A program made the position numbers and the translations under genes. A stretch of 64,000 nucleotides of DNA from positions 248,001-312,000 of the forward strand of contig NZ_CP121354.1 in the NCBI RefSeq assembly GCF_029674545.1, written 5' to 3'. Origin of the DNA: Mesorhizobium sp. WSM4904 (GTDB lineage: Bacteria > Pseudomonadota > Alphaproteobacteria > Rhizobiales > Rhizobiaceae). Within the stretch, counting starts at the first letter, position 1; each line of letters begins with the position of its first letter. Positions 1-64,000 of the stretch are shown piece after piece. The notes under the pieces are model-generated. The model saw only the letters and a program-made list of their open reading frames with translations, had not been told where the DNA came from and made no database searches.

Positions 1-40
1 GCTATTGCCGGACGACGAAATGTCCTGGGAGGAAAAGTCG

Positions 41-1948
41 ATGGCGTCACGCTACCACGAGGTCTATGAGGGCTGGAAACGCGACCCCGTAGGGTTCTGG
101 GCCGAGGCGGCCAAGGCGATCGACTGGTATTCGCCGGCAAAGAGCGTCTTCGATCCGACGGCCGGCGTCTATGGTCGCTGGTTCACCGGCGCCACCTGCA
201 ACACCTGCTTCAACGCCATCGACCGCCATGTGGCGGGCGGGCGTGCCGACCAGCTGGCGCTGATCCACGACAGCGCGATTACGGGCACGATCCGGAAATT
301 CACCTATGCGGAACTGAAGCGCGAAGTGGTCGCGCTTGCGTCGGTGCTCAAGAACCGCGGCATCGGCAAGGGTGATCGCATCATCATCTACATGCCGATG
401 GTCGCGGAGGCGGCCATTGCCATGCTCGCCTGTTCCCGCATCGGCGCCGTGCATTCAGTGGTGTTCGGCGGCTTCGCCTCGCATGAGCTCGCCACCCGCA
501 TCGACGACGCCAAGCCGAAGCTGATCATCTCCGCATCCTGCGGCCTGGAGCCCGGACGGGTCGTCGCCTACAAGCCGCTGCTCGACAAGGCGATCGAGAT
601 GTCGAAGCACAAGCCCGACGCCTGCCTGATCCTGCAACGCGAACAATTGCGCTGCGAGATGAAGGAAAATTATGACTTCGACTATGCCGACGCGGTTGCC
701 CGCGAGCGGGCGGCCGGCGCCAATGTCGACTGTGTGCCCGTGCTCGCAACCGACCCGCTTTACATCATCTACACCTCCGGCACGACCGGCCAGCCGAAAG
801 GCATCGTGCGCGACAATGGCGGCCACATGGTCGCCCTGAAATGGACCATGGACAACGAATTCGGCGTCAAACCGGGCGAAGTGTTCTGGGCGGCCTCCGA
901 CGTCGGCTGGGTGGTCGGCCATTCCTACATCGTCTACGGGCCGCTTCTGCACGGCTGCACCAGCGTGCTGTTCGAGGGCAAGCCGATCGGCACGCCGGAC
1001 GCCGGCACCTATTGGCGGGTAATCTCGGAGCACGGCGTGGTGGCGCTCTTCACCGCGCCGACGGCCTTCCGCGCCATCAAGGGGCAGGATCCCCAAGGGG
1101 AGTTCGTGCCGAAATACGACCTGTCGAAGTTCCGCACCCTGTTCCTCGCCGGCGAGCGCGCCGACCCTGAGACCATCAAATGGGCGGAGCAGAAACTCGA
1201 TCGACCGGTGATCGACCATTGGTGGCAGACCGAGACCGGCTCGCCGATGACCATCAACCCGGCCGGTTTGGGGCTTTTGCCGGTGAAATACGGCTCGCCC
1301 GGCGTGCCTATGCCTGGCTACGACATCCGCATTCTCGACGATGCCGGCCACGAGGTGCCGCGCGGCACGCTCGGCAATGTCGTGGTCAAGCTGCCGCTGC
1401 CGGCCGGATGCCTGCCGACGCTCTGGAATGCCGATGCCCGCTTCCGTCAGGCCTATCTCGATGAGTTCCCGGGCTTCTACAAGACGGCCGATGCCGGCAT
1501 GGTCGACGACGACGGCTACCTCTATGTCATGGCGCGCACCGACGACATCATCAATGTCGCCGGCCACCGTCTCTCGACGGGAGCCATGGAGGAGGTGCTG
1601 GCCGCGCATCCCGATGTCGCCGAATGCGCTGTCATCGGCATCGCCGACGCGATGAAGGGCCAGGTGCCGCTCGGCTTCGTCGTGCTCAATGCCGGGGTGT
1701 CGCGCGACACCGGCGCGATCGAGAGCGAGGTGGTGGGGCTGGTGCGCGAGCGGATCGGTCCGGTCGCCGCCTTCAAGACGGTGGTGACGATCAAGCGGCT
1801 GCCGAAGACGCGCTCCGGCAAGATCCTGCGCGGCACCATGCAGAAGATCGCCGACAAGGAGGAATGGACGATGCCGGCGACCATCGACGATCCCGCCATC
1901 CTCGACGAGATCACCGTGGCGCTCAAGGGACGCGGCATCGGTATCTAG
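41..1948 (+). CDS. prpE: Propionyl-CoA synthetase (acetyl-CoA synthetase family)
   Basis: ANL-superfamily acyl-CoA ligase, 635 aa, that activates propionate (or another short acid) with ATP and CoA in the cytoplasm. Visible motifs are the P-loop-like YTSGTTGQPKG near residues 244-254, WWQTETGSP near 394, the hinge region KTADAGMVDDDGYLYVMARTDD, and a C-terminal SGKILRG whose Lys (about 594) is the adenylation lysine. The family assignment to PrpE rather than Acs rests on the N-terminus RYHEVYEGWKRDPVGFWAEA. I start at ATG 41 because GGGAGGAAAAGTCG precedes it with good spacing; the frame stays open upstream to TTG 5 and to the window edge, so a slightly longer protein cannot be excluded. No functional link to the EPS genes is evident. 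Confidence 0.88.
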   Translation: MASRYHEVYEGWKRDPVGFWAEAAKAIDWYSPAKSVFDPTAGVYGRWFTGATCNTCFNAIDRHVAGGRADQLALIHDSAITGTIRKFTYAELKREVVALASVLKNRGIGKGDRIIIYMPMVAEAAIAMLACSRIGAVHSVVFGGFASHELATRIDDAKPKLIISASCGLEPGRVVAYKPLLDKAIEMSKHKPDACLILQREQLRCEMKENYDFDYADAVARERAAGANVDCVPVLATDPLYIIYTSGTTGQPKGIVRDNGGHMVALKWTMDNEFGVKPGEVFWAASDVGWVVGHSYIVYGPLLHGCTSVLFEGKPIGTPDAGTYWRVISEHGVVALFTAPTAFRAIKGQDPQGEFVPKYDLSKFRTLFLAGERADPETIKWAEQKLDRPVIDHWWQTETGSPMTINPAGLGLLPVKYGSPGVPMPGYDIRILDDAGHEVPRGTLGNVVVKLPLPAGCLPTLWNADARFRQAYLDEFPGFYKTADAGMVDDDGYLYVMARTDDIINVAGHRLSTGAMEEVLAAHPDVAECAVIGIADAMKGQVPLGFVVLNAGVSRDTGAIESEVVGLVRERIGPVAAFKTVVTIKRLPKTRSGKILRGTMQKIADKEEWTMPATIDDPAILDEITVALKGRGIGI

Positions 1949-2020
1949 CGCCGTCGGTATTGGGGAGCGGATCGCAGCATCAGGCGCTTCCACGAATTCG
2001 TACCGCACCGCAATCGGCTG

Positions 2021-2038
2021 TTGTGCAATGCAGCAACA
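2021..2038. promoter_or_regulatory. TGC palindrome upstream of acyltransferase
   Basis: TTGTGCAATGCAGCAACA, an instance of YTGC-N3-GCAR (GTGC-AAT-GCAG), lies 42-59 bases before the acyltransferase start codon. The same element recurs before exoY, exoQ, the flippase, the lasso precursor and others in this window. A PhaR/AniA-type operator is the best guess; this is inference. Confidence 0.5.
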
Positions 2039-2079
2039 GTTCGTAAAGTCCGCCTGGGGGGCCATTCCCAAGGTAAGGC

Positions 2080-3159
2080 ATGGCTCAGCACAAGACGACT
2101 TTCGGCGGCGTCGACATATTGCGTTTCCTGGCCGCCGTCATGGTGATGTTCTATCACTACGGCTTCTGGGTATGGGCGTTTCCCGGCGGCGTGTCGGCAC
2201 GCTCGACCGGTGGCATCCCGCCCCATCCCGAGATGGCCTTTGTCGGCTCCGGCTGGGTCGGCGTTCAGGTGTTCTTCGTCATCAGCGGCTTCGTGATCGC
2301 CTTCAGCGCCGAGAACTCGACGCCGCTCAAGTTCTTCGAAGCGCGCGTCAGACGGTTGGCGCCGGCGGTCTGGGTCTGTGCGCCGATCTCGGCCATCGTG
2401 CTGCTCATGGTCGGCCTTTCCTGGCCGACGGACGCCGTGGTGCGGCTTGCCCGCACGGCGCTTTTCGTGCCTTTCGAGCCATGGGTGGACAGCGTCTACT
2501 GGACGCTCGGGATCGAGATCGCCTTCTACGCCATCGTCTGGATACTGCTGCGGCTTGGCCGCTTCGACCTCATGGAAGCCGTCGCCGTCGTCATCGGCCT
2601 CGTCAGCACGCTGTTCTGGTGCCTCTATTTCGCCTTCGGCTGGACCGACCTGGCGGAGACGCGCTGGCTGCAGCTCGCCCTGGTGCACCACGGCGCGTTC
2701 TTCGCCGTCGGCGTGCTCATCTGGCTGATGCGCTTCAAGGCGGTGACGGTGCCGCGGCTCTGCTTCTCAGCCTTGTTCCTGGCTGGCGGCGTGCTGCAGA
2801 TCATCAGCTCGGTCGACGTGCACAGCATCAAGGTGGAAGCCACGATGCCTTACGCGCCGCCGATCATCGTCTTCCTCGCAGCGGTTGCGCTGATGGCATG
2901 GTCGCTGAGGCTCGATTTGTCCTGGCGCGGCTGGCGCCGGATCGGGCTGATGACCTATCCGCTCTATCTCATCCACGATGTCGTCGGCGCGGCGATGCTA
3001 GGCGTCCTGGTCCGAGTCGGCGTGCCCTACCTAGTCTCGATCCCGATCGTCGGCGCTGCCATGATCGCCGCAAGCTGGCTGGTGGCGGCCGAGGCCGAGC
3101 CGCGCATCCGCCTGCTGCTCGACCACACGCTCTTCCGCTATCGGCTGAAAGCCGCCTAA
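2080..3159 (+). CDS. Acyltransferase family 3 membrane protein (EPS O-acyl transfer likely)
   Basis: 359-aa polytopic inner-membrane protein of the OafA/YrhL acyltransferase-3 family. The N-terminus has the family signature (GVDILRFLAAVMVMFYHYGF, conserved His in helix 1), followed by WVGVQVFFVISGFVI, about ten hydrophobic segments and a C-terminal YPLYLIHDVVG segment. These proteins move acetyl or succinyl groups onto periplasm-facing glycans. It is separated from the exo cluster by unrelated genes, yet its promoter carries the same TGC palindrome as the EPS genes, so a role as an EPS decorating enzyme (analogous to ExoH or ExoZ) is a reasonable inference. The acyl group and acceptor cannot be told from sequence. 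Confidence 0.85.
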   Translation: MAQHKTTFGGVDILRFLAAVMVMFYHYGFWVWAFPGGVSARSTGGIPPHPEMAFVGSGWVGVQVFFVISGFVIAFSAENSTPLKFFEARVRRLAPAVWVCAPISAIVLLMVGLSWPTDAVVRLARTALFVPFEPWVDSVYWTLGIEIAFYAIVWILLRLGRFDLMEAVAVVIGLVSTLFWCLYFAFGWTDLAETRWLQLALVHHGAFFAVGVLIWLMRFKAVTVPRLCFSALFLAGGVLQIISSVDVHSIKVEATMPYAPPIIVFLAAVALMAWSLRLDLSWRGWRRIGLMTYPLYLIHDVVGAAMLGVLVRVGVPYLVSIPIVGAAMIAASWLVAAEAEPRIRLLLDHTLFRYRLKAA

Positions 3160-3262
3160 TGCATGTCGCCCAAAGGTGCGCAGCGGTTTTGGGAAACGAC
3201 ATGCATCAAAACGAGAACTTAAAGCGCGTCGCCTGAGTCCGTCTCAACGCGACGCGCTTTAA
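3159..3262. repeat. Rhizobial intergenic palindromic repeat, two stem-loops
   Basis: Starts in the acyltransferase stop codon. First stem: ATGCATGTCG (3159-3168) pairs with CGACATGCAT (3197-3206), extended by CCCAAA/TTTGGG. Second stem: TTAAAGCGCGTCGC (3219-3232) pairs perfectly with GCGACGCGCTTTAA (3249-3262). From memory this resembles a high-copy Mesorhizobium intergenic element; it may also end transcription of the upstream gene. Confidence 0.7.
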
Positions 3263-3366
3263 GCAAAGCACGGTTGCGGTGTGGAATTGTTTGCATCCGA
3301 CATGATATCGAGGCTTGGTCCACGCTCCGTGGCATGACCCTTAATTTGAGTACCGAGCCGCAATCC

Positions 3367-4137
3367 GTGAGCCTGTTCCAGCGATCTAGACGACCCCGAC
3401 CCTTGCCGCGCGAGCGGCTGGTGATGGATATGCGCGACACGGTGGTCTACGCGATCGGCGACGTGCATGGCTGCCTCGACGAGCTACGCGCGCTGGAGCA
3501 GAAGATCCTGCTCGACGCACTGCAGTTCCGTGGCCGCAAGATCATCATCATGCTCGGCGACTACATCGACCGCGGACCGCAGTCGCGACGCGTGATCGAG
3601 CACCTCATGGCGCCGCCGCCGAAAGGCTTCCTGCGCGTATGCCTCGCTGGAAACCACGAGGTGGCGATGCTCAACTATCTCGACGGCTACCTGTCGCGGG
3701 ACCCATGGCTCGCGGTCGGGGGGCGGGAGACCCTCTATTCCTACGGTATCGACCCGGCCCATCTCGCCAATCTCTACGCCTCAGGCGAAGAAGTCGACGA
3801 ACGTATCCGCGAGACGATTCCCGCCAGTCATGTCGCCTTCCTGCGCACGCTGCCGGTGATGGTCTGCTCGGAGCAGTTCGTGTTCGTGCATGCCGGCATC
3901 CGGCCCGGGATCGCTCTCGAGGAGCAGGACGAGGCCGACCTGCTCAACATTCGATCCGACTTCCTCGCGGCGGCGCATCACCTCGACCGCTGGGTCGTGC
4001 ACGGACATACGATCGTGGACGTTCCAACGCTCGAGGGTCGCCGGCTCGGCATCGACACCGGCGCTTTCCAGAGCGGCCGGCTGACCGCCCTCAGGATCGT
4101 CGGCAAATATGGACGGCTGCTGTCGTCCAGGGATTGA
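3367..4137 (+). CDS. PPP-family metallophosphoesterase (Ser/Thr phosphatase-like)
   Basis: Cytoplasmic metallophosphoesterase with the complete PPP signature in order: GDVHG, GDYIDRG, GNHE, VHAGIRPG and HGHT. These residues bind two metals and hydrolyse phosphomonoesters or dinucleoside polyphosphates (PrpA/ApaH-like). About 256 aa from the GTG at 3367 (MSLFQRSRRPR...). ATG 3334 and ATG 3424 are alternative starts, and none has a convincing ribosome-binding site. It lies alone between a repeat element and a convergent NmrA gene; its substrate cannot be inferred from context. Confidence 0.82.
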   Translation: MSLFQRSRRPRPLPRERLVMDMRDTVVYAIGDVHGCLDELRALEQKILLDALQFRGRKIIIMLGDYIDRGPQSRRVIEHLMAPPPKGFLRVCLAGNHEVAMLNYLDGYLSRDPWLAVGGRETLYSYGIDPAHLANLYASGEEVDERIRETIPASHVAFLRTLPVMVCSEQFVFVHAGIRPGIALEEQDEADLLNIRSDFLAAAHHLDRWVVHGHTIVDVPTLEGRRLGIDTGAFQSGRLTALRIVGKYGRLLSSRD

Positions 4138-4219
4138 GAGTTGTTCCGACCGCTCTGAGTATTAACTCCGGAAGGAGAAACGCTCGACGCCGCCTTCATG
4201 ACGCAAGCACAGTTCGCTC

Positions 4220-5212
4220 TCAGGTCGGCGCAAGCTCGGCATCTGCGGCGGCGCCAAAGGACAGCAGATCGCCTTCCCACTTGCTGCGCTTAAGGAACTG
4301 TTCCCAAGTCACGGCATCCGGATCGATTCTCCGACTCCAGGTCAGATCGCGCTCAGGGGCGTAGTAGCCATATTCGACGGCGTATTCGACCATACCCACC
4401 AACTCGCGCACGAGATGCTCATTGCCGGCGAAGCTCGGAAAATGGCGCAACAAGTCTTCACGCGAATAGGCAGAGGCATAGCGGGCGCGTTTTCCGGTGA
4501 CCCGCACAAACGTGTCCACCATTTGCTGCGCCGAGATAAACTCGCCGATCACAGGCAGGACTTCGCCAGCGTATCGCGCCGGGTGGTCAAAGATCTCGCG
4601 CACCGCCGGGCCGGCCGCAGTGAGCGGATCACAGAACGGCATGGGGATATCCGGCGGCAGGTATATGGCAAACGTTATGCCGTCCTCCCCGCCGCGCGGC
4701 ACGTAGTATTCCAGGAAGTTGGTGTAGTAAAACGCCAGATACACAAACGAGCTGCGGACGGGCAGGCCGCGAATGTAATCCTCTACCTTTGCCTTGTCCG
4801 TGAAATGCGGCGCCCACTTGGTGCCGCCGGTGATGGCTTCGACATTTTCGAGTCCGCTGAACACCACCTGCTCGACGCCGGCGGCCACCGCCGCGTCGGC
4901 CAACTCCTTGCCGAGGTCGAGTTCGGGTTCCGCCGGCGGCACCTTGACGATGGGCGGCGTCATCAAGAACGCCCCAGCCGAGCCTTTCATCGCTTCGGCG
5001 AGCTCGGCCTGCCTGCCGAGTTCAAGAGGCGCCACCACGACTTCGGCACCCTTCTTCGCCAGGGCCTGCGCGGGCTGGCTGTCGAGGCGTCGCGTCAGGG
5101 CACGTACCCTATAGCGCCCGCTGTCGAGCAAGGAATTGGCGACGCTACGGCCTTGCTTGCTCGAGGCGCCAACAACGGTGATCAGAGGTTTGGAAGTATC
5201 GGCTTGGCTCAT
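4220..5212 (-). CDS. NmrA-family NAD(P)-binding oxidoreductase
   Basis: 330-aa atypical short-chain dehydrogenase of the NmrA/quinone-oxidoreductase type. The N-terminus ITVVGASSKQGRSVANSLL is a Rossmann glycine-rich motif with GASSKQG in place of the usual GATGxxG; RALTRR follows strand 2, as in NADP-binding members. The start is taken at MSQADTSKP; the frame is open upstream to 5329 but that extension lacks homology-like character and would run into the LysR promoter. It is divergent from the LysR gene at 5356, the usual arrangement for a regulator and its target. Substrate unknown. Confidence 0.8.
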   Translation of the reverse strand: MSQADTSKPLITVVGASSKQGRSVANSLLDSGRYRVRALTRRLDSQPAQALAKKGAEVVVAPLELGRQAELAEAMKGSAGAFLMTPPIVKVPPAEPELDLGKELADAAVAAGVEQVVFSGLENVEAITGGTKWAPHFTDKAKVEDYIRGLPVRSSFVYLAFYYTNFLEYYVPRGGEDGITFAIYLPPDIPMPFCDPLTAAGPAVREIFDHPARYAGEVLPVIGEFISAQQMVDTFVRVTGKRARYASAYSREDLLRHFPSFAGNEHLVRELVGMVEYAVEYGYYAPERDLTWSRRIDPDAVTWEQFLKRSKWEGDLLSFGAAADAELAPT

Positions 5213-5355
5213 GCTGGTTATCCTGGTTGAGAGGCGGAACCGCTTCGTCCCCGTCCTTCTTCCTCGGGCGCGCCGCGTGTCGGCCTTGATCGCGGAATCT
5301 CGGCTGGCGCGAGCTATATTGGAAATCATGAAAGTGTTCGGCTACTATCCATGCC

Positions 5356-6288
5356 GTGGATACCAAGCGCCTTGACCTCAATTTGTTGGTTACCTTGGAG
5401 ACGCTGCTGGTCGAGCGGAACGTCACGAAGGCGGCTGCCCGGCTGCACCTGAGCCAGCCAGCGGTAAGCGCCCAGCTAAACCGCCTCCGGCGTGAGTTCG
5501 ATGACCCGCTGCTGATTCCTGCCCAGCGAGGCATGACGCCGACGGTCAAAGCGATGGAGTTGCTCGATCCGTTGCGCCAAGCCCTTGATCAAGTTCGCGC
5601 AACGGTCGCTTCGCATAGGAACTTCGATCCGGCGAAGGCCAACCTGACCTTCGCAATCGCTTGCACGGACTATCTGCAAGCGGCCGTGGTCAAGCCGCTC
5701 GTTGTGGAACTCAGGACGCGGGCGCCCGGTGTTCGCGTCGCGATCCGCAATCTGGACGTGCCGCAGCTGGAGGCGCAGATGGCGCGCGGCGATGTGGATC
5801 TGGCGCTGATGACGCCGCAGGCGGCCCCGCCAAGCCTTCGCACCCGCCATTTGTTCGATGAGCGCTATGTGCTCATCGGCCGCCGGAAGCATCCGCGGCT
5901 GCGGGAAGGAATCACGGTCGCTGAATTTGCCATGCTGGAGCAAGTGATCGTATCTCTGGACGGGGGCAGCTTCGTGACACCGTTGGACAGCGCTCTGGCC
6001 GCTCTCGGACACAAGCGCAACGTGGTGCTTTCCGCGGCTTCGTTCCTGTTTGTCCCCGAGATCGTGTCGCACTCGGACTTCGTGGCACTGGTCCCGGAAC
6101 GGCTGGTGCGCGATTCCGCGGACCAGCTTGAAGTGATGGACTGTCCGTTCCCCGTTGAAGGCTTTGCAGTGGGAATGGTGTGGCATGAGCGCAATCACGG
6201 ACACAGCGGCCAGCGCTGGATCCGTGAAGCTGTCGTCTCCCTTGTCGCGCGACAATCCTCGTCCCAAGCGCGCGACAGTCACAGCTAG
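5356..6288 (+). CDS. LysR-family transcriptional regulator (NodD/SyrM-like subgroup)
   Basis: 310-aa LysR regulator. The winged HTH occupies about residues 6-65 (LDLNLLVTLETLLVERNVTKAAARLHLSQPAVSAQLNRLR, shown here in pieces: helix NVTKAAARLHLSQPAVS), followed by the co-inducer-binding fold. The short N-terminus DLNLLVTLETLLVERNVT resembles the NodD/NahR/LinR subgroup that binds aromatic or lipophilic inducers. Start is GTG 5356; upstream ATGs at 5328 and 5351 are out of frame. Probably controls the divergent NmrA gene; the effector is unknown. Confidence 0.85.
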   Translation: MDTKRLDLNLLVTLETLLVERNVTKAAARLHLSQPAVSAQLNRLRREFDDPLLIPAQRGMTPTVKAMELLDPLRQALDQVRATVASHRNFDPAKANLTFAIACTDYLQAAVVKPLVVELRTRAPGVRVAIRNLDVPQLEAQMARGDVDLALMTPQAAPPSLRTRHLFDERYVLIGRRKHPRLREGITVAEFAMLEQVIVSLDGGSFVTPLDSALAALGHKRNVVLSAASFLFVPEIVSHSDFVALVPERLVRDSADQLEVMDCPFPVEGFAVGMVWHERNHGHSGQRWIREAVVSLVARQSSSQARDSHS

Positions 6289-6316
6289 GGGGGTTCAGCG
6301 TTTCACGGAATCGCCG

Positions 6317-6391
6317 AACCGCTCTAACTATTTGTTTTTACGCATTCCGGACGGAAAATCGTTACACAGTTTTCCTGGAATTGCTCTAAAT
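6317..6391. repeat. Rhizobial intergenic repeat between convergent genes
   Basis: AT-richer element with an imperfect hairpin, ATTCCGGACGGAAAA against TTTTCCTGGAAT, bordered by CGCTCTAA and TTGCTCTAA. It has the character of a widely dispersed rhizobial intergenic element (recognised from memory). It lies between the ends of the LysR gene and exoP and could serve as a bidirectional terminator. Confidence 0.6.
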
Positions 6392-8775
6392 CAGGCGGCC
6401 TGCTTGGAGCGAGACTCCGACTTCTCCAGATAGTAGCTCGAATAGCGGTCGAAGAACTTTTCCGAAGCGCCGAGCGAGCCGTATTTCGCAAGCTTCTTCA
6501 GCTCGACCTTGTTGAGCACCGCGCCGACGATCTTGTCGGCGATATAAGGCTCCTGCTCCAGCATCGAGCGTATCATGGCGCGTGGCGTGCGGCCCCATTC
6601 GGTGACGAGCACGAAACCATCGACCAGCGGCGCGAAGGCCTTGGCGTCGACCACCGGACCGAGCGGCGGCAGGTCGACGATGATGTATTCGAACGTCTCC
6701 CTGGCGTTCTCGATGAAGCGCCGCATGCCGGCCGAGCCCAGCAGCTCGCTGGTGTGCGAGAACTGGCCGCGCAGCACCGCGGGGATGATCGCCAGCTTGG
6801 TCTGGCGGTCGACCTTGCCGACCGACTGCCAGGTCTGCCCGCTGACCACCGCTTCCATCAGCCCCTGCTCGGTCTCCATGCCGAGGCTGCGGCTGAGGCC
6901 GGGGTTGCGCAGGTCGCCGTCGATCAGCAACGTCTTGGCGCCATTGGCGGCGAGCAGGCCTGCAAGGTTTGCCGCGACCGTCGACTTGCCTTCGCCGGGC
7001 AGGACCGAGACGACGCCGATCACCCGGCTGTCCTTGTCTTCCATCACCACATCGAACGCGATCTTGGCGTTGCGGAGCGTCTCGGCGAACATCGAGGCCG
7101 GTGCGTCGAGGCTCACCCGCATGCGCGCCCTTTTCTCGGCCGCCGACAGGCTGGTGACCTTACCGTCGGCCGGCAGGTCGTCCGGCTTCGCCTCCTTGGC
7201 CCTGCCGCCGCCGATCGTCGGCAGATAGCCGAGGAACTTCAGACCGACGCGGTCTCGAACGTCCTCGCCGGTGCGGAAGAAGCGCTCGTTGAATTCGTTC
7301 AGGCCTCCGAAACCGGCGCCGAGCATGAGGCCAAGCACCAGCGAGAGCGCCAGCACCCTGATGGTGCGCGGGCTGGATGCGGCCAGGGGCATGTTCGCGT
7401 CCGAGATGATGCGCACCTTGCCGACAGGGAAGGATTGCTGCTGCGAGGCTTCCTGGTAGCGGCTGAGGAAGGTCTGGTAGAGTGTGGAGAGCGCCTGCGC
7501 CTGCTGGTCGAGTTCCCTCAGCCTCACCTGCGACTCGTTGTCGGCCGAGCTCTGGCCGGCAGCGGTGGTGATCTTCTGCCTAAGCTCGGCCTCGCGCGCT
7601 TGCGCGACTTGGAAGTCGTTGCGGTAGCTTTCGGTGATCTGCTTCAACTGCCCGAAGATCTGCGCCGACACATCAGCCTTTTCCCTGGCGAGCGCCACCG
7701 CCTGCGGGTGGTCCTTGCCGAAGTTCGCCTCGACATCCTGCAGCCGCTTGGAGACGGCGAGATAGCGGGTCTTGAGGCCGATGATGACAGAACTGCTCGG
7801 CTGATCGGATGCAATCGCGGAATCGTTGAAGGCATTCTCGGAACCGCTTTCGACGATCGCCTTGTACTGCTGGTAGCGGGCGCTGGCCCGCGCCGTATCG
7901 GCCTGTGCGATGATGAGCTGGGCGTTGAGGTCGGACAACTGCTTGCCACTGATCAACTGGCCGTCGCTGTTTGCGGACAGCCCGTGCTCGGCCCTGAATT
8001 TCTCGACCTCCATGGCGGCCTGCTGCGAACTTTGGCGAAGCTCGGTCAGCCTGCCCTGCAGCCAGACCGCCGCGCGCTCGGTGGCGTCGAAGCTGGCGTT
8101 GAGCTGATCGGCGAGATAGGCCTCGGCATAAGCCTTGGTGATGGCCGTGGCGAGCGCCGGATTGGTCGACTGATAGCCCAGGGTAATGACGTTGCTGCGG
8201 CCGACGCGATCGGCCATCAACTCGGTCTGCAGCTTGAGGACCGCATAGTCGTGACGCGCGGCGGTGATCATTGCCTGGCGTGTCGCTTCGTCGACGTTCT
8301 GGATTCCTGGAATGTCATCCGTGCCGGAGCCGCCGCGAAAATAGGCAACCGCGCCGCGCAGGAAACCGATGCCCCGCGCAAGGGCCGATTGCGGCGGATA
8401 CATGAACTCGTCGTTCTGGTCGAGCTTCAGCTTGTCGACAACCACCGATGCCAGCCGCGCCGAGTTGAGAATTTCTATCTGGCTGAGGATGGTCGCGTCC
8501 GTCTGCTGCGTGGCGTTGGCCGCAGAAATGTCGTCCACGACCTTGTTCAGGCCCTCGTCGATCAAAACGCTCGAGACCGACGTGTATTGCTTGGGCGTGG
8601 TCTGCAGGTAGATCACACCCAGGAACAGGCCGATGACGGCGCAGACCGCCACCACCTTGGCCTGCCGGGCCGCCATGCCAAGCAGACGCTCGACGTCGAT
8701 GAAGTCTTCACCCTTTTCCGCTTCGGTACTGGGCAATGGCATCCTCTTGTCGAGAGGAAAGTTGGCATAATTCAT
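6391..8775 (-). CDS. exoP: EPS chain-length determinant / BY-kinase ExoP
   Basis: 794 aa, about the size of S. meliloti ExoP. Order of parts: Wzz segment with a first transmembrane helix (about 40-60, VVAVCAVIGLFLGVIYL), a long periplasmic coiled-coil/GNVR region, a second helix near 465-485 (VLALSLVLGLMLGAGFGG), then a cytoplasmic tyrosine-kinase-like ATPase with Walker A VLPGEGKST near residue 590, LLIDGDLRNP and VDLPPLG. It controls polymer length and export with ExoQ and ExoF. The C-terminus has only a short Tyr cluster (DRYSSYYLEKS). It is the last gene of the minus-strand run that follows exoN, although a 167-base gap with a palindrome precedes it, so it may have its own promoter. Confidence 0.93.
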   Translation of the reverse strand: MNYANFPLDKRMPLPSTEAEKGEDFIDVERLLGMAARQAKVVAVCAVIGLFLGVIYLQTTPKQYTSVSSVLIDEGLNKVVDDISAANATQQTDATILSQIEILNSARLASVVVDKLKLDQNDEFMYPPQSALARGIGFLRGAVAYFRGGSGTDDIPGIQNVDEATRQAMITAARHDYAVLKLQTELMADRVGRSNVITLGYQSTNPALATAITKAYAEAYLADQLNASFDATERAAVWLQGRLTELRQSSQQAAMEVEKFRAEHGLSANSDGQLISGKQLSDLNAQLIIAQADTARASARYQQYKAIVESGSENAFNDSAIASDQPSSSVIIGLKTRYLAVSKRLQDVEANFGKDHPQAVALAREKADVSAQIFGQLKQITESYRNDFQVAQAREAELRQKITTAAGQSSADNESQVRLRELDQQAQALSTLYQTFLSRYQEASQQQSFPVGKVRIISDANMPLAASSPRTIRVLALSLVLGLMLGAGFGGLNEFNERFFRTGEDVRDRVGLKFLGYLPTIGGGRAKEAKPDDLPADGKVTSLSAAEKRARMRVSLDAPASMFAETLRNAKIAFDVVMEDKDSRVIGVVSVLPGEGKSTVAANLAGLLAANGAKTLLIDGDLRNPGLSRSLGMETEQGLMEAVVSGQTWQSVGKVDRQTKLAIIPAVLRGQFSHTSELLGSAGMRRFIENARETFEYIIVDLPPLGPVVDAKAFAPLVDGFVLVTEWGRTPRAMIRSMLEQEPYIADKIVGAVLNKVELKKLAKYGSLGASEKFFDRYSSYYLEKSESRSKQAA

Positions 8776-8927
8776 CTTCGGTCCAATTCCAGGTTGCAGG
8801 CGCTACTGGCCTTCGAAGAGTGGCGTCGTTACCAGAAAAGACCACGCAACATCCGTGCCACGGGGCGCCTGGCCAGGAAAGCCAGGCGCTTGCGCGGCTG
8901 TCGCGCCATCGCGATTGCGCATATGCA

Positions 8928-8942
8928 CCCAAAATTTGGGCA
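8928..8942. promoter_or_regulatory. CCCAAAATTTGGG palindrome, shared with exoY upstream region
   Basis: 13-base palindrome immediately after the galU stop codon and about 155 bases before exoP. The 14-mer CCAAAATTTGGGCA recurs at 34910-34923, about 130 bases before exoY. It could be an operator of EPS genes or a weak terminator hairpin of galU; no T-run follows on the minus strand. Confidence 0.35.
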
Positions 8943-9839
8943 TTATGCGGCTACTTCCCGGCGCTCGTGCGACCGGACGAATTGCTGCAGCATTTCGAAG
9001 ACCGGTCCTTTCATGTCGTCGCGCGCCAGGGCAAAGGCGATGGTGGCCTCGATGAAACCTTCCTTGGAGCCGCAGTCGAACATGCGGCCGTTGAAGGGCT
9101 GGGCATAGAAGGGCTGGCTCTCCGCCAGGCGGACCATGGCGTCGGTGAGCTGGATCTCGTTGCCGGCGCCGCGCTGCTGGGTGCCGAGCAAGGCGAAGAT
9201 CTCCGGCTGCAGGATATAGCGGCCGTTGATGTAGAAGTTCGACGGCGCGTTGGCGGGAGCCGGCTTCTCGACCATGGCGGTCACCTCGAAGCCGGAGGCT
9301 ACCTCGGCGCCGCGGCCGACGATGCCGTATTTGCCGGTTTCCGAAGGATCGCAGCGCTCCACCGCGATGACGTTGCCGCCGGTCCGCTGATAGAGGTCGA
9401 CGGTTTCGGCGAGGCAACCCGGCGCGCCGAAGGACACCATGTCGGGAAGCAGCAGGGCGAAGGGCTCGTTGCCGATCACGTCGCGCGCGCACCATACGGC
9501 ATGGCCAAGGCCATGCGGCGACTGCTGGCGGATGAAGGAGGTGGCGCCGGCCACCGGCAGCAGGCTTTCCAGCGACTGGAGCTGCGCCTTCTTGCCGGTC
9601 TGCTCGAGGGTTCCGATCAGTTCAGGATGCAGGTCGAAATAGTCTTCGATGACGGCCTTGTTGCGGCCGGTGACGAAAACGATGTGCTCGATACCGGCCT
9701 CGAACGCCTCGTCCACGGCATATTGCACGACAGGCTTGTCGACGACGGGCAGCATTTCCTTCGGCATCGACTTGGTCGCCGGCAGGAACCGCGTTCCGAG
9801 CCCCGCCACCGGTATCACTGCCTTCCTGACTTTCTGCAT
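8943..9839 (-). CDS. exoN: UTP-glucose-1-phosphate uridylyltransferase (GalU/ExoN)
   Basis: 298-aa nucleotidyltransferase making UDP-glucose, the precursor of the glucosyl residues and, through Ugd, of UDP-glucuronate. The nucleotide-binding signature [20 protein letters not shown] occupies residues 8-27; VEKP and the [12 protein letters not shown] segment near the C-terminus are typical of GalU. Its place between exoP and exoO matches the succinoglycan locus of S. meliloti, hence ExoN. The protein is full length. Confidence 0.92.
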
Positions 9840-9913
9840 CGCTTATTCCTTCTGAGGAGATCGATTTCAACCTATCGCTGGCTATGAAAATGCATTCCAT
9901 CCGCCCGCATGCT

Positions 9914-10864
9914 TCACCTCCCCGTCCCCACGGCAAACTGTGCCGCAACCCTTCTGAGCCGGACCGCGATCGGCATCGACATATGCCTGACCGCGGCCGG
10001 ATCGCTGAGCGCCGTGCGTATCGCCTTGAGCGGCGCACGCGCCTTGATGTGCTGAACCAGTGACAGGAACGAGGCCGCCTTGCGCAGGCTGCGGCCGCGC
10101 CTCGCGAAGGCCGTTCTGGCGGGCTCGTCCATGAAATGTGCGGCGGCGAAGGCGGCATCTGCCTCGGCCATCGCCTCGACATGATGCAATTCGAGCACCC
10201 GCGAGATCGAACCGGTGCGGATGTGATAGACATAGCCCGTGGTCGGCTCGACCACGCAGCGGCCGCCCTTGGCCAGCGCGCTCGCCAAAAGAATGTAGTC
10301 TTCGCCGATGCGCAGCTTCTCGTCGTAGCGAAGCTGGTTTTCGTCCAGGAATCGACGCTGGAAGATCGGCTTCAGATAACCGAGGTTGAAGCGCGATTCG
10401 AAGACCACGTTGCCGGCGATGTAACCGGCCAGCGAGATTTCACCGAGCTCTTCGAGATACTCGGTCGGGAACATGATGTCGTCGGGCGTGCCGTCCTCGC
10501 GCACGACCTGGACATTGTCGACCACGATCTCGGCGCCTGCCTTTTCCGCCCGCGCGATCATCGCCGCCAGCCGGCCGGGCAGAACGGCATCGTCGGAATC
10601 GAGCACGGCCACCCAGCGTCCGCGGGCAAGATCGAGCCCGGCATTCCTGGCGCCGCCGGGACCCCGGTTGGCGGGAAGCGCGACCACCTTGACGATGTCG
10701 CCGGGATAGGCGCGCGCGACATCGAGCGTGCGGTCGCGCGACCGGTCGTCGACGACGATAACCTCGACGGTGACGTCGCGCTGCGCGATCGCGCTGGCGA
10801 TCGCCCGATCGAGGGTCGCCTCGGCGTTGTAGGCGGCGATGACGAAGCTGACGTCAGGCTGCAC
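9914..10864 (-). CDS. exoO: GT2 glycosyltransferase ExoO
   Basis: 316-aa inverting GT-A glycosyltransferase, cytoplasmic face of the membrane. VSFVIAAYNAEATLDRAIAS starts the fold, VVDDRSRDRT and AVLDSDDAVLP supply the UDP-metal (DxD) site, and GEDYILLASAL carries the catalytic-base region. In S. meliloti, ExoO adds a glucose of the side chain; by position (exoN-O-M-A-L order) and sequence type this is its counterpart. It overlaps the end of exoM by 11 bases, so translation is probably coupled. Confidence 0.85.
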   Translation of the reverse strand: MQPDVSFVIAAYNAEATLDRAIASAIAQRDVTVEVIVVDDRSRDRTLDVARAYPGDIVKVVALPANRGPGGARNAGLDLARGRWVAVLDSDDAVLPGRLAAMIARAEKAGAEIVVDNVQVVREDGTPDDIMFPTEYLEELGEISLAGYIAGNVVFESRFNLGYLKPIFQRRFLDENQLRYDEKLRIGEDYILLASALAKGGRCVVEPTTGYVYHIRTGSISRVLELHHVEAMAEADAAFAAAHFMDEPARTAFARRGRSLRKAASFLSLVQHIKARAPLKAIRTALSDPAAVRHMSMPIAVRLRRVAAQFAVGTGR

Positions 10865-11792
10865 GCTTGTCCCCTTCCTGCGGGTTCAGGCCGTACTGGC
10901 GGATTTCGCGGACGCCGACCAAACCGCTGACGACGCCGACATGCATAATGCCGCGCAGCACGCTGCGGTTCCGTCGCACCGGGCTGACCGCGGTCAAAAG
11001 CGCCATGCCGAAGCAGTAGGCCGCCTTGGCGGAAGCGAGACCGACCTGACTGATGCGGCGCACGCCACCGGTGTTGCGTCCGATGAGGTGGCCATGCGTT
11101 TGTCCGAAGCGGAAGCGGCGGCGGCGCAGCCACTCGAAGGCAGCCCTCGAGCGCGGCACCACCTCGTCGACAAAGGCCCGCGGGGCGAAGGCGATGCGCC
11201 CGCCGGCCTTGACCATATGATCGAAGAACTCCGTATCCTCGCCGCCGGTCTGGCCGCGCGCCAGGCTGAAGCGTCGGTTGCGCAGGCTCTCCTCGGTCAT
11301 CCTGAGCAGGACGTTGCAGGTATAGCCGGTGCGGATCTCGCCGCGCACCCAGACGGGCAAGGTCGAGTGGAAGTCGCCCTTGCGCATCCAGTCCGGCGCA
11401 TCCTGACGATAGGTCGCGCGAACCGGCCCGAGCACGGCCGTCGCGCCGGTCGCCTCCGCGGTCGCGACAAGCTCGACAAGCCAGCCCGGCGACGCCGTCT
11501 CGTCGTCGTCGATGAAGGCGACGAGGTCCGATACGCTGGCATCGAGGCAGGCATTGCGGGCGATCGAGATGTTGCGGGCCGGCGCGTGGCGATAGCGGAT
11601 CGGCAGCTTCAGTTCCTGCGCCAAGGCCTTTACCTGCGGCCGTGCCGTCGGCTGATCGTCATTGTCGGCCACGACTATGCCGATCTCGAAGCCGTCGGGC
11701 TTCTCCAGCGCGGCGATGGAGCGCAGCGTGTCGGCAAGCTCCGGCCGGCGGAAGGTGCAGATGCAGATGTCGATCGAGCGGCCGGCCATCAT
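10854..11792 (-). CDS. exoM: GT2 glycosyltransferase ExoM
   Basis: 312-aa GT2 enzyme. SIDICICTFRRPELADTLRS opens the fold; VAFIDDDETASPGWL gives the DxD site; a C-terminal hydrophobic patch suggests membrane association. The start ATG at 11792 forms an ATGA overlap with the exoA stop codon, which decides the start and indicates translational coupling. Corresponds by order and length to ExoM, a glucosyltransferase of succinoglycan assembly. Confidence 0.86.
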   Translation of the reverse strand: MMAGRSIDICICTFRRPELADTLRSIAALEKPDGFEIGIVVADNDDQPTARPQVKALAQELKLPIRYRHAPARNISIARNACLDASVSDLVAFIDDDETASPGWLVELVATAEATGATAVLGPVRATYRQDAPDWMRKGDFHSTLPVWVRGEIRTGYTCNVLLRMTEESLRNRRFSLARGQTGGEDTEFFDHMVKAGGRIAFAPRAFVDEVVPRSRAAFEWLRRRRFRFGQTHGHLIGRNTGGVRRISQVGLASAKAAYCFGMALLTAVSPVRRNRSVLRGIMHVGVVSGLVGVREIRQYGLNPQEGDKRAA

Positions 11793-12802
11793 GCCGCCTC
11801 GCGCTGCGATCGGGGCGTGAGAAGCTGCAGCCAGAAGCCGACGGACCAGCCGAAATGCATGACCATCGCCGAAACGCCGGCCAGCGCCATGCCCGGGTTG
11901 CGCTGGCGAATGGTCGTCACCGCGCCGTAGCCGAGGCACACGATCGCCCAAAGCAGGAAAGGCACGGCCGCCAGCCAGGAGACGAAGGAGAAAAGCGCCA
12001 AAAGAACGACCGGCGCGACCAGCAGCGGGATCATCTGCCGCAGCTTCGGCACCATGCGATGCTTCAGCACGTTCTTCGCGCGGCCGCGGCCATAGCCGAG
12101 ATATTGGAAATAGAGGCTCTTCAGCGTTGCGCGCGGGTAATAGATCATATGCGTCTCGCCGCTCATCCAGATGCGGTAGCCGGCCTGGCGCAGCCGATAG
12201 TCGAGCTCGGCGTCCTCGTTGTGGCTGAAGCTCTCGTCATAGCCGCCGACCGCCCTGAAGGCGCTGATGCGCATCAGCGCATGGTGGCCGTGGTCGACCC
12301 ATTCGCCGGCCGACATGTGGCGGTGCTTCGAACCGCCGGTGCCGAGCTTGGAATTCTGCGCCGCGGCGACGGCCTTCTGCACCGCGCCGGTACCGCTGGT
12401 CAGCATCGAGACGACGACCGAATCGGCGCCGGTAGCAAGCGCCTCCTCGATCAGCCTGTCGCAATAGTCGGCGGGATAGCCGCCATGCGCGTCGATGCGG
12501 ATGACGTAGCCGGCGTCGTCGCCGAACGTCGCCACCGCCAGGTTGACGGCCGCGCTCTGGATGCGCTTCGGATTGGCGAGCAGCACGACCCGCGGATCCT
12601 CGGCGGCGATCTTTTCGACGATGCCCTGCGTGCCGTCGGTGCTGCCGCCATCGGCGACGACGATGCGCGCGCCCAGTCTTGCCGCAGCCGGACGCAACTG
12701 CCCGAGCAGCACGCCGATATGAGCAGCCTCGTTGAGGCTCGGAATAACGATCAGGCTCGATGCCGTTGTCCGCATCATCGGCTTTTTTCCATCCTCAGCC
12801 AT
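11789..12802 (-). CDS. exoA: GT2 glycosyltransferase ExoA
   Basis: 337-aa GT2 enzyme with three C-terminal hydrophobic segments (from about residue 245), a layout typical of ExoA, the beta-1,3-glucosyltransferase that adds the first glucose to the lipid-linked galactose. Motifs: IVIPSLNEAAHIGVLL, VVADGGSTDGTQ, IRIDAHGGYP and HNEDAELDYRLRQAG. The gene begins two bases after exoL ends. A slightly later start (MMRTTASS, residues 9-10) is possible. Confidence 0.87.
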   Translation of the reverse strand: MAEDGKKPMMRTTASSLIVIPSLNEAAHIGVLLGQLRPAAARLGARIVVADGGSTDGTQGIVEKIAAEDPRVVLLANPKRIQSAAVNLAVATFGDDAGYVIRIDAHGGYPADYCDRLIEEALATGADSVVVSMLTSGTGAVQKAVAAAQNSKLGTGGSKHRHMSAGEWVDHGHHALMRISAFRAVGGYDESFSHNEDAELDYRLRQAGYRIWMSGETHMIYYPRATLKSLYFQYLGYGRGRAKNVLKHRMVPKLRQMIPLLVAPVVLLALFSFVSWLAAVPFLLWAIVCLGYGAVTTIRQRNPGMALAGVSAMVMHFGWSVGFWLQLLTPRSQREAA

Positions 12803-12803
12803 C

Positions 12804-13991
12804 CTATGCCAGCGCCTCGGTCGCGAAGGCCCCGCGAACGGCGGTCAGGCCACGCAGCTTGTCGACGAAAGCCAGGCAATCGCTGCGGTCGTAGCTCCAG
12901 GTCCGCGGATTGCGGGCGAGCACGCGCGACTTCAGCTTGCCGAAGCGTTCCTGGCTCATCCGGCCGAGCGCGGTGTCGAGCCCTTCGGGCGTGGCTTCCG
13001 ACAGAAGCACGCCGATGTCCTGCCGTTTGAGGAACCGGCCGGTTTCGGTGCTCGCCATCGAGATCGGCACGGCGCCGAAACGGCAGCCTTCGTAGAGGCG
13101 GTTGGGAAGCAGCCATTCGGAATTCTGGCCCTGCTCGAAGAAATCGATCGCCCAGGAGAAGTGCACCTCCCGGTAGATCGCCGCCATGTCCTCCGGATTG
13201 CGATAGGGACCGCGAAAGGAAAGCCAGGGCTCGGCTTCGACGAAGGCGTGAAAATCCGGGAATTCGGACAACGCCGGACGGCCTCTCAGCACCACTTCGA
13301 AGCGTCCGTTCTGCCGGCGGGTGAACTCGGCCAGGATATCCAGGGAGCGGCGACAGCGAAGCGCGCCGAACCAGCCGATGCGCCAGGGCGGCGCCGCCGA
13401 GCCGTCCTTCCCAAGCACATCGTCCACTGGCGGATCGTCGGCCGGCGCCGGCATGGTGTCGAAATATTTGTTCTCGATCAGCTCGACCGGTGCGGCGATT
13501 TGCCCGAACGGCTGGAAATAGTTGGCGATGAAGGCGGGAGAGCTGGTCACCAAAAGCTTCACATCGCGGGCGAGATGGCGTTCGACCCCGCGCAGCGTCT
13601 TGCCGACAAGGTCGTTGCGCAACACCAGCCGATGGATGTCCAGGCATTCGTAGACGATCGGCACAGCGGCGCCGAAAACCCGGTTGGCGCGGCGGGCAAG
13701 CGCCAGCATTTCGAGGTTGCGCGCGATGATCAGGTCGGGTCGCGCCACGGCGCCAAGCTTGGCGCCAATCGACACGGCAGCCTTGGCCACCGCGCCGATG
13801 CGCTGCGCGAATCGGCCATCGCGCGTCGGGCCGAGGTCGACCGGCTCGATACCTTCGATCTCGACGATCGGACTGGGGGTTCGGCGGAAACCCGCCAGGG
13901 TTATCCTGGCACCGCCTGCCCTGAGCATTTTGACCCTCCGGCGCACCGCCGGATCGGATACGTCATGCACAAGGTACAAGACATGCAGCAT
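12804..13991 (-). CDS. exoL: Glycosyltransferase ExoL
   Basis: 395-aa GT-B type protein (about the size of S. meliloti ExoL). It begins MLHVLYLVHDVSDPAVRRRV, has a central IVYECLDIHRLVL segment and a C-terminal half with WRIGWFGALRCRRSLDIL and LLPNRLYEGCRFGAVPISM, the nucleotide-sugar side. First gene of the exoL-A-M-O-N operon; its upstream region is the 432-base divergent promoter shared with the GT4 gene at 14424, which carries tandem TGC palindromes. Predicted to add the second glucose. Confidence 0.82.
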   Translation of the reverse strand: MLHVLYLVHDVSDPAVRRRVKMLRAGGARITLAGFRRTPSPIVEIEGIEPVDLGPTRDGRFAQRIGAVAKAAVSIGAKLGAVARPDLIIARNLEMLALARRANRVFGAAVPIVYECLDIHRLVLRNDLVGKTLRGVERHLARDVKLLVTSSPAFIANYFQPFGQIAAPVELIENKYFDTMPAPADDPPVDDVLGKDGSAAPPWRIGWFGALRCRRSLDILAEFTRRQNGRFEVVLRGRPALSEFPDFHAFVEAEPWLSFRGPYRNPEDMAAIYREVHFSWAIDFFEQGQNSEWLLPNRLYEGCRFGAVPISMASTETGRFLKRQDIGVLLSEATPEGLDTALGRMSQERFGKLKSRVLARNPRTWSYDRSDCLAFVDKLRGLTAVRGAFATEALA

Positions 13992-14040
13992 GAAACTCGA
14001 CCGCAGTTGGGCCCGCCACCCAAGAGGATGCTAGTACAGC

Positions 14041-14080
14041 TTTTGCTGCATCGCAACATTTTTGGTGCAGCGTAGCAAAA
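14041..14080. promoter_or_regulatory. Composite double TGC palindrome
   Basis: TTTTGCTGCATCGCAACA and GGTGCAGCGTAGCAAAA sit 6 bases apart. The same two-part arrangement and spacing recurs at 15786-15825 before the flippase gene. Candidate operator for PhaR/AniA or another EPS regulator (inference). Confidence 0.5.
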
Positions 14081-14240
14081 AGGCGCAGCTCTTTTCGCGT
14101 CGCACAAATTTCCGGCAGATCAGCCCGCACCGTCGCAAAGCGGCACGACGCACGCGCGTCAGCGAGCGGCTCAAGGCGCAACTGGCGACCAGATTCTCGA
14201 ACCCGAAACGACGCATGTTCAGGATATGCTAAATTATATG

Positions 14241-14251
14241 TTGCACTGCAA
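14241..14251. promoter_or_regulatory. TGC palindrome TTGCACTGCAA
   Basis: Third TGC element in the exoL/GT4 divergent region: TTGC-ACT-GCAA, 173 bases before ATG 14424, flanked by AT-rich sequence that could hold a promoter. Confidence 0.4.
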
Positions 14252-14423
14252 TACAAAATGGTTTTTAAATTGTAACCGTAAGTAGGGCTTCAGAACTTGG
14301 CTTGGGGATTGCCGCCTGCATTTGATTTGCAGTGCGGAAGCGTAGAGTTGGGCTGACTCTGCGTTGCTGAAGCACTTTGCGAAGACTCCCCCAGCCGCCG
14401 GTTTGCACGGGTGGGGTTGTGGG

Positions 14424-15671
14424 ATGAGTGAGTCTCTTCGCATTGCCGTTTACGACGACAAATATCCGACAAGCTTCGTTACACCGCGTTCTTCGAGACA
14501 TACGATCTTGCGCAAGCGGTTCCTGCCGCTGAACTTCGTGTCGTCGAAACTGGAAGGCGTCACGCTGATCGAGCCCGATCGGTCCGTCGCCCTCGTACAT
14601 GCGTTCAACCGGATACCGCTCAATTCCTCCAGATTTATCATCTCCTTCGAATCGCACCTGCCGCGCCAGTTCGCCCTGCGCAAGAAAGGTGCAATGGCGA
14701 AATATATGCGGTCGCGGATCGCCAGCCCCAGTTGCCGCCGGATCATCGCCCTGTCGCATTTTGCCCGCAGATGTTTTCTGGACCAACACGCCGACAACCC
14801 ACATGTCGGCGTGCTGACGGACAAGCTTATGGTGCGCCATCCCAATGTCATCGTTCCCGCCGTCGAGGATGCGATGGTGGACAACGACGCGGAAGAACTC
14901 GTGCTGACGTTCGTCGGCGCCCATTTCGGCCGCAAGGGCGGATGCGTGGCGGTCAAGATCGCCCAAAAGGCGATCGAGCGAAACCTTCCCATCCGGGTGA
15001 ACGTCATCTCGAGCCTGCAGGTCGGCGGTCCCATTTGGACCGACCCGACAAGTCCGGGATTCTTCGACCGCTATATCAGGCTGCTCGATCTGAAAAATGT
15101 CCACCACCATGGCGTGCTGCCCAATCATGCGGTGCGGCAATTGCTGCGCAATTCGCATTTCGGCATTCTTGCCACCTTCGGCGACACGTTCGGCTATTCG
15201 GCGCTGGAATCGATGTCGGAACACACGCCGGTCCTTGGAACGAGAGTTTGTGCCCTGCCGGAATTCCTCGAGGACGGCGTCAATGGGATTTCATTGCCGG
15301 TGAAGCTGAACGAAGTCGGCGATTGGTGGAATCCGGGATATGATTCTCGCGGCGACGCGGCTTACGCACGGTATTTCGGCGACGAGGTAGAACGCCTTGC
15401 AACCGAAGCCGTCGAGCGGCTGACGCCATATATCGGGCAGCCGAAGCTGATGGCGCCGCTCCGCCGCCAGGCCCGCGGAACGGCCGAGGTCATGTTTGGT
15501 TCGAAGCCGGCGGGCGAATTTCTCGATGGGCTTTATGGCCGCGTGGCGCTGGAGCGAACCACGGATCCGGCACGGCTTGATCCAGCGCTCGACATTTCCT
15601 CGCCTCAATCCCTGCCGGCTGATTTCGGCCTCCAGGACACGGACCCAACCCGGACCGCTTCGGCAGCTTGA
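14424..15671 (+). CDS. GT4-type glycosyltransferase of the EPS locus
   Basis: 415-aa GT-B fold enzyme. The C-terminal half has LTFVGAHFGRKGG, NVHHHGVLPNH and the FGILATFGDTFGYSALESMS segment with the family 4 E-x7-E type donor site (Gly-Tyr-Ser-x-x-Glu). No counterpart with this sequence is known to me in the S. meliloti exo cluster, so it may add the residue that distinguishes this EPS, for instance glucuronic acid. Start at ATG 14424 (GTGGGATG context); the frame is open to 14364 but without family similarity. Transcribed divergently from exoL. Confidence 0.75.
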   Translation: MSESLRIAVYDDKYPTSFVTPRSSRHTILRKRFLPLNFVSSKLEGVTLIEPDRSVALVHAFNRIPLNSSRFIISFESHLPRQFALRKKGAMAKYMRSRIASPSCRRIIALSHFARRCFLDQHADNPHVGVLTDKLMVRHPNVIVPAVEDAMVDNDAEELVLTFVGAHFGRKGGCVAVKIAQKAIERNLPIRVNVISSLQVGGPIWTDPTSPGFFDRYIRLLDLKNVHHHGVLPNHAVRQLLRNSHFGILATFGDTFGYSALESMSEHTPVLGTRVCALPEFLEDGVNGISLPVKLNEVGDWWNPGYDSRGDAAYARYFGDEVERLATEAVERLTPYIGQPKLMAPLRRQARGTAEVMFGSKPAGEFLDGLYGRVALERTTDPARLDPALDISSPQSLPADFGLQDTDPTRTASAA

Positions 15672-15785
15672 ATTTCAACAGGCGTCAAAAAGCAGATCGC
15701 GCGTAAAGCCGCGCCACGGCGCAATCGTCCTTGCCGAAGGCTCACAGTGTCAGATGTCTGCCGCCGGTCGGCGAATTGGCTAAAA

Positions 15786-15847
15786 TTTGCTGCATTGCAA
15801 CAATTTTGATGCGGCGTCGCAAAAATTGCCATATCTTTGTTGCACTG
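15786..15847. promoter_or_regulatory. Composite TGC palindromes upstream of flippase
   Basis: TTTGCTGCATTGCAACAA (15786-15803), then GATGCGGCGTCGCAAAAA (15808-15825), then TTGCACTGC near 15840-15848. The first two parts mirror the element at 14041-14080. They lie 85-150 bases before the flippase start, in a 260-base non-coding gap, and rule out the longer upstream reading frame of that gene. Confidence 0.5.
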
Positions 15848-15931
15848 CTTGACGCTGGGGTGGGGCATTTCGGTGCTCGGCGACGGTCAGGTTCACGGAC
15901 CCGAACTGCACAAAAGTCAGGAATCCTCGAT

Positions 15932-17428
15932 TTGGAAGCCAATGCATTCGATCCGCCACAGGGCTCTCTTCGCAAATCGGTCGGGCGCGGCGCCGTCGTA
16001 ACTGCCGTGGCGCAAGGCGTGCGCGTGGCGACGCAGATGGTTTCCGTCATCGTGCTGTCCCGCCTGCTGTCGCCGCAGGATTTCGGTGTCATCGCCATGT
16101 CAGCGCCAGTACTGGCCTTCATCGCGCTGTTCCAGGACTTTGGCCTCACCCAGGCGACGATCCAGAAGACCGGTATCCGGCATGAGGAGGTCAACTACCT
16201 CTTCTGGATCAACACCGCGGTGAGCGCGATCCTGGCCTGCGTGCTTGCGGCAGCGGCGCCGCTCGTCGCGGCCTTCTACGGTGAGCCTCGCGTCAGCGGC
16301 CTCGTCGCGGCGTTCGGCCTGCAGATCATGGCCTACGGGCTGGGCGCCCAGCACCTGGCGCTGCTGACGCGCCGCATGCAGTTCACGCGGCTGGCCGTCA
16401 TCGATGTCATCAGCGCGGTCATTGGCCTTGTCGTGTCGATCGCCTGGACCTTCATCGACCGCTCCTACTGGGCGCTTTTCGCCGGCACGCTGACCGGCGC
16501 CATGCTGCCGACGCTTTGCTACTGGGGCTCCTCGCGCTGGCGTCCCGGGTTGCCGCGCAAGGTCGAGGGCATCGGCCAGTTGATCCATTTCGGCGCCGGC
16601 GTCACCGGGTTCAACTTCGCCAATTTCTTCGCCCGCAACCTCGACAATGTGCTGATCGGCAAATACTGGGGCGAGGCGCAGCTTGGCCTCTACGATCGCG
16701 CCTACAAGCTTTTGCTCTTCCCGCTCAGCCAGATCACCAATCCGCTGTCGAAGGTGATGGTGCCGGCGCTCTCGCGGCTGAAGGACGAGCCGGACCGCTA
16801 CCGAAGCGCCTATCTGCGTGTGATGCCGCTGATCCTGCTTGTGGCGCTGCCCGGGGTCGCCTTTGCCACCGCCATGTCCGACACGCTCATTCCCTTCGTG
16901 CTCGGCGAGCAGTGGCGACAAAGTGCTTCGATCTTCCTGGCGTTGGGCTTCGCCGGGCTGCTGCAGCCGCTCAACAATCCCGCGGGTTGGCTGTTCGTCA
17001 GCCAGGGCCGCTCCGGCGATTTCATGCGCTGGGGCGTCGTCACGGCCGTGACCTCGGTGATGGCCTTCGCCATAGGCCTGCCCTACGGCGCGCTCGGCGT
17101 CGCCATCGCCTATGCGATCAGCGAATATCTGAGAACGCCCTTCCTGTGGCTCTACATTGGCAAGACCGGACCGCTGCGCGCCAGCCATGTGCTTCACGCG
17201 GCAGCGCCTTTCGTGATCGGCGGGCATGTGGCGCTGGCCCTGGTCTGGCTCGCCAAGCCGATGTTGCCGACCCAACCCGTTGTCGCGCTGGTATGCGGGA
17301 CGGCGCTTTCCTATGCCGTCACTATCCTCATCTCGCTCGCTTTCGGTGCCGGCCGCGAAGCGCTTCGCGAGGCCTTGAAGTTGGTCCCCGCCCGAGGTTT
17401 TTCCCCGGCGCCCAGCCAGGCGAAATGA
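15932..17428 (+). CDS. Lipid-linked oligosaccharide flippase (Wzx/ExoT-like)
   Basis: 498-aa polytopic membrane protein of the MOP/polysaccharide transporter superfamily with about 12-14 hydrophobic segments, moving the undecaprenyl-PP repeat unit across the inner membrane. The N-terminus GRGAVVTAVAQGVRVATQMVSV followed by LSRLLSPQDFGVIAM is typical of Wzx/ExoT. The length equals that of ExoT when the TTG at 15932 (AGGA 10 bases upstream) is taken as start; an ATG further upstream (15731) would translate the TGC regulatory repeats. Downstream genes follow on the same strand after 80 bases. Confidence 0.85.
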   Translation: MEANAFDPPQGSLRKSVGRGAVVTAVAQGVRVATQMVSVIVLSRLLSPQDFGVIAMSAPVLAFIALFQDFGLTQATIQKTGIRHEEVNYLFWINTAVSAILACVLAAAAPLVAAFYGEPRVSGLVAAFGLQIMAYGLGAQHLALLTRRMQFTRLAVIDVISAVIGLVVSIAWTFIDRSYWALFAGTLTGAMLPTLCYWGSSRWRPGLPRKVEGIGQLIHFGAGVTGFNFANFFARNLDNVLIGKYWGEAQLGLYDRAYKLLLFPLSQITNPLSKVMVPALSRLKDEPDRYRSAYLRVMPLILLVALPGVAFATAMSDTLIPFVLGEQWRQSASIFLALGFAGLLQPLNNPAGWLFVSQGRSGDFMRWGVVTAVTSVMAFAIGLPYGALGVAIAYAISEYLRTPFLWLYIGKTGPLRASHVLHAAAPFVIGGHVALALVWLAKPMLPTQPVVALVCGTALSYAVTILISLAFGAGREALREALKLVPARGFSPAPSQAK

Positions 17429-17508
17429 CCTTGTTCGGCGACAGCGCCGACCACGATTCTGTCGTCGGCTGAAAGCCGGCAAAACTGCTGATTGAGGGTA
17501 AGGCTACG

Positions 17509-18531
17509 ATGAATTACCGATCTATTTCGGACATGAACGACGCGATCCTGCGCAACCTGCACCGGCTGCCGCGCGACATCGACTTGGTGGTCGGTGTGCC
17601 GAGAAGCGGCATACTCGCCGCGACGCTTGTCAGCCTGACGGCGAACATCCCGATGACCGATCTCGACAGCTTCCTCTCCGGCAAGGTCTACACGTCGGGT
17701 GTCACCAAACGCCGTGCAGCGCTCGACCGGCAGCATTCCGAGATGCGCAAGATCCTGGTGATCGACGACAGCGTCAGCGGCGGCAACGCCATGCGCGACG
17801 CGCGCGGCAAGATCGCGGCCGCCGGCATCCAGGGCGATTTCGTCTTCGCCGCCGTGTTCGGCCTGCTGCCGCAGCACAAGGAAACCGACATCGTCTTCGA
17901 GGTCGTGCCGCATCCCCGGATGTTCCAGTGGAACTTCATGCACCACATTTTCCTCGAGCAGTGCTGCGTCGACATAGACGGCGTGCTCTGCCTCGATCCA
18001 ACCGAGGAAGAAAACGACGATGGACCCGCTTACGAGAAATTCCTCACCGAGGCGCGGCCGCTGCTCGGGCCGACGCGCAAGATCGGCTGGCTGGTCACGA
18101 GCCGCCTGGAAAAATACCGCAAGCTGACCGAGGCGTGGCTTGCCAGGCATGAGATCAAATACGACCACCTGATCATGCTCGACCTGCCGAGCAAAGCCGA
18201 GCGACAGCGGCTCGGCGCGCATGGCAGCTTCAAGGCCGAGTTCTACCGCAAGTCGGAGGCCATCCTGTTCATTGAAAGCGAGCACGAACAGGCGCTCAAG
18301 ATCGCCAAACTGTCGGGCAAGCCGGTGCTGTGCGTCGAAACCAACATAGTAAGCTTTCCCGACGCCCTCTCGCTGCCGGCGCTGGAGCAGGCCGCCCGCA
18401 ACCTTCCAGCACGTCTCAGGCAGGTCAATTCGCATGGGGGGCGCAAGGCAGCCGCCAAGAAAATGGCACAGTTGCTGCTTGGCAAACGCGGTTATGAGAC
18501 GCTCAAGAGCCGGATCAAGCGACCAGCATGA
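17509..18531 (+). CDS. Phosphoribosyltransferase-HAD fusion, candidate ribofuranosyl transferase
   Basis: 340 aa in two halves. Residues 1-140 form a type I phosphoribosyltransferase: VGVPRSGI (28-35) and the PRPP loop VIDDSVSGGNA (84-94). Residues 150-300 form a HAD-like phosphatase: DIDGV (155-159, with Asp155/Asp157), TSR (197-199), Lys248 and IESEHEQA (255-262). PRPP transfer followed by removal of the 5-phosphate is the two-step logic of the dual-domain ribofuranosyltransferases described for Klebsiella O-antigens, although those have a divergent transferase fold. Mesorhizobium loti EPS carries a terminal riburonic acid, so I infer a role in adding ribose. It has a good RBS (GAGGGTAAGG). 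A cytosolic nucleotide-salvage role is the alternative. Confidence 0.7.
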   Translation: MNYRSISDMNDAILRNLHRLPRDIDLVVGVPRSGILAATLVSLTANIPMTDLDSFLSGKVYTSGVTKRRAALDRQHSEMRKILVIDDSVSGGNAMRDARGKIAAAGIQGDFVFAAVFGLLPQHKETDIVFEVVPHPRMFQWNFMHHIFLEQCCVDIDGVLCLDPTEEENDDGPAYEKFLTEARPLLGPTRKIGWLVTSRLEKYRKLTEAWLARHEIKYDHLIMLDLPSKAERQRLGAHGSFKAEFYRKSEAILFIESEHEQALKIAKLSGKPVLCVETNIVSFPDALSLPALEQAARNLPARLRQVNSHGGRKAAAKKMAQLLLGKRGYETLKSRIKRPA

Positions 18532-18640
18532 ACACAGAAGCACACCCTGCACCCATTTGAAGATCGAAAGCTCAGTCCAATCGAAATGAACGACCCTCGA
18601 TGAGCTACCGAATATCGGAGCTGTGGCCGGAGATCAGCCT

Positions 18641-19432
18641 ATGGACCTCACACGCAGAGAATTGCTGACATCCCTTCTCGCTCCTGCGGCAATGCCGCTG
18701 GTTGCCGGACGCGCCATGGCGCAAACCGCCGATGAAGGCGCAAAGCCTACCCTCGCCCCGCTTCCGGATTGGTCGAAAGTCAAGCTCCAGCTCTGGAAAT
18801 ACGACAATCCGTTCGTTCCCTCGCAATGGAGCGAGCCCAAGCTCGGCGGCTATGACTGGAAGGCCGCAAACGTCAAGATCGTTGACGGGGCGCTTCAGCT
18901 GACCGTCAGCGAAAAGGCCTCCGCGCAAGTTATCGCGGGCGGCAAATCGGAGTCGGCGTCGGCGCGTTGGGAAGTGGATGTGACGCTGCCGACCATGAGG
19001 CCCGGGCTTGTCGCGGCTCCGCTGTGGACATTCAACGACAAGGCTCACGAAGAAATCGATTTCGAAATCGTGGGCACGAAAGGACTGCAACTCACCGTCT
19101 GGGCGAACGTCAACAATCAGCACAAGAGCGTGTGGGTCAAATGGGTCCAGCTTGGCGATCTCTCGGGCAAGCGGTACCGGCTCGGCATAGAATATGAAGC
19201 CGGCAAACGGGTGACCTTCCTCATCGATGGAGACGAGGCCGCCGTCGTGACGCCTGCCGATACGGCCGGCGGTGCGTTTCCGGACAAGCCGATGCGGCCT
19301 TATTTCGATCTGTGGGTCGCTGCCGGCGACGTGATGGACCCGCGCTGGGCCGGCAAATGGGAACCGATGGCGCCCGCCGACAAGCTGGTCATGACCATGC
19401 ATGGCTACAGGCGCACCGACCTCGGTGCGTGA
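18641..19432 (+). CDS. Tat-exported GH16-like glycan hydrolase
   Basis: 263-aa protein with a twin-arginine signal (TRRELLTSLL, cleavage probably after AMA at about 27). The mature part has a beta-glucanase (GH16) type active-site strand EEIDFEIVG with Glu138, Asp140 and Glu142 as nucleophile, helper and acid/base, and DLWVAAGDVMDPRWAG near the C-terminus. It differs clearly from the ExoK-type GH16 at 24112. Likely cleaves or remodels the EPS in the periplasm or outside the cell. The first in-frame ATG is at 18623, but the signal peptide starts properly at 18641. Confidence 0.75.
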   Translation: MDLTRRELLTSLLAPAAMPLVAGRAMAQTADEGAKPTLAPLPDWSKVKLQLWKYDNPFVPSQWSEPKLGGYDWKAANVKIVDGALQLTVSEKASAQVIAGGKSESASARWEVDVTLPTMRPGLVAAPLWTFNDKAHEEIDFEIVGTKGLQLTVWANVNNQHKSVWVKWVQLGDLSGKRYRLGIEYEAGKRVTFLIDGDEAAVVTPADTAGGAFPDKPMRPYFDLWVAAGDVMDPRWAGKWEPMAPADKLVMTMHGYRRTDLGA

Positions 19433-19496
19433 AGGCCGGCAGCCGCAAGCCGGGGGTTGCATCGGCGTGCCGCCGTTGACGGATGCGACAGCTTGG

Positions 19497-20576
19497 CTAT
19501 GCCGCGCGGCGGGAACGTTGCTGCGCCGCCTTGTCGAGTAGTGAGAAGAAGATAGCGAACTGACGTTCCGGGTCGAGTTCCGCTCGCTCGGAGAAGGTGC
19601 GAGCCGCGGTCGAAAGCCGTTCATACTCCTGTTTGTCGTTCCACAGCCGCCTCACCGCCTCGACCCAGTCCGTGAGCGGCGCGTCATAATCCAGTACCAC
19701 GCCGCCGGAACCGATCGCCTCCGGCAGGCCGCCGCGCCGCGAGCCGACGACCGGGATGCCACTGCAATGGGCTTCCGAAGCGACGCGGCCCCAGGCCTCT
19801 TCCCATTTGCTCGGCGCAAGCAGGATCCTGGTTCGGCCGTAAACCGTCTTCATGTCGTTCGTGCGGCTCTCCAGCTTGATGTTGGAATAGGGCGCGATAG
19901 CCTGTTCGACGCGGGCGCGATGGTCTTCGTCCAGCTTCCAACTCTCAACGAACAGGAACGGGATTTCCGGAGAGGCAGCCGCAATCTTCACCGCAAGATC
20001 GAAGCCTTTCTCTTCATAGGGGTTGATGAAGGTGACGAACTCGCCGGTCGTCGGCGTGCTGTAGAGGGCGGGACTGATCGTCGGCGGCAGGACCGCCGAA
20101 TCGATGCCGAACTCCCGCTTGTAGGTGCGCGCCGTGAATTCGGAATTGGCAATGTAGTGCGCGGAATTCAGCTCACGAAGGTCGCCGCCCAATTCATGGA
20201 ACTCCACATTCCTCAGATAGACGACCAGCGGCACACCCTCGGCCTGCAGCGCCTTGCCGAGCGGGACCGACTTGTGGCACTGCACCACCGCGACGTCCGG
20301 CTTCATCTTCTCGACGGCAAACCGGGCGGCTTCCCAGGGAAACCAGGCACGCACCACCGGGTAGCCGGGAAAGTTGTCGATGACCGCTGGCTGCCGCAGC
20401 AGTTTCATCTTGGCGCGCGCCCTGAAGCCGAAGAAGCCGTCTCCGAACAAGGCCGCGAGCACCGATGCCTCATGTCCGTGCTCGATCAACTGCTCTGCCA
20501 GGTGATGCGTGCTCGACTGGACGCCGCCGCTGAATTCGGGCGTGTATCCGTTGCCGCCTGCGAAAATCACTTTCAT
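19497..20576 (-). CDS. GT4 glycosyltransferase of the EPS locus
   Basis: 359-aa GT-B enzyme, family 4. The N-terminal half starts MKVIFAGGNGYTPEFSGGVQ with the acceptor-side glycine loop; the C-terminal half has FVTFINPYEEKG, LLAPSKWEEAWGRVASEA (donor-site E-x7-E, Glu-Ala-Trp-Gly-Arg-Val) and GGLPEAIGSGG. Cytoplasmic. It is in the same orientation as the dehydrogenase and ugd genes upstream, and could transfer GlcA from the UDP-GlcA made by Ugd (inference). Confidence 0.8.
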   Translation of the reverse strand: MKVIFAGGNGYTPEFSGGVQSSTHHLAEQLIEHGHEASVLAALFGDGFFGFRARAKMKLLRQPAVIDNFPGYPVVRAWFPWEAARFAVEKMKPDVAVVQCHKSVPLGKALQAEGVPLVVYLRNVEFHELGGDLRELNSAHYIANSEFTARTYKREFGIDSAVLPPTISPALYSTPTTGEFVTFINPYEEKGFDLAVKIAAASPEIPFLFVESWKLDEDHRARVEQAIAPYSNIKLESRTNDMKTVYGRTRILLAPSKWEEAWGRVASEAHCSGIPVVGSRRGGLPEAIGSGGVVLDYDAPLTDWVEAVRRLWNDKQEYERLSTAARTFSERAELDPERQFAIFFSLLDKAAQQRSRRAA

Positions 20577-20636
20577 GGGCTCGGCTCCTTGTCACGTTTG
20601 TTTGGCCCGACGGCGTGTTTTGCCCGCCCCGCGACT

Positions 20637-21080
20637 TCAGACATTTTGCTGCTCGAGATTGGCGAAGGGATTGGTGCATGGATGCCAACCGGTGAAGCGG
20701 ATCGGGTCGGCGGGCGAGCTGCGCCAGGCATAGTCGGTCAGCATGTGGAACTCGGCGATGACCCAGCGTTCGAAATTCCTGACATCCTGCTGCTTCTGCC
20801 CGGGCAGGAATTCGCGCGCCTTGTCGAGCCTCACCGTCTCCAAAAGCGTCACCGCATCCGCCAGCTTGTCGCTCGGGAATACCCACGGATTGCGGCTGCG
20901 GAATTCGAGCACGAACTGCTGCAGATGCTCGATGCGCATGTTGAGCGACCCGAAGTATCTTTCGAGCGTGACGCGGACCAGATCCTCATCCGAGAAGGAC
21001 GATACCGCGGCAGCGGCGATGCCCGTTGAGGCGATGCCGCCGGCAACAACGGCCAGCGCGGTGCGTCGCGTGATCTTCAT
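20637..21080 (-). CDS. Tat-signal small subunit of a membrane sugar/alcohol dehydrogenase
   Basis: 147 aa. The N-terminus KITRRTALAVVAGGIASTG is a twin-arginine signal, followed by a helical domain like the gamma subunit of FAD-glucose/gluconate/sorbitol dehydrogenases, ending in FTGWHPCTNPF. Such subunits carry the cofactor-loaded catalytic partner through the Tat system. The partner gene (GMC dehydrogenase) lies directly upstream. An ATG at 21095 overlaps its stop codon (ATGA), but AAGGAGG sits 6-8 bases before ATG 21080, which I take as the start. Confidence 0.7.
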   Translation of the reverse strand: MKITRRTALAVVAGGIASTGIAAAAVSSFSDEDLVRVTLERYFGSLNMRIEHLQQFVLEFRSRNPWVFPSDKLADAVTLLETVRLDKAREFLPGQKQQDVRNFERWVIAEFHMLTDYAWRSSPADPIRFTGWHPCTNPFANLEQQNV

Positions 21081-21091
21081 CGGCCCCTCCT

Positions 21092-22537
21092 TCATGCCAG
21101 CCGGGTCGCCGCCCGCAGCGAAAGGGCGGCGGCGGTCAGGCTTGGGTTGGCGCAGGAGCAGCTCGGATAGGTGCTGGTGCCGACAACGACCAGGTTCCGG
21201 AGCTGGTGGTGGATCATGTCGCGGTCGACCACCGAGTCGGCCGGGCCGGTGCCCATCCGCAAGGTGCCCTGCACATGCGATTCGGTCGGCCGTATGCCAC
21301 GGTCGAAGATCTGTTCGACCGGCAGCGGCTTGAGCAGCGCCGGCAGCCGCTCGAGCGCCTTGGCCATGCCTTTGGTTGCGTAGTCCGACGCATCCTTGAA
21401 GCTGACGAAGGCATTCTCGTCCTTGTCGAGGATCACCCGGTTTTCCGGATCGAGCAGGTTTTCGGTGACGATGACCAGCGGCAGCACTTGCCGCAGCCGA
21501 CCCTTCTCGGCACGCATGCCATGCTGCCAGCGGTTCTCGAAATAAACCAGCGCCGCCGCGTGCTCGGCGCGATGCGGGCCGTCATAGAGACCGAAATTCA
21601 GGCCGGTGGTGATGGTGCTGCCGTCGAAATTGTCGACGCCGTCGAGATAGACCTCGTAGTTCCAGCCGTAGGATTCGTGCAGGCCGAGCCCGACGAACTC
21701 GCCGCCAAGCCCGGAGCGCAGCATGATCGCCGGGCTCTGGATGGCATTGGCGCCGAGGATGACCAGGTCGCCGCTGACCGAATATTCCTTGCCGTTGCGC
21801 AGGAAAACGACCGAACGGACCGAACCGCCCGAATGGTCGAGCCGGCGCACCTCGGCGCCCAGGCACACCGACACGTCCGCGTGCTGGAAGACGTGCATCA
21901 AACCGTTGTTGACGGTGAACTTGGCGTCGACCGGACACAGCCAGCACCTGAGGTTGGCGCAGCATGAGGTGCGCTGCGCCGTCGCCACCCGGGCGCGGGC
22001 GGTCGGCATGACGAAATGCTGCTCAGGCTGCGCCGCCTTCATCATCCGGTCCGGCGTCGACATGCGGTGCGGCGGCTGCGGGAACGGCCGCGAGCGCGGC
22101 AGCATCCGCGCCATGTCGGGATCGCCCGAGATCGACATGACCTCCTCGGCGTCGCAATAGAACGGCTCGAGATCGTCATAGCTGATCGGCCAGTCGTTGC
22201 CGACGCCGTAGGTGCTCTTCAGCCTGAAGTCGTTGGGGTGGAAGCGCGGCGTCTGCGCGAACCAGCAGTTGGTGCCGCCGCCGAGGCCGATCGTGTAGTT
22301 CCATGGCTTGTCGGCATTGTCGGTCTTGTAGGTGCTCTCGTCGTCTATGTCGGTGTTGGCGTTCTGGTTGAGCTGCCATTCGTGCGTGTTGTGGCGGCCC
22401 CATTCGAGCACCAGGGCGCGGACTTTGCGCCGCTTCAAGAACTCATGCAGGAAGAAGGCTGAACCGAAACCGGAACCGATGACGACGAGATCGAAATGCT
22501 CGTTGGCGATTTGTTCGGGCTGAACATCCATCACCAT
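21092..22537 (-). CDS. GMC-family FAD dehydrogenase, catalytic subunit with Fe-S cysteines
   Basis: 481 aa. FAD-binding GSGFGSAF (21-28); GGGTNCWFAQTPRFHP (86-101), the GMC signature region; C-terminal catalytic His421 in ESHVQGTLRMG and Asn464 in CANPSLTAAAL. Cys192, Cys193 and Cys198 have the i, i+1, i+6 spacing of the 3Fe-4S ligands of Burkholderia FAD-glucose dehydrogenase. No signal peptide, consistent with export as cargo of the small Tat subunit encoded next. No cytochrome c subunit is nearby. Oxidises a sugar or primary alcohol in the periplasm; oxidation of an EPS ribosyl residue to riburonic acid is a hypothesis drawn from context. Confidence 0.8.
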   Translation of the reverse strand: MVMDVQPEQIANEHFDLVVIGSGFGSAFFLHEFLKRRKVRALVLEWGRHNTHEWQLNQNANTDIDDESTYKTDNADKPWNYTIGLGGGTNCWFAQTPRFHPNDFRLKSTYGVGNDWPISYDDLEPFYCDAEEVMSISGDPDMARMLPRSRPFPQPPHRMSTPDRMMKAAQPEQHFVMPTARARVATAQRTSCCANLRCWLCPVDAKFTVNNGLMHVFQHADVSVCLGAEVRRLDHSGGSVRSVVFLRNGKEYSVSGDLVILGANAIQSPAIMLRSGLGGEFVGLGLHESYGWNYEVYLDGVDNFDGSTITTGLNFGLYDGPHRAEHAAALVYFENRWQHGMRAEKGRLRQVLPLVIVTENLLDPENRVILDKDENAFVSFKDASDYATKGMAKALERLPALLKPLPVEQIFDRGIRPTESHVQGTLRMGTGPADSVVDRDMIHHQLRNLVVVGTSTYPSCSCANPSLTAAALSLRAATRLA

Positions 22538-22648
22538 CAGATCGAACCCTTTGCCGAAACGCGCACGATCATGATCGGCCTCCCCGTCATTGTCGGCCCC
22601 ATTGTCGTTCGCCGGAGCCGATCGGCGGGAGGCTCACCGCAGCCGCCG

Positions 22649-23980
22649 TCATGCCGCCATCCTGCCGATCGAATGGTATTCGATGCCGTAGCGCGCGATG
22701 ACCTTCGGATCGTAGAGGTTGCGGCCATCGAAGATGACCGGCGTGGTCAGCGCGTCCTTGAGCGCGTCGAAGGAGGGAGCCCTGAAGCTCTTCCACTCGG
22801 TGCAGATCAGAAGCGAGTCGGCGCCGCGCAGCGCCGCCTCCTTGGTGCCGCAAAGCAGGAGATCCTCGCGCAGGCCGTAGATGGCCTGGCATTCCTGCAT
22901 CGCCTCCGGATCATAGGCTTGCACCTTGGCGCCGGCCGCCCACAGCGCCTCCATCAGCGTGCGCGACGGGGCCTCGCGCATATCGTCGGTATTCGGCTTG
23001 AAGGCTAGCCCCCAGACGGCGAAGGTCTTGCCCCTGAGGTTGCCCTGGAAATAGCGGTCGACCTTCTCGAACAGCACCGATTTCTGCGCGTTGTTGCGCT
23101 CCTCGACGGCGCGCAGCAGCTTGGCGTCGAACTTCACGCCCTCGGCGGTCTTGATCAGCGCGCGCACATCCTTGGGGAAGCAGGAGCCGCCATAGCCGAG
23201 GCCGGGATAGATGAAGTGGTAGCCGATGCGCGGATCGCTGCCGATGCCCTTGCGCACCTCTTCGATGTCGGCGCCCAACTGTTCGGCCAGATTGGCCATC
23301 TCGTTCATGAAGCTGATCTTGGTCGCTAGCATGCAGTTGGCCGCATATTTGGTGAACTCGGCGCTGCGCACGTCCATCACGATCATCTTTTCGTGGTTGC
23401 GGTTGAACGGCGCGTAAAGCTCGCGCATCACCGCCTCGGTGTCTTCGCTCGACGTGCCGACGATGATGCGATCGGGCTTCATGCAATCGGCGACGGCAGA
23501 ACCCTCCTTGAGGAATTCAGGGTTCGAGGCGACATCGAAGCTCAGGTCCTCGCGCCCGCGCGCCTTTAGGGTCTCGGCGATCCTTGCCTTGATCTTCTCG
23601 CAGGTGCCGACCGGCACGGTCGATTTGCCGACGACGATCTTGGGCGCGTCCATCTCGCGGCCGATGGCCTCGGCGACGGCGAGCACATATTTCAGATCGG
23701 CCGAGCCGTCCTCGCCGGGCGGCGTGCCGACCGCGATCATCTGGATCTGGCCGTGTTTGACCGCCGCGGCCGCATCGGTGGTGAAGCGGATGCGGCCGGC
23801 GGCGTGGTTTTCCCTGACGAGGCTTTCCAGCCCGGGTTCGAAAATCGGGATGAAGCCCTGATTAAGCCGCTCCACCTTCGCTGCATCGATGTCGACGCAC
23901 ACCACCTCGTGCCCGACCTCCGCGAGCACCGCGGCCTGGACGAGACCGACATAGCCAATTCCAAACACCGTCAAGTTCAT
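22649..23980 (-). CDS. ugd: UDP-glucose 6-dehydrogenase
   Basis: 443-aa NAD-dependent enzyme that oxidises UDP-glucose to UDP-glucuronate in the cytoplasm. Rossmann motif [11 protein letters not shown] (6-16), [10 protein letters not shown] in the middle domain, the catalytic cysteine in [13 protein letters not shown] (around residue 260) and [16 protein letters not shown] in the C-terminal UDP-binding domain. Its position within the EPS locus indicates that the polymer contains glucuronic acid. ATG start at 23980; three hairpins lie just upstream. Confidence 0.95.
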
Positions 23981-24000
23981 TCGGTTCTGTTCCTGTTTAA

Positions 24001-24058
24001 GGCCGGGCCGCAGAACGACCCGGCCAGTTCAGATGTGCCCAGGCCCTTTTGGGCCTGG
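24001..24058. terminator. Two hairpins between exoK-like gene and ugd
   Basis: GGCCGGG (24001-24007) pairs with CCCGGCC (24019-24025); CCAGGCCC-TTTT-GGGCCTGG (24039-24058) is a perfect 8-bp stem. Both lie between two minus-strand genes and probably limit read-through from the GH16 gene into ugd; neither is followed by a clear T-run. Confidence 0.5.
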
Positions 24059-24065
24059 ATGTTGC

Positions 24066-24111
24066 GCATGATCTTATCCCAAAACCGGTCCGCCGTTTTT
24101 GGGGATCATGC
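24066..24111. repeat. Rhizobial palindromic repeat (GCATGATC...GATCATGC)
   Basis: GCATGATC (24066-24073) pairs with GATCATGC (24104-24111), extended by CCCAAAA against TTTTTGGGG. The form matches a dispersed rhizobial intergenic palindrome known to me from memory. It abuts the stop codon of the GH16 gene and may act as its terminator. Confidence 0.6.
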
Positions 24112-24984
24112 CTAGTTGCTGTTACTTATGCTGCACGCCAGCGATTCCGGGAACTGGCACGGCTGGCCCAAGGCGGTGAAGGCGACGCGCTTGACCTCCA
24201 TGGTCACCTTGCGGCCGGGATCGGCGAAGGCGCCCATCCAGTTGGTCAGCTTGTCGCTGCCCCACAGGCTGAAGAAGATCTTCTGCGGATTGGTCGGCAA
24301 TTCGTCCGGATTGGTCACTTCGTTGACCAGCTTGCCGTTGACGTACCAGCGCAGCCGGTCCTTCTCCCAGACGAAGCCATAGTCGTTGAAGCCCTTGTCG
24401 GCGCCGCCCCCGACATCGACCAGCTTGCCGTTCTTCGGCTTGCCCTGGATATAGCTGTTCACCTGGACTTTTGACGGATCCTTGGTGAGCACCTCGAAGT
24501 CGATCTCGTCCCAGGGCTTTTTGTCCTGCGGCCCGATATAGGTGAAGAACGCGGCGTTGAGGCCCGAGCCGCTATCGGTCTTCATCCGCGCCTCGTAGAC
24601 GCCATAGCCATAGCGCTGCTTGGTCTGGATCTCGGCGCAGGCGAACTCGCGATCCTTCAGCTTGCGTTTTTCGAAGCTCAGCGAAAGCACGCCGTCGGAA
24701 AGCCGAACCAGGTCCTTCGACCAGGTGCAGTTCTGGTGATTGCCATTGTTCCAGCCGTCGGAGACGAACCAGCGCGAACGGTCGAAGTTCGAGAAATTGT
24801 CGACAAAGGAGGGCGCGCTCTGCATGCCCTCGGCATGCGCCGGATGCGGGACGGCCGAGACTGCGGCTGCAACGGCGAGCAGCGCTCCTGCCAGGCTTGG
24901 CCAAGGACTGCGTGACCCATTCGAGCGCGGACGCGGCGTGCCGCAAGCTGCCGCGATGGACGTGTTGTTCGAATCTGCGTTCAT
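24112..24984 (-). CDS. exoK: Endo-beta-glucanase ExoK (GH16)
   Basis: 290-aa secreted GH16 enzyme. A hydrophobic segment (SLAGALLAVAAAVSAVPHPAHA, about 30-51) serves as signal peptide. The catalytic strand is WDEIDFEVL with Glu160, Asp162 and Glu164; GYGVYEARMKT and a final KRVAFTALG are typical of lichenase/ExoK proteins. ExoK cleaves nascent succinoglycan to lower molecular weight; here the same role on this EPS is expected. Start at 24984 (GGTGAG upstream) rather than 25014. Confidence 0.88.
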   Translation of the reverse strand: MNADSNNTSIAAACGTPRPRSNGSRSPWPSLAGALLAVAAAVSAVPHPAHAEGMQSAPSFVDNFSNFDRSRWFVSDGWNNGNHQNCTWSKDLVRLSDGVLSLSFEKRKLKDREFACAEIQTKQRYGYGVYEARMKTDSGSGLNAAFFTYIGPQDKKPWDEIDFEVLTKDPSKVQVNSYIQGKPKNGKLVDVGGGADKGFNDYGFVWEKDRLRWYVNGKLVNEVTNPDELPTNPQKIFFSLWGSDKLTNWMGAFADPGRKVTMEVKRVAFTALGQPCQFPESLACSISNSN

Positions 24985-25112
24985 GACAAACTCACCTTGT
25001 GTTGTCCGCCCCAACCCAAAGTCACTTCCCGCCCGCCTCAGCGAGCCGCTTCCGATCTTCCGCCCTTTGAACTCCTTTGGTCTCGTATCGATGATAGTGT
25101 CCGTGGATGCCT

Positions 25113-25502
25113 TCAGCCTCGTCCCGCGGCCTTCGCCAATCCGGTCGGCGCTTTGGTCTGCTGCGTGCCGTCGACAATCGCGTCGAGCGAATGACGCAGT
25201 TCCTTCATCAAGCCTTTCTGGCGCGTGAGCTCGGCGATGCGCCGCTCGTAGTTCAGGATCGCGCCGGTCATCGCGCTGACGTCCGACGACTTATCCGTCG
25301 ACGCGGAGCCGTTCTCCATCGCCTCGACCAGGAAGGCCGCGTTGGTCGCCGTCGACCGATAGCGATTCTCCAGCCCGGTTTTCTCGGCCTCGATCTCGGC
25401 GCCGATCTGGTCGAACAGCTTCGCCAGACGGTCGAAACGCTGGAGATCGGTCTGCCGGTCGCGGGCCGGGTCCCTGGATCTGAAGCCAAAAATCGAAGCC
25501 AT
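25113..25502 (-). CDS. Small coiled-coil protein of unknown function
   Basis: 129 aa, no recognised domain. Residues 15-100 are strongly helical with heptad-like spacing (FDRLAKLFDQIGAEIEAEK, then YERRIAELTRQKGLMKELR). No signal peptide or transmembrane segment, so cytoplasmic. I start at MASIFGFRSRDP (GAAAGG upstream); the longer frame to 25631 would translate a TGC palindrome at 25521-25538. A second, perfect palindrome lies 180 bases upstream inside the exoU coding end. The regulatory elements link it to the EPS regulon, but its role is unknown. Confidence 0.65.
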   Translation of the reverse strand: MASIFGFRSRDPARDRQTDLQRFDRLAKLFDQIGAEIEAEKTGLENRYRSTATNAAFLVEAMENGSASTDKSSDVSAMTGAILNYERRIAELTRQKGLMKELRHSLDAIVDGTQQTKAPTGLAKAAGRG

Positions 25503-25520
25503 TCGATTGGCCTTTCGCAA

Positions 25521-25538
25521 TTGCTGCACCGCAACATA
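25521..25538. promoter_or_regulatory. TGC palindrome before the coiled-coil gene
   Basis: TTGCTGCACCGCAACATA (CTGC-ACC-GCAA), 19 bases before the start codon at 25502. Position close to the start suggests repression if a protein binds it. Confidence 0.5.
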
Positions 25539-25627
25539 GACTGCCATTCTCGGGGCAAGTAGGCAACCTCGTAGTTTCGGAAAGCGGATTTTTTTGGAAA
25601 CGGCCCGACGCCGTTGCCGTCGTCCGA

Positions 25628-26644
25628 TCATTCCTTCGCGGCACTTGTCGCCGACATCAGGAAGCGCATCGGCGGCACTTGCTGCTTTGCAGCAATGCCG
25701 GCGCGGCGGAACAACGCGTCCAGCTTGTCGGCGGCCACGCCGCGAACGATCGGGATCAGATTGGACTGGCTGGCGAAAGCGTAGGCGGCGGCCGATGCCA
25801 GGCCGCGCTCCGCCTTCACGTCGAGGAAATTGCGCAGCCGGTATTTGTCACGCACATGGCGCTCGTGGCGCCGCAAGGCGGCCTTCGAGGCTTCCGGCAA
25901 GTTGCCGAGCGCCAGCAGCGCCAGATCGGCATCGGCAAGCCGCTTCAGATCCTGCGTCCTGTGGCGCCCGCTCAGCGAATCGGCGCGAACGATGGCGCCA
26001 TAGCCGCAAGATTTGATGATCTTGAAACGCGCTCCGCGCGCGACGGCGCGCGCATAGAGCTCGTAATCCTCGCCGAGCCGCAGGTTCTCGTCATAGCTCA
26101 ACCCGTGCCGGTCGAGGAACGCCCTGCTGATCACCGGTTTGAGGAAGCCTAGCTCGCCGCGCAGCACGCGGCGGCGGGAAATGTTGCCTTCGACGAAGCG
26201 CTCGAAGTCGAGGAATTGCGGTTCGGGCGCAAAGGAAGGAGCCGCGACCTTGGTGGGATCGGCCGCCGCATCGTCCCTGATCAGCATGATATTGTCGGCC
26301 GCGAAATCCCAGTCGGCGCTGGCGAACAGCCGGCGAAAGCGGCCCTCGAGGAAGAAATCGTCGGCGTCGAGGATGCTGATGAAAGGCGAGGCGGAGGCCT
26401 TGATCGCGGCGTTGCGGGCGAAGGAGGGACCGCGGTTGACGTCGAGACGCATGATCGAGAGCCGGCCGCTGCCGTCATCGGCGGCGCGCGCCACATTCTG
26501 GGTGTCGTCGGTAGAGGCATCGTCGACCACGACGACTTCCGCCACCTCCGGCTCGCGCAGAGCCGAAGCGATGGCGACCGGTATGGTCCGCGCCGCGTTG
26601 CGGGCGGCGATGATGACGCAGACCCTGGGGGTCGTCACGGGCAT
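25628..26644 (-). CDS. exoU: GT2 glycosyltransferase ExoU
   Basis: 338-aa GT2 enzyme. VCVIIAARNAARTIPVAIAS opens the fold; VVVVDDASTDDTQ and SILDADDFFLEGR hold the DxD metal/UDP site; LGEDYELYARAVARG is the acceptor-side segment. In succinoglycan assembly ExoU adds the fifth glucose (third of the side chain); this protein has the same length and N-terminal pattern. RBS AAAGGTG is well placed before ATG 26644. It is transcribed from the same strand and probably the same message as the lasso-type nucleotidyltransferase gene just upstream. Confidence 0.8.
   Translation of the reverse strand: MPVTTPRVCVIIAARNAARTIPVAIASALREPEVAEVVVVDDASTDDTQNVARAADDGSGRLSIMRLDVNRGPSFARNAAIKASASPFISILDADDFFLEGRFRRLFASADWDFAADNIMLIRDDAAADPTKVAAPSFAPEPQFLDFERFVEGNISRRRVLRGELGFLKPVISRAFLDRHGLSYDENLRLGEDYELYARAVARGARFKIIKSCGYGAIVRADSLSGRHRTQDLKRLADADLALLALGNLPEASKAALRRHERHVRDKYRLRNFLDVKAERGLASAAAYAFASQSNLIPIVRGVAADKLDALFRRAGIAAKQQVPPMRFLMSATSAAKE
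25679..25695. promoter_or_regulatory. Perfect TGC palindrome inside exoU 3-prime coding end
   Basis: TTGCTGCTTTGCAGCAA: seven-base arms around TTT, exactly the CTGC-N3-GCAG form published for PhaR. It lies in coding sequence (Ala-Lys-Gln-Gln) but about 180 bases upstream of the coiled-coil gene, where it could act as a second operator. Chance occurrence is possible. Confidence 0.35.
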
Positions 26645-26709
26645 GTTTCACCTTTCAATTGCGTGAGTGACAGCCCGCCCATGGCCCTGAATATGAAATC
26701 GGTCTTCAT
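26635..26709 (-). CDS. Possible 24-residue coupling mini-ORF
   Basis: Begins with an ATG that overlaps the stop codon of the nucleotidyltransferase gene (ATGA at 26709-26706) and ends 10 bases inside exoU. It reads MKTDFIFRAMGG...LKGETCP. Its likeliest role, if translated, is to carry ribosomes from one gene to the next. It has no recognised domain. Confidence 0.25.
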   Translation of the reverse strand: MKTDFIFRAMGGLSLTQLKGETCP

Positions 26710-27863
26710 CCGTTGCTCCGCACCGGCGCGGCAACGGCCGGCCGCTCGAAGATGCGCCGGCTGAGATCGGCGGAGGCCGCCCAGCCGGCTTCGGCCAGAT
26801 AGCGCACCGGCTCGCGGCCGCAGAGCTCCCATAGCACCGTCCGCCGCTGCGGCCAGCGCAACGACGACAGCCAGGGCGCGATCACCATGTGGAACAGGTC
26901 GGCATTGTCGATGCGCGCCAGGATCCGTGTGGCGCGATCCGAAAGCAGCGTGGCGGTGCCGCCAAGCAGGACATCGGCAGCGCGCAAACCAAGCAGCAGC
27001 GTATCGGCCAGACCTTGCTCGGCGGCATGGTCGAGCACCATCTTCTGCTCGGTTTCGCTCAACCGACTGGAAGCTGCCCTGACGTCGCAGACATAGCCGG
27101 CGCAAGGCTCGCGGTTGAAGAAGGCCTTGGCGACGCTGATGCAGGACAAGAGCAGCATGTCGGGCGCCGAAATCAAAGGCATGGCGGTTCCGGCAATCTC
27201 GATCTCGCGCTTGCGGCGCAGGAAGCCGTCTATGTCGCGCGGACTGGGCGAGCCAGGCTGCTGCAGCCGGTGGTGGAGATCGACCGTGGCGGCCCGAACC
27301 CCGTCGTCGCGGACCATGTGCTGCTCGCCGAGGAAGCGCACCCACCAGACCGAGCGCGACTTGCCCGCGACCTCGTAGCCGGCCGAGCGGAGGGCCTCGC
27401 GGGCGGCGAAGAAACCGGACGGCGAAACCAGTATGTCGACGTCGCCGGACGGCTTCATGAAATGATCACCATAGAGTAATTGCTGCTGCAGCGGCCCCTT
27501 CAGGAAGACGAAGTCGACCTGCCTGTCACGCAGCACCCGATGGATGGCGATCGAATCGCCGATGCAGGCGGCGTTCATCGACATGGTGCGCCGGCGATAG
27601 CCATCGAGCCATGCGAGCAATTCGGCAGGCGTCGCGGCGATCGCCCCGTGCGAGAGGGCCTTGAGCAAAAAGACCGCGACCTTGTTCAACCTCGCAATGT
27701 CGGCAACGTCGGCCACGGAGATTGCCGGAGCCGGCATGCCGCCATGGTCGGCGGCTCCCGCAGCCGGGTTGAAGAACAGCCGCAGACAGGCCTGCACATA
27801 GGCGACTTCGTCGGCGCAGCCGGACGCACGCAGCCTGTCGTAGGAAGCATCCTGCACGGCCAT
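26706..27863 (-). CDS. Nucleotidyltransferase-family protein of the lasso cluster (N)
   Basis: 385 aa. The segment FVFLKGPLQQQLLYGDH followed by SGDVDILVS (139-147, Asp141 and Asp143) is the catalytic pattern of the NTP_transf_5 family. Homologues accompany HPr-kinase-like genes in lasso clusters such as paeninodin and pseudomycoidin, where the enzyme is linked to further modification (glycosylation) of the phosphorylated C-terminus. It is divergent from the precursor gene across a 0.5-kb region. Start MAVQDASYD is preferred; a start 21 bases earlier (27884) is possible. The actual transferred group cannot be told from sequence. Confidence 0.72.
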   Translation of the reverse strand: MAVQDASYDRLRASGCADEVAYVQACLRLFFNPAAGAADHGGMPAPAISVADVADIARLNKVAVFLLKALSHGAIAATPAELLAWLDGYRRRTMSMNAACIGDSIAIHRVLRDRQVDFVFLKGPLQQQLLYGDHFMKPSGDVDILVSPSGFFAAREALRSAGYEVAGKSRSVWWVRFLGEQHMVRDDGVRAATVDLHHRLQQPGSPSPRDIDGFLRRKREIEIAGTAMPLISAPDMLLLSCISVAKAFFNREPCAGYVCDVRAASSRLSETEQKMVLDHAAEQGLADTLLLGLRAADVLLGGTATLLSDRATRILARIDNADLFHMVIAPWLSSLRWPQRRTVLWELCGREPVRYLAEAGWAASADLSRRIFERPAVAAPVRSNG

Positions 27864-28362
27864 GCCCGATGTCGTTCTCCACAAAACCGCCCGCGGCGTT
27901 TATACCGCACCTGCGAAGAAAAGCATCGGCAAAAATCAGAACGGTTATCCAGCGAGTTCCGAGGCGGCCTCGCTTCTGCAACCTTCGCGTTCAGATTCGC
28001 CGTGTCGCCGATCACTTTTGAAGACAGGCCCGGTGGGCCGCGACGTGACCCGGCAACCGGTATTTTCCGCGCTATCTTCTTCGCAGCTGCGAGAGCGCCA
28101 TTTGAGTTCGGAAACTTATTCGAACCAAATCAAATGCTTACTTAAACGGCAAAAAAGCAGCGTTGAGCGCCCGGACGATATCCGCCCAAAATGCAAAGGC
28201 CGGCGACGTCATCATCGACGACTGCCACCGCAACCGAGAATTGATTAATGCCCGGTAAATCAGGCTTGACTCATAAATGTTGCCGTGCAGCAATTGCAAC
28301 GCAGCATAGAAATGTGCTGGCGGCATTCTGAAGCCGCTTCCAGTCCTCAGTTGGAGAGTAAA
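27864..28362. promoter_or_regulatory. Divergent regulatory region of the lasso cluster
   Basis: About 500 non-coding bases between the nucleotidyltransferase gene and the lasso precursor. The left part is GC-rich and featureless; from 28090 onward it is AT-richer. Two adjoining TGC palindromes lie at 28278-28306. No convincing -35/-10 pair could be fixed by eye. Confidence 0.5.
28278..28306. promoter_or_regulatory. Double TGC palindrome upstream of lasso precursor
   Basis: TGTTGCCGTGCAGCAA (TTGC-CGT-GCAG) runs directly into TTGCAACGCAGCA (TTGC-AAC-GCAG), 57-85 bases before the precursor ATG. This is the same element found before exoY, exoQ and other EPS genes, so shared control is likely. 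Confidence 0.55.
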
Positions 28363-28515
28363 ATGGAACAGAATGTTGAGAAGCAACAGTACGAGACCCC
28401 CAGCCTGACGGTTCACGGTTCGATCGAAACGATCACGCAGGGCGGCGCTGGTACGACAGCGTTGGACGCGGCATTTCCCGCGCACACGCCGTTCGACCAG
28501 CTCACCTTCTCCTGA
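28363..28515 (+). CDS. Lasso peptide precursor (A)
   Basis: 50 aa, ribosomally made substrate of the cluster. The leader (1-26) has the Y-x-x-P motif (Tyr10, Pro13), Leu15, Gly19 and a Thr at position -2 (Thr25), the elements read by the B1/B2 proteins. The predicted core is residues 27-50 (24 aa): Gly27 as N-terminal ring residue and Asp35 as core position 9, giving a nine-residue macrolactam, GGAGTTALD, followed by a 15-residue tail ending QLTFS. Phe38, Phe44 and Phe49 are candidate steric plugs. The C-terminal Ser50 fits phosphorylation by the kinase encoded downstream. ATG 28363 has GGAGAG at 28353-28358; the frame is open to 28285 but lacks leader features. Confidence 0.88.
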   Translation: MEQNVEKQQYETPSLTVHGSIETITQGGAGTTALDAAFPAHTPFDQLTFS

Positions 28516-28524
28516 GGTTGCACG

Positions 28525-28566
28525 CGTTCGGAGTTGTCGGATTTTGGGGCTCCGAGCGTTTCTTTT
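28525..28566 (+). terminator. Terminator or attenuator after the precursor gene
   Basis: CGTTCGGAG (28525-28533) pairs with CTCCGAGCG (28550-28558) with one wobble pair, followed by TTTCTTTT. Lying between precursor and processing genes, it would let the precursor be expressed in excess over the enzymes, a common design in peptide clusters. Confidence 0.55.
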
Positions 28567-28678
28567 AAACAGGTGAGCCGGGGGGCTCATGCCTCCCGGC
28601 TTCCTGGCCGGGCGATCGCAGGCAACCGATCCCGGTCCAGGTCGGAAGACGCGTGGCGTTCAAGAACGAGGTTTTAGG

Positions 28679-28978
28679 ATGCACTGGAACCCATCGGACC
28701 ATGACCGCGTGGTCGCGACCGGCGACGCGGTGGCTTGCGAATTCGGCAACGGACTGGCGCTGCTCCATCTCAAATCCAACATCTACTACAGCCTGAACGG
28801 CGTCGGCGCCTACATCTGGGAGCTGATCCAGGAGCCACGACCGATCCTCGACATAAGAAGCGCCGTGATCGCGCGCTACGATGTCGAGGCCGAACGCTGC
28901 AAGGCCGATGTCGAAGGCTTGCTCAAGGGGCTGATCGAAGCCGGGCTTGCGAGGCTCCACCATGAGGAACTGGCCTAG
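28679..28978 (+). CDS. PqqD-like leader-recognition protein (lasso B1)
   Basis: 99 aa, PqqD/RRE fold that binds the precursor leader (Tyr-x-x-Pro region) and delivers it to the B2 protease. Typical pattern: ACEFGNGLALLHLKSNIYYS followed by LNGVGAYIWELI and a helical C-terminus (ADVEGLLKGLIEAGLARL). The start at ATG 28679 has GAGG with 7-base spacing; the frame extends upstream without homology. It overlaps the B2 gene by 17 bases. Confidence 0.87.
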   Translation: MHWNPSDHDRVVATGDAVACEFGNGLALLHLKSNIYYSLNGVGAYIWELIQEPRPILDIRSAVIARYDVEAERCKADVEGLLKGLIEAGLARLHHEELA

Positions 28979-29378
28979 GGCCCTCTCCCTTAGCGGCCCG
29001 GAGATGCTGTTTCTGGCGCGCTGTCTGGCGGTGGTCGGCCTCGTGCGGCTGGGGCTGACACTTTGCTCCTACAACCGTGTGCGCGCTCTGGTGACCCGGC
29101 TGGAGGCGAGGAATGTCGCCGGTATCGCCGATCTGCGGCGTGTAGCATGGGGCGTGGCCGCCGCGGCGCGTTTCGTGCCCGGCGCCAGTTGCCTCACCCA
29201 GGCTCTCGCCGGACAATATCTACTTGCCCGCCAGGGCAATGCCTCCAAGATCTGCATCGGCATCGAGCGCGGGACCGGCGCGGAGCTCAAGGCGCATGCC
29301 TGGCTGGTCAGCGGCGACCACATCGTGCTTGGCGGCTCGATCAACGGCTTCACCCATCTCGTCGATCACGGGCAATAA
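28962..29378 (+). CDS. Transglutaminase-like leader peptidase (lasso B2)
   Basis: 138 aa, the lasso B2 cysteine protease family that cuts after the leader. The catalytic Cys77 (GASCLTQALA) and His112 (KAHAWL) are present, with an Asp at 119 (SGDH) as the third residue. The N-terminal helix region is short, typical of split B1/B2 systems. The true start is ATG 28962 within the B1 gene; TTG 28947 is an alternative. Translation is likely coupled to B1. Confidence 0.87.
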   Translation: MRNWPRALSLSGPEMLFLARCLAVVGLVRLGLTLCSYNRVRALVTRLEARNVAGIADLRRVAWGVAAAARFVPGASCLTQALAGQYLLARQGNASKICIGIERGTGAELKAHAWLVSGDHIVLGGSINGFTHLVDHGQ

Positions 29379-29381
29379 GCC

Positions 29382-31304
29382 ATGAGCGGCATCGCCGGAA
29401 TTCTGCTGAGGCAAGACGGCGGACCCGCCCAGGCGACCGACATCCAGCAGATGCTGGCGCACATGCGCCACCGGGCCCGCGACGGCAGCTCGTGGTGGAC
29501 GGCGGGAAGCGTGGCGCTTGGCCATGCCTGGCTCGACACGACCGGCGAGAACGGCCCAGGCCCGCTGATCATGGCCGGCGGCAAGCTCGCCATCACGGCC
29601 GATTGCCGGCTGGACAACCGCGACGAGCTTCTGGCGCGGCTCGGCGCAGGCGACCGGCCGGTCAACGACGCGATGCTCCTGATGCAGGCCTATCTCACAT
29701 GGGGCGATGCCTGTCCGACCTATCTGCAAGGCGATTTCGCCTTCGCGATCTGGGACGCCGAGCGCCGGGCGCTGTTTTGCGCCCGCGACCATTTCGGCAT
29801 CAAACCTTTCCATTATCACTCGACCGCCAGGCGCTTCGCTTTTGCCTCGGAGATCGGCCCTCTCCTCGCTCTGGACGGTGTCGGCACGCGCATCAGCGAG
29901 CATCAGATTTCCGGCTTCCTTGCCGGATTGCCCGACGATCCGCAGTCGACCCAGTATGCCGAAATCTTCCGATTGCCGGCCCGCCATATCCTGACGGTGA
30001 CGGACAGCCAGGTGATGCTTCGTCCCTACTGGCAGGTCGAGCCTTCGCCCAGGCCGCTGCGCCCGGATGCCACTGAGGAATTCAGGCATCTCTTCTCACA
30101 GTCGGTGCGGAACCGGATGCGCGGCACGCCCGCCATAGGCGCGATGCTGAGCGGCGGCCTCGATTCGTCCTCGATCGCAGGCGTCGCCGGCCTGCAAGCG
30201 GCCGCGGAGCACAGACAGCGGCTGAAGACCTTCTCGCTGGTCTTCGATAAGGGCTCGCCGATGGACGAGAAGTCGTTCATCGACGCGGTGCTCGACCGGC
30301 ACAGGCTCGACGGCACGATGATTTCCGTTGGCAACTACGCGCCCTTCGCCGAGTTCGAACGCATCCTGGAGGAGCAGGAGGGGACGTTCCTCGCCCCCGG
30401 CCTGTCGTTGACCCGCAGCATCTACCGGACGGCGGGTGCCAAGGGGGTGAAGGTGCTGCTCGACGGTCATGGCGGCGACGAGGTCGTTTCGCACGGGCAC
30501 GGACTGCTGCATGAGCTCGCCAATGCCGGCCGATGGCTTGCGCTCTGGCGCGAGCTTCACGGCGCCACCGGCACCTATGGCGAAGGCATGCTCGCCATGT
30601 ATTTCCGATTCCTGACCGTCTATGGACCGGCATGGCGAATCGCCAGGTGGCGAAACCGGATGAACCGGCTTCTGTCCAGACTGCGGCTAAAGACCGCCGC
30701 ACAGGCGCGCGTCCCCGCCTGGGGCGCCCTGGTCAATGCCGAGCTTGCCAGGCGAACCGACCTCGTCGACCGCTTCCACCGGGCCGGCTACATGCCGCCC
30801 AGCGTGAGCGCCAGCGAGGCGCTCACCCATCGCTGGGTACTCTCGACCGGACTGGTGCCGCACGCCTTCGAAGTGCTGGACAAGGCCGCCGCCAATTTCG
30901 GCGTCGAGCCGCGCTATCCGTTCTGGGACAAGCCGCTGGTCGAGTTCTGCCTGGCGTTGCCCGGCGAGGAAAAGCTCCACAACGGCTTCGGCCGCCATGT
31001 GCTGCGCCAGGCGATGGAAGGCGTGCTGCCGCCGGCGGTGCAGTGGCGGCGGGACAAGATCGATTTCACCGCCAACCTGGTCAACGGCATGCTCCGAAAC
31101 CATCGCGACCTTCTGGACACCGTACTGGTATCCGAGGGCGACCGCATCGCGCCCTATGTCAATCTGAGCGAAGTCAACGCCGCCTATGCGCGGCTGCTGC
31201 AAAAACCAGGCGAAGCCGCGCCGCTCGATGTGCAATATGTCTGGCGCTCGATCTCGCTGTCGCTCTGGCTGCGGCGGATCCAGCCGATGGGGAGCCTCGC
31301 ATGA
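29382..31304 (+). CDS. Lasso macrolactam synthetase (C, asparagine-synthetase-like)
   Basis: 640 aa. It has an N-terminal glutamine-amidotransferase-like domain and a C-terminal ATP-PPi synthetase domain with SGGLDSSSIAG near residue 257. It activates the Asp9 side chain of the core peptide by AMP and closes the ring onto Gly1. The protein begins MSGIAG: the Cys2 nucleophile of real asparagine synthetases is Ser, so glutamine hydrolysis is not expected, in line with lasso cyclases. Four bases separate it from B2 and its stop overlaps the next start (ATGA). Confidence 0.88.
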   Translation: MSGIAGILLRQDGGPAQATDIQQMLAHMRHRARDGSSWWTAGSVALGHAWLDTTGENGPGPLIMAGGKLAITADCRLDNRDELLARLGAGDRPVNDAMLLMQAYLTWGDACPTYLQGDFAFAIWDAERRALFCARDHFGIKPFHYHSTARRFAFASEIGPLLALDGVGTRISEHQISGFLAGLPDDPQSTQYAEIFRLPARHILTVTDSQVMLRPYWQVEPSPRPLRPDATEEFRHLFSQSVRNRMRGTPAIGAMLSGGLDSSSIAGVAGLQAAAEHRQRLKTFSLVFDKGSPMDEKSFIDAVLDRHRLDGTMISVGNYAPFAEFERILEEQEGTFLAPGLSLTRSIYRTAGAKGVKVLLDGHGGDEVVSHGHGLLHELANAGRWLALWRELHGATGTYGEGMLAMYFRFLTVYGPAWRIARWRNRMNRLLSRLRLKTAAQARVPAWGALVNAELARRTDLVDRFHRAGYMPPSVSASEALTHRWVLSTGLVPHAFEVLDKAAANFGVEPRYPFWDKPLVEFCLALPGEEKLHNGFGRHVLRQAMEGVLPPAVQWRRDKIDFTANLVNGMLRNHRDLLDTVLVSEGDRIAPYVNLSEVNAAYARLLQKPGEAAPLDVQYVWRSISLSLWLRRIQPMGSLA

Positions 31305-32290
31305 ACGGTTCAGCCGCTCCCATCGCGACCAGGCCGGATCCCGACATCGGGCCCGAAGATCTGAGCGGGCGCGTTCGCCGCTTCTACAGAGCCTATGGCC
31401 TGACGATCAGCTCCGAGGTGGCGCTGCCGGAGTTGCAGCCGACGGTGCCGGCGCCGCCCGATATCGCGATCGCAGTCGGCCCGGTCGACTTTCCCAGGCC
31501 TGCAATGGAAGGCGGAACCGCCTTTCGCTTCGAGCCGACGCGCCAGTATCTGTCTTGGCAAGCCGTCGGCACCTTCCTGATCAGCGATGCTTCCAGGATC
31601 GATGTCGATCCGGCGCCGGGCATCGACGATCCGCTGCTCGCCTTCCCGCTTTTGGGTCCGGTGCTGGCGCTCACCCTCCATCAGCGCCGCCTGCTCGTCC
31701 TGCACGCCAGCGCGATCGCCGTTGGCGGCCAAAGCGTGGTCTTCATGGGCGACAAGGGCGCCGGCAAGTCGACCACGGCGGGAGCGATGATCCGCGCCGG
31801 TCACCTTCTGCTTACCGACGACGTCGTGGCGCTGGACCTGTCCAACCCTTCCCGGCCGATGATCCTGCCTGGCTTTCCGCAGCTCAAGCTCGCAACCGAC
31901 GCCGCCGACGCCGTCAGGATCGGCCAGGCGGAGGTGCGGCCGCAGGTGCATCCGCAAATCGAGAAGGCGCAGCACCGTCTCCACAACGGATTTTCAGATG
32001 AAGCAGCGCCCCTTGCGCGAATCTATATGCTGAAGCGCGGCGAGCGGGCGGCGATCACGCCGCTGCCAGGCGCCGGCGCCCTGCCGGCGATCATCAGGTT
32101 CTCCTACGTCACCCGGTTCGGCCGGCAGGCGCTGGTCGGCGATTTCGCTTCCGCGCATCTCGGCCAGTGCGCGCAGCTAGCCGCCAAGGTCGGGGTCGGC
32201 CATCTCGAAGTGCCGGCAGGGCTCGAGCGGATCGACGAGGCCGTCGCCCTGATCGAGCGCGATCTGGCCGCCGGCACGCAGGCAAGGTGA
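31301..32290 (+). CDS. HPr-kinase-like lasso peptide kinase (K)
   Basis: 329 aa. HPr-kinase/PEPCK-like C-terminal half with Walker A GDKGAGKST (150-158) after VLHASAIAVGG, and LLTDDVVALDL as the metal-binding strand. Homologues in lasso clusters (ThcoK, PadeK) phosphorylate the side chain of the C-terminal Ser of the precursor; here the precursor ends in Ser. The start forms an ATGA overlap with the cyclase stop codon, indicating tight co-translation. A regulatory HPr kinase is unlikely given the context and the divergent N-terminus. Confidence 0.8.
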   Translation: MNGSAAPIATRPDPDIGPEDLSGRVRRFYRAYGLTISSEVALPELQPTVPAPPDIAIAVGPVDFPRPAMEGGTAFRFEPTRQYLSWQAVGTFLISDASRIDVDPAPGIDDPLLAFPLLGPVLALTLHQRRLLVLHASAIAVGGQSVVFMGDKGAGKSTTAGAMIRAGHLLLTDDVVALDLSNPSRPMILPGFPQLKLATDAADAVRIGQAEVRPQVHPQIEKAQHRLHNGFSDEAAPLARIYMLKRGERAAITPLPGAGALPAIIRFSYVTRFGRQALVGDFASAHLGQCAQLAAKVGVGHLEVPAGLERIDEAVALIERDLAAGTQAR

Positions 32291-32298
32291 GCGGACGC

Positions 32299-34206
32299 AT
32301 GGCCCAGTCCTCGAAACTTCGCCTGTCGCTCTTGCGGGATGTCGCCGGCTTCGGCGGCGTGATGGCACAGATCGGCGGGCGGCGCACGCTGACGGCGCTG
32401 GCCTTCCTGATCCTGGGAAGCCTGACCGAGGGCCTCTCGATCCTGCTTGTGATCCCGCTCCTGCACCTGATCGGCAATGCCGACCAGGATTTTGCCGTGC
32501 GGGTGCCCGGCGCTCTGCGCTGGCTTCTACCCGGCGGAACGCTGTCGCTTGCGACGGTGCTCTGTCTGCTCGTCGGACTGGTGGCGCTGCAGGCGATGTT
32601 CAACCGCTTCAAGTCGCTCTACATGGCGCGGCTGCTCTACGACTTCGTCAACCGCGTGCGCATGAACCTGTTCGAGAGTGTCGGCAAGGCGCGCTGGGGC
32701 GTCTTCACCCGCATGCGCGGATCCGATCTCGACCACGCGCTGACCGGCGACATCGACAGGGTGCAGGCGGCGGCCTTCTCGCTGCTGATGCTCGCCCAGA
32801 CGACGTTGCTGCTTGCCGGCTACCTCGTGGTCTCGCTGTTCATCTCGCCGGTGATGACATCCTTCGCCATTCTCATCGGCGTGATCCTGTTCGTTGCAAT
32901 GCAGCCCTTCCGTGCGCGTGCCACCGCCTATGGCCGTGTGCTGACGAGCAGCCGCCAGGACCAGTACCGCACGGTCTCGGAATTCCTTGGCGGCATCAAG
33001 GTGGCCAAGAGCCTGAATGTGGAAGCGGGCTATTTCGCGCAGCTCCGAGCGACACTCGAGAAGATGAAGGCGGACAACGTCGCCTATGTCCGCAACAGCA
33101 CCATCGGCACCGCGCTGTTCCAGGTGGCGAGCGTCATCGGGCTCAGCCTGTTCATCTACATCGCGCTGGTGCGCTTCCATCTGTCGCTTGCGGAAATCGT
33201 CGTGCTGCTCTTGGTCTTCATGCGGGTCGCGCCGCGCTTCATGGATATGCAGACGCAGGCGCAGCAGGTCCTGATCAACCTGCCGGCATACACCGCCATG
33301 CAGGCCTTGCAGGCGCGCTTCGACGCCGAGCGCGAGACGGAGCCCGGCGATGCCGGGCAGGACGCAAGGCTTTCGCTCGACACCGGCCTCAACGTCCGCG
33401 GCGTCTCGTTCGCCTATGGCGACGGAAAGCCGGTGGTCGGCGGCATCACCTTCGGCCTTCCCGCCGGCAAGGTGACGGCGCTGATCGGTCCGTCCGGCTC
33501 GGGCAAGAGCACGATCGCCGACATACTGCTTGGGCTGCTCGAGCCGACCGAGGGCAGTATCCTGGCCGATGGCGTCGAGATCACCGCCAAAAGCCGCAGG
33601 GCTTGGCGCGATCAGGTGGCCTATGTGCCGCAGGACGTTTTCCTGCTGCATGACACCATCGCCGCCAATCTGCGCCTGGCGGCGCCGCGGGCCGAAGACG
33701 AGGAACTCTGGGCGGCGCTGCGCAAGGCGCATGCGGCCGACTTCGTCGAGCGGCTCGACCGGCGGCTGGAAACGGTGGTGGGCGATCGCGGCGTCAGGCT
33801 CTCAGGCGGCGAACGCCAGCGCATCGCGCTGGCGCGAGCGCTGTTGCGCAAGCCTTCGCTGCTCATCCTCGACGAGGCGACGAGCGCGCTCGACTGGCAG
33901 AATCAGTCGCTGATCGCCCAGTCGATCGACGGGCTGCGCGGCCAGATGACCATCCTCACCATCGCGCACCGGCCATCGATGATCGCCTTCGCCGACTGGG
34001 TCGTAGCCATCGAGAACGGGCGTATCGTCGAGGTCGGGCAATATCAGCAGCTGAAGGCAAAGTCCGGCAGCCGGCTGGCCAGGATGCTCTCCGGCGAACG
34101 GGCCGAACGGGACGCCGAGACGTCGGCCGACAAGACATTGGCGGACAGGGCGCCGCTTCCCACGCCCGCTGAGCGGTCAGCGGAGACTGCCGCGCCTGGC
34201 GGTTAG
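32299..34206 (+). CDS. ABC exporter of the lasso peptide (D)
   Basis: 635-aa fused half-transporter. About six membrane helices occupy the first 320 residues (TLTALAFLILGSLTEGLSIL onward), followed by an ATPase with Walker A GPSGSGKST (397-405), signature LSGGERQRIALARAL (501) and Walker B LLILDEATSALD. It exports the mature lasso peptide and gives self-immunity in characterised systems. GTG 32287, overlapping the kinase stop codon, is an alternative start. The last 30 bases overlap the convergent exoX gene. Confidence 0.85.
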   Translation: MAQSSKLRLSLLRDVAGFGGVMAQIGGRRTLTALAFLILGSLTEGLSILLVIPLLHLIGNADQDFAVRVPGALRWLLPGGTLSLATVLCLLVGLVALQAMFNRFKSLYMARLLYDFVNRVRMNLFESVGKARWGVFTRMRGSDLDHALTGDIDRVQAAAFSLLMLAQTTLLLAGYLVVSLFISPVMTSFAILIGVILFVAMQPFRARATAYGRVLTSSRQDQYRTVSEFLGGIKVAKSLNVEAGYFAQLRATLEKMKADNVAYVRNSTIGTALFQVASVIGLSLFIYIALVRFHLSLAEIVVLLLVFMRVAPRFMDMQTQAQQVLINLPAYTAMQALQARFDAERETEPGDAGQDARLSLDTGLNVRGVSFAYGDGKPVVGGITFGLPAGKVTALIGPSGSGKSTIADILLGLLEPTEGSILADGVEITAKSRRAWRDQVAYVPQDVFLLHDTIAANLRLAAPRAEDEELWAALRKAHAADFVERLDRRLETVVGDRGVRLSGGERQRIALARALLRKPSLLILDEATSALDWQNQSLIAQSIDGLRGQMTILTIAHRPSMIAFADWVVAIENGRIVEVGQYQQLKAKSGSRLARMLSGERAERDAETSADKTLADRAPLPTPAERSAETAAPGG

Positions 34207-34443
34207 CTTTTCGCCCTCGGCCACCTTGATGCCGCGGTCGGCCTCCCGGGCCTTTTCGGCGGACATCGGCCTGCTGCTGGCGATCATCGCATAGACCAGA
34301 AGGAAATAGCCCGCCTGAATGATGACGGCGCAAATGACGGCACGCATGATGATGGTGCCAAGCGATGCTCCGTCGAAGTAGGACCAGCCGACCACGATCG
34401 CGAGCGCGAATAACATTCCGACGATGAATTTTGGCAAAGACAT
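34177..34443 (-). CDS. exoX: EPS production repressor ExoX
   Basis: 88-aa inner-membrane protein with two hydrophobic helices (PKFIVGMLFALAIVVGWSYF and AVICAVIIQAGYFLLVYAMI) and a charged cytoplasmic tail. Size, topology and its place divergent from exoY match ExoX/PsiA, which lower EPS output post-translationally, probably by acting on the ExoY glycosyltransferase. The start MSLPKF is chosen at 34443; the longer frame upstream has no membrane-protein character. Its 3-prime end overlaps the exporter gene by 30 bases. Confidence 0.8.
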   Translation of the reverse strand: MSLPKFIVGMLFALAIVVGWSYFDGASLGTIIMRAVICAVIIQAGYFLLVYAMIASSRPMSAEKAREADRGIKVAEGEKLTARRGSLR

Positions 34444-34909
34444 GCTCGTCGGCCCGTCAACCGACACAAGCATGCAAAAGCAGTGACTTACCCACCCGCG
34501 TAACTCCCCGTTGCGCCAAAGAGCTATTTCTGGCTGCCCAATTCGGCCGGTTGCTTCCGACCTTCCTGACCCATCCAAACTATGACAGAAACAGTTTGCG
34601 ACTCTATTAAGGCGAAGCCTTTGCAACAAGGCCAAATGCAGGTGATTTCCAACGGTTTCGCGGCATCGACTCCGCCATGCTGCGACGCACACTCCGGCAT
34701 CGCCGCCTATTCACCACAACGAAACCCTCGATAGTAGAACCCAAAACATTAATTAGTATTTTACGCTAAGAACTTACCGGCGCGAGTGATTCTTACGCCC
34801 TGCAACCGCTGCTCGTCTGCAGCAAAGAATGCACTGCCCAAAAACAGCCCAAAAGCGGCACTACATTTCGCAAAAATTCTCTCACCTTGTCATAAACATG
34901 CCACAAAGG

Positions 34910-34923
34910 CCAAAATTTGGGCA
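34910..34923. promoter_or_regulatory. CCAAAATTTGGGCA palindrome upstream of exoY
   Basis: Same 14-mer as at 8929-8942 upstream of exoP. Candidate binding site shared by two EPS promoters; the binding protein is unknown. Confidence 0.35.
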
Positions 34924-34985
34924 CGGCAGGTTTATTATTTAGTCAATTCATGACGCGAACATTTCACGCGGATGGGAAATTGTGT

Positions 34986-34999
34986 GTTGCGCTGCAGCA
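34986..34999. promoter_or_regulatory. TGC palindrome upstream of exoY
   Basis: GTTGCGCTGCAGCA (TTGC-GCT-GCAG), 52-65 bases before the exoY start, followed by a T-run (TTTTTTT). Candidate PhaR/AniA-type site. Confidence 0.5.
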
Positions 35000-35050
35000 T
35001 TTTTTTGGTATCGTGCCGTAAACCATCCGTTCAACGTATGGAGCTTCTGC

Positions 35051-35728
35051 ATGAGGGACGTCGCCAAGTCGGCTAATGCGGCTTTTTCGCAGGCTGGCAT
35101 TGATTTTCCACCCCCCATCGGCGGTCTGCTCAAACGCAGTTTCGATATCGTCGGTTCCCTGGCGGGCCTGGTTCTGCTCAGCCCGCTCTTCCTGATGGTC
35201 GCGCTGCTGGTCAAGCTTTCCGACGGCGGGTCGATCTTCTATGGCCACAAGCGAATCGGTCGCGGCGGAAGGATCTTCGCCTGCCTCAAATTCCGCACCA
35301 TGGTGCAGGACGGCGAGCGGGTGCTGGCCGCGCACCTCGCCGCCAACCCCGACGCCGCCGCCGAATGGGCGGCGACGCGCAAGCTGAAGAACGACCCGCG
35401 CGTGACGCGTGTCGGCGCGGTGTTGCGGAAGCTCAGCCTCGACGAGCTGCCGCAAATCATCAACATCCTGCAGGGCGACATGAGCCTGGTCGGGCCACGC
35501 CCCGTCGTGCGCGACGAGCTCGAAATCTACGGCAGTGCAGCCGTCTATTATCTGAAGTCGCGTCCCGGCCTCACCGGGCTGTGGCAGGTGAGCGGGCGTA
35601 ACGACGTGTCCTACGACACGCGCGTCGCCTTCGATCGCCACTATGTCGAGAACTGGTCGATGGTCGAAGACATCCGCATCATCGTGAAGACCGTGCCTGC
35701 CGTGTGGATGTCGCGCGGCAGCTATTGA
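35051..35728 (+). CDS. exoY: Undecaprenyl-phosphate galactose phosphotransferase ExoY
   Basis: 225 aa, the initiating enzyme that links galactose-1-phosphate to undecaprenyl phosphate. One N-terminal membrane anchor (FDIVGSLAGLVLLSPLFLM) is followed by the bacterial sugar transferase domain: CLKFRTM, RKLSLDELPQIINILQGD, SLVGPRPV and GLWQVSGRND. Length equals that of S. meliloti ExoY when ATG 35051 is used. First gene of the exoYFZ run and target of ExoX control. Confidence 0.93.
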   Translation: MRDVAKSANAAFSQAGIDFPPPIGGLLKRSFDIVGSLAGLVLLSPLFLMVALLVKLSDGGSIFYGHKRIGRGGRIFACLKFRTMVQDGERVLAAHLAANPDAAAEWAATRKLKNDPRVTRVGAVLRKLSLDELPQIINILQGDMSLVGPRPVVRDELEIYGSAAVYYLKSRPGLTGLWQVSGRNDVSYDTRVAFDRHYVENWSMVEDIRIIVKTVPAVWMSRGSY

Positions 35729-35735
35729 CCGACGG

Positions 35736-35762
35736 GCCTGCCCCGCCGAACTCGGGGCAGGC
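35736..35762 (+). terminator. Perfect hairpin between exoY and exoF
   Basis: GCCTGCCCCG (35736-35745) pairs with CGGGGCAGGC (35753-35762), 10-bp stem and 7-base loop. No T-run follows, so attenuation or mRNA processing between exoY and exoF is more likely than full termination. Confidence 0.45.
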
Positions 35763-35816
35763 ATCCGGCAGTGATCTCATCGGGCGGATGGGGCCAACGC
35801 GGATCGGAAACGTTCA

Positions 35817-37073
35817 TTGAAAACATACACCTTCGGACTCCTTTCCAAGGCGCCCAGCCGGTTCGCGGCCGTGGCGCTCGTAATGTGTCTTGCGACGCCA
35901 CAGACGGCGACGGCCGAGGACTATCGGCTCGGCCCGCAAGACAAGCTCAACATCCGCGTCGCCGAATGGCAGACGGTCGACGGCACGTTCCGCGACTGGT
36001 CGGCCATCAACGGCGACTATTCGGTCGGTCCCGCCGGGACGCTCTCGGTGCCTTTCGTCGGAGAGATGCAGGCCGCCGGCAAGACGACGTCGGAGATCGC
36101 GACGGCGATCGGGGTTGCGCTGCAGCGCAAGCTGGCGCTGCCCGACAAGCCAGAAGCCTCGGTCGAAATGGCGCAGTTCCGGCCATTCTACATTTCGGGC
36201 GAGGTGCAGAATCCCGGCCAGTTTCCTTTTGTGCCCGACCTTACGGTGCTGAAGGCGGTGAGCATCGCCGGCGGCATCCGTCGAAGCGCCGACTACGGCC
36301 CCCAGCTCGGCAAGGACCTCGTCACCGCCAAGGGCAGTTTCGACATCTATGACGACCAGCGGCTGCGGCTGCTTGTCAAGCGCGCCCGCATCGATGCGGA
36401 CTTGGCCGGCAAGACGAGCTTCGAGGTTCCGAAGGAGGTCGAGGGCGATCCGCGCGTGCAGGCGATCGCTGCCGATGAAATGCAGATTCTCACGGCCGAC
36501 CAGAAGGCGCTGAAGCTGAAGCTGGACGCGCTCGACGACCTGAAAGGGGTTCTGCAGGGCGAAATCGAATCGCTGCAGAAGAAGATCGGCAACCAGCAGC
36601 AGCAGGTGGATCTGGCGCAGCAGCAGCTCACCAGCATCGGCCCGCTGGCACAGAAAGGCCTGGTCGCCAATGCGCGGCTGCTCGATTCGAAACAGTCGGT
36701 GGCCGACCTGCAGGGCAAGATCCTCGACTATGAGACGGCCATCCTCACGGCCAAGCAGTCGATCAGCAAGGCCGAGCAGGACGCCATCGATGCCCGCAAC
36801 ACGCTCAACTCCAACCTGGCCGCCAGCCGGCAGCAGGCCGAAGCCGACCTGAACGAGGCGACGCTGAGGGTGGCCATGCAGAAGGGTCTGATCGCCCAGG
36901 CGTCGGACCCCGCGACGATGGCTTCCATCACCGGCAGCGAGCAACCGACCCTGCTCTACTCGCTGGTGCGCGTTGCCGACGGCAAGACCAGCGAGGTCGA
37001 CGCCAAGGAAGACACGCCGGTGCTGCCGGGCGACGTGATCAAGGTCAAGCTGGCGCCGACGGCCAGTCAATAG
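35817..37073 (+). CDS. exoF: Polysaccharide export protein ExoF
   Basis: 418 aa. A signal peptide (ending near TATAEDYRLG, about residue 35) leads into a Wza/poly_export domain (GPQDKLNIRVAEW, then GPAGTLSVPFVGEMQAAGKT) and an SLBB-type segment (FYISGEVQNPGQFPF). A long coiled coil follows from about 215 to 360 (KALKLKLDALDDLKGVLQGE...). It forms the periplasmic/outer-membrane part of EPS export with ExoP. Start is TTG 35817; no ATG in frame fits the signal peptide. Confidence 0.88.
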   Translation: MKTYTFGLLSKAPSRFAAVALVMCLATPQTATAEDYRLGPQDKLNIRVAEWQTVDGTFRDWSAINGDYSVGPAGTLSVPFVGEMQAAGKTTSEIATAIGVALQRKLALPDKPEASVEMAQFRPFYISGEVQNPGQFPFVPDLTVLKAVSIAGGIRRSADYGPQLGKDLVTAKGSFDIYDDQRLRLLVKRARIDADLAGKTSFEVPKEVEGDPRVQAIAADEMQILTADQKALKLKLDALDDLKGVLQGEIESLQKKIGNQQQQVDLAQQQLTSIGPLAQKGLVANARLLDSKQSVADLQGKILDYETAILTAKQSISKAEQDAIDARNTLNSNLAASRQQAEADLNEATLRVAMQKGLIAQASDPATMASITGSEQPTLLYSLVRVADGKTSEVDAKEDTPVLPGDVIKVKLAPTASQ

Positions 37074-37083
37074 CGTCACCGGC

Positions 37084-37106
37084 TCGGGCCTTTCAGCACG
37101 GCCCGA
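37084..37106 (+). terminator. Hairpin after exoF
   Basis: TCGGGCC (37084-37090) pairs with GGCCCGA (37100-37106), 9-base loop, no T-run. Weak attenuator between exoF and the acyltransferase gene. Confidence 0.35.
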
Positions 37107-37190
37107 ACGATGGAGGCGGGAGGAACATGTCAGGCTCGTTCGCGCCGAGGTGCGGGCGAGCGATCTGTTTGCACCGCTTGAAGGCATCGA

Positions 37191-38282
37191 ATGCAGCCCG
37201 CCGCTCCGCGTCACGTATACCTCAACCTCGACGCCATTCGCGGCGTGGCCGCGATCAGCGTGATGCTCTATCACTTCTCGCCGTTTTTGGCCGACGGCAA
37301 GGTGCTGCCGTCGAGCTATCTCGCGGTCGACCTGTTCTTCCTGCTCAGCGGCTTCGTCATCGCCCACGCTTACGATCGCAAGATCGAGAACGGCATGGGC
37401 TTCGGCACGTTCCTGGCCATCCGCCTGATACGCCTCTATCCGCTCTATCTCGCCGGCACGCTGCTCGGCTGCTTCTATCTGCTGATCAAGAACAGGCTGA
37501 TCCCAACGGAATACATACCCTTGTCCGAGATCGGCACTCAGCTCGCGACAGGCATGCTGTTCATTCCGCTGGTCGGCGAGGCCTACCATACGATCTTTCC
37601 GCTCAATCCCGCCTCATGGTCGCTGTTCTTCGAGCTGATCGTCAACATCGCCTATGCCGCCGTCTTCTTCCTGCTGTCGAGGCGCGTGCTGACGGCGCTG
37701 GTCGCTGCCAGCCTGGTGCTGCTGATCGTCGCCTCGGTGATCGCCGGCACGCTCGATTTCGGCATGACCGGCAAGACCATCATCAGCGGGCTGCCGCGCG
37801 TGTCGTTCTCCTTCTTCCTGGGCGTGCTCTTGTGCCGTTCGATGGCGCGCTACCAGGACAGCCTCGGCTTCCTGCGGCGCGGCTGGTGGGTCGAGGCCGC
37901 GATCCTGCTCACGCTGATCGTCTTCGCGATTGCACCCGCTGGCAGCGCGCGCGTCGCCTACGATCTCGCCTGCATCGCCGTCGTCTTCCCGATCATGGTG
38001 GTGACCGGCGCCGTGGCGCCGACGGCGCCGCGCCTGGCAGGCATCTACGGCTGGCTGGGGCGGATTTCCTACCCGATCTACATCATCCACACGCCGATGC
38101 TGATGATCATCGCCGGCGCCGGCAAGGCGGTATCAGTGGACCCGTTCGCGCACCATCCCTGGTTCGGCATCGCGATGATCGTCGCGGTCATCGTCATCGC
38201 GGACGTCGCCACCCGTATCTACGACGAGCCGGTGCGCCGCTTCCTGCAGCGGCAGATGCAGCGCTCGCGGGCCGTGGCCTAA
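37191..38282 (+). CDS. EPS acyltransferase (ExoZ-like, acyltransferase family 3)
   Basis: 363-aa polytopic membrane acyltransferase. LNLDAIRGVAAISVMLYHF carries the conserved Arg and His of the family; VDLFFLLSGFVIAHAY and ISYPIYIIHTPMLMI are further signatures. Position after exoF matches exoZ, which acetylates the EPS repeat in S. meliloti. The RBS AAGG is 6 bases before ATG 37191. A stronger Shine-Dalgarno at 37112-37125 precedes ATG 37127 in another frame, an oddity noted separately. Confidence 0.83.
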   Translation: MQPAAPRHVYLNLDAIRGVAAISVMLYHFSPFLADGKVLPSSYLAVDLFFLLSGFVIAHAYDRKIENGMGFGTFLAIRLIRLYPLYLAGTLLGCFYLLIKNRLIPTEYIPLSEIGTQLATGMLFIPLVGEAYHTIFPLNPASWSLFFELIVNIAYAAVFFLLSRRVLTALVAASLVLLIVASVIAGTLDFGMTGKTIISGLPRVSFSFFLGVLLCRSMARYQDSLGFLRRGWWVEAAILLTLIVFAIAPAGSARVAYDLACIAVVFPIMVVTGAVAPTAPRLAGIYGWLGRISYPIYIIHTPMLMIIAGAGKAVSVDPFAHHPWFGIAMIVAVIVIADVATRIYDEPVRRFLQRQMQRSRAVA

Positions 38283-38521
38283 GGTCTGTCGATATTCAGG
38301 TGAGGCCGGCCTGCGAACGGCGACTTCCTCCGCTTCCGGCCTTCGCCGACCGAAGGCATTCACGAATGGCGCGGCAGCTAAATTAAGGCGGCGAAGGCCG
38401 GTTCTCGGAAGCCACCTTTCTCGGCTCGGCCTGACCTGAATCTCAACAGACCTTGCAGCGGCTCAGCTCTTTCCGAACGGAAGACTGGCCCACACTTTTC
38501 GCTGGAATTTGCTGCAGCCGG

Positions 38522-39805
38522 TCAGACCGGAGCCGGCATGTGGCCGGCTGCCGGCTTTTCGTCATGGACCGGGATGGCGACACGCCGTCGCCGGGCGACC
38601 GGCAGCGGGTTCAGCTTGAACAGGCCGTAATAGACGATGAAGGAGGCCATGAAGTAAGGGCCGAGGATCTCGACCTCGAAGAAGGAGCGTATCAGCATCA
38701 GCCCGACAACACCGGCGAGCACCACTGAATCGGCGCTCCAGGCGCCGAACACCACCTTCGATACATGACCGTAGAAGGCGCGCAGAATGATCAGCGCCAG
38801 CATGGTGACACCGACGAAGCCGATCTCGACCAGGGTTTCGACATAGGTGTTGTGGAAGTGGAAGCCGGTGCGGGTCGTGATGTAGAATTCCGCCCACAAC
38901 CGTTCCGGATCGGCGAAGCCTTGCACCCAGTAGGCCGCGTAGCCGTAGCCGAGCAGCGGATGCAGTTGCGCCGCCTCCCAACCCTGCTGCCAGAGATAGG
39001 TGCGGCCGGTCAGCGTCGAATCCTTGCCGAAGATGCCGAGCACGACGTCCAGCAGGCCGAGGTTCAGCGCGGCCACGACGCCGGCCACCAGCGCGCCGCC
39101 GCCGACCACGAACAGCACGCGGCGGTAGCGCCGCGACAGGACCCTGCTCATGGTCAGCAGGATGACGATGCCAAGCACCGCCGGCAGCGAGGCGACGGAT
39201 GTCGCCGAATGGGCGATCGCCAGCATGTATGCCGACATCAGGATGATCGGCGCGGTCCAGAGGAAGCTCAGCCAGTTGCGCCGGTAGAACATCAGGAAGA
39301 CGAGGGACAAAAAGATGCCGAGCGACGAGAAGAAACCGACCAGGTTCTTGGAGGTGAAAGCGCCGACGAAATTGAAAGTGCCGTCGATCGTGTCGAGTGC
39401 GTAAGCGTTGACTTTCAGCGAATAGAGCAGGACGAAGAAGATGCCGATCAACGAGCCCAGCACCAGCGTGCGGACGCTGATGGTGCGGGCCGCGATATAG
39501 GCACAGACGATGTGCGAGGAATACTGCACCGCCGCACGCGCGCTGATGCCGGCGGCCTGCGACCAGAAGACCGACAGGCACACATAGGCTGCGAAGAGTA
39601 TCGGCAGCCAGGCGTAGGAGAGCTTCCAGGTGAAGCGCCTGTAGTCGACGAAGAGCAGCGGCAGCCAGACCGCGTAGTAGGCAAGGATCAGGATCTGGCC
39701 GAAATTGCTGGAATAGGCAAAGGCAAAGACGGAGACCACCACGGCAAAGGTGCCGTAGGCCTTGTTTGCCTCCGGATCGAGCAGAATGGATTTCGGTATC
39801 TTCAT
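38522..39805 (-). CDS. exoQ: EPS polymerase ExoQ (Wzy/O-antigen ligase family)
   Basis: 427-aa membrane protein with about 10-12 hydrophobic helices and the O-antigen ligase/polymerase loop near residues 265-320 (GRTYLWQQGWEAAQLHPLLG, then FHFHNTYVETLVEIG, with the conserved His pair). It joins lipid-linked repeats in the periplasm. Length is near that of S. meliloti ExoQ. Here it is on the opposite strand to exoYFZ, with its own promoter region containing a TGC palindrome. Confidence 0.88.
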   Translation of the reverse strand: MKIPKSILLDPEANKAYGTFAVVVSVFAFAYSSNFGQILILAYYAVWLPLLFVDYRRFTWKLSYAWLPILFAAYVCLSVFWSQAAGISARAAVQYSSHIVCAYIAARTISVRTLVLGSLIGIFFVLLYSLKVNAYALDTIDGTFNFVGAFTSKNLVGFFSSLGIFLSLVFLMFYRRNWLSFLWTAPIILMSAYMLAIAHSATSVASLPAVLGIVILLTMSRVLSRRYRRVLFVVGGGALVAGVVAALNLGLLDVVLGIFGKDSTLTGRTYLWQQGWEAAQLHPLLGYGYAAYWVQGFADPERLWAEFYITTRTGFHFHNTYVETLVEIGFVGVTMLALIILRAFYGHVSKVVFGAWSADSVVLAGVVGLMLIRSFFEVEILGPYFMASFIVYYGLFKLNPLPVARRRRVAIPVHDEKPAAGHMPAPV

Positions 39806-39890
39806 GCCGGATTTTTTGTCCGTTCAGCCTTAAGAGCGGTTCAGCAACTGCTAGCCGGCGCAAGCCAATGTTCAGCCCAGCCGGGTCTCA

Positions 39891-39908
39891 TTGTGCACTG
39901 CAGCATAA
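39891..39908. promoter_or_regulatory. TGC palindrome upstream of exoQ
   Basis: TTGTGCACTGCAGCATAA (GTGC-ACT-GCAG), 86-103 bases before the exoQ start in the 209-base gap to the betaine transporter. Candidate PhaR/AniA-type site. Confidence 0.5.
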
Positions 39909-40014
39909 TCTATCGCCCTATCGCCGGGGGCTCAACCGGAAATGTTGTCACGGGCAAAAAGGGGCGGTCATCCAAGCCATGTTGCATAGCGAAAAGGCCG
40001 GAATGGGGCGGGCC

Positions 40015-42096
40015 TCAAGCCAGCGCCGATCGAGCGACGGCCGCCTGGATGAGCCGGTCGGCCAGGATCGCGAGAAAGGCGATAGACAGGCCGGCGATCA
40101 AACCCATGCCGGCATCGGCCTTGCCGAGCGCGACATAGACCGCCTGCCCGAGATCGCGGGTGCCGACAAGGGCGGCGATCGCCAGCATCGAGAGCGCCGC
40201 CATGATGGTCTGGTTGAGGCCGAGCATCACGACCGGCAACGCCAGCGGCAGCTTGGCCTGCAGCAGCGTCTGCATCGGCGTCGCGCCCATCTGCTCGACC
40301 GCCTCGACGACATCGGCGCGCACATGCCTCAGTCCGTGCTCGACATAGCGGATTGGCGGCACGATGGCGTAGAGCATGATGGCGATCAGCGCGGTGAACT
40401 CGCCGACCTTGAAGAACATCAGCGCCGGGATGAGGAAGACGAATTGCGGCATGGTCTGCAGCGCGTCGCAGACCGGCTTCAGGATGCGCGAGACGCGGTC
40501 GCTATGCGCCGCCCAGATCCCCAGCGCGCCGCCGACCAGCAGGCAGAGCAGCACCGCCAGCGTGCAGAGATAGAGTGACTGCACGAGTTGCGGCCATAGC
40601 CCGTTGACGAGGATCAGCGCGAAGCCGGCGAGCGCGAAAAGACCGAGCCGCAGCCCTGCGACCTGCCCGGCAAGGAGTGCTGTGGCGAGGATGAAGACCG
40701 GCCAGGGCAGACCGAGGAAACCGGTGTAGAGCATGAGGCCCGCAGCCAGCACTGCCAGTGCCGCCCGCCAGCCGAAACTGCGCATCGACAATGCGGCCAA
40801 CGCCAGAGCCAGGGCGAAATAGGCGACAATCGCCGCCGGCGGCAGCGCAAAGCCCCAGATGGCCGGCGTGGCGGACCCCGAAATGCCGACCCGCATCGGC
40901 AGCAGAAGGCAATAGAGGACCGCGTTGCGCACGCCGTCGAAGAACCAGGCATAGTCGCGCACGATCCCAAGCAGCCACTGGTTGACGGCGCCCATTTCCA
41001 TGCGTAGCCCAGTTTCCGGCAGAAGCGTTGCGCCCGGCGCGGCGAGATGGATGACAATCGCACCGGCAAGCGCGATCGCCAACGACAGCACCAGGCGGCG
41101 CGACGTCATCCATTGCATGGCGCGCGTCGGCCCGGCTTCGGGCTCCCTGGCGAAGCCGATGGTGAGCCGGTCGATGAGGATGGCAAGCAGCGCGATCACC
41201 AGGCCTGAAAGAATGCTCTGGCCGAACTCGGCCTTGCGCATCGAGGACAGCACCTCCCAGCCGATATCCTCGAAGCCGCCAATGATGGCGGCGACGATGA
41301 CCATCGACAGCGCCGCCATCGTCGTCTGGTTGAAGCCGACGAGGAGCTGCGGCAGGGCCGTCGGCACCTCGACCTGCCAGAATTGCTGGCGGCGCGTGCA
41401 GCCGCTCATCAGCCCGGCCTCGCTGATGGCGGCCGGCACGCGGTCAAGCCCGAGCATGGTGTTGCGCACCATCGGCGGCGTCGCATAGATCGCGGAGGCG
41501 ATCAGTCCGACAACCGGCCCGAAGCCGAACAGAAGCAATAGCGGGATGAGATAAGCGAAGGCCGGCACGGTCTGCATCAGGTCGAGCGCGCCGAGCAGAA
41601 CCGGGCGCAGCCGCGGCCGAGCATAACCAAGGACGCCAAGCACAAAGCCGAGCACGGTCGAGATCGGCACCGCCAGCAGCACGAGCGCCAGCGTGTTCAT
41701 GCTCTGCGGCCAGTAGCCGGCGAAGAGGATATAGGCGAGCGCCAGCAGGGCGAAGATGGCGAGCCGGCCGCCGCTCGACTTCATGGCAAGAGCCGCCACG
41801 CAAAGCATCACCGCCGGCCAGGGCAGCCAGGCGAGCGCCAGGCGCGCGCCGCGCATCGGCGCATCGAGGAAGGCCGACAGCGCCCGGAACGCCGGCTGGA
41901 CGACGGCGACGGTCACTGCGTCGACATAGGCGGCCAGCGGCAGCGTCCATTCCTTGGGAAAATTGACCAGCCAGGGGAAGTCCGCCTTCAACAGCAGGCA
42001 AAGCGCCGTCAGCACGGCCAGAGCGCACCAGGGAAGGAGGGCCCGATCGACTGCGAACCTCGACGAGGAGCGTAATGCCGCGGCCGGCGCCGTCAT
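40015..42096 (-). CDS. Betaine/proline ABC transporter, double permease fusion
   Basis: 693-aa inner-membrane protein made of two ProW-type permease units in tandem. Each has an EAA-like loop: ISEAGLMSGCTRRQQFWQVE with NQTTMAALSMVIVAAIIGG in the first half, and VEAVEQMGATPMQTLLQAKL with NQTIMAALSMLAIAALVG in the second. Most family members are about 280-350 aa and act as homodimers; the fusion gives both halves in one chain. It overlaps the ATPase gene by 4 bases (ATGA). Predicted uptake of glycine betaine, choline or a related compound. Confidence 0.87.
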   Translation of the reverse strand: MTAPAAALRSSSRFAVDRALLPWCALAVLTALCLLLKADFPWLVNFPKEWTLPLAAYVDAVTVAVVQPAFRALSAFLDAPMRGARLALAWLPWPAVMLCVAALAMKSSGGRLAIFALLALAYILFAGYWPQSMNTLALVLLAVPISTVLGFVLGVLGYARPRLRPVLLGALDLMQTVPAFAYLIPLLLLFGFGPVVGLIASAIYATPPMVRNTMLGLDRVPAAISEAGLMSGCTRRQQFWQVEVPTALPQLLVGFNQTTMAALSMVIVAAIIGGFEDIGWEVLSSMRKAEFGQSILSGLVIALLAILIDRLTIGFAREPEAGPTRAMQWMTSRRLVLSLAIALAGAIVIHLAAPGATLLPETGLRMEMGAVNQWLLGIVRDYAWFFDGVRNAVLYCLLLPMRVGISGSATPAIWGFALPPAAIVAYFALALALAALSMRSFGWRAALAVLAAGLMLYTGFLGLPWPVFILATALLAGQVAGLRLGLFALAGFALILVNGLWPQLVQSLYLCTLAVLLCLLVGGALGIWAAHSDRVSRILKPVCDALQTMPQFVFLIPALMFFKVGEFTALIAIMLYAIVPPIRYVEHGLRHVRADVVEAVEQMGATPMQTLLQAKLPLALPVVMLGLNQTIMAALSMLAIAALVGTRDLGQAVYVALGKADAGMGLIAGLSIAFLAILADRLIQAAVARSALA

Positions 42097-43154
42097 GAGT
42101 GCGTGCGCCTTGCCTGTTCGCGCTCGAGCACGGCAAGCACCGCGCCAGCGTCGAGCACCGCCGGCGGGCCGTCGCCTGCGCCGGGCACAGTGAAGGCCGC
42201 CACACCGGAGGCGAGCTGCGGGATCAGCGCTTCGAGGCTGGTATCGGCGGCGATGGTCCGTTCGGGCAGCGCCGTTCCGTTGGCGGGCTTAGCGACATCG
42301 CCCGCCGTGATAACGCGCAGCAGCGGCATGTCCTCGGTGAACTGCGCGACATAGTCGTCGGCGGGATTGAGCACGATGTCGGCCGGGCGGCCGATCTGGA
42401 CGATCTTGCCGGCCCGCATGATCGCCAGCCGGTCGGCAAGGCGGAAAGCCTCGGCGATGTCATGGGTGATGAAGATGATGGTCTTCTTCAGCATCTTCTG
42501 CAGGCGCAGGAACTCGTCCTGCATCTGGCGGCGGATCAGCGGGTCGAGCGCCGAGAACGGCTCGTCGAGGAACCAGAGTTCCGGCCCGACGGCGAGCGAG
42601 CGGGCGATGCCGACGCGCTGCTGCTGGCCGCCGGAAAGCTGATGCGGGAACGAGGCTTCGCGGCCTTCGAGCCCGACCAGCGCGACCATCTCGCGGGCTC
42701 GGGCTTCGCGGTCTTTTGCCGGCTTGCCCTGGATCTTCAGCGGGAAGGCGACATTGTCTAGCACGCTCAGATGCGGCAGCAGGCCGAAATTCTGGAACAC
42801 CATGCCCATGGCATGACGGCGCAGCTCGATCAGTTCCTTGCCGCTGGCCTGAAGCAGGTTCTTACCGTCGAGCAGGATCTCGCCGGCGCTCGGCTCGACC
42901 AGGCGCGACAGGCAGCGGACCAGCGTCGACTTGCCGGAACCGGAGAGACCCATGATGACGAAGATCTCACCGGTCGCCACCTCGAAGCTGGCATCGACCA
43001 CTGCCGGCAGATGCGCCTCCGCGCGCAGCCGCTCGGCCAGCGCATCGGGATCGATCACATAGCCGCGCGAGTCGAAATAGTAGCCCGGACGCCGGCCGTA
43101 GACCTTCCAGACGTTGCGGCAGGCAAGCTTTATCGGGCGCGCGGCGGCGTTCAT
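42093..43154 (-). CDS. Betaine/choline ABC transporter ATPase (ProV/OpuAA-like)
   Basis: 353-aa ATPase with Walker A GLSGSGKST, signature LSGGQQQRVGIARSL, Walker B ELWFLDEPFSALD and the ProV-type insertion before the P-loop (GYVIDPDALAERLRAEAH). The C-terminal 80 residues replace the tandem CBS domains of classical ProV with a weakly conserved segment (DTSLEALIPQL), so osmosensing by CBS is doubtful. Start MNAAARPIKL; the longer frame to 43232 is less likely. Confidence 0.88.
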   Translation of the reverse strand: MNAAARPIKLACRNVWKVYGRRPGYYFDSRGYVIDPDALAERLRAEAHLPAVVDASFEVATGEIFVIMGLSGSGKSTLVRCLSRLVEPSAGEILLDGKNLLQASGKELIELRRHAMGMVFQNFGLLPHLSVLDNVAFPLKIQGKPAKDREARAREMVALVGLEGREASFPHQLSGGQQQRVGIARSLAVGPELWFLDEPFSALDPLIRRQMQDEFLRLQKMLKKTIIFITHDIAEAFRLADRLAIMRAGKIVQIGRPADIVLNPADDYVAQFTEDMPLLRVITAGDVAKPANGTALPERTIAADTSLEALIPQLASGVAAFTVPGAGDGPPAVLDAGAVLAVLEREQARRTHS

Positions 43155-43241
43155 CGGCAACTGCCCTCGCCTTGCCTGGTCCCGCTTATCGCGGGAGCCA
43201 GGCATTGATTGCCTTCGGCCCTTGCCAGGCACATCGGCGGA

Positions 43242-44183
43242 TTATCCCTTGGCGGCGTCGAGCCAAGGCTTCCACACAGTCTCGTTCTTGTCGATCCATT
43301 CCTTGACGACGGCGTCGAGGTCCTTGCCCTGCTTGTCGACGGCCAGCATCATTTTCTCCTGCTCGCCGGCGTCCATCTTGAAAGCCTTGAGGAAGGCATA
43401 GGCCGCCGGCCATTTCGCACCGAAGCCTGACCAGACGATCTTGTCGACATCGGGTGGGGTGATGCAGTGCTCGTTGGTCTGCTCCTTGCAGGGCGGCATG
43501 GTGACCCAGCCGACGTCGTTTTCGGCGAGCGCATAATGCGGGCCCCAGAACATCATCACCAGCGGCTTCTTGGCGGCCTCCGCCGCCTCGAGCTCGGCCA
43601 CCAGCGCGCCTTCCGAACCGGCGGGCACGGCGGTGTATTGCATGGAATTGTCGGCAATGATGGTCGCCGCGCGCGAGCCCCAGTCGGCGGGGTAGTCGAG
43701 GAAGCGCGCGTTGGGCGCGGTTTCCGGCGTCGACAGCGCCTGGATGCATTCCGGCTTGTTGAGCGCCGTCCAATCCGGCAGGCCGGGGCAGACCTTCTCC
43801 ATGTATTTCGGATAGATCCAGCCTTCGCGCGTCTTCAGATCGAGCTTGCCGATATCCTCGATCTGCTTGGCGGCAAGCGTCTTGGGGTAGATGTCGCCGA
43901 CATTGTTCATCCACACTTCCACAGAGGCACTGAGCGAGCCGTCGGCCAAGCCTGAGAATTGCGGGAAATTGCCGGCGGTGACGTATTCGACCTTGTAGCC
44001 GAGCTTTTGCAGAAGCTGCCCGGCGATATGCGTGGAGACATGCGCGCCCGTCCATTCAAGCATGGCGAGCTTGATCGGCTCGTCCTTGGCGCCGAGATCG
44101 GCGGTTTGGCCGGCCGTCGTTGCGGCGAGCACCAGCGCCAGGCCAATTCCGACATTTCTCAGTCTGTTCATTGTGTTCGGCAT
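43242..44183 (-). CDS. Betaine/choline-type periplasmic binding protein (ProX/OpuAC family)
   Basis: 313 aa with a Sec signal (RLRNVGIGLALVLAATTAGQTA). The mature part belongs to the OpuAC/ProX family: KLAMLEWTGAHVSTHIAG, SVEVWMNNVGDI, PLVMMFWGPHYAL and a Trp/Tyr-rich set of residues that could form the aromatic box for quaternary amines. RBS AGGGGA before ATG 44183. Substrate by family: glycine betaine, choline or proline betaine; the exact one is not decided. Confidence 0.87.
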   Translation of the reverse strand: MPNTMNRLRNVGIGLALVLAATTAGQTADLGAKDEPIKLAMLEWTGAHVSTHIAGQLLQKLGYKVEYVTAGNFPQFSGLADGSLSASVEVWMNNVGDIYPKTLAAKQIEDIGKLDLKTREGWIYPKYMEKVCPGLPDWTALNKPECIQALSTPETAPNARFLDYPADWGSRAATIIADNSMQYTAVPAGSEGALVAELEAAEAAKKPLVMMFWGPHYALAENDVGWVTMPPCKEQTNEHCITPPDVDKIVWSGFGAKWPAAYAFLKAFKMDAGEQEKMMLAVDKQGKDLDAVVKEWIDKNETVWKPWLDAAKG

Positions 44184-44285
44184 GATGGTTTCCCCTGTTC
44201 TGTTTTGGTTTGAGCTGAATTCCATCGTTGATGGCGAGGCCTCCGCAAACCTCTCTCTGCGCGCCCGGCCGCAGGACACTGTCGA

Positions 44286-45323
44286 TCAGTCGGTGAAGCT
44301 TATGACGAACCTGCCTTTCGACTGGCCTCTTTCAAGCGCGGCGAGCGCGTCCGAGACTTCGTCCAGCCTGATGGTCTCGACTATGGTTTCGAGAGGTTGC
44401 TCCGCGTGCATGGCGACCAGCTCGCGCATCTCCTGCCTGGTGCCGACGCTGGTGCCGGTGATGACGACGCCGGTGGCCGTCAGCCATTCCTGGATCAGGG
44501 GCACCGGCTGGAAGACCATGGCGGCAGCGATGACCCTGCCGCGAGGGCGGATGCCCGCGAGCATGGCGTCCCAGGTCGCCGTGGTCGGCGCGAAGTTGAT
44601 GCAGGCGTGATATTTTTCAGCCTTGGCGGCAAGGCGCGAAGAGAGGCCGGAGTCGGCGATTTCGGTTTCCGCCGCACCGTGGCGGCGGGCGATCTCCAGC
44701 TTCGCCGGATCACGATCGACCGCGAGCACCCTGACGCCGAGCCGACTGGCGATCTGCACCGCATAGAGGCCGAGGCCGCCGCAGCCGAAGATGACGGCGG
44801 TCTCGCCTGCCCTCAGCCCGGCCCGCTTCATCGCGCCGTAAGCGGTGATGCCGGCGCACATCACCGGCGCGGTGGTCACCGGGTCGACGGTCTCGGGCAA
44901 CGCTACCGCGAACCTGGCGTCGCAAACGACATATTCGGCAAAGGCGCCGGGCACGTTCAGACCATGCGCCCGATGGTGCTGGCAGAAGGACTCGTACCCA
45001 TCCAGGCATTCGTCGCAACGGCCGCAGGTGTCGTGGATCCAGGGGACGCCGGCACGATCGCCCAACGCCCAGCCGCTGACGCCGTCGCCGATCGCCTCGA
45101 CGCGGCCGATGCCCTCGTGGCCCATGACGAAGGGGGAAGGCGCATGCGGCGGAACGCTCTCGCCTCGCCAGATGTGCACGTCGGTGTGGCAGACGCCGCA
45201 GGCCTGCAGCCGCACCAGGATCTGACCGGGGCCGGCGACGGGACGAGGCACGCTGGTAACGTCGAGCGGCTCGCCGTACCTGCCCAGGACCGCGGCCCGC
45301 ATCGTTTGTTGGTGCGACGTCAT
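44286..45323 (-). CDS. Zinc-dependent alcohol dehydrogenase (MDR superfamily)
   Basis: 345 aa. Catalytic zinc ligands Cys42 (CGVCHTD) and His69 (GHE); structural zinc Cys100, Cys103, Cys106 and Cys114; NAD-binding FGCGGLGLYAVQIA. Closest type is bacterial ethanol/propanol-preferring ADH, so an alcohol is oxidised to aldehyde or ketone. Start at MTSHQQTMR (45323); 45341 is possible. Divergent from the TetR gene, with a palindrome in between. Could oxidise choline-like or short alcohols; 2-propanol feeding the nearby acetone carboxylase is an alternative reading. Confidence 0.83.
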   Translation of the reverse strand: MTSHQQTMRAAVLGRYGEPLDVTSVPRPVAGPGQILVRLQACGVCHTDVHIWRGESVPPHAPSPFVMGHEGIGRVEAIGDGVSGWALGDRAGVPWIHDTCGRCDECLDGYESFCQHHRAHGLNVPGAFAEYVVCDARFAVALPETVDPVTTAPVMCAGITAYGAMKRAGLRAGETAVIFGCGGLGLYAVQIASRLGVRVLAVDRDPAKLEIARRHGAAETEIADSGLSSRLAAKAEKYHACINFAPTTATWDAMLAGIRPRGRVIAAAMVFQPVPLIQEWLTATGVVITGTSVGTRQEMRELVAMHAEQPLETIVETIRLDEVSDALAALERGQSKGRFVISFTD

Positions 45324-45387
45324 CGATAGTCCGTAAGGCATCTGCTTGCCTTGGCAGCCTAGGCCTGCCAAAATTATATGACAATAG

Positions 45388-45415
45388 AAAAATTTGTTAG
45401 AGCGTACAAAAATTT
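45388..45415. promoter_or_regulatory. Imperfect palindrome, candidate TetR/BetI operator
   Basis: AAAAATTTGT (45388-45397) and ACAAAAATTT (45406-45415) form inverted arms matching at 8 of 10 positions around an 8-base spacer. It lies 20 bases before the TetR start and 65 before the alcohol dehydrogenase start, the usual place for an autoregulatory operator. Confidence 0.5.
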
Positions 45416-45434
45416 CGTCGGATATACGAAACTC

Positions 45435-46073
45435 ATGGCGACCAGGACAAAGAAACAAAGGACCCGCATCGAGGACATCAGGCGGGTCGAGCTGATCGAG
45501 GCGGCGCACCGGATCTTCCTGCGCGACGGCCTGAAGGGCCTGACGACCACCCGCATCTGCCACGAGGCCGGCATGTCGCAGGGCATCCTGACCTATTATT
45601 TCAAGGACAAGGACCAGGTGCTGTTCGAGATGGTGCGGTACGCCAATCGTGTCCTGATGGACGCGGTGGTGGTCAATCTGCGCCAGGCCGAGACCCGTTG
45701 GGATCGCCTGACGGCCATCGTCGACGGCAATTTTCCGGAGGAGAAGTTCGAGCGCAGCACGGCCAATGCCTGGATTTCGTTCTACGCGGAAGCGGCGCAC
45801 AATCCGCGCTATGCCCGGCTGCAGGAGCTGTTCTACAAGCGGCTGCGGTCGAATATCGGCTCGGCGCTTTCGCCGCTGTGGTCGAGAGAGGAGATCGACC
45901 ATTTCGTGCGCGGCTTTGCCGCGATGCTCGACGGGTTCTGGCTGCGGCGCGGTCATTCCGACGACGCCATCTCGCATCTGGAGGCGAGAGCGCTGCTCGT
46001 CGAATATTCGGAAAAGATGCTTGGCGCGGGCATGGTGTCGAAGCTGAAAAGGCTTCAGCTGCGGGCGGCCTGA
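45435..46073 (+). CDS. TetR-family regulator (BetI-like)
   Basis: 212 aa. N-terminal HTH (ELIEAAHRIFLRDGLKGLTT, then ICHEAGMSQGILTYYFKDKD) and a C-terminal ligand domain like BetI (STANAWISFYAEAAHNPRY, FAAMLDGFWLRRG). BetI proteins repress choline/betaine genes and respond to choline. The neighbouring betaine-type transporter and ADH are the likely targets. Start MATRTKKQR at 45435; the ORF is open to 45378, but that part overlaps the operator. Confidence 0.82.
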   Translation: MATRTKKQRTRIEDIRRVELIEAAHRIFLRDGLKGLTTTRICHEAGMSQGILTYYFKDKDQVLFEMVRYANRVLMDAVVVNLRQAETRWDRLTAIVDGNFPEEKFERSTANAWISFYAEAAHNPRYARLQELFYKRLRSNIGSALSPLWSREEIDHFVRGFAAMLDGFWLRRGHSDDAISHLEARALLVEYSEKMLGAGMVSKLKRLQLRAA

Positions 46074-46132
46074 CGTTTTGGAATGCGTCGCCGTCTGCGA
46101 CCGGTTACACGCTCTTTCTATCGGCGCGGGTT

Positions 46133-46960
46133 TCACCATAGGGCTCCGCCGGTGATCTGGATATTTTCCATGGTGATCCCCTTGGCGAGATCCGAGCAGA
46201 GGAAGACGGCCAGCGCCGCGATCTCGTCGGGCTGCAGCATGCGCCCCTGGGGGTTGGCCTTCCGGAACTCGTCCATCGCGTCCTCGACGCTGCGGCCCTT
46301 GCCTTCGCGCTCGACGACCTGCGCCACGTTGCGGCGCATAAGCTCGGTCTCGACCCAGGTCGGGCTGATCATCACGCAGGTGACGCCATGCGGGGCCCCT
46401 TCCAAAGCCACGCAGCGGGTCAGCCCAAGCAGGCCGGCCTTGGAGGCGCAATAGGCGGGATTATCCTTCCAGCCGACGGAAGCCGCCGTCGAGCCGATGT
46501 TGATGATCCGGCCCCAGCCGCGCTCGATCATGCCGGGCAGCACGGCTCGCGTGGTGCGGAAGGCGCCGGTGAGATTGGTGTCGACGATCTTGTCCCACAA
46601 CTCGTCGGAATGGCCGCAGACCGGCTGCTCGGCCGTCGTGCCGGCGGCGTTGACGAGGATGCCGGCGGAACCGACGGCCGCCTCGGCCTCGGCAAAGAAG
46701 AGGTTGGTGAGCGCGCTGTCGCGGACGTCGAGATGCGCTGCGTGAACCTTGGTGCCGTGCGCCCCGAGTGCCGCGCGGACGCGCTCGATCTCGTCCGCGC
46801 CGGGATAATAGGCCGCGTCCGCCCTGCCTGCCTGTGGCGGCGCGACATAGGAGCCGACCGCGACATTGGCGCCTGCCTTGGCGAGCGCCGTCGCGATAGC
46901 GAAGCCCATGCCGGAAAAGCCACCGGTGACGATGGCGCTGCGGCCGGTGAGATTGGTCAT
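46133..46960 (-). CDS. SDR-family oxidoreductase (last gene of the acx operon)
   Basis: 275-aa short-chain dehydrogenase. Cofactor motif TGGFSGMGFAIA (12-23), NAAGTT, catalytic Ser (INIGSTAASVG) and YCASK. A short insertion (APPQAGRADAAYYPGADEIE) after strand 2 is unusual. Probably co-transcribed with the SDR and acetone carboxylase genes upstream (18-base gap). Might act on acetoacetate or a related hydroxyketone; not certain. Confidence 0.82.
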   Translation of the reverse strand: MTNLTGRSAIVTGGFSGMGFAIATALAKAGANVAVGSYVAPPQAGRADAAYYPGADEIERVRAALGAHGTKVHAAHLDVRDSALTNLFFAEAEAAVGSAGILVNAAGTTAEQPVCGHSDELWDKIVDTNLTGAFRTTRAVLPGMIERGWGRIINIGSTAASVGWKDNPAYCASKAGLLGLTRCVALEGAPHGVTCVMISPTWVETELMRRNVAQVVEREGKGRSVEDAMDEFRKANPQGRMLQPDEIAALAVFLCSDLAKGITMENIQITGGALW

Positions 46961-46978
46961 CGCGGACGGTCTCCATAT

Positions 46979-47749
46979 TCACACTGCAAGATAGCCTCCA
47001 TCGACGACCATTTCGGAGCCGGTGACGAATTTGGATTCGTCGGAGGCGAGATAAAGGACCATGTAAGCGATATCGTTCGGCTCGCCGAGGAAGCCGATCG
47101 GATGGCGCGACAGCGCCTTGGCCTTCTCCTGCTCGAGCGTGCCGAGGTCGCGCAGATAGTTTTCCGTCTGCGGCGTCCAGATATAGCCGGGATGGATGGA
47201 GTTGCAGCGGATGCCGTAGCGCTGCTCGGCGCAATGCACGGCTACCGCCTTGGTCAGCGTGCGTACACCGCCCTTGGAGGCGCAATAGGCGGCAAGCTCG
47301 GCCTCGCCGATGATGCCGTCGATCGAGGAAAGGTTGATGATCGATCCGCCGCCGGATTTCTTCATCAGCCCGATACCTGCTTGGCAGCCGAGAAAGACGC
47401 CGTCGAGATTGACCGCCATGGTGCGCCGCCATTCTTCAAGCGACGTGTCCTCGACGTTTTTGGCGATGGCGATGCCGGCATTGTTGATCAGCACGTCGAG
47501 CCGTCCGAACCGCTGCTCGATCGCGGTCATGACGGCGGACCAGTCTTCCGGCTTCGACACGTCATGGCGCAGCGCCAACGCCTCGCCACCCGCCTCGACG
47601 ATCTCGGCCGCCGTGTTGCCGGCGAGCCCCTCGTCGATGTCGCTGACGAGCAGCTTGGCGCCTTCCGATGCGAGAAGGAGCGACGACGCCCGCCCGAGGC
47701 CGAGCCCGGCCCCGGTGACCAAAGCGATCTTGCCCGCGACGCGGCCCAT
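46979..47749 (-). CDS. SDR-family oxidoreductase (3-hydroxybutyrate dehydrogenase-like)
   Basis: 256 aa. TGAGLGLGRA glycine motif, NNAG, Ser in INLSSIDGIIG and YCASK catalytic residues, and VDGGYLAV end. Lies 8 bases after acxC, so part of the same message. Reduction of acetoacetate, the product of acetone carboxylase, to 3-hydroxybutyrate is one possible role; the alternative is oxidation of a substrate alcohol. Start at MGRVAGKIAL, because a longer version would overlap acxC. Confidence 0.82.
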   Translation of the reverse strand: MGRVAGKIALVTGAGLGLGRASSLLLASEGAKLLVSDIDEGLAGNTAAEIVEAGGEALALRHDVSKPEDWSAVMTAIEQRFGRLDVLINNAGIAIAKNVEDTSLEEWRRTMAVNLDGVFLGCQAGIGLMKKSGGGSIINLSSIDGIIGEAELAAYCASKGGVRTLTKAVAVHCAEQRYGIRCNSIHPGYIWTPQTENYLRDLGTLEQEKAKALSRHPIGFLGEPNDIAYMVLYLASDESKFVTGSEMVVDGGYLAV

Positions 47750-47756
47750 TACGGCA

Positions 47757-48263
47757 TCAGCCTCCCTTGTCAGCTGGCTCCAGCGGCTTGCCCAGCCAGT
47801 CGCGATAAAAACCTTCGAGATCGGGTTCGAAATCATGCACGATCGGATAGCCGGGGGCGGCCGCCTCGACCTCGTGAAGCGTGCCGCATTCCGGGCAGAT
47901 GAACTCGCGGATCTCCATCCATTCCGGATCCGGCAGGTCGCTGTTGGGGTAGATCTCTCGCAACGATTCCTCGCTGTCGCGCACGATGATCGCCGCCTTG
48001 AGCTTCCAGTTCTTGCGGTAGTCGCCGAAGGAATGACCGCATTCGCATTTCGTCACCCGCTCGTCGCCGCTCTGGCAGATGAAGAGGTGATCGCCGACGG
48101 GAAGCAGGATCGGGTCGCTCCAGCCGACGCGGTCCTGCAGCACCGCGACATATTTGAAGAAGCGGTCGTCGTCCTTGTAGGCGCTCATGATACGGCGCGT
48201 CTGCGGCCAGGGCAGCGTGCCGGCAACCAGATCGGCGATGACTTCCTTGCTGTATGAGGTCAT
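47757..48263 (-). CDS. acxC: Acetone carboxylase gamma subunit
   Basis: 168 aa, exactly the usual size of AcxC. Cys73 and Cys75 (KCECGHSFGDYRKNWK) with Cys123 and Cys126 (CPEC) form a zinc site. The alpha2-beta2-gamma2 enzyme carboxylates acetone to acetoacetate using ATP and bicarbonate. Placed 4 bases after acxB. Confidence 0.9.
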   Translation of the reverse strand: MTSYSKEVIADLVAGTLPWPQTRRIMSAYKDDDRFFKYVAVLQDRVGWSDPILLPVGDHLFICQSGDERVTKCECGHSFGDYRKNWKLKAAIIVRDSEESLREIYPNSDLPDPEWMEIREFICPECGTLHEVEAAAPGYPIVHDFEPDLEGFYRDWLGKPLEPADKGG

Positions 48264-48267
48264 GTCC

Positions 48268-50463
48268 TTACTCCACCCCGAAGGTCGATTTGGCGTCGAC
48301 GTCCCAGAAGGCCGAAAAGTCTTTTGTGAAGCGCGGCGAAAGCTTGATTGCGCTTGCGTACATCTTCTGCACCTCGGGCGCGAAATCGGCCGCCTTCACC
48401 CGTTCGCGCTCCTTGGCGATCCATTCCGAAACCGGCCTGGCGCGCGCCAGGCGTTTTGCCCGCATCTCGGCGCGATGGCGTTTAGTGGCTTCGAGATTGG
48501 CGACCGGGAAGCCCTCTTCGTCCTCGTCGAGCACGATGCCGAAGATTCCTTCAGCCGCTTCCTTGGTGAGAAAGCCGTTCTCGACGTCCCAGGCGGTCTT
48601 TACGGGATCGCGCTCCAGCACGTCGCCGTAACCGCCGCCGCCATTGTAGGAGTGGGTGAAGACGTCGCCGGTCTTGTGCGGCGCGGTGATGTAGGGCCCT
48701 TCCAGCGTCACATGCTCGCCTTCCAGCCGGACCTCGAGTTCGGAGCGGTACGGGTTGGTGCCGGTGTGGTGCGCCAGCGGCGCGCGGTTTTCGGCAAGCT
48801 CGAAGATATTGCTGTCGCGGACAGCGCGGTGCTTCTGGCAAGTCGGCGCTGGATAGCCGCCGCACAGGCCGCCATTGTCGAAGACCCGGGAGGAATGCTC
48901 GGAGGTCACCAGCCGCAGATGGTCGGTCTTCGAGACCAGCCAGGTCGACAGGAAGGAACAGCCGCCGCGATATTTGCCGGCGCCGCCGGAATTGGGAACG
49001 ATCGAGCGGCCGATATAGAGCATCGGCATATTCTGTTCCCATATCTCGATATTGCCCATGTCGGATTCCGGATTCCAGCCGACATAGGCGGTGTCGAGCC
49101 CGTCCTTGATGGCCAAGGCGCCGGAGCCGGCGGCGGCGCATTCGAAATGCGCCATGCCGAAGGGCGTGCCGTATTGGCTCTCTCCGCCCATCTCGATCAT
49201 CGGGCTGTTGACCTGGCCGACAAAGGCCTCCTCGACGAAGCCGCGGGCGATGAAGGAGCGCGACAACAGCCGCTGGAAGACACCATAGGCAGGGAGCAGC
49301 AGCGCCCAGGAGGTGGCGGTCGCCACCATCTCGTTGTCCGGATTGGTCCAGGTGCCCTTGGGCAGCTTCAGCTCCGTCGCCATCCAGGCGCCGTCATTGA
49401 CCAGGCCCTCGAAGTTCATGTGCTGGGTCAGCGTCACGAACATGCCGCCATCCATGCCGGCCGGCGTGCAGTTCATCGAATGGTAGCCCCAGGGCTGCGT
49501 GCCCTCGAAGTCCATGACGATCTTCCCGTCCGAGGTGATCTCCATCTCGATCGGGATGTTGTAGAGCCAGTCGGGATCGCCGAGCGGCTGGTAGCCGGGC
49601 TTGCCGGCGGTGACGTGGCCGTAGAATGTGTGGCCGCGATATATGCCCGGAACGGTGAGCTGGCGGGTGCGGGCGAGCTGGGCGCGGCGGCCCTCCTCGA
49701 TGAACTCCTTCGACACCTGCATCCAGTAGTCGAGGCCGATCTCGTCGATCAGCGCCTTGACGCTTTCGCGCATGTCGATGCAGGAGGCGACCTTGGCCTT
49801 TTCGTCCAGCACCCAGTAGATCGGCATCCTGAGATTGCGCTCGCAGCGGATGACATAGTCGCGCCTGAGCTCGTCATTCTCGCCGACCTTTTCGGCGCAG
49901 ACGAAGAGGCCCTCGGTGAAGCGCTCCTGCGCCAGCGCCACGTCGCCGCCCGGCGTGATGCCGCCGGCCTCCAGCTCGTGGCAGACCGCGCCCGCCCAGC
50001 CGACGAGCTTGCCCGAGTGGAAGATCGGCATCACGTCCATGACGTCCGGCACCTGCACGGTGCCGATGAAGGCGTCGTTGTTGGCGAAGATGTCGCCGTC
50101 GCGGATCTGCGGGTTCTCCTCGTAGCCGTTGCGGATCATCCATTTGATGAAGCGGCTCATCGTATGCACGTGCACCATGATGCCGTTGGAGAGCGCGATA
50201 GCGTCGCCTTCGGGCGTGTAGATGGCGACGACCATCTCGCCGACCTCACGCACGCCGGGCGAGGCGGAGATGCGGCGGGCCATCTCGCGAGCCGAGACGC
50301 AGTAGGCGCGCAGCTTGGTGTGCAGCGTCTCGAACTTCAGCGGATCCTGTTTGCGCAGCTCGAGCTCGGTGATGCCGTCATAGCAGCCGGTCTCGTCCAT
50401 CAGCCGTTCGGATTCGATCAGCCGTTCGCGGATGCGGAGCGCGGAAGCGGGTTTGTCCAGCAT
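48268..50463 (-). CDS. acxB: Acetone carboxylase alpha subunit (hydantoinase B family)
   Basis: 731-aa protein of the HyuB/acetone carboxylase alpha family. Visible stretches are EMVVAIYTPEGDAIALSNGI and GDIFANNDAFIGTVQVPDV near the N-terminus, and GGGGYGDVLERDPVKTAWDV in the second half. It holds the Mn site where acetone enolate meets CO2. ATG 50463 is preferred (GAGAGG upstream); ATG 50484 would overlap acxA. Confidence 0.9.
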   Translation of the reverse strand: MLDKPASALRIRERLIESERLMDETGCYDGITELELRKQDPLKFETLHTKLRAYCVSAREMARRISASPGVREVGEMVVAIYTPEGDAIALSNGIMVHVHTMSRFIKWMIRNGYEENPQIRDGDIFANNDAFIGTVQVPDVMDVMPIFHSGKLVGWAGAVCHELEAGGITPGGDVALAQERFTEGLFVCAEKVGENDELRRDYVIRCERNLRMPIYWVLDEKAKVASCIDMRESVKALIDEIGLDYWMQVSKEFIEEGRRAQLARTRQLTVPGIYRGHTFYGHVTAGKPGYQPLGDPDWLYNIPIEMEITSDGKIVMDFEGTQPWGYHSMNCTPAGMDGGMFVTLTQHMNFEGLVNDGAWMATELKLPKGTWTNPDNEMVATATSWALLLPAYGVFQRLLSRSFIARGFVEEAFVGQVNSPMIEMGGESQYGTPFGMAHFECAAAGSGALAIKDGLDTAYVGWNPESDMGNIEIWEQNMPMLYIGRSIVPNSGGAGKYRGGCSFLSTWLVSKTDHLRLVTSEHSSRVFDNGGLCGGYPAPTCQKHRAVRDSNIFELAENRAPLAHHTGTNPYRSELEVRLEGEHVTLEGPYITAPHKTGDVFTHSYNGGGGYGDVLERDPVKTAWDVENGFLTKEAAEGIFGIVLDEDEEGFPVANLEATKRHRAEMRAKRLARARPVSEWIAKERERVKAADFAPEVQKMYASAIKLSPRFTKDFSAFWDVDAKSTFGVE

Positions 50464-50476
50464 GGCGTTCGCCCTC

Positions 50477-52618
50477 TCAAGCATGGGAGTAGTGGAGCAG
50501 CGTCCATTCGTCGACGAAGACGCGGTCCTGCGGATGGACGACGAGCGTCGTCGCCGAATGTTCGATGATGGCCGGGCCGATGACCTCATGGCCGGGCTGA
50601 AGCAGGTCCATCTCGTAGAGATTGGCCTTGTGCCAGCGGCCGCCGATATAGGCCTCGCGCATACCCTTGTGAGCCGACGCGGGGTCGGACTTGCCGAGCG
50701 GACGCCTGACCAGCATCGGCTTCACCTTGTCGGCGGTGGCGATCAGCCCGAGCTCGGTGATCGAGAAGCCGACCTCGCCATAGCGCGAGACGCGGTGGTT
50801 GACCTTGGCATAGACCGCCTCGAACTCGGCGACGACCTTGCGCATGTCCTCGGCCGAATTGATCGCCGACAGGGGCGCCATCACCTCGACGTCCTCGAGC
50901 TGGCCGGTGTAGCGCATCATCAGGAACGGCACGGTCTTGATCTTATCAAGCGCATGCCCGTCCGCGACCATCTCGTCGATCGCGGCCCTGGTCAGGTCGT
51001 TCCAGACGGCGGTGACCCTGGCGCCGAAGGCCTGCAGCTCATCGTCGCTTGCGCGGGCGCCGATGTCGATCTGCGTCGACACCGAATGGCGGCGCATGAA
51101 ATCGGCGGTGGTACAGCCGAAGGCCGAGAAGGCGGCGGCGAACTGGAAGGTGATGATATCCTTGAAGCCGATGCCCCTGGAGCAGCCGGCGAGATGCAGC
51201 GGGCCGGAGCCGCCATAGGACAGAAGCGTGAATTCCGACGGATGGATTCCTTGCCCGGAGATGACCCGGCGCAGCGCGTTGTTGGCGTCGGCCTCCAGCA
51301 TGTCGATCATGCCTTCGGCGGCTTCCTCGACGCCGACGCCGAGCACGCGGGCGCATTTCTCCTCGAAGGCTTTTCGCGCTTTCTCGACCTGCAGCACGAC
51401 CTTGCCGCCAAGGAAATAGTGCGGGTTCAAACGGCCCAGGATGGCGTCGCAGTCGGCGATGGTGGGCTCGGTGCCGCCCTTGGCGAAGCAGATCGGGCCG
51501 GGATCGGAGCCGGCGCTTTCCGGCCCGAGCGAGACTTTTCTCGTCAGCGGATCGACCTTCAGGATCATGCCGGCGCCGGCGCCGATGGTGTCGAGATGCA
51601 GCGTCGGCACGTTGAGCTTGAAGCGGTCCATCAGCGGCTCGTTCTCGATCCGCGTCTGGCCGCGCGTGATCACGCCCATGTCGAAGGACGTGCCGCCCAT
51701 ATCCGAGCAGATCAGCGAGTCGTTGCCGATCAGCTTGCCGACATAGGCCGCGCCGAGGATGCCGCCGATCGGGCCGGAGATCATCGTCTCGTGCAGGCGC
51801 GGATGGTTGATCGATGTCAGGCCACCGAAGGAGAGCAGCGTCTGCACGCCATATTTGAAGCCGTATTTCTTCGAAACGTCCTCGATGCCCTTGAGCTGCC
51901 TGCGGCCGCGCGAGGTGGCGTAGGCCTCGATCAGTACCGAGTTCAGTCGCGACTGCTCGCGGATGACCGGACGCACCTCATGGCTGGTGTAGACCAGGAT
52001 ATCGGCGCCGGCGGAGGCGATCTCCTCGCGGCAGATCTCGGCGATGCGCTTCTCATGCGCCGGATTGACGTGCGAGAAGACGGTCATGATGCAGATCGCC
52101 TCGACCTTGTCGGCGATCAGCTTCTTGGCGGCGTCATGCACCTCGTGCTCGTAGAGCGGCAGGATGACGTCGCCGAACTGATCGATGCGCTCGGTGACGC
52201 CGTGGGTGCGGCGGCGCGGCACCAGCGGATCGGGATGATGGTGGGTGACCGCGTGCAGGCGGTCGGCGTAGGAATAATCCGCCCAGGCCTGCAGGCCGCG
52301 GCCCATCAGGATCATGTCCTCGAGGCCCTTGGTGGTGATCAGCCCGAGCTTGCGGCCGGTGCGCGACAAAAGCGTGTTGAGCATGCCGGTGCCGGAATAG
52401 AGCACGACATTGACGCCCGAGAACAGGTCCTGCAGCGAGATGCCCCAGGCGTCCGCCGCGTCCTCGGCCGAGGCGAGAAAACCCTCGGCCTCGTTCTTCG
52501 GCGTGGTCGCCGACTTGCCGATCTTGAAGTGGCCGTCCTGATCGACAAGGATCGTGTCGGTCATGGTGCCGCCGGCGTCGATGCCGATGACGATGGGGTT
52601 GGTGGTGATCTGGTCCAC
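50477..52618 (-). CDS. acxA: Acetone carboxylase beta subunit (hydantoinase A family)
   Basis: 713 aa, close to the reported size of AcxA. ASKHA-type ATP site IGIDAGGTMTDTILVD at the N-terminus, ICSDMGGTSFDMGVI in the middle (phosphate 2), and YGGSGPLHLAG. It phosphorylates acetone and bicarbonate with ATP. Start is GTG 52618, since AAGGGAAGG precedes it by 6 bases; the frame is open to GTG 52648. First gene of a five-gene operon running to 46133. Confidence 0.9.
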   Translation of the reverse strand: MDQITTNPIVIGIDAGGTMTDTILVDQDGHFKIGKSATTPKNEAEGFLASAEDAADAWGISLQDLFSGVNVVLYSGTGMLNTLLSRTGRKLGLITTKGLEDMILMGRGLQAWADYSYADRLHAVTHHHPDPLVPRRRTHGVTERIDQFGDVILPLYEHEVHDAAKKLIADKVEAICIMTVFSHVNPAHEKRIAEICREEIASAGADILVYTSHEVRPVIREQSRLNSVLIEAYATSRGRRQLKGIEDVSKKYGFKYGVQTLLSFGGLTSINHPRLHETMISGPIGGILGAAYVGKLIGNDSLICSDMGGTSFDMGVITRGQTRIENEPLMDRFKLNVPTLHLDTIGAGAGMILKVDPLTRKVSLGPESAGSDPGPICFAKGGTEPTIADCDAILGRLNPHYFLGGKVVLQVEKARKAFEEKCARVLGVGVEEAAEGMIDMLEADANNALRRVISGQGIHPSEFTLLSYGGSGPLHLAGCSRGIGFKDIITFQFAAAFSAFGCTTADFMRRHSVSTQIDIGARASDDELQAFGARVTAVWNDLTRAAIDEMVADGHALDKIKTVPFLMMRYTGQLEDVEVMAPLSAINSAEDMRKVVAEFEAVYAKVNHRVSRYGEVGFSITELGLIATADKVKPMLVRRPLGKSDPASAHKGMREAYIGGRWHKANLYEMDLLQPGHEVIGPAIIEHSATTLVVHPQDRVFVDEWTLLHYSHA

Positions 52619-52728
52619 GGGTCGCCTTCCCTTGCCGAGAGTGACCACAGGCTAGATTCCCAGAGCCGGATCGCGCCATATGCCTAAAGACACAATGACC
52701 GCGCGGCTGGCTTCGCCGAGAAAAGGGC

Positions 52729-53508
52729 ATGCGCATGGGCAATATCTGGGCGCCGCTGGCCAAGGCGATCGCCGCCACCGGCACCGACCGGCATGTCGAC
52801 TGCCTGATCGACCTGATCGGCACCGACATCGCGCATGATCTGGTGACGGTGACGCGCTATTCGGCGACCAAGACGCCGGAATTCGTCAAGCACCGGCGCT
52901 TCTCCGACGAGATGGTGCGGCGCTATCTCGACAATTATTACGTCTTCGATCCCTTCTACGCCTCGTGGCGGCGCGAGCGGCGGCTCGGCATCATGCCGCT
53001 CAAGGGCCTTGCCGACGAGGAAGCCAAGCGCGGCCAGTACATAGCCGGCTTCCTGGCGCAGTCGGAGATCTGCGACGAGGTGGGCATCATGCTGGCCGAT
53101 GGCGGCGACTGGTGCCTCGGCATCTTCCTCGATCGCTCGACCGTGTCGTTCAAGGACAGCGAGATCGCGCTGCTCACCGAACGGCTGCCGGTGTTCGAAG
53201 CCCTGCATGCGCTGGACATCAAGGCGCGCGGCAGCGACTTTTCCCGGACCTCGGAGCCGACCGGTCCCGGCGCATCACCGCAGCAGAAACCCAGAATACC
53301 GGAAAGCCTGTGGCCCGAGCTTTCATCGCGCGAGCGCGAGCTGGTGCAGCTCATCCTGGCCGGACACCCGACCGCCAACATCGCCGGGCGGCTCGGCATC
53401 ACCGTCGGCACGGTGAAGAACCACCGTCGCCGCATCTATGAAAAGCTCGACATCACCACCGAGCGAGAGCTGTTCCTGCAATTCTTCCAGCACCGCATGG
53501 ATGCCTAG
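52729..53508 (+). CDS. LuxR-family transcriptional regulator, divergent from acx
   Basis: 259 aa. An N-terminal sensing region of about 170 residues (no recognisable autoinducer motif set) is followed by a C-terminal LuxR HTH (LSSRERELVQLILAGHPTAN, then IAGRLGITVGTVKNHRRRIY). In Xanthobacter the acx operon is activated by a sigma-54 regulator (AcxR); here a LuxR-type protein occupies that position, so control differs. Ligand unknown. ATG 52735 is an alternative start. Confidence 0.82.
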   Translation: MRMGNIWAPLAKAIAATGTDRHVDCLIDLIGTDIAHDLVTVTRYSATKTPEFVKHRRFSDEMVRRYLDNYYVFDPFYASWRRERRLGIMPLKGLADEEAKRGQYIAGFLAQSEICDEVGIMLADGGDWCLGIFLDRSTVSFKDSEIALLTERLPVFEALHALDIKARGSDFSRTSEPTGPGASPQQKPRIPESLWPELSSRERELVQLILAGHPTANIAGRLGITVGTVKNHRRRIYEKLDITTERELFLQFFQHRMDA

Positions 53509-53688
53509 ACCGCGGGCGCGGAGTGGCGAGGATCGCGCAAGGCCAAGCATCGCGGGCCAAGCATCGCGGGTTGACGGAAATGTCCGGCTAAGGCAGATCG
53601 CTGAGAATTGGGCAGGGAACAAGGGCGGATGCAGGCCCGGAGTCGTTTCGACAATGCCGTCCGACGGCTGGAGCGGGGTTAGACTGGC

Positions 53689-54861
53689 TTGCGACGAACA
53701 CTGATTGTCTGCCACGACCCGCCCTTTCCGCCAACGTCCGGCAGCGACCTCAGGAATTTCGGCAATGCCATGGCCGCTGCCGCGTTCGGCCCGGCTTGCC
53801 TGGCATCGCTCGTGCCGCGGACCAGCGAGGCACAACCTGACGGCCTGGACATCCGTCTGGTTGAGCTAGGCAACAACTCCGACAAGCGCGCGCCCTCGCT
53901 TGGCTGGCGAAGGGTCCGAGGCGAGAGCCGGATATCGCTTCCGATGCTGGCGCGCCTCAAGGCGCTCGTGCAGGACTTTCGCCCGGACACGATCGTCGTC
54001 GAAGGCGTTGCGCTGTTCAAGCTTCTAGCACCTCTGCGGCCGATGGCACGGCAACTCATCCTCGACATGCACAATGTCGAATCGGATCTCGCCGACCAGC
54101 TGCCGCGCAAGAAGAGCTGGCGGCCATTTTCCTCCGGTGTCAGGCCGCTCGAGAAAAAGGCTGCCTCCATCGTCGACCGGATCTGGGTCTGCTCGAAGCT
54201 GGACGGAGAGCGGCTGGAAGCGGTCGTCCACCCCCGAATTCCCGTTCATGTCGTGCCGAACGGCATCCCCCGCCCCGACGCGATGCCGAAGTCGCTGCCG
54301 CCACAGCCTGCCGTCTCCGGCGGCTTTCCACTCATCCTCTATGTTGGCCATCTGGGCTACGAGCCGAACATCGAGGCGGCCGAACGGTTGGCCCACGCCA
54401 TCCTCCCGCGCATCCGCGAGAGGCTGCCCACGGCGAAGCTCGTTCTCGCCGGCCGTTCGCCCAAGCCGTCCGCTCGTGTCCTGGCAGGGCTGGACGGAGT
54501 CAGCCTCGTCGAGGACCCCGGCGATGTCAGACCGCTCTTGTCCGCCGCTCATCTCACCATCGTCCCGCTCGCCATGGGCGGCGGGACGCGCATCAAGATA
54601 CTCGAAGCGATGGCCTGGGGGGTCCCGGTCATCGCGACGCCGCTGGCGGTGGAGGGCCTCGGCCTGATCGAGGGCGAAGAGGTGCTGTTGTCCGAGAGTG
54701 ACGACGACCTTGCCCGCCTGGCGATCGAGCTCTGCCAGGACCGCGCCCGTATCGTCAGCCTGCGCGCCCGGGCCTATGACGGCGCATGGTCCCGGTTCGG
54801 GCCGGAAGCGATCCGAGATGCGGTGCGCCAAGGGCTGGGACCGGACGGCGCGGTCCGATGA
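53689..54861 (+). CDS. GT4-type glycosyltransferase, outside the exo cluster
   Basis: 390-aa GT-B enzyme. N-terminal half LIVCHDPPFPPTSGSDLRNF; C-terminal half LILYVGHLGYEPNIEAAERL and PLAMGGGTRIKILEAMAWGVPVI (shown in part), typical of sugar transferases working on surface glycans. The start is TTG 53689, as the first ATG (53770) would delete part of the fold. It stands alone between acx and aldehyde dehydrogenase genes; the acceptor is unknown. Confidence 0.75.
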   Translation: MRRTLIVCHDPPFPPTSGSDLRNFGNAMAAAAFGPACLASLVPRTSEAQPDGLDIRLVELGNNSDKRAPSLGWRRVRGESRISLPMLARLKALVQDFRPDTIVVEGVALFKLLAPLRPMARQLILDMHNVESDLADQLPRKKSWRPFSSGVRPLEKKAASIVDRIWVCSKLDGERLEAVVHPRIPVHVVPNGIPRPDAMPKSLPPQPAVSGGFPLILYVGHLGYEPNIEAAERLAHAILPRIRERLPTAKLVLAGRSPKPSARVLAGLDGVSLVEDPGDVRPLLSAAHLTIVPLAMGGGTRIKILEAMAWGVPVIATPLAVEGLGLIEGEEVLLSESDDDLARLAIELCQDRARIVSLRARAYDGAWSRFGPEAIRDAVRQGLGPDGAVR

Positions 54862-54888
54862 CGAAAGGATGGCCGACTTTCCGCCTGC

Positions 54889-55470
54889 TCAGTCGTGCAA
54901 TTCCCTGGAAATCGGCGGGCCAGCCACAAAGTCGGAAAAGCTGGCCTCGAAGCCTTCGCGCTGCGGCGAGCAGCACATGACGCCGACATCGACGCTCTGC
55001 GAAGTCGGGAAATAGGCCAGCCGCACCGGTTTCCAATGGCCGTCCGCGACATCGCGATACTGGATGCGGATCGCCTCGGCGTGACGGGTCAGGCGGATCC
55101 GAAGGCCGTCCCGGTCCGCGGGAACGGCGACCAGCGACCAGTCGGACCTGTCATTGGTGACGACGACGGAAAAATAGGCGAGGCCATCCGTGTACTCGAT
55201 GCCGGCCTTGATCCAGTGCGTTTCGCTCAGCCGCATCATCAGCCCGGCCTGGTCGTAAAGCACCTTGTAGTCGCCCTTTACGGTGACCTCGGCGCTGAAG
55301 TCGCCCGCGACCGGCCGGTAGAGGAAATGGCCGTTGTCGCGCCGGAAGCCGTAGAAGGTCTCGCGCCAGAAATCGGTCTCCTTGCCGGTGCGAACATGGA
55401 GCGTCCCGTCACTCAGCGCATGGTGCGGCGGCGGGTTGAGCCAAGTCATTCCGGCAAGATCCGACATCAT
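54889..55470 (-). CDS. DUF1349 (YesU-like) beta-sandwich protein
   Basis: 193 aa, concanavalin-like fold: WLNPPPHHALSDGTLHVRTG, FYGFRRDNGHFLYRPVAGDF, YDQAGLMMRLSETHWIKAGI. No signal peptide. Overlaps the aldehyde dehydrogenase by ATGA, so translated with it. Family members bind sugars or act in polysaccharide catabolism; the precise role is unknown. Confidence 0.8.
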   Translation of the reverse strand: MMSDLAGMTWLNPPPHHALSDGTLHVRTGKETDFWRETFYGFRRDNGHFLYRPVAGDFSAEVTVKGDYKVLYDQAGLMMRLSETHWIKAGIEYTDGLAYFSVVVTNDRSDWSLVAVPADRDGLRIRLTRHAEAIRIQYRDVADGHWKPVRLAYFPTSQSVDVGVMCCSPQREGFEASFSDFVAGPPISRELHD

Positions 55471-56912
55471 CCGGCGAACGTATAGGCCGTCTTCACGGTG
55501 GTGTAGAATTCCATGGCGTAACGGCCCTGCTCGCGCGGACCGTAGCTCGAGCCCTTGCGGCCGCCGAACGGCACATGGAAGTCGACGCCCGCCGTCGGCA
55601 GGTTGACCATCACCATGCCGGCCTCGGAATTGCGCTTGAAATGCGTCGCGTGCTTCAGGCTGGTCGTGCAGATGCCGGAGGTCAAGCCGAACGGCGTGTC
55701 GTTGGCGACTGCCAGCGCCTCGTCATAGTCCTTGACGCGGATGACGTTGGCCACCGGGCCGAAAATCTCCTCGCGTGAGATGCGCATGGCGTTGGTGGAA
55801 CCCAGGAACAGCGCCGGCCGCAAATAAAAGCCCGGCGTCTCGCGCTCCAGCCGTTCGCCGCCGAAGGCGAGCTCGGCGCCCTCCTGACGGCCGATGGCGA
55901 TATAGTCCTCGTCCTGCTTGAGCTGAGTCTGGTCGACGACCGGCCCGATCTGCGTCTTGGCATCCAGCGCGTCGCCGATCACCAGCTTGTCCAGGCGCTC
56001 CTTCAAGGCGTCGACGAAGCGGTCATGGATGCCTTCGGTGACGATGAGGCGAGAGGACGCCGTGCAGCGCTGTCCAGTCGAGAAATAGGCGCCGTTGACC
56101 GCGCAATCGACGGCCACGGCCAGGTCCGCATCGTCGAGCACGACGAGCGGATTCTTGCCGCCCATCTCGAGCTGGAACTTGCGCATGTGCTCGACGCTTG
56201 CCGCGGCGACGCGTTTGCCCGTGCCGACCGAGCCGGTGAAGGAGATGGCGTTGACATCGGGGCTGTCGAGCATCGCCTGGCCGACCACCGAACCCTTGCC
56301 CATGACCAGGTTGAGCACGCCCTTGGGCAGGCCGGCGCGATGCAGGATGTCGACGATGGTCCAGGCGCTTTCGGGGACCAGTTCGGCCGGCTTGAAGACG
56401 ATCGTGTTGCCGTAGGCGAGCGCAGGCGCGATCTTCCAGGCGGGAATGGCGATCGGGAAATTCCACGGCGTGATGATGCCGACGACGCCGACTCCCTCGC
56501 GCGTCATCTCGACGCCGACGCCGGGCCGAACACTCGGCACCATCTCGCCTGAAAGGCGCAGCGTCTCGCCGGCGAAGAAATCGAAGATCTGCGCCGCACG
56601 GATGGTTTCGCCGACGCCTTCGGCCAGGGTCTTGCCTTCCTCGCGGGCGAGAGATCGGCCGATCTCATCCTTGCGCGCCATGATCTCGTCCGAGGTCTTC
56701 TTCAGCACGGCGTGGCGGGCCAGCGGCCCGGAGCGCGACCAGGCCGGGAAGGCCGCCTGGGCGGCCGCGATGGCCTGTTTTGCTTCCTGCGGCCCGGCCG
56801 AGGCGTATTCGCCGACCACGTCGTTGGTGTTCGACGGGTTGATGTTGCGCGAGCCGGCCTCGCCCAGCCACTCGCCGTCGATCAGGTTCTTGCGGAGCAC
56901 GGTCATCTTCAT
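55467..56912 (-). CDS. Aldehyde dehydrogenase (2-oxoglutarate semialdehyde dehydrogenase-like)
   Basis: 481-aa NAD(P)-dependent ALDH. TPWNFPIAIPAWKIAPAL, LEMGGKNPLVV (catalytic Glu), and the nucleophile Cys283 in STGQRCTASSR. The sequence character (FKPAELVPESA, LPTAGVDFHVPFGGRKGSS) is that of alpha-ketoglutaric semialdehyde dehydrogenases in sugar-acid breakdown. A 17-base perfect palindrome lies 48 bases upstream. The DUF1349 gene follows in the same message. Confidence 0.87.
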   Translation of the reverse strand: MKMTVLRKNLIDGEWLGEAGSRNINPSNTNDVVGEYASAGPQEAKQAIAAAQAAFPAWSRSGPLARHAVLKKTSDEIMARKDEIGRSLAREEGKTLAEGVGETIRAAQIFDFFAGETLRLSGEMVPSVRPGVGVEMTREGVGVVGIITPWNFPIAIPAWKIAPALAYGNTIVFKPAELVPESAWTIVDILHRAGLPKGVLNLVMGKGSVVGQAMLDSPDVNAISFTGSVGTGKRVAAASVEHMRKFQLEMGGKNPLVVLDDADLAVAVDCAVNGAYFSTGQRCTASSRLIVTEGIHDRFVDALKERLDKLVIGDALDAKTQIGPVVDQTQLKQDEDYIAIGRQEGAELAFGGERLERETPGFYLRPALFLGSTNAMRISREEIFGPVANVIRVKDYDEALAVANDTPFGLTSGICTTSLKHATHFKRNSEAGMVMVNLPTAGVDFHVPFGGRKGSSYGPREQGRYAMEFYTTVKTAYTFAG

Positions 56913-56959
56913 TTCCTTCGAGATTGGCTTCGAGATGGCTGGAGCGGCAAGGCGCCGGT

Positions 56960-56976
56960 CATTTGTCAGACAAATG
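56960..56976. promoter_or_regulatory. Perfect palindrome upstream of aldehyde dehydrogenase
   Basis: CATTTGTCAGACAAATG: eight-base arms around one A, 48 bases before the start codon. Form resembles operators of FCD-type GntR regulators. The GntR protein encoded at 63218 is a possible ligand, though its own upstream palindrome differs. Confidence 0.55.
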
Positions 56977-57094
56977 ATATACGCATTGTCCGCCGAAAGG
57001 TCTACCGGGCGCTTTCGATAAAGGTAGGCGCGCCGCGGTGGAAGTCCATCGGGCTTGTCCGCGACGACCTGTCACGACGCGGAGCCTGAGGGCA

Positions 57095-57580
57095 TCAGAC
57101 GGAAAACGACCAGAACAGGCAGGCCAGCGTCGCCGCAGCGAAGACGACGAAGAACAGGCTTCTGAGCAGGATGTTGCGGCGAAGCTCGTTCATGGTGAGA
57201 TGCGCGGCGACGATCGCCACGACGAACAGGAAGCGCCAGTTGAGAAGCGCCCAGAGCACGTCATGCTGGCCGAGCGCCCAGCGGGCGAGAAGCGAGCCGA
57301 CGATGGTGGCGAACAGCATGATCGTTGCCCAGAAGATCGCATCGGCGGCGTGGGTGAGCACGACGCCGGCGGCGCGGATGGGCAGGACCATCATCAGCAA
57401 CGCGCTGAAGAAATAGATGGCGGCTATGGCGAGGAAGGACGCCGCATCGGCAATGCCGTCGAGGCGCTTCATGCCGAAGGCGCCATACGGATAGCCGTGT
57501 CTGGCGACCGCCAGCGAAAGCGCCATCAGCAAGGCGCTCAGAACCGTGACCAATGCGAATGTGCCGAGAGCCTTGCTCAT
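57095..57580 (-). CDS. Small integral membrane protein, unknown
   Basis: 161 aa with about five hydrophobic segments (ALGTFALVTVLSALLMALSLAV, FLAIAAIYFFSALLMMVLPI, AIFWATIMLFATIVGSLL, FLFVVAIVAAHL, LFFVVFAAATLACLFW). No recognised domain. It lies between the sugar ABC transporter and the aldehyde dehydrogenase on the same strand, 71 bases after the ATPase gene; membership in that operon is uncertain. Confidence 0.65.
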   Translation of the reverse strand: MSKALGTFALVTVLSALLMALSLAVARHGYPYGAFGMKRLDGIADAASFLAIAAIYFFSALLMMVLPIRAAGVVLTHAADAIFWATIMLFATIVGSLLARWALGQHDVLWALLNWRFLFVVAIVAAHLTMNELRRNILLRSLFFVVFAAATLACLFWSFSV

Positions 57581-57651
57581 GCCGTTCCCTGTCGATACGA
57601 ATCAGCAGGAACGATTTTAGCTTACGAGGAAGCCTCGCATCGACCCGGCAG

Positions 57652-58719
<1,068 letters not shown>

Positions 58720-58722
58720 CTT

Positions 58723-59571
58723 TTATCCTTTGACCGCGCCGGCGGTGAGGCCGGTGACGAGATAGCGTTGCAGGAAGGCGAAGAAGACGCAGACCGGGAT
58801 CAGCGCCAGGATGGACGCCGCCATCATCTGCCCCCAGTCGACCGCGAACTTGCCGATGAAGGTGAGCAGGCCGACGGCGAAGGTCTTCTGCTCGTCGCTG
58901 GAGATCAGCATCAGCGCGAACAGCAACTCGCTCCACGCGGCGGTGAAGACGAAGCCGAGCGTCGCGCCCATGCCGGGCAGAGTGAGCGGCACGATGACCC
59001 TGCGCATCGCCTGGGCCCGCGTGCAGCCATCGATCATCGCCGCCTCCTCCAGGTCCTTCGGTATGCCGTCGAAGAAGGACTGCATGAGGAAGGTGGCGAA
59101 GGCGGTGTTGAAGGCGGTGTAGATGATGATCAGGCCGGTCAGGCTGTTGGTCAGGCCGAGATCACCCATGATGCGGTAGATCGGCGGGATGACCATGACC
59201 AGCGGGAAGGTCTGGGTCAGCAGAAGCAGGATGGCTAAAGTCGCCTTGCCACGGAAGGTGAAGCGCGACATGGCGTAGCCGGCGAGCGTGGCGATGACCG
59301 TCACCAGGGCCGCCGTCGACACCGAGACGATGACGCTGTTCAGGAAATAGCGCGGGAAATCGGAGGCTTCGAGCACGGTGGCGAAGTTCTGAAAAGTCAT
59401 CTCCGACGGCCAGAAGGTGATGCCTTCGGAATAGAGCAGGCGCTCGGGCGTCACCGAGATCTTCAGCGTCCAGAAGATCGGGAACAGCGCGAAGGTCACA
59501 TAGGCGGCGATCGCGGCGTAGAGGCCGATGCCGCCGGCGATGCGCGAGGAGGTGGAGCGACCGGCGATCAT
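58723..59571 (-). CDS. Sugar ABC transporter permease (MalG type)
   Basis: 282-aa membrane protein, six helices. The EAA loop reads LEEAAMIDGCTRAQAMRRVI; typical N-terminal helix YAAIAAYVTFALFPIFWTLK. Its start codon overlaps the end of the preceding permease gene. Part of the CUT1-family importer encoded here. Confidence 0.9.
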   Translation of the reverse strand: MIAGRSTSSRIAGGIGLYAAIAAYVTFALFPIFWTLKISVTPERLLYSEGITFWPSEMTFQNFATVLEASDFPRYFLNSVIVSVSTAALVTVIATLAGYAMSRFTFRGKATLAILLLLTQTFPLVMVIPPIYRIMGDLGLTNSLTGLIIIYTAFNTAFATFLMQSFFDGIPKDLEEAAMIDGCTRAQAMRRVIVPLTLPGMGATLGFVFTAAWSELLFALMLISSDEQKTFAVGLLTFIGKFAVDWGQMMAASILALIPVCVFFAFLQRYLVTGLTAGAVKG

Positions 59572-60494
59572 CAGACATGCCTCACAAGCGTGCGGCGGAT
59601 GGCGATCAGGCCAATGGCGTAGGCGATCAGCAGCACCAAAAGCAGCACAGCAACCGCGGACGCATAGCCCTTATCCAGCGACTTGAAGGCGCTGACATAG
59701 ATGTAGACCGGCACCGTGCTGGTCGAGCCCGCCGGCCCGCCCTCGGTCATGACGAAGATCAGGTCGGCGAAGGTAGCGATCCAGATGGTGCGCAGCATGA
59801 CGGTGATGACGATGGTCGGCGCCAGGAACGGCAGCGTCACCTTGGTGAAGCGCTGCCAGGGTGAGGCGCCGTCGATGGCCGCCGCCTCGTGCAGTTCGGA
59901 GGGGATCGACTTCAGCGCCGCGAGCAGCGTGATGGCGAAGAAGGGGATGCCGAACCAGATGTTGGCGACGATCGGTCCCCACATGGCGGTGGCGGGGTCG
60001 GACAACACATTGGTCGGCTCGGCCTTCAGCCCAAGCGCGAAGAGCCAGTGCGGCAGCGGCCCGATGATCGGGTTGAACAGCCAGGCCCAGGTGAGGCCCG
60101 ACAGAAAGGACGGCACCGCCCAGGGCAGGAACACCACCGCCTGCACTATCCTGCGGCCATAGAAGGGCTTGTCGAGCAACAGCGCCAGGCCGAGCCCGAG
60201 GAAGAACTGGAAGAACAGGCTGGCGACCGTCCACCACAGCGTGTTGATCAGCGCCTGGCCGAGCACGGCGTCGGAGAGCATCGCCTGATACTGGCCGAGC
60301 CCGACATATTCCGATTTGAAGGCGGAGAATTTGCGGAAGGAATAGCTGATGCCGATGATCAGCGGCACCAAGAGCACCACGACCAGCAGGACGATAGCCG
60401 GCGAAAGATAGAGCCATGGCTCGATCGCCGTCTTGCTCAGCCGCTTCTTGCGCGGCCGGGCGGCAGATCGGATTTCGGACACTGCGTAGGTCAT
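59571..60494 (-). CDS. Sugar ABC transporter permease (MalF type)
   Basis: 307-aa membrane protein. EAA loop LHEAAAIDGASPWQRFTKVT; helix LYLSPAIVLLVVVLLVPLII. Start MTYAVSEIRS at 60494. It shares a base with the next gene and follows the binding-protein gene after a 221-base gap filled by a palindromic repeat element. Confidence 0.9.
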   Translation of the reverse strand: MTYAVSEIRSAARPRKKRLSKTAIEPWLYLSPAIVLLVVVLLVPLIIGISYSFRKFSAFKSEYVGLGQYQAMLSDAVLGQALINTLWWTVASLFFQFFLGLGLALLLDKPFYGRRIVQAVVFLPWAVPSFLSGLTWAWLFNPIIGPLPHWLFALGLKAEPTNVLSDPATAMWGPIVANIWFGIPFFAITLLAALKSIPSELHEAAAIDGASPWQRFTKVTLPFLAPTIVITVMLRTIWIATFADLIFVMTEGGPAGSTSTVPVYIYVSAFKSLDKGYASAVAVLLLVLLIAYAIGLIAIRRTLVRHV

Positions 60495-60537
60495 AAGTTC
60501 GGCTCTACGGGTGATGGGTGATGCGGCGTAAGCGACA

Positions 60538-60706
60538 GCCCCTTCTCTCCGTTCAACGGAGAGAAGATACCGGTTCACCCTACGTAGCTGCAGCGCAGCT
60601 GCTGCGTGGGAGGGCAGGCGGATGAGGGGCGCGAACTTACGAAGGTATGGCGCTGCCCCTCATCCGGCCCTATCGGGCCACCTTCTCCCCGTAAGCGGGG
60701 AGAAAG
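60538..60706. repeat. Mosaic palindromic repeat element in the sugar transporter operon
   Basis: Several hairpins: CTTCTCTCCGTT/AACGGAGAGAAG (60542-60566); CGGATGAGGGGC (60619-60630) pairing with GCCCCTCATCCG (60654-60665); GGCCCTATCGGGCC (60666-60679); CTTCTCCCCG/CGGGGAGAAA (60682-60705). This pattern matches dispersed rhizobial intergenic elements recalled from memory. Between binding-protein and permease genes it can stabilise the upstream mRNA and lower downstream expression. Confidence 0.7.
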
Positions 60707-60715
60707 AAAGGAGTG

Positions 60716-61993
60716 TCACTTCTTATTTTTCGCCAGCCAGGCCTGCTGCTCCTTAGTCAGGAACGCCGCCCATTCGTCGGCCACCTGCTTGGCCGGCTTC
60801 TGGCCGAGCAGCACTTCCTGGAAATTCTTGATCGCCACCTGGTCGACGAAGTTGCCGAGGTTTTCCAGATGCGTCGGCGGCGTCACCATTTCATATTTGG
60901 AGCTGTCGCTGAGCTCGGTGAACCAGCCCTTGAACTGCTCGGTCTTGAAATGGGCGTCCTGGTCGGCGCCGTTGTGGATCGGGATGACGCCGACTTCCTT
61001 GGCCCATTCCAGATTGTCCTTGGGCGAGAGCAGCGTCGCCATCAGCTTCCAAGTTTCGTCCTTGTGCTGGGAATTGGCGAACATCGCCCAGCCGGCATAG
61101 CCCAGGGTCGGGTAGGATTTGCCGCTCGGGCCCACGGGGAGCGGCGCGACGGCGAAGTCGTCGGCGCTCATCTTGTCGGCGATGCCGAGCAGCGCGTCCG
61201 GGTCCTGGTTGAGCATGGCGCAGGTGCCGGAATAGAAGCCGGTCACCGTCTCGTTGAAGCCCCAGCTCACGGCGTCCTTCGGCGCCAGGCCGTTCTTGTA
61301 CATGTCGGCCAGCATCTGCAGGCCCTTGACCGAGCCCTCGTCGTTGATGGTCGAGGTGCCGTCGTCGGTGAAGTAGCCGCCCTTGCCGTCGGCGATGTTC
61401 ATGAACATGTGCATGCCGTTGAAGGCGCCGGGACCGCCGCGCAGGCAGTAGCCGTATTTGCCGGGAATGGCCGAAATCTTCTTCGAGAACTCGACGAACT
61501 CGTCGAGGGTTGCCGGCGGACGGTCGAGGCCCGCTTCCTTGAACAGCTTCTTGTTCCAGAACAGCGCGTTCACATAGTAGCCGTAAGGGATCATGAACTG
61601 GGTATTGTTGACGGTCGAGCCGAACTGCTTGGCGCGGTCGCCCAGCGTCTTGGCGTCGTCCCACTTAGCCATGTAGGGGCCAAGATCCTCGAGCTGGCCG
61701 TTATTGGCGTAAAGTCCCATCCAGCGCTCCGGCATCTCGACGACGTCGGGCGTGTCGCCGGCCTGCACCATGGTGAGGAATTTTTCGAATGCCTGGCCCC
61801 AGGGCAGCGAGACGAGCTCGACCTTGATGCCGGGATTGGCCTGCTCGAACTCGGCAATCTGCTTCTTGAGGAATTCGGTGCGCGGCGGGCTGGTGATGAC
61901 CTCGACCATCTTGACGGTGGTATCGGCGAGCGCGCTGCTGGCAGAGATCGCCAGGCCGGCGACGGCGGCAAGCATGAACGTCAGTCTTTTCAT
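60716..61993 (-). CDS. Sugar ABC transporter binding protein (family 1)
   Basis: 425 aa with a Sec signal (KRLTFMLAAVAGLAISASSALA). Mature part: IAEFEQANPGIKVELVSLPW, VVEMPERWMGLYANNGQL, GAFNGMHMFMNIADG, the layout of CUT1 solute-binding proteins. ATG 61993 has GGGAG 9 bases upstream. The sugar is unknown; the PLP-lyase/GntR neighbours do not point to a single substrate. Confidence 0.9.
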   Translation of the reverse strand: MKRLTFMLAAVAGLAISASSALADTTVKMVEVITSPPRTEFLKKQIAEFEQANPGIKVELVSLPWGQAFEKFLTMVQAGDTPDVVEMPERWMGLYANNGQLEDLGPYMAKWDDAKTLGDRAKQFGSTVNNTQFMIPYGYYVNALFWNKKLFKEAGLDRPPATLDEFVEFSKKISAIPGKYGYCLRGGPGAFNGMHMFMNIADGKGGYFTDDGTSTINDEGSVKGLQMLADMYKNGLAPKDAVSWGFNETVTGFYSGTCAMLNQDPDALLGIADKMSADDFAVAPLPVGPSGKSYPTLGYAGWAMFANSQHKDETWKLMATLLSPKDNLEWAKEVGVIPIHNGADQDAHFKTEQFKGWFTELSDSSKYEMVTPPTHLENLGNFVDQVAIKNFQEVLLGQKPAKQVADEWAAFLTKEQQAWLAKNKK

Positions 61994-62018
61994 GTTCGGA
62001 ACTCCCATTTTGAACACC

Positions 62019-63221
62019 TTATTTTTTTGACTTCCCGAAGGCCTGGGCGATGTCTGCCCAGAGGTCCTCGATATTTTCCAATCCGACATTGAAGCGGATG
62101 GTTCGGGGGCTGACGCCGAAGCGCGCCATCGAATTGAGACCCGGCGTCTGCTCGAGCGAGGCCTTTGCCGGCACGACCAGGCTTTCATGGCCGCCCCAGC
62201 TGACGCCGATGCGGAAGAGCTTCAGCGCATCGACGAAAGCCGGAATGTCGACATCCTCCGTGACTTCGAAGGAGAACAGCCCGGCATAGCCGGCGAGCGT
62301 CTTCTTGCCGGGATGGTTGGAGTAGGCGGGGTGATTGACCCGCTCGACCTGGCCATGCGCCTTGAGCCGCTCGGCAAGGGTCAGACCGCTCTTCATGTGA
62401 TGCGGCAGTCTCAGCGGCAGCGTGCGCAGGCCGCGCAGCAAAAGCCAGCCCTCGAAGGGCGAGAGCTTGCCGCCGAGCGAGGAGTAGGTCTGCTCGTTGA
62501 TGTGCCTGATATGTGCGGCGGAGCCCGCCACGACGCCGGCGACGGTGTCGCTGTGGCCGCCGAGATATTTCGAGGCCGAATGCAGCACCAGATCGACACC
62601 GTGCGCGATCGGCTTCTGGAACACCGGCGTGGCCCAGGAATTGTCGATGGAAGTGACGATGCCCTGTTCCTTCGCCAGCCGCGCCAGATGGGCGATGTCC
62701 TGCAGCTCGAACATCATCGAGGTCGGGCTTTCGAGGTAGAGCAGCTTTGCGCCAGGCAGCGCCGCCGCGACCGCGTCCGGATCGGAGCCATCGACATAGT
62801 CGACCTTGATGTTGAGACGCGGAAACAGGCGCTCGAACAGACGGTAGGCGTCGCCATAGCAGTTGCGCACGGCAACGATGCGCTCGCCGGCGCCGACGAA
62901 GGCGAGCACGGTGGCGCTGATCGCGGCCATGCCGCTGGAGAAACCGCGCGCCGCTTCGGCGCCTTCGAGCGCGGCGACGCGCGCCTCGAACTCCATCACC
63001 GTCGGATTGTCGCCGCGCGAATAGATCGGCTGGCGGCGACGACCGGCGAAGGTATCGGCCATGTCGGCGTAATTGTCGAAGGTGAACAGCGAGGTCTGGT
63101 AGATCGGCGGCACCACCGCGCCGCCGGGGAACGGATCGTCATGCGCCAGAAGCGTCGCCGCCTCGCCGAGATAGTCGCTGGCCAGGGAAGCCGGGTCGAA
63201 GCTTGTGGGCTGCTCGTTCAT
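62019..63221 (-). CDS. PLP-dependent Cys/Met metabolism enzyme (cystathionine lyase/synthase family)
   Basis: 400 aa. PLP lysine Lys218 in LHSASKYLGGHSD, SRGDNPTVMEFEARVAALEG, and LYLESPTSMMFELQD. Could be a cystathionine gamma-lyase/synthase, methionine gamma-lyase or a specialised lyase. It overlaps the GntR gene (ATGA) and leads into the transporter genes, so it is regulated with them; a dedicated catabolic role is likelier than housekeeping methionine synthesis. Confidence 0.87.
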   Translation of the reverse strand: MNEQPTSFDPASLASDYLGEAATLLAHDDPFPGGAVVPPIYQTSLFTFDNYADMADTFAGRRRQPIYSRGDNPTVMEFEARVAALEGAEAARGFSSGMAAISATVLAFVGAGERIVAVRNCYGDAYRLFERLFPRLNIKVDYVDGSDPDAVAAALPGAKLLYLESPTSMMFELQDIAHLARLAKEQGIVTSIDNSWATPVFQKPIAHGVDLVLHSASKYLGGHSDTVAGVVAGSAAHIRHINEQTYSSLGGKLSPFEGWLLLRGLRTLPLRLPHHMKSGLTLAERLKAHGQVERVNHPAYSNHPGKKTLAGYAGLFSFEVTEDVDIPAFVDALKLFRIGVSWGGHESLVVPAKASLEQTPGLNSMARFGVSPRTIRFNVGLENIEDLWADIAQAFGKSKK

Positions 63222-63949
63222 TTGCGGTCCGAAAGTTTGAGGTTGGCAGCACCGCGCTTCAGGTCGTCCTCGACGGTGGCGATGAGCTTCAGCGCCTCGG
63301 CGCGGGCCCCCTCGGGGTCATGCGCGGCGATGCGGTCGAAAATGGTGCGGTGGTAGGGAAAGCTGGCGTGGCCGAAATCGCGCACGCCGAGCGGATGTTC
63401 CCAGAAGCGATGGAACAGCTCATACATGGCGGCGATGATCTGCTCGAACAGCGGATTACCGGAGGCGCGGAAGATCGCCTGGTGGAATTCCCAGTCCTCC
63501 TCCGAGGACATGCCGTCGCGGGTGCGGAAGGCCTCTTCCATGATGTCCAGCTTGCGCTCGATCTCGGCGAGCTCGGCCTTGCCGGCGCGGATGGCGCAGA
63601 GCGCGGCGGCCTCCGCCTCCAGCGCGCGGCGAATCTCCAGCGTGGACATCAGGCCGGCGAAATCGTTGCCGCGGGCAAGCGTCAGCGGCATGTGCAGCAT
63701 GTCTGGCGAGACGGCGGCCTTGAGATAGGTGCCGCTGCCCTGCCGCCGCTCGACGAGACCCAGCCCTTCCCAGCGCGTCAGCGCCTCGCGCACCGTGTTG
63801 CGGCTGACCTTGAGACGCTCGGCCAGGATACGCTCGGTCGGAAGTTTTTCGCCGGGCCCCAGCGCCTCCTGCCTGACGAAGCCCGCCAACGCCTTCAGCA
63901 CCGCGTCATCGCGGGCGGTCGTCTGGATGGGCGGGAGGCTGTCTGTCAC
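63218..63949 (-). CDS. GntR-family (FCD) transcriptional regulator
   Basis: 243 aa. Winged HTH at 15-75 (KLPTERILAERLKVSRNTVREALTRWEGLG in two pieces: LPTERILAERLKVSRNTVRE) and a C-terminal FCD helical domain with metal-ligand-like Asp/His positions (EDWEFHQAIF, HRTIF). Start GTG 63949. Probably represses its own operon. Ligand unknown. Confidence 0.87.
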   Translation of the reverse strand: MTDSLPPIQTTARDDAVLKALAGFVRQEALGPGEKLPTERILAERLKVSRNTVREALTRWEGLGLVERRQGSGTYLKAAVSPDMLHMPLTLARGNDFAGLMSTLEIRRALEAEAAALCAIRAGKAELAEIERKLDIMEEAFRTRDGMSSEEDWEFHQAIFRASGNPLFEQIIAAMYELFHRFWEHPLGVRDFGHASFPYHRTIFDRIAAHDPEGARAEALKLIATVEDDLKRGAANLKLSDRK

Positions 63950-63974
63950 GCCGGCGGGACCTAAAGTGGTTCAA

Positions 63975-63985
63975 TGGTCCAACCA
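63975..63985. promoter_or_regulatory. GntR operator candidate
   Basis: TGGTCCAACCA is a perfect TGGT-N3-ACCA palindrome, the FadR-subfamily operator form, 26 bases before the gntR start codon. Likely autoregulation. Confidence 0.55.
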
Positions 63986-64000
63986 ATTTCTGCACAGGCC

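What the first reader, a model, noticed from the sequence alone, without database searches (positions are those of the whole stretch)
26706..34206. Complete lasso-peptide cluster with predicted C-terminal phosphoserine, embedded in an EPS locus
Seen: a 50-aa precursor with Tyr-x-x-Pro leader, Thr at -2, Gly1 and Asp9 of the core, then PqqD-like B1, B2 protease, cyclase, HPr-kinase-like K and ABC exporter in tight order, and a divergent nucleotidyltransferase. Known: ThcoK/PadeK-type kinases phosphorylate the C-terminal Ser of lasso precursors, and this precursor ends in Ser. Inferred: the product is a 24-residue lasso with a nine-residue ring, phosphorylated at Ser24. From the sequence I calculate a monoisotopic mass of about 2374.12 Da for the cyclised core and about 2454.09 Da with one phosphate. 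Placement between exoU and exoX/Y is unusual and suggests a role in the same life stage as EPS.
Basis: partly seen in the sequence, partly recalled or inferred. Interest (0 to 1): 0.92.

Follow-up and report, generated by a model that had tools for sequence, protein, structure and literature searches.

The report
Conserved lasso peptide in exopolysaccharide locus
A bacterium of the legume-symbiont genus Mesorhizobium carries a complete gene set for a knot-shaped, probably phosphorylated and sugar-tagged peptide inside its slime-sugar gene block, and most genus members examined keep the same set in the same place with an almost unchanged peptide, which hints at a basic cell-surface job rather than a weapon.

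Summary
A (28363-28515), B1, B2, cyclase, HPr-kinase-like K and ABC exporter form one tight operon, with a divergent PF14907 nucleotidyltransferase (NT). The masses are right (2374.123 / 2454.089). The reading is right but incomplete: K plus a nucleotidyltransferase is the pseudomycoidin set, so phosphate plus one or two hexoses (2616.14 / 2778.20) is the better prediction; NT's kinship to PsmN was not tested. The main result lies beyond the finding. K is kept in 103 of 146 same-genus genomes, the window's included. All 102 other loci have the same gene order between an exo glycosyltransferase and an exoX-like gene and exoY. All 103 precursors end in Thr-Phe-Ser with Gly1 and Asp9 invariant. 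Lasso genes diverge in step with exo genes (r = 0.93). In 20 genomes without it the site is closed, 7 with clear exporter remnants. Four loci of other genera carry the same cluster, three with exo genes beside it. A cyclase-less kinase/PqqD/B2/NT cassette lies 25-32 kb away. Lasso clusters in polysaccharide loci are known in Bacilli, role unknown (PMC13381572). Function and chemistry are untested.

The parts
26706..27884 (-). NT: PF14907 nucleotidyltransferase-like tailoring enzyme (candidate PsmN-type); true start perhaps 27863
28242..28262 (.). operator-like inverted repeat TGATTAA-N7-TAAATCA, next to a TTGACT hexamer
   Evidence: best match upstream of A: 77 of 103 exact, 22 with 1 mismatch, 3 with 2, 1 with 3, about 120 nt before A; the only exact site in the genome for the degenerate pattern
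28363..28515 (+). A: 50-aa lasso precursor, 26-aa leader and 24-aa core GGAGTTALDAAFPAHTPFDQLTFS
28524..28559 (+). hairpin just after the A stop; in many relatives the arms differ but stay paired
   Evidence: mean best Watson-Crick stem in the first 60 nt 7.4 against 4.8 in one mononucleotide shuffle each; 76 distinct arm pairs in 103 loci, some of them surely not this hairpin. An automatic alignment fold did not recover it
28679..28978 (+). B1: PqqD-like recognition protein
   Evidence: PF05402 66.3 bits; start
28962..29378 (+). B2: transglutaminase-fold leader protease
   Evidence: NF033537 66.8 bits over cut-off 33
29382..31304 (+). C: lasso isopeptide (macrolactam) cyclase
   Evidence: NF033535 751.5 bits; the only match to that model in the genome at E 0.001
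31301..32290 (+). K: HPr-kinase-like peptide serine kinase
   Evidence: PF07475 31.2 bits, just under cut-off; model pLDDT 87.8 matches PEPCK and HprK/P folds; H135, K156, D173, D174 invariant in 18 rows
32299..34206 (+). D: ABC exporter
   Evidence: PF00005 119.7 and PF00664 47.3 bits; start
34177..34443 (-). neighbour: ExoX-like EPS repressor, 3' end overlapping D by 30 bases here
   Evidence: NF052519 36.7 bits, below its cut-off of 140; PF11089 23.0 against 25
   Evidence: PF00535 83.7 bits
34982..35728 (+). neighbour: exoY-like undecaprenyl-phosphate sugar transferase
   Evidence: TIGR03022 312.6 bits, under its cut-off of 403; PF02397 216.4 bits

Best explanation
This is the Mesorhizobium member of the kinase-type (paeninodin / SyanA / pseudomycoidin) lasso peptides, and it has become a widely kept part of the exopolysaccharide locus. 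B1 binds the YxxPxL leader. K phosphorylates the C-terminal Ser24 of the linear precursor, once or more. B2 cuts after Thr-Gln. C closes Gly1 onto Asp9 around the tail. NT, a nucleotidyltransferase fold with its acidic residues kept, adds sugar (or a nucleotide or phospho-sugar) to the phosphate. D exports the product. It most likely acts at the producer's own surface together with the exopolysaccharide, as a decoration, cap or controller of the polysaccharide, not as a narrow weapon. Shown by sequence: the gene set, the conserved residues, the synteny, purifying selection, and presence in an ancestor followed by loss in some lineages. Inferred from characterised relatives: lasso formation (about 0.9), phosphorylation (about 0.8), glycosylation (about 0.5). 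Inferred from genomics alone: a role tied to EPS (about 0.45).
For: Gene families. Precursor invariant at Gly1, Asp9, Phe12, Pro13, Thr16, Pro17, Thr22, Phe23 and Ser24 in 103 of 103 rows. K present in 103 of 146 genus genomes at E below 1e-100, the window's included. Same order in all 102 other loci, 99 with every marker found. Distances of lasso and exo proteins correlate at r = 0.93, with 0 of 999 permutations reaching it. On a tree of exo proteins presence/absence needs 4 changes against 18.9 in shuffles. Closed sites in 20 of 20 fetched genomes without the cluster, 7 with clear exporter remnants. Same cluster in four loci of other genera of the family, with exo genes beside three of the four. 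A second kinase/NT cassette 25-32 kb away in most pairs read. Literature: K and NT act on pseudomycoidin (PMC9266682 passages; PMC8498205 passages); co-localisation with capsule loci and parallel up-regulation with an EPS gene in Bacilli (PMC13381572, section 7 and passages).
Against: No product, mass or expression is known. Losing the cluster does not cost the exo locus: of 43 genomes without K, 35 keep the exo glycosyltransferase, so EPS does not need the peptide. In 15 more distant K-bearing loci from 13 genomes (L229-L243) none of the tested exo proteins was found in the fetched stretch, so the exo link is not a rule for HPr-kinase clusters. The palindrome before A is not shared with other exo promoters in the window. 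The second cassette is separated from the exoP-like gene by about 7 kb that includes a propionate-CoA ligase and a LysR regulator. In the Bacilli work deletion of a similar NTP transferase (LppN) did not change the products seen in the host used (PMC13381572). That NT is the same family as PsmN was not tested.
Confidence: 0.6

Rival explanations
1. An antibacterial lasso peptide (bacteriocin) exported by D, with D also giving self-protection, used against other soil bacteria.
For: Many characterised lasso peptides are antibacterial (recalled). An ABC exporter is present. A different, sporadic K-bearing cluster occurs in 4 of 146 genomes (G037, G040, G087, G143), the pattern expected of weapons.
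Against: Most sampled genus members would be producers and presumably immune (103 of 146). The core is under purifying selection (pN/pS 0.274), inherited with its neighbours and kept at one site, unlike exchanged bacteriocins.
Confidence: 0.2
2. A secreted signal or regulator that tunes EPS synthesis (for example through ExoX/ExoY) without being attached to the polysaccharide.
For: The operon runs head-on into an ExoX-like gene beside exoY, overlapping it by 30 bases in the window; this gene order is kept in all 102 loci, with matched ends of D and the ExoX-like gene a median of 34 bases apart. It has its own conserved palindrome and a hairpin.
Against: No receptor was looked for or identified. 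The exo glycosyltransferase persists without the cluster in 35 of 43 genomes.
Confidence: 0.25
3. A passenger: position and co-divergence reflect vertical inheritance in a stable chromosomal block, with no link in function to EPS.
For: Losses occur without loss of exo genes. Distant K-bearing clusters show no tested exo neighbours. The second cassette lies about 7 kb outside the exoP-like gene.
Against: Two separate kinase/NT cassettes lie near the same block. Loci in other genera show the same exo neighbourhood. Paeninodin-type clusters in another phylum also often sit in capsule loci (PMC13381572).
Confidence: 0.3

Closest known systems
Pseudomycoidin cluster (psm, Bacillus pseudomycoides)
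   Same: Cyclase-made lasso with HPr-kinase-like K and an annotated nucleotidyltransferase; C-terminal Ser phosphorylated, then one or two hexoses (PMC9266682 and PMC8498205 passages)
   Different: Here in an alphaproteobacterium, NT divergently transcribed, inside an exo locus and kept across a genus; chemistry unproven; sequence relation of NT to PsmN not tested
SyanA/SyanK (Sphingobium yanoikuyae) and ThcoA/ThcoK
   Same: Kinase acting on the C-terminal Ser, the Sphingobium one in a proteobacterium; polyphosphorylation possible (PMC9266682 passages)
   Different: The passages read mention neither a nucleotidyltransferase nor EPS placement nor genus-wide conservation for these two
Paeninodin-like lasso and LPP clusters in capsule loci of Bacilli (PMC13381572)
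   Same: HPr kinase plus NTP transferase RiPPs beside polysaccharide genes, a lasso and a cyclase-less cluster near each other, roles unknown (section 7 and passages)
   Different: Different phylum. There the linear family uses a signal-peptidase-like protease; here the second cassette keeps a lasso-type B2. Here the lasso position is the same in 102 fetched loci
Clade-wide lasso predictions in Erythrobacter (PMC9723273)
   Same: Lasso clusters predicted in a whole clade of eight named species and others (passages), so clade-wide presence of lasso clusters is not new in itself
   Different: The passages read give predictions of cluster type only; no fixed site, core conservation or EPS link is described there

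Membership tests
Lasso peptide biosynthetic cluster | Precursor with YxxPxL leader, Thr at -2, Gly1 and an acidic residue at 7-9 | tested here: met
   Tyr-17, Pro-14, Leu-12, Thr-2, Gly1, Asp9 invariant in 103 of 103 rows; NF033521 and NF033528 over cut-off
Lasso peptide biosynthetic cluster | B1 recognition protein, B2 protease and C macrolactam cyclase | tested here: met
   PF05402, NF033537 and NF033535 over cut-off; the two lasso-specific PqqD models matched below theirs
Lasso peptide biosynthetic cluster | Threaded product | not testable with these tools
   Needs MS and NMR of the product
Kinase-type (paeninodin/SyanK) lasso peptide | HPr-kinase-like protein with the His-Lys-Asp-Asp motif | tested here: met
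   H135, K156, D173, D174 invariant in 18 rows; assignment to the published motif is my inference; fold match to HprK/P and PEPCK; PF07475 at 31.2 bits is just under its 33.3 cut-off
Kinase-type (paeninodin/SyanK) lasso peptide | Precursor ending in Ser | tested here: met
   Ser24 in 103 of 103 rows; also in the other-genus loci L223-L227
Kinase-type (paeninodin/SyanK) lasso peptide | C-terminal Ser phosphorylated | not testable with these tools
   No mass data
Pseudomycoidin-type (phosphoglycosylated) lasso peptide | PsmN-related nucleotidyltransferase in the cluster | tested here: inconclusive
   PF14907 gene present, in 101 of 102 loci; no PsmN sequence was at hand and the paper search for PF14907 with lasso found none
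Pseudomycoidin-type (phosphoglycosylated) lasso peptide | NT able to catalyse (nucleotidyltransferase fold and acidic residues) | tested here: met
Pseudomycoidin-type (phosphoglycosylated) lasso peptide | Hexose on the phosphate | not testable with these tools
   No mass data

The most novel reading that the evidence does not exclude
The lasso peptide is not a free metabolite but is joined through its phosphoserine, by NT, to a sugar of the exopolysaccharide or its lipid-linked precursor. The product would be an interlocked peptide-polysaccharide conjugate of the cell surface. The second, cyclase-less kinase/NT cassette near the other end of the exo block would make a linear partner of the same kind.
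Probability: 0.12. Interest if true: 0.95.

Novelty: new variant of a known kind. Interest (0 to 1): 0.68.

Why it matters
What phosphorylated and glycosylated lasso peptides do is an open question; the 2026 paper on their Bacilli relatives says so outright (PMC13381572). Here is one that most sampled members of a genus of legume symbionts keep at one site, inside the exo genes, with an almost unchanged core. That turns the question into a genetic test in a non-pathogenic symbiont with measurable EPS and nodulation phenotypes. It also provides natural knock-outs (genomes with closed sites) and a set of predicted masses. If the link to EPS holds in two phyla, HPr-kinase plus nucleotidyltransferase would mark a class of polysaccharide-associated RiPPs.

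Tried and rejected
Shared regulation with exo genes: the palindrome before A has no second exact site in the genome and one site with 1 mismatch elsewhere, so a common operator is not supported. Sigma-70 promoter and intrinsic terminator scans of 27800-28760 found none. RNAalifold on a gappy MAFFT alignment did not recover the A-B1 hairpin; a gap-free stem search did, with one mononucleotide shuffle per row as its only control and with some best stems plainly elsewhere in the stretch. Rfam: no match in 24000-37000 at gathering scores. The idea that the second B2 gene is a second lasso cluster was rejected: the genome has one match to the lasso cyclase model and the window's cyclase matched nothing near it in 8 loci. 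Motif searches found clear precursor-like ORFs for the second cassette in 3 of 8 loci and none in the window's own genome. A PsmN comparison could not be made: the JBC paeninodin paper is not held and no PsmN sequence was at hand. Papers: no report of this Mesorhizobium cluster was seen in the open-licence PubMed Central library, going by listings of the searches lasso peptide + Mesorhizobium, lassopeptide + Mesorhizobium, Mesorhizobium + exoU + exopolysaccharide + asparagine synth, lasso peptide + rhizobia (20 of 27 listed) and lasso peptide + exopolysaccharide + biosynthetic gene cluster + conserved (15 of 27 listed). Subscription journals are not covered. NCBI already names single precursors 'lasso peptide [Mesorhizobium ...]'. 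Papers of which passages or a section were read: PMC9266682, PMC8498205, PMC13381572, PMC9723273; none was read whole.

Rows dropped: of 43 genomes without K, 35 gave the exo glycosyltransferase and 20 of these 35 were fetched. The four divergent K hits (L134-L137) were left out of the 102-locus counts. Of 19 further K places in the class search 13 stretches were fetched, and 2 stretches from the phylum search. In the tree, L178 carried the remnant label on an E of 0.004. Frame flags: NT in 13 loci, D in 10, C in 3, B2 in 1, exoY in 67. The stops in NT all fall at residue 7, those in D at 604-615 of 636, those in exoY nearly all at residue 9, so they are start and end effects; the two- or three-frame flags (NT L080, B2 L126, C L077, L104, L116, D L120) were not resolved.
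Full report
Observation. The window holds a complete lasso cluster at the coordinates given: A 28363-28515, B1 28679-28978, B2 28962-29378, C 29382-31304, K 31301-32290, D 32299-34206, all on the plus strand, with NT 26706-27884 on the minus strand. The precursor is above cut-off for two NCBIfam lasso models, B2 and C are above theirs, NT is PF14907 at 120.5 bits, and K reaches 31.2 bits against a cut-off of 33.3 for PF07475. The core has 24 residues. The gene is real by selection: pN/pS is 0.039 for the leader and 0.274 for the core, from uncorrected counts over all pairs of 103 rows.

Distribution. The window lies at 248001-312000 of a 6.65 Mb single-contig genome. The named relatives of K in genome contigs are Mesorhizobium records in 26 of 28 loci; the other two are an unclassified Hyphomicrobiales MAG and Caulobacter sp. 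S45. The closest, at 97% K identity, is a Mesorhizobium MAG. Of 146 same-genus genomes including the window's own, 103 carry K at E below 1e-100 (my count's table; 66-97% identical to the window's K). In 14 of these, the window's included, the gene lies on contig 1, plus strand, at 239-280 kb (read off by hand). The 102 loci other than the window were fetched. All show the same order: exoK, 25113, GT2, NT in one direction; A, B1, B2, C, K, D in the other; then an exoX-like gene, exoY, exoF. 99 show every marker; the other 3 lack end markers only, one of them (L094) because the contig begins there. A, B1 and K were found without a flag in 102 of 102 loci. Stops flagged in NT, D and exoY fall at the first or last few residues of the query and are start and end effects; two- or three-frame flags in four genes of six loci were not resolved.

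Precursor. 103 precursors fall into 51 sequences and 32 cores, counting one row with an unreadable residue (L039). One row (L104) begins with a non-ATG codon in the 50-residue frame. Gly1, Asp9, Phe12, Pro13, Thr16, Pro17, Thr22, Phe23 and Ser24 never vary. A search of 5.8 billion proteins gave 31 relatives, several named lasso peptide by NCBI. I read 28 of the 31; all 28 end in Thr-Phe-Ser, though P0030 has an aberrant core.

Inheritance and loss. Pairwise protein distances of the lasso genes (NT, B1, B2, C, K, D) and of four exo genes correlate at 0.93, with 0 of 999 permutations reaching that. On a tree of exo proteins with 103 present and 20 absent rows the trait needs 4 changes, against 18.9 for shuffled labels; well-supported branches force 3. 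43 genomes lack K. None has the cyclase at E 1e-60 (without a positive control in that call), and 35 have the exo glycosyltransferase. In all 20 of these 35 that were fetched, the glycosyltransferase stands next to the exoX-like gene, exoY and exoF. Seven have a clear piece of D's C-terminal part at that place: L176, L177, L179, L180, L181 and L183 by protein at E 5e-4 or better, and L184 by DNA (131 bases, E 3e-18; its protein match is E 0.006). Weaker protein traces are in L178, L182 and L186 (E 0.004 to 0.06). A hit in L193 (29%) is a different transporter gene away from the site. L179 also has a weak DNA match to the NT start (E 4e-4). The remnants lie in two separate parts of the tree, L179 and a clade of 11, so the cluster was present in an ancestor and was lost at least twice. 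L089, which has the cluster, groups with cluster-less rows, so a regain is not excluded. The four deepest rows (L192-L195) show no clear remnant and may never have had it.

Beyond the genus. Of 394 family genomes searched, 11 matched K at 1e-10, five of them outside the genus. Four of these (L224-L227) carry the same cluster. L224 and L227 have exoF, exoY and an exoX-like gene on one side. L224 and L226 have GT2 on the other, and L226 has exoK too. L225 is a short contig with only cluster genes. Their 24-residue cores share LD..F...TP...LT.S with the window. L226's core begins with Gln, so the first residue is not universal. Caulobacter sp. S45 (L223) has B1, B2, C, K, NT, glycosyltransferases and a protein with Wzc-like domains nearby. 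In 15 more distant K-bearing stretches from 13 genomes (L229-L243) none of the tested exo proteins was found. That test used Mesorhizobium exo proteins at E 1e-3 over about 7 kb each side.

A second cassette. A search for the B2 family in 144 same-genus genomes matched 111, and by my count of the table 92 had two matches (its list of places was cut). In about 40 pairs on one contig, read off by hand, the two lie 25-32 kb apart, with one exception near 12 kb (G102). I looked at the second place in 8 genomes only. In the window's genome it lies just left of the window (L246, G000:C1:238000-250000): NT2 (PF14907, 96.8 bits), K2 (PF07475, 23.3 bits, under cut-off), B2b (NF033537, 68.8 bits) and B1b (PqqD, 43.1 bits). 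No cyclase was matched there, and the same four genes occur in the 7 other loci fetched. Lasso-type leader peptides without the ring acid were seen near it in 3 of 8 loci. It is not directly joined to exo genes: about 7 kb with a propionate-CoA ligase and a LysR regulator lie between it and the exoP-like gene at window 6391-8775. A lasso cluster and a cyclase-less phosphopeptide cluster side by side among polysaccharide genes were reported in Bacilli, with the roles of both unknown and parallel up-regulation with an EPS gene by RT-qPCR (PMC13381572, section 7 and passages).

Control signals. A palindrome TGATTAA-N7-TAAATCA lies about 120 nt before A in the genus: 77 of 103 exact, 22 with one mismatch, 4 with two or three. 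It has no other exact site in the genome. A hairpin follows the A stop codon, in many rows with different arms that stay paired. Both suggest a dedicated control of this operon.

Judgement. The gene set is ordinary for kinase-type lasso clusters, and clade-wide lasso predictions exist elsewhere (Erythrobacter, PMC9723273 passages). The surprise is evolutionary: a lasso cluster kept at one place inside an exo locus by 103 of 146 sampled genus members, with a near-constant core. I take this as evidence for a house function at the cell surface, about 0.45 likely to be tied to EPS. The passenger reading stays open because the cluster is lost without loss of exo genes.

Noticed in passing
L246:6698-9447 (G000:C1 about 244.7-247.4 kb, just left of the window): Second conserved cassette NT2, K2, B2b, B1b without a cyclase; its B2 gene lies 25-32 kb from the lasso B2 in nearly all of about 40 pairs read off.
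   Followed up: partly
L248:6532-6633 (-), L250:5418-5510 (-), L252:6304-6396 (-): Short ORFs with a lasso-type leader (Y.APVLRKAG) and short cores without a ring acid, near the second cassette; candidate linear phosphopeptides.
   Followed up: partly
L134-L137 (G037, G087, G040, G143): A different, sporadic kinase-bearing lasso-like cluster in 4 of 146 genomes, K about 28-30% identical, no exo protein matched beside it.
   Followed up: no
window 28242-28262: Palindrome before A, the only exact site of its pattern in the genome and kept in the genus; a dedicated regulator is likely but unidentified.
   Followed up: partly
window 28524-28559: Hairpin after the precursor stop codon with arms that vary together in many relatives; no Rfam match.
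   Followed up: partly
window 21092-23980: A GMC-type oxidoreductase and a UDP-glucose dehydrogenase next to exoK, within the exo block.
   Followed up: no
L226:10713-10859 (-): Relative whose predicted core begins with Gln instead of Gly while keeping Asp9 and the C-terminal Ser.
   Followed up: no
L227:11294-12433 (+): The NT stretch of this other-genus locus contains a stop codon, so NT may be broken, mis-sequenced or given the wrong start there.
   Followed up: no
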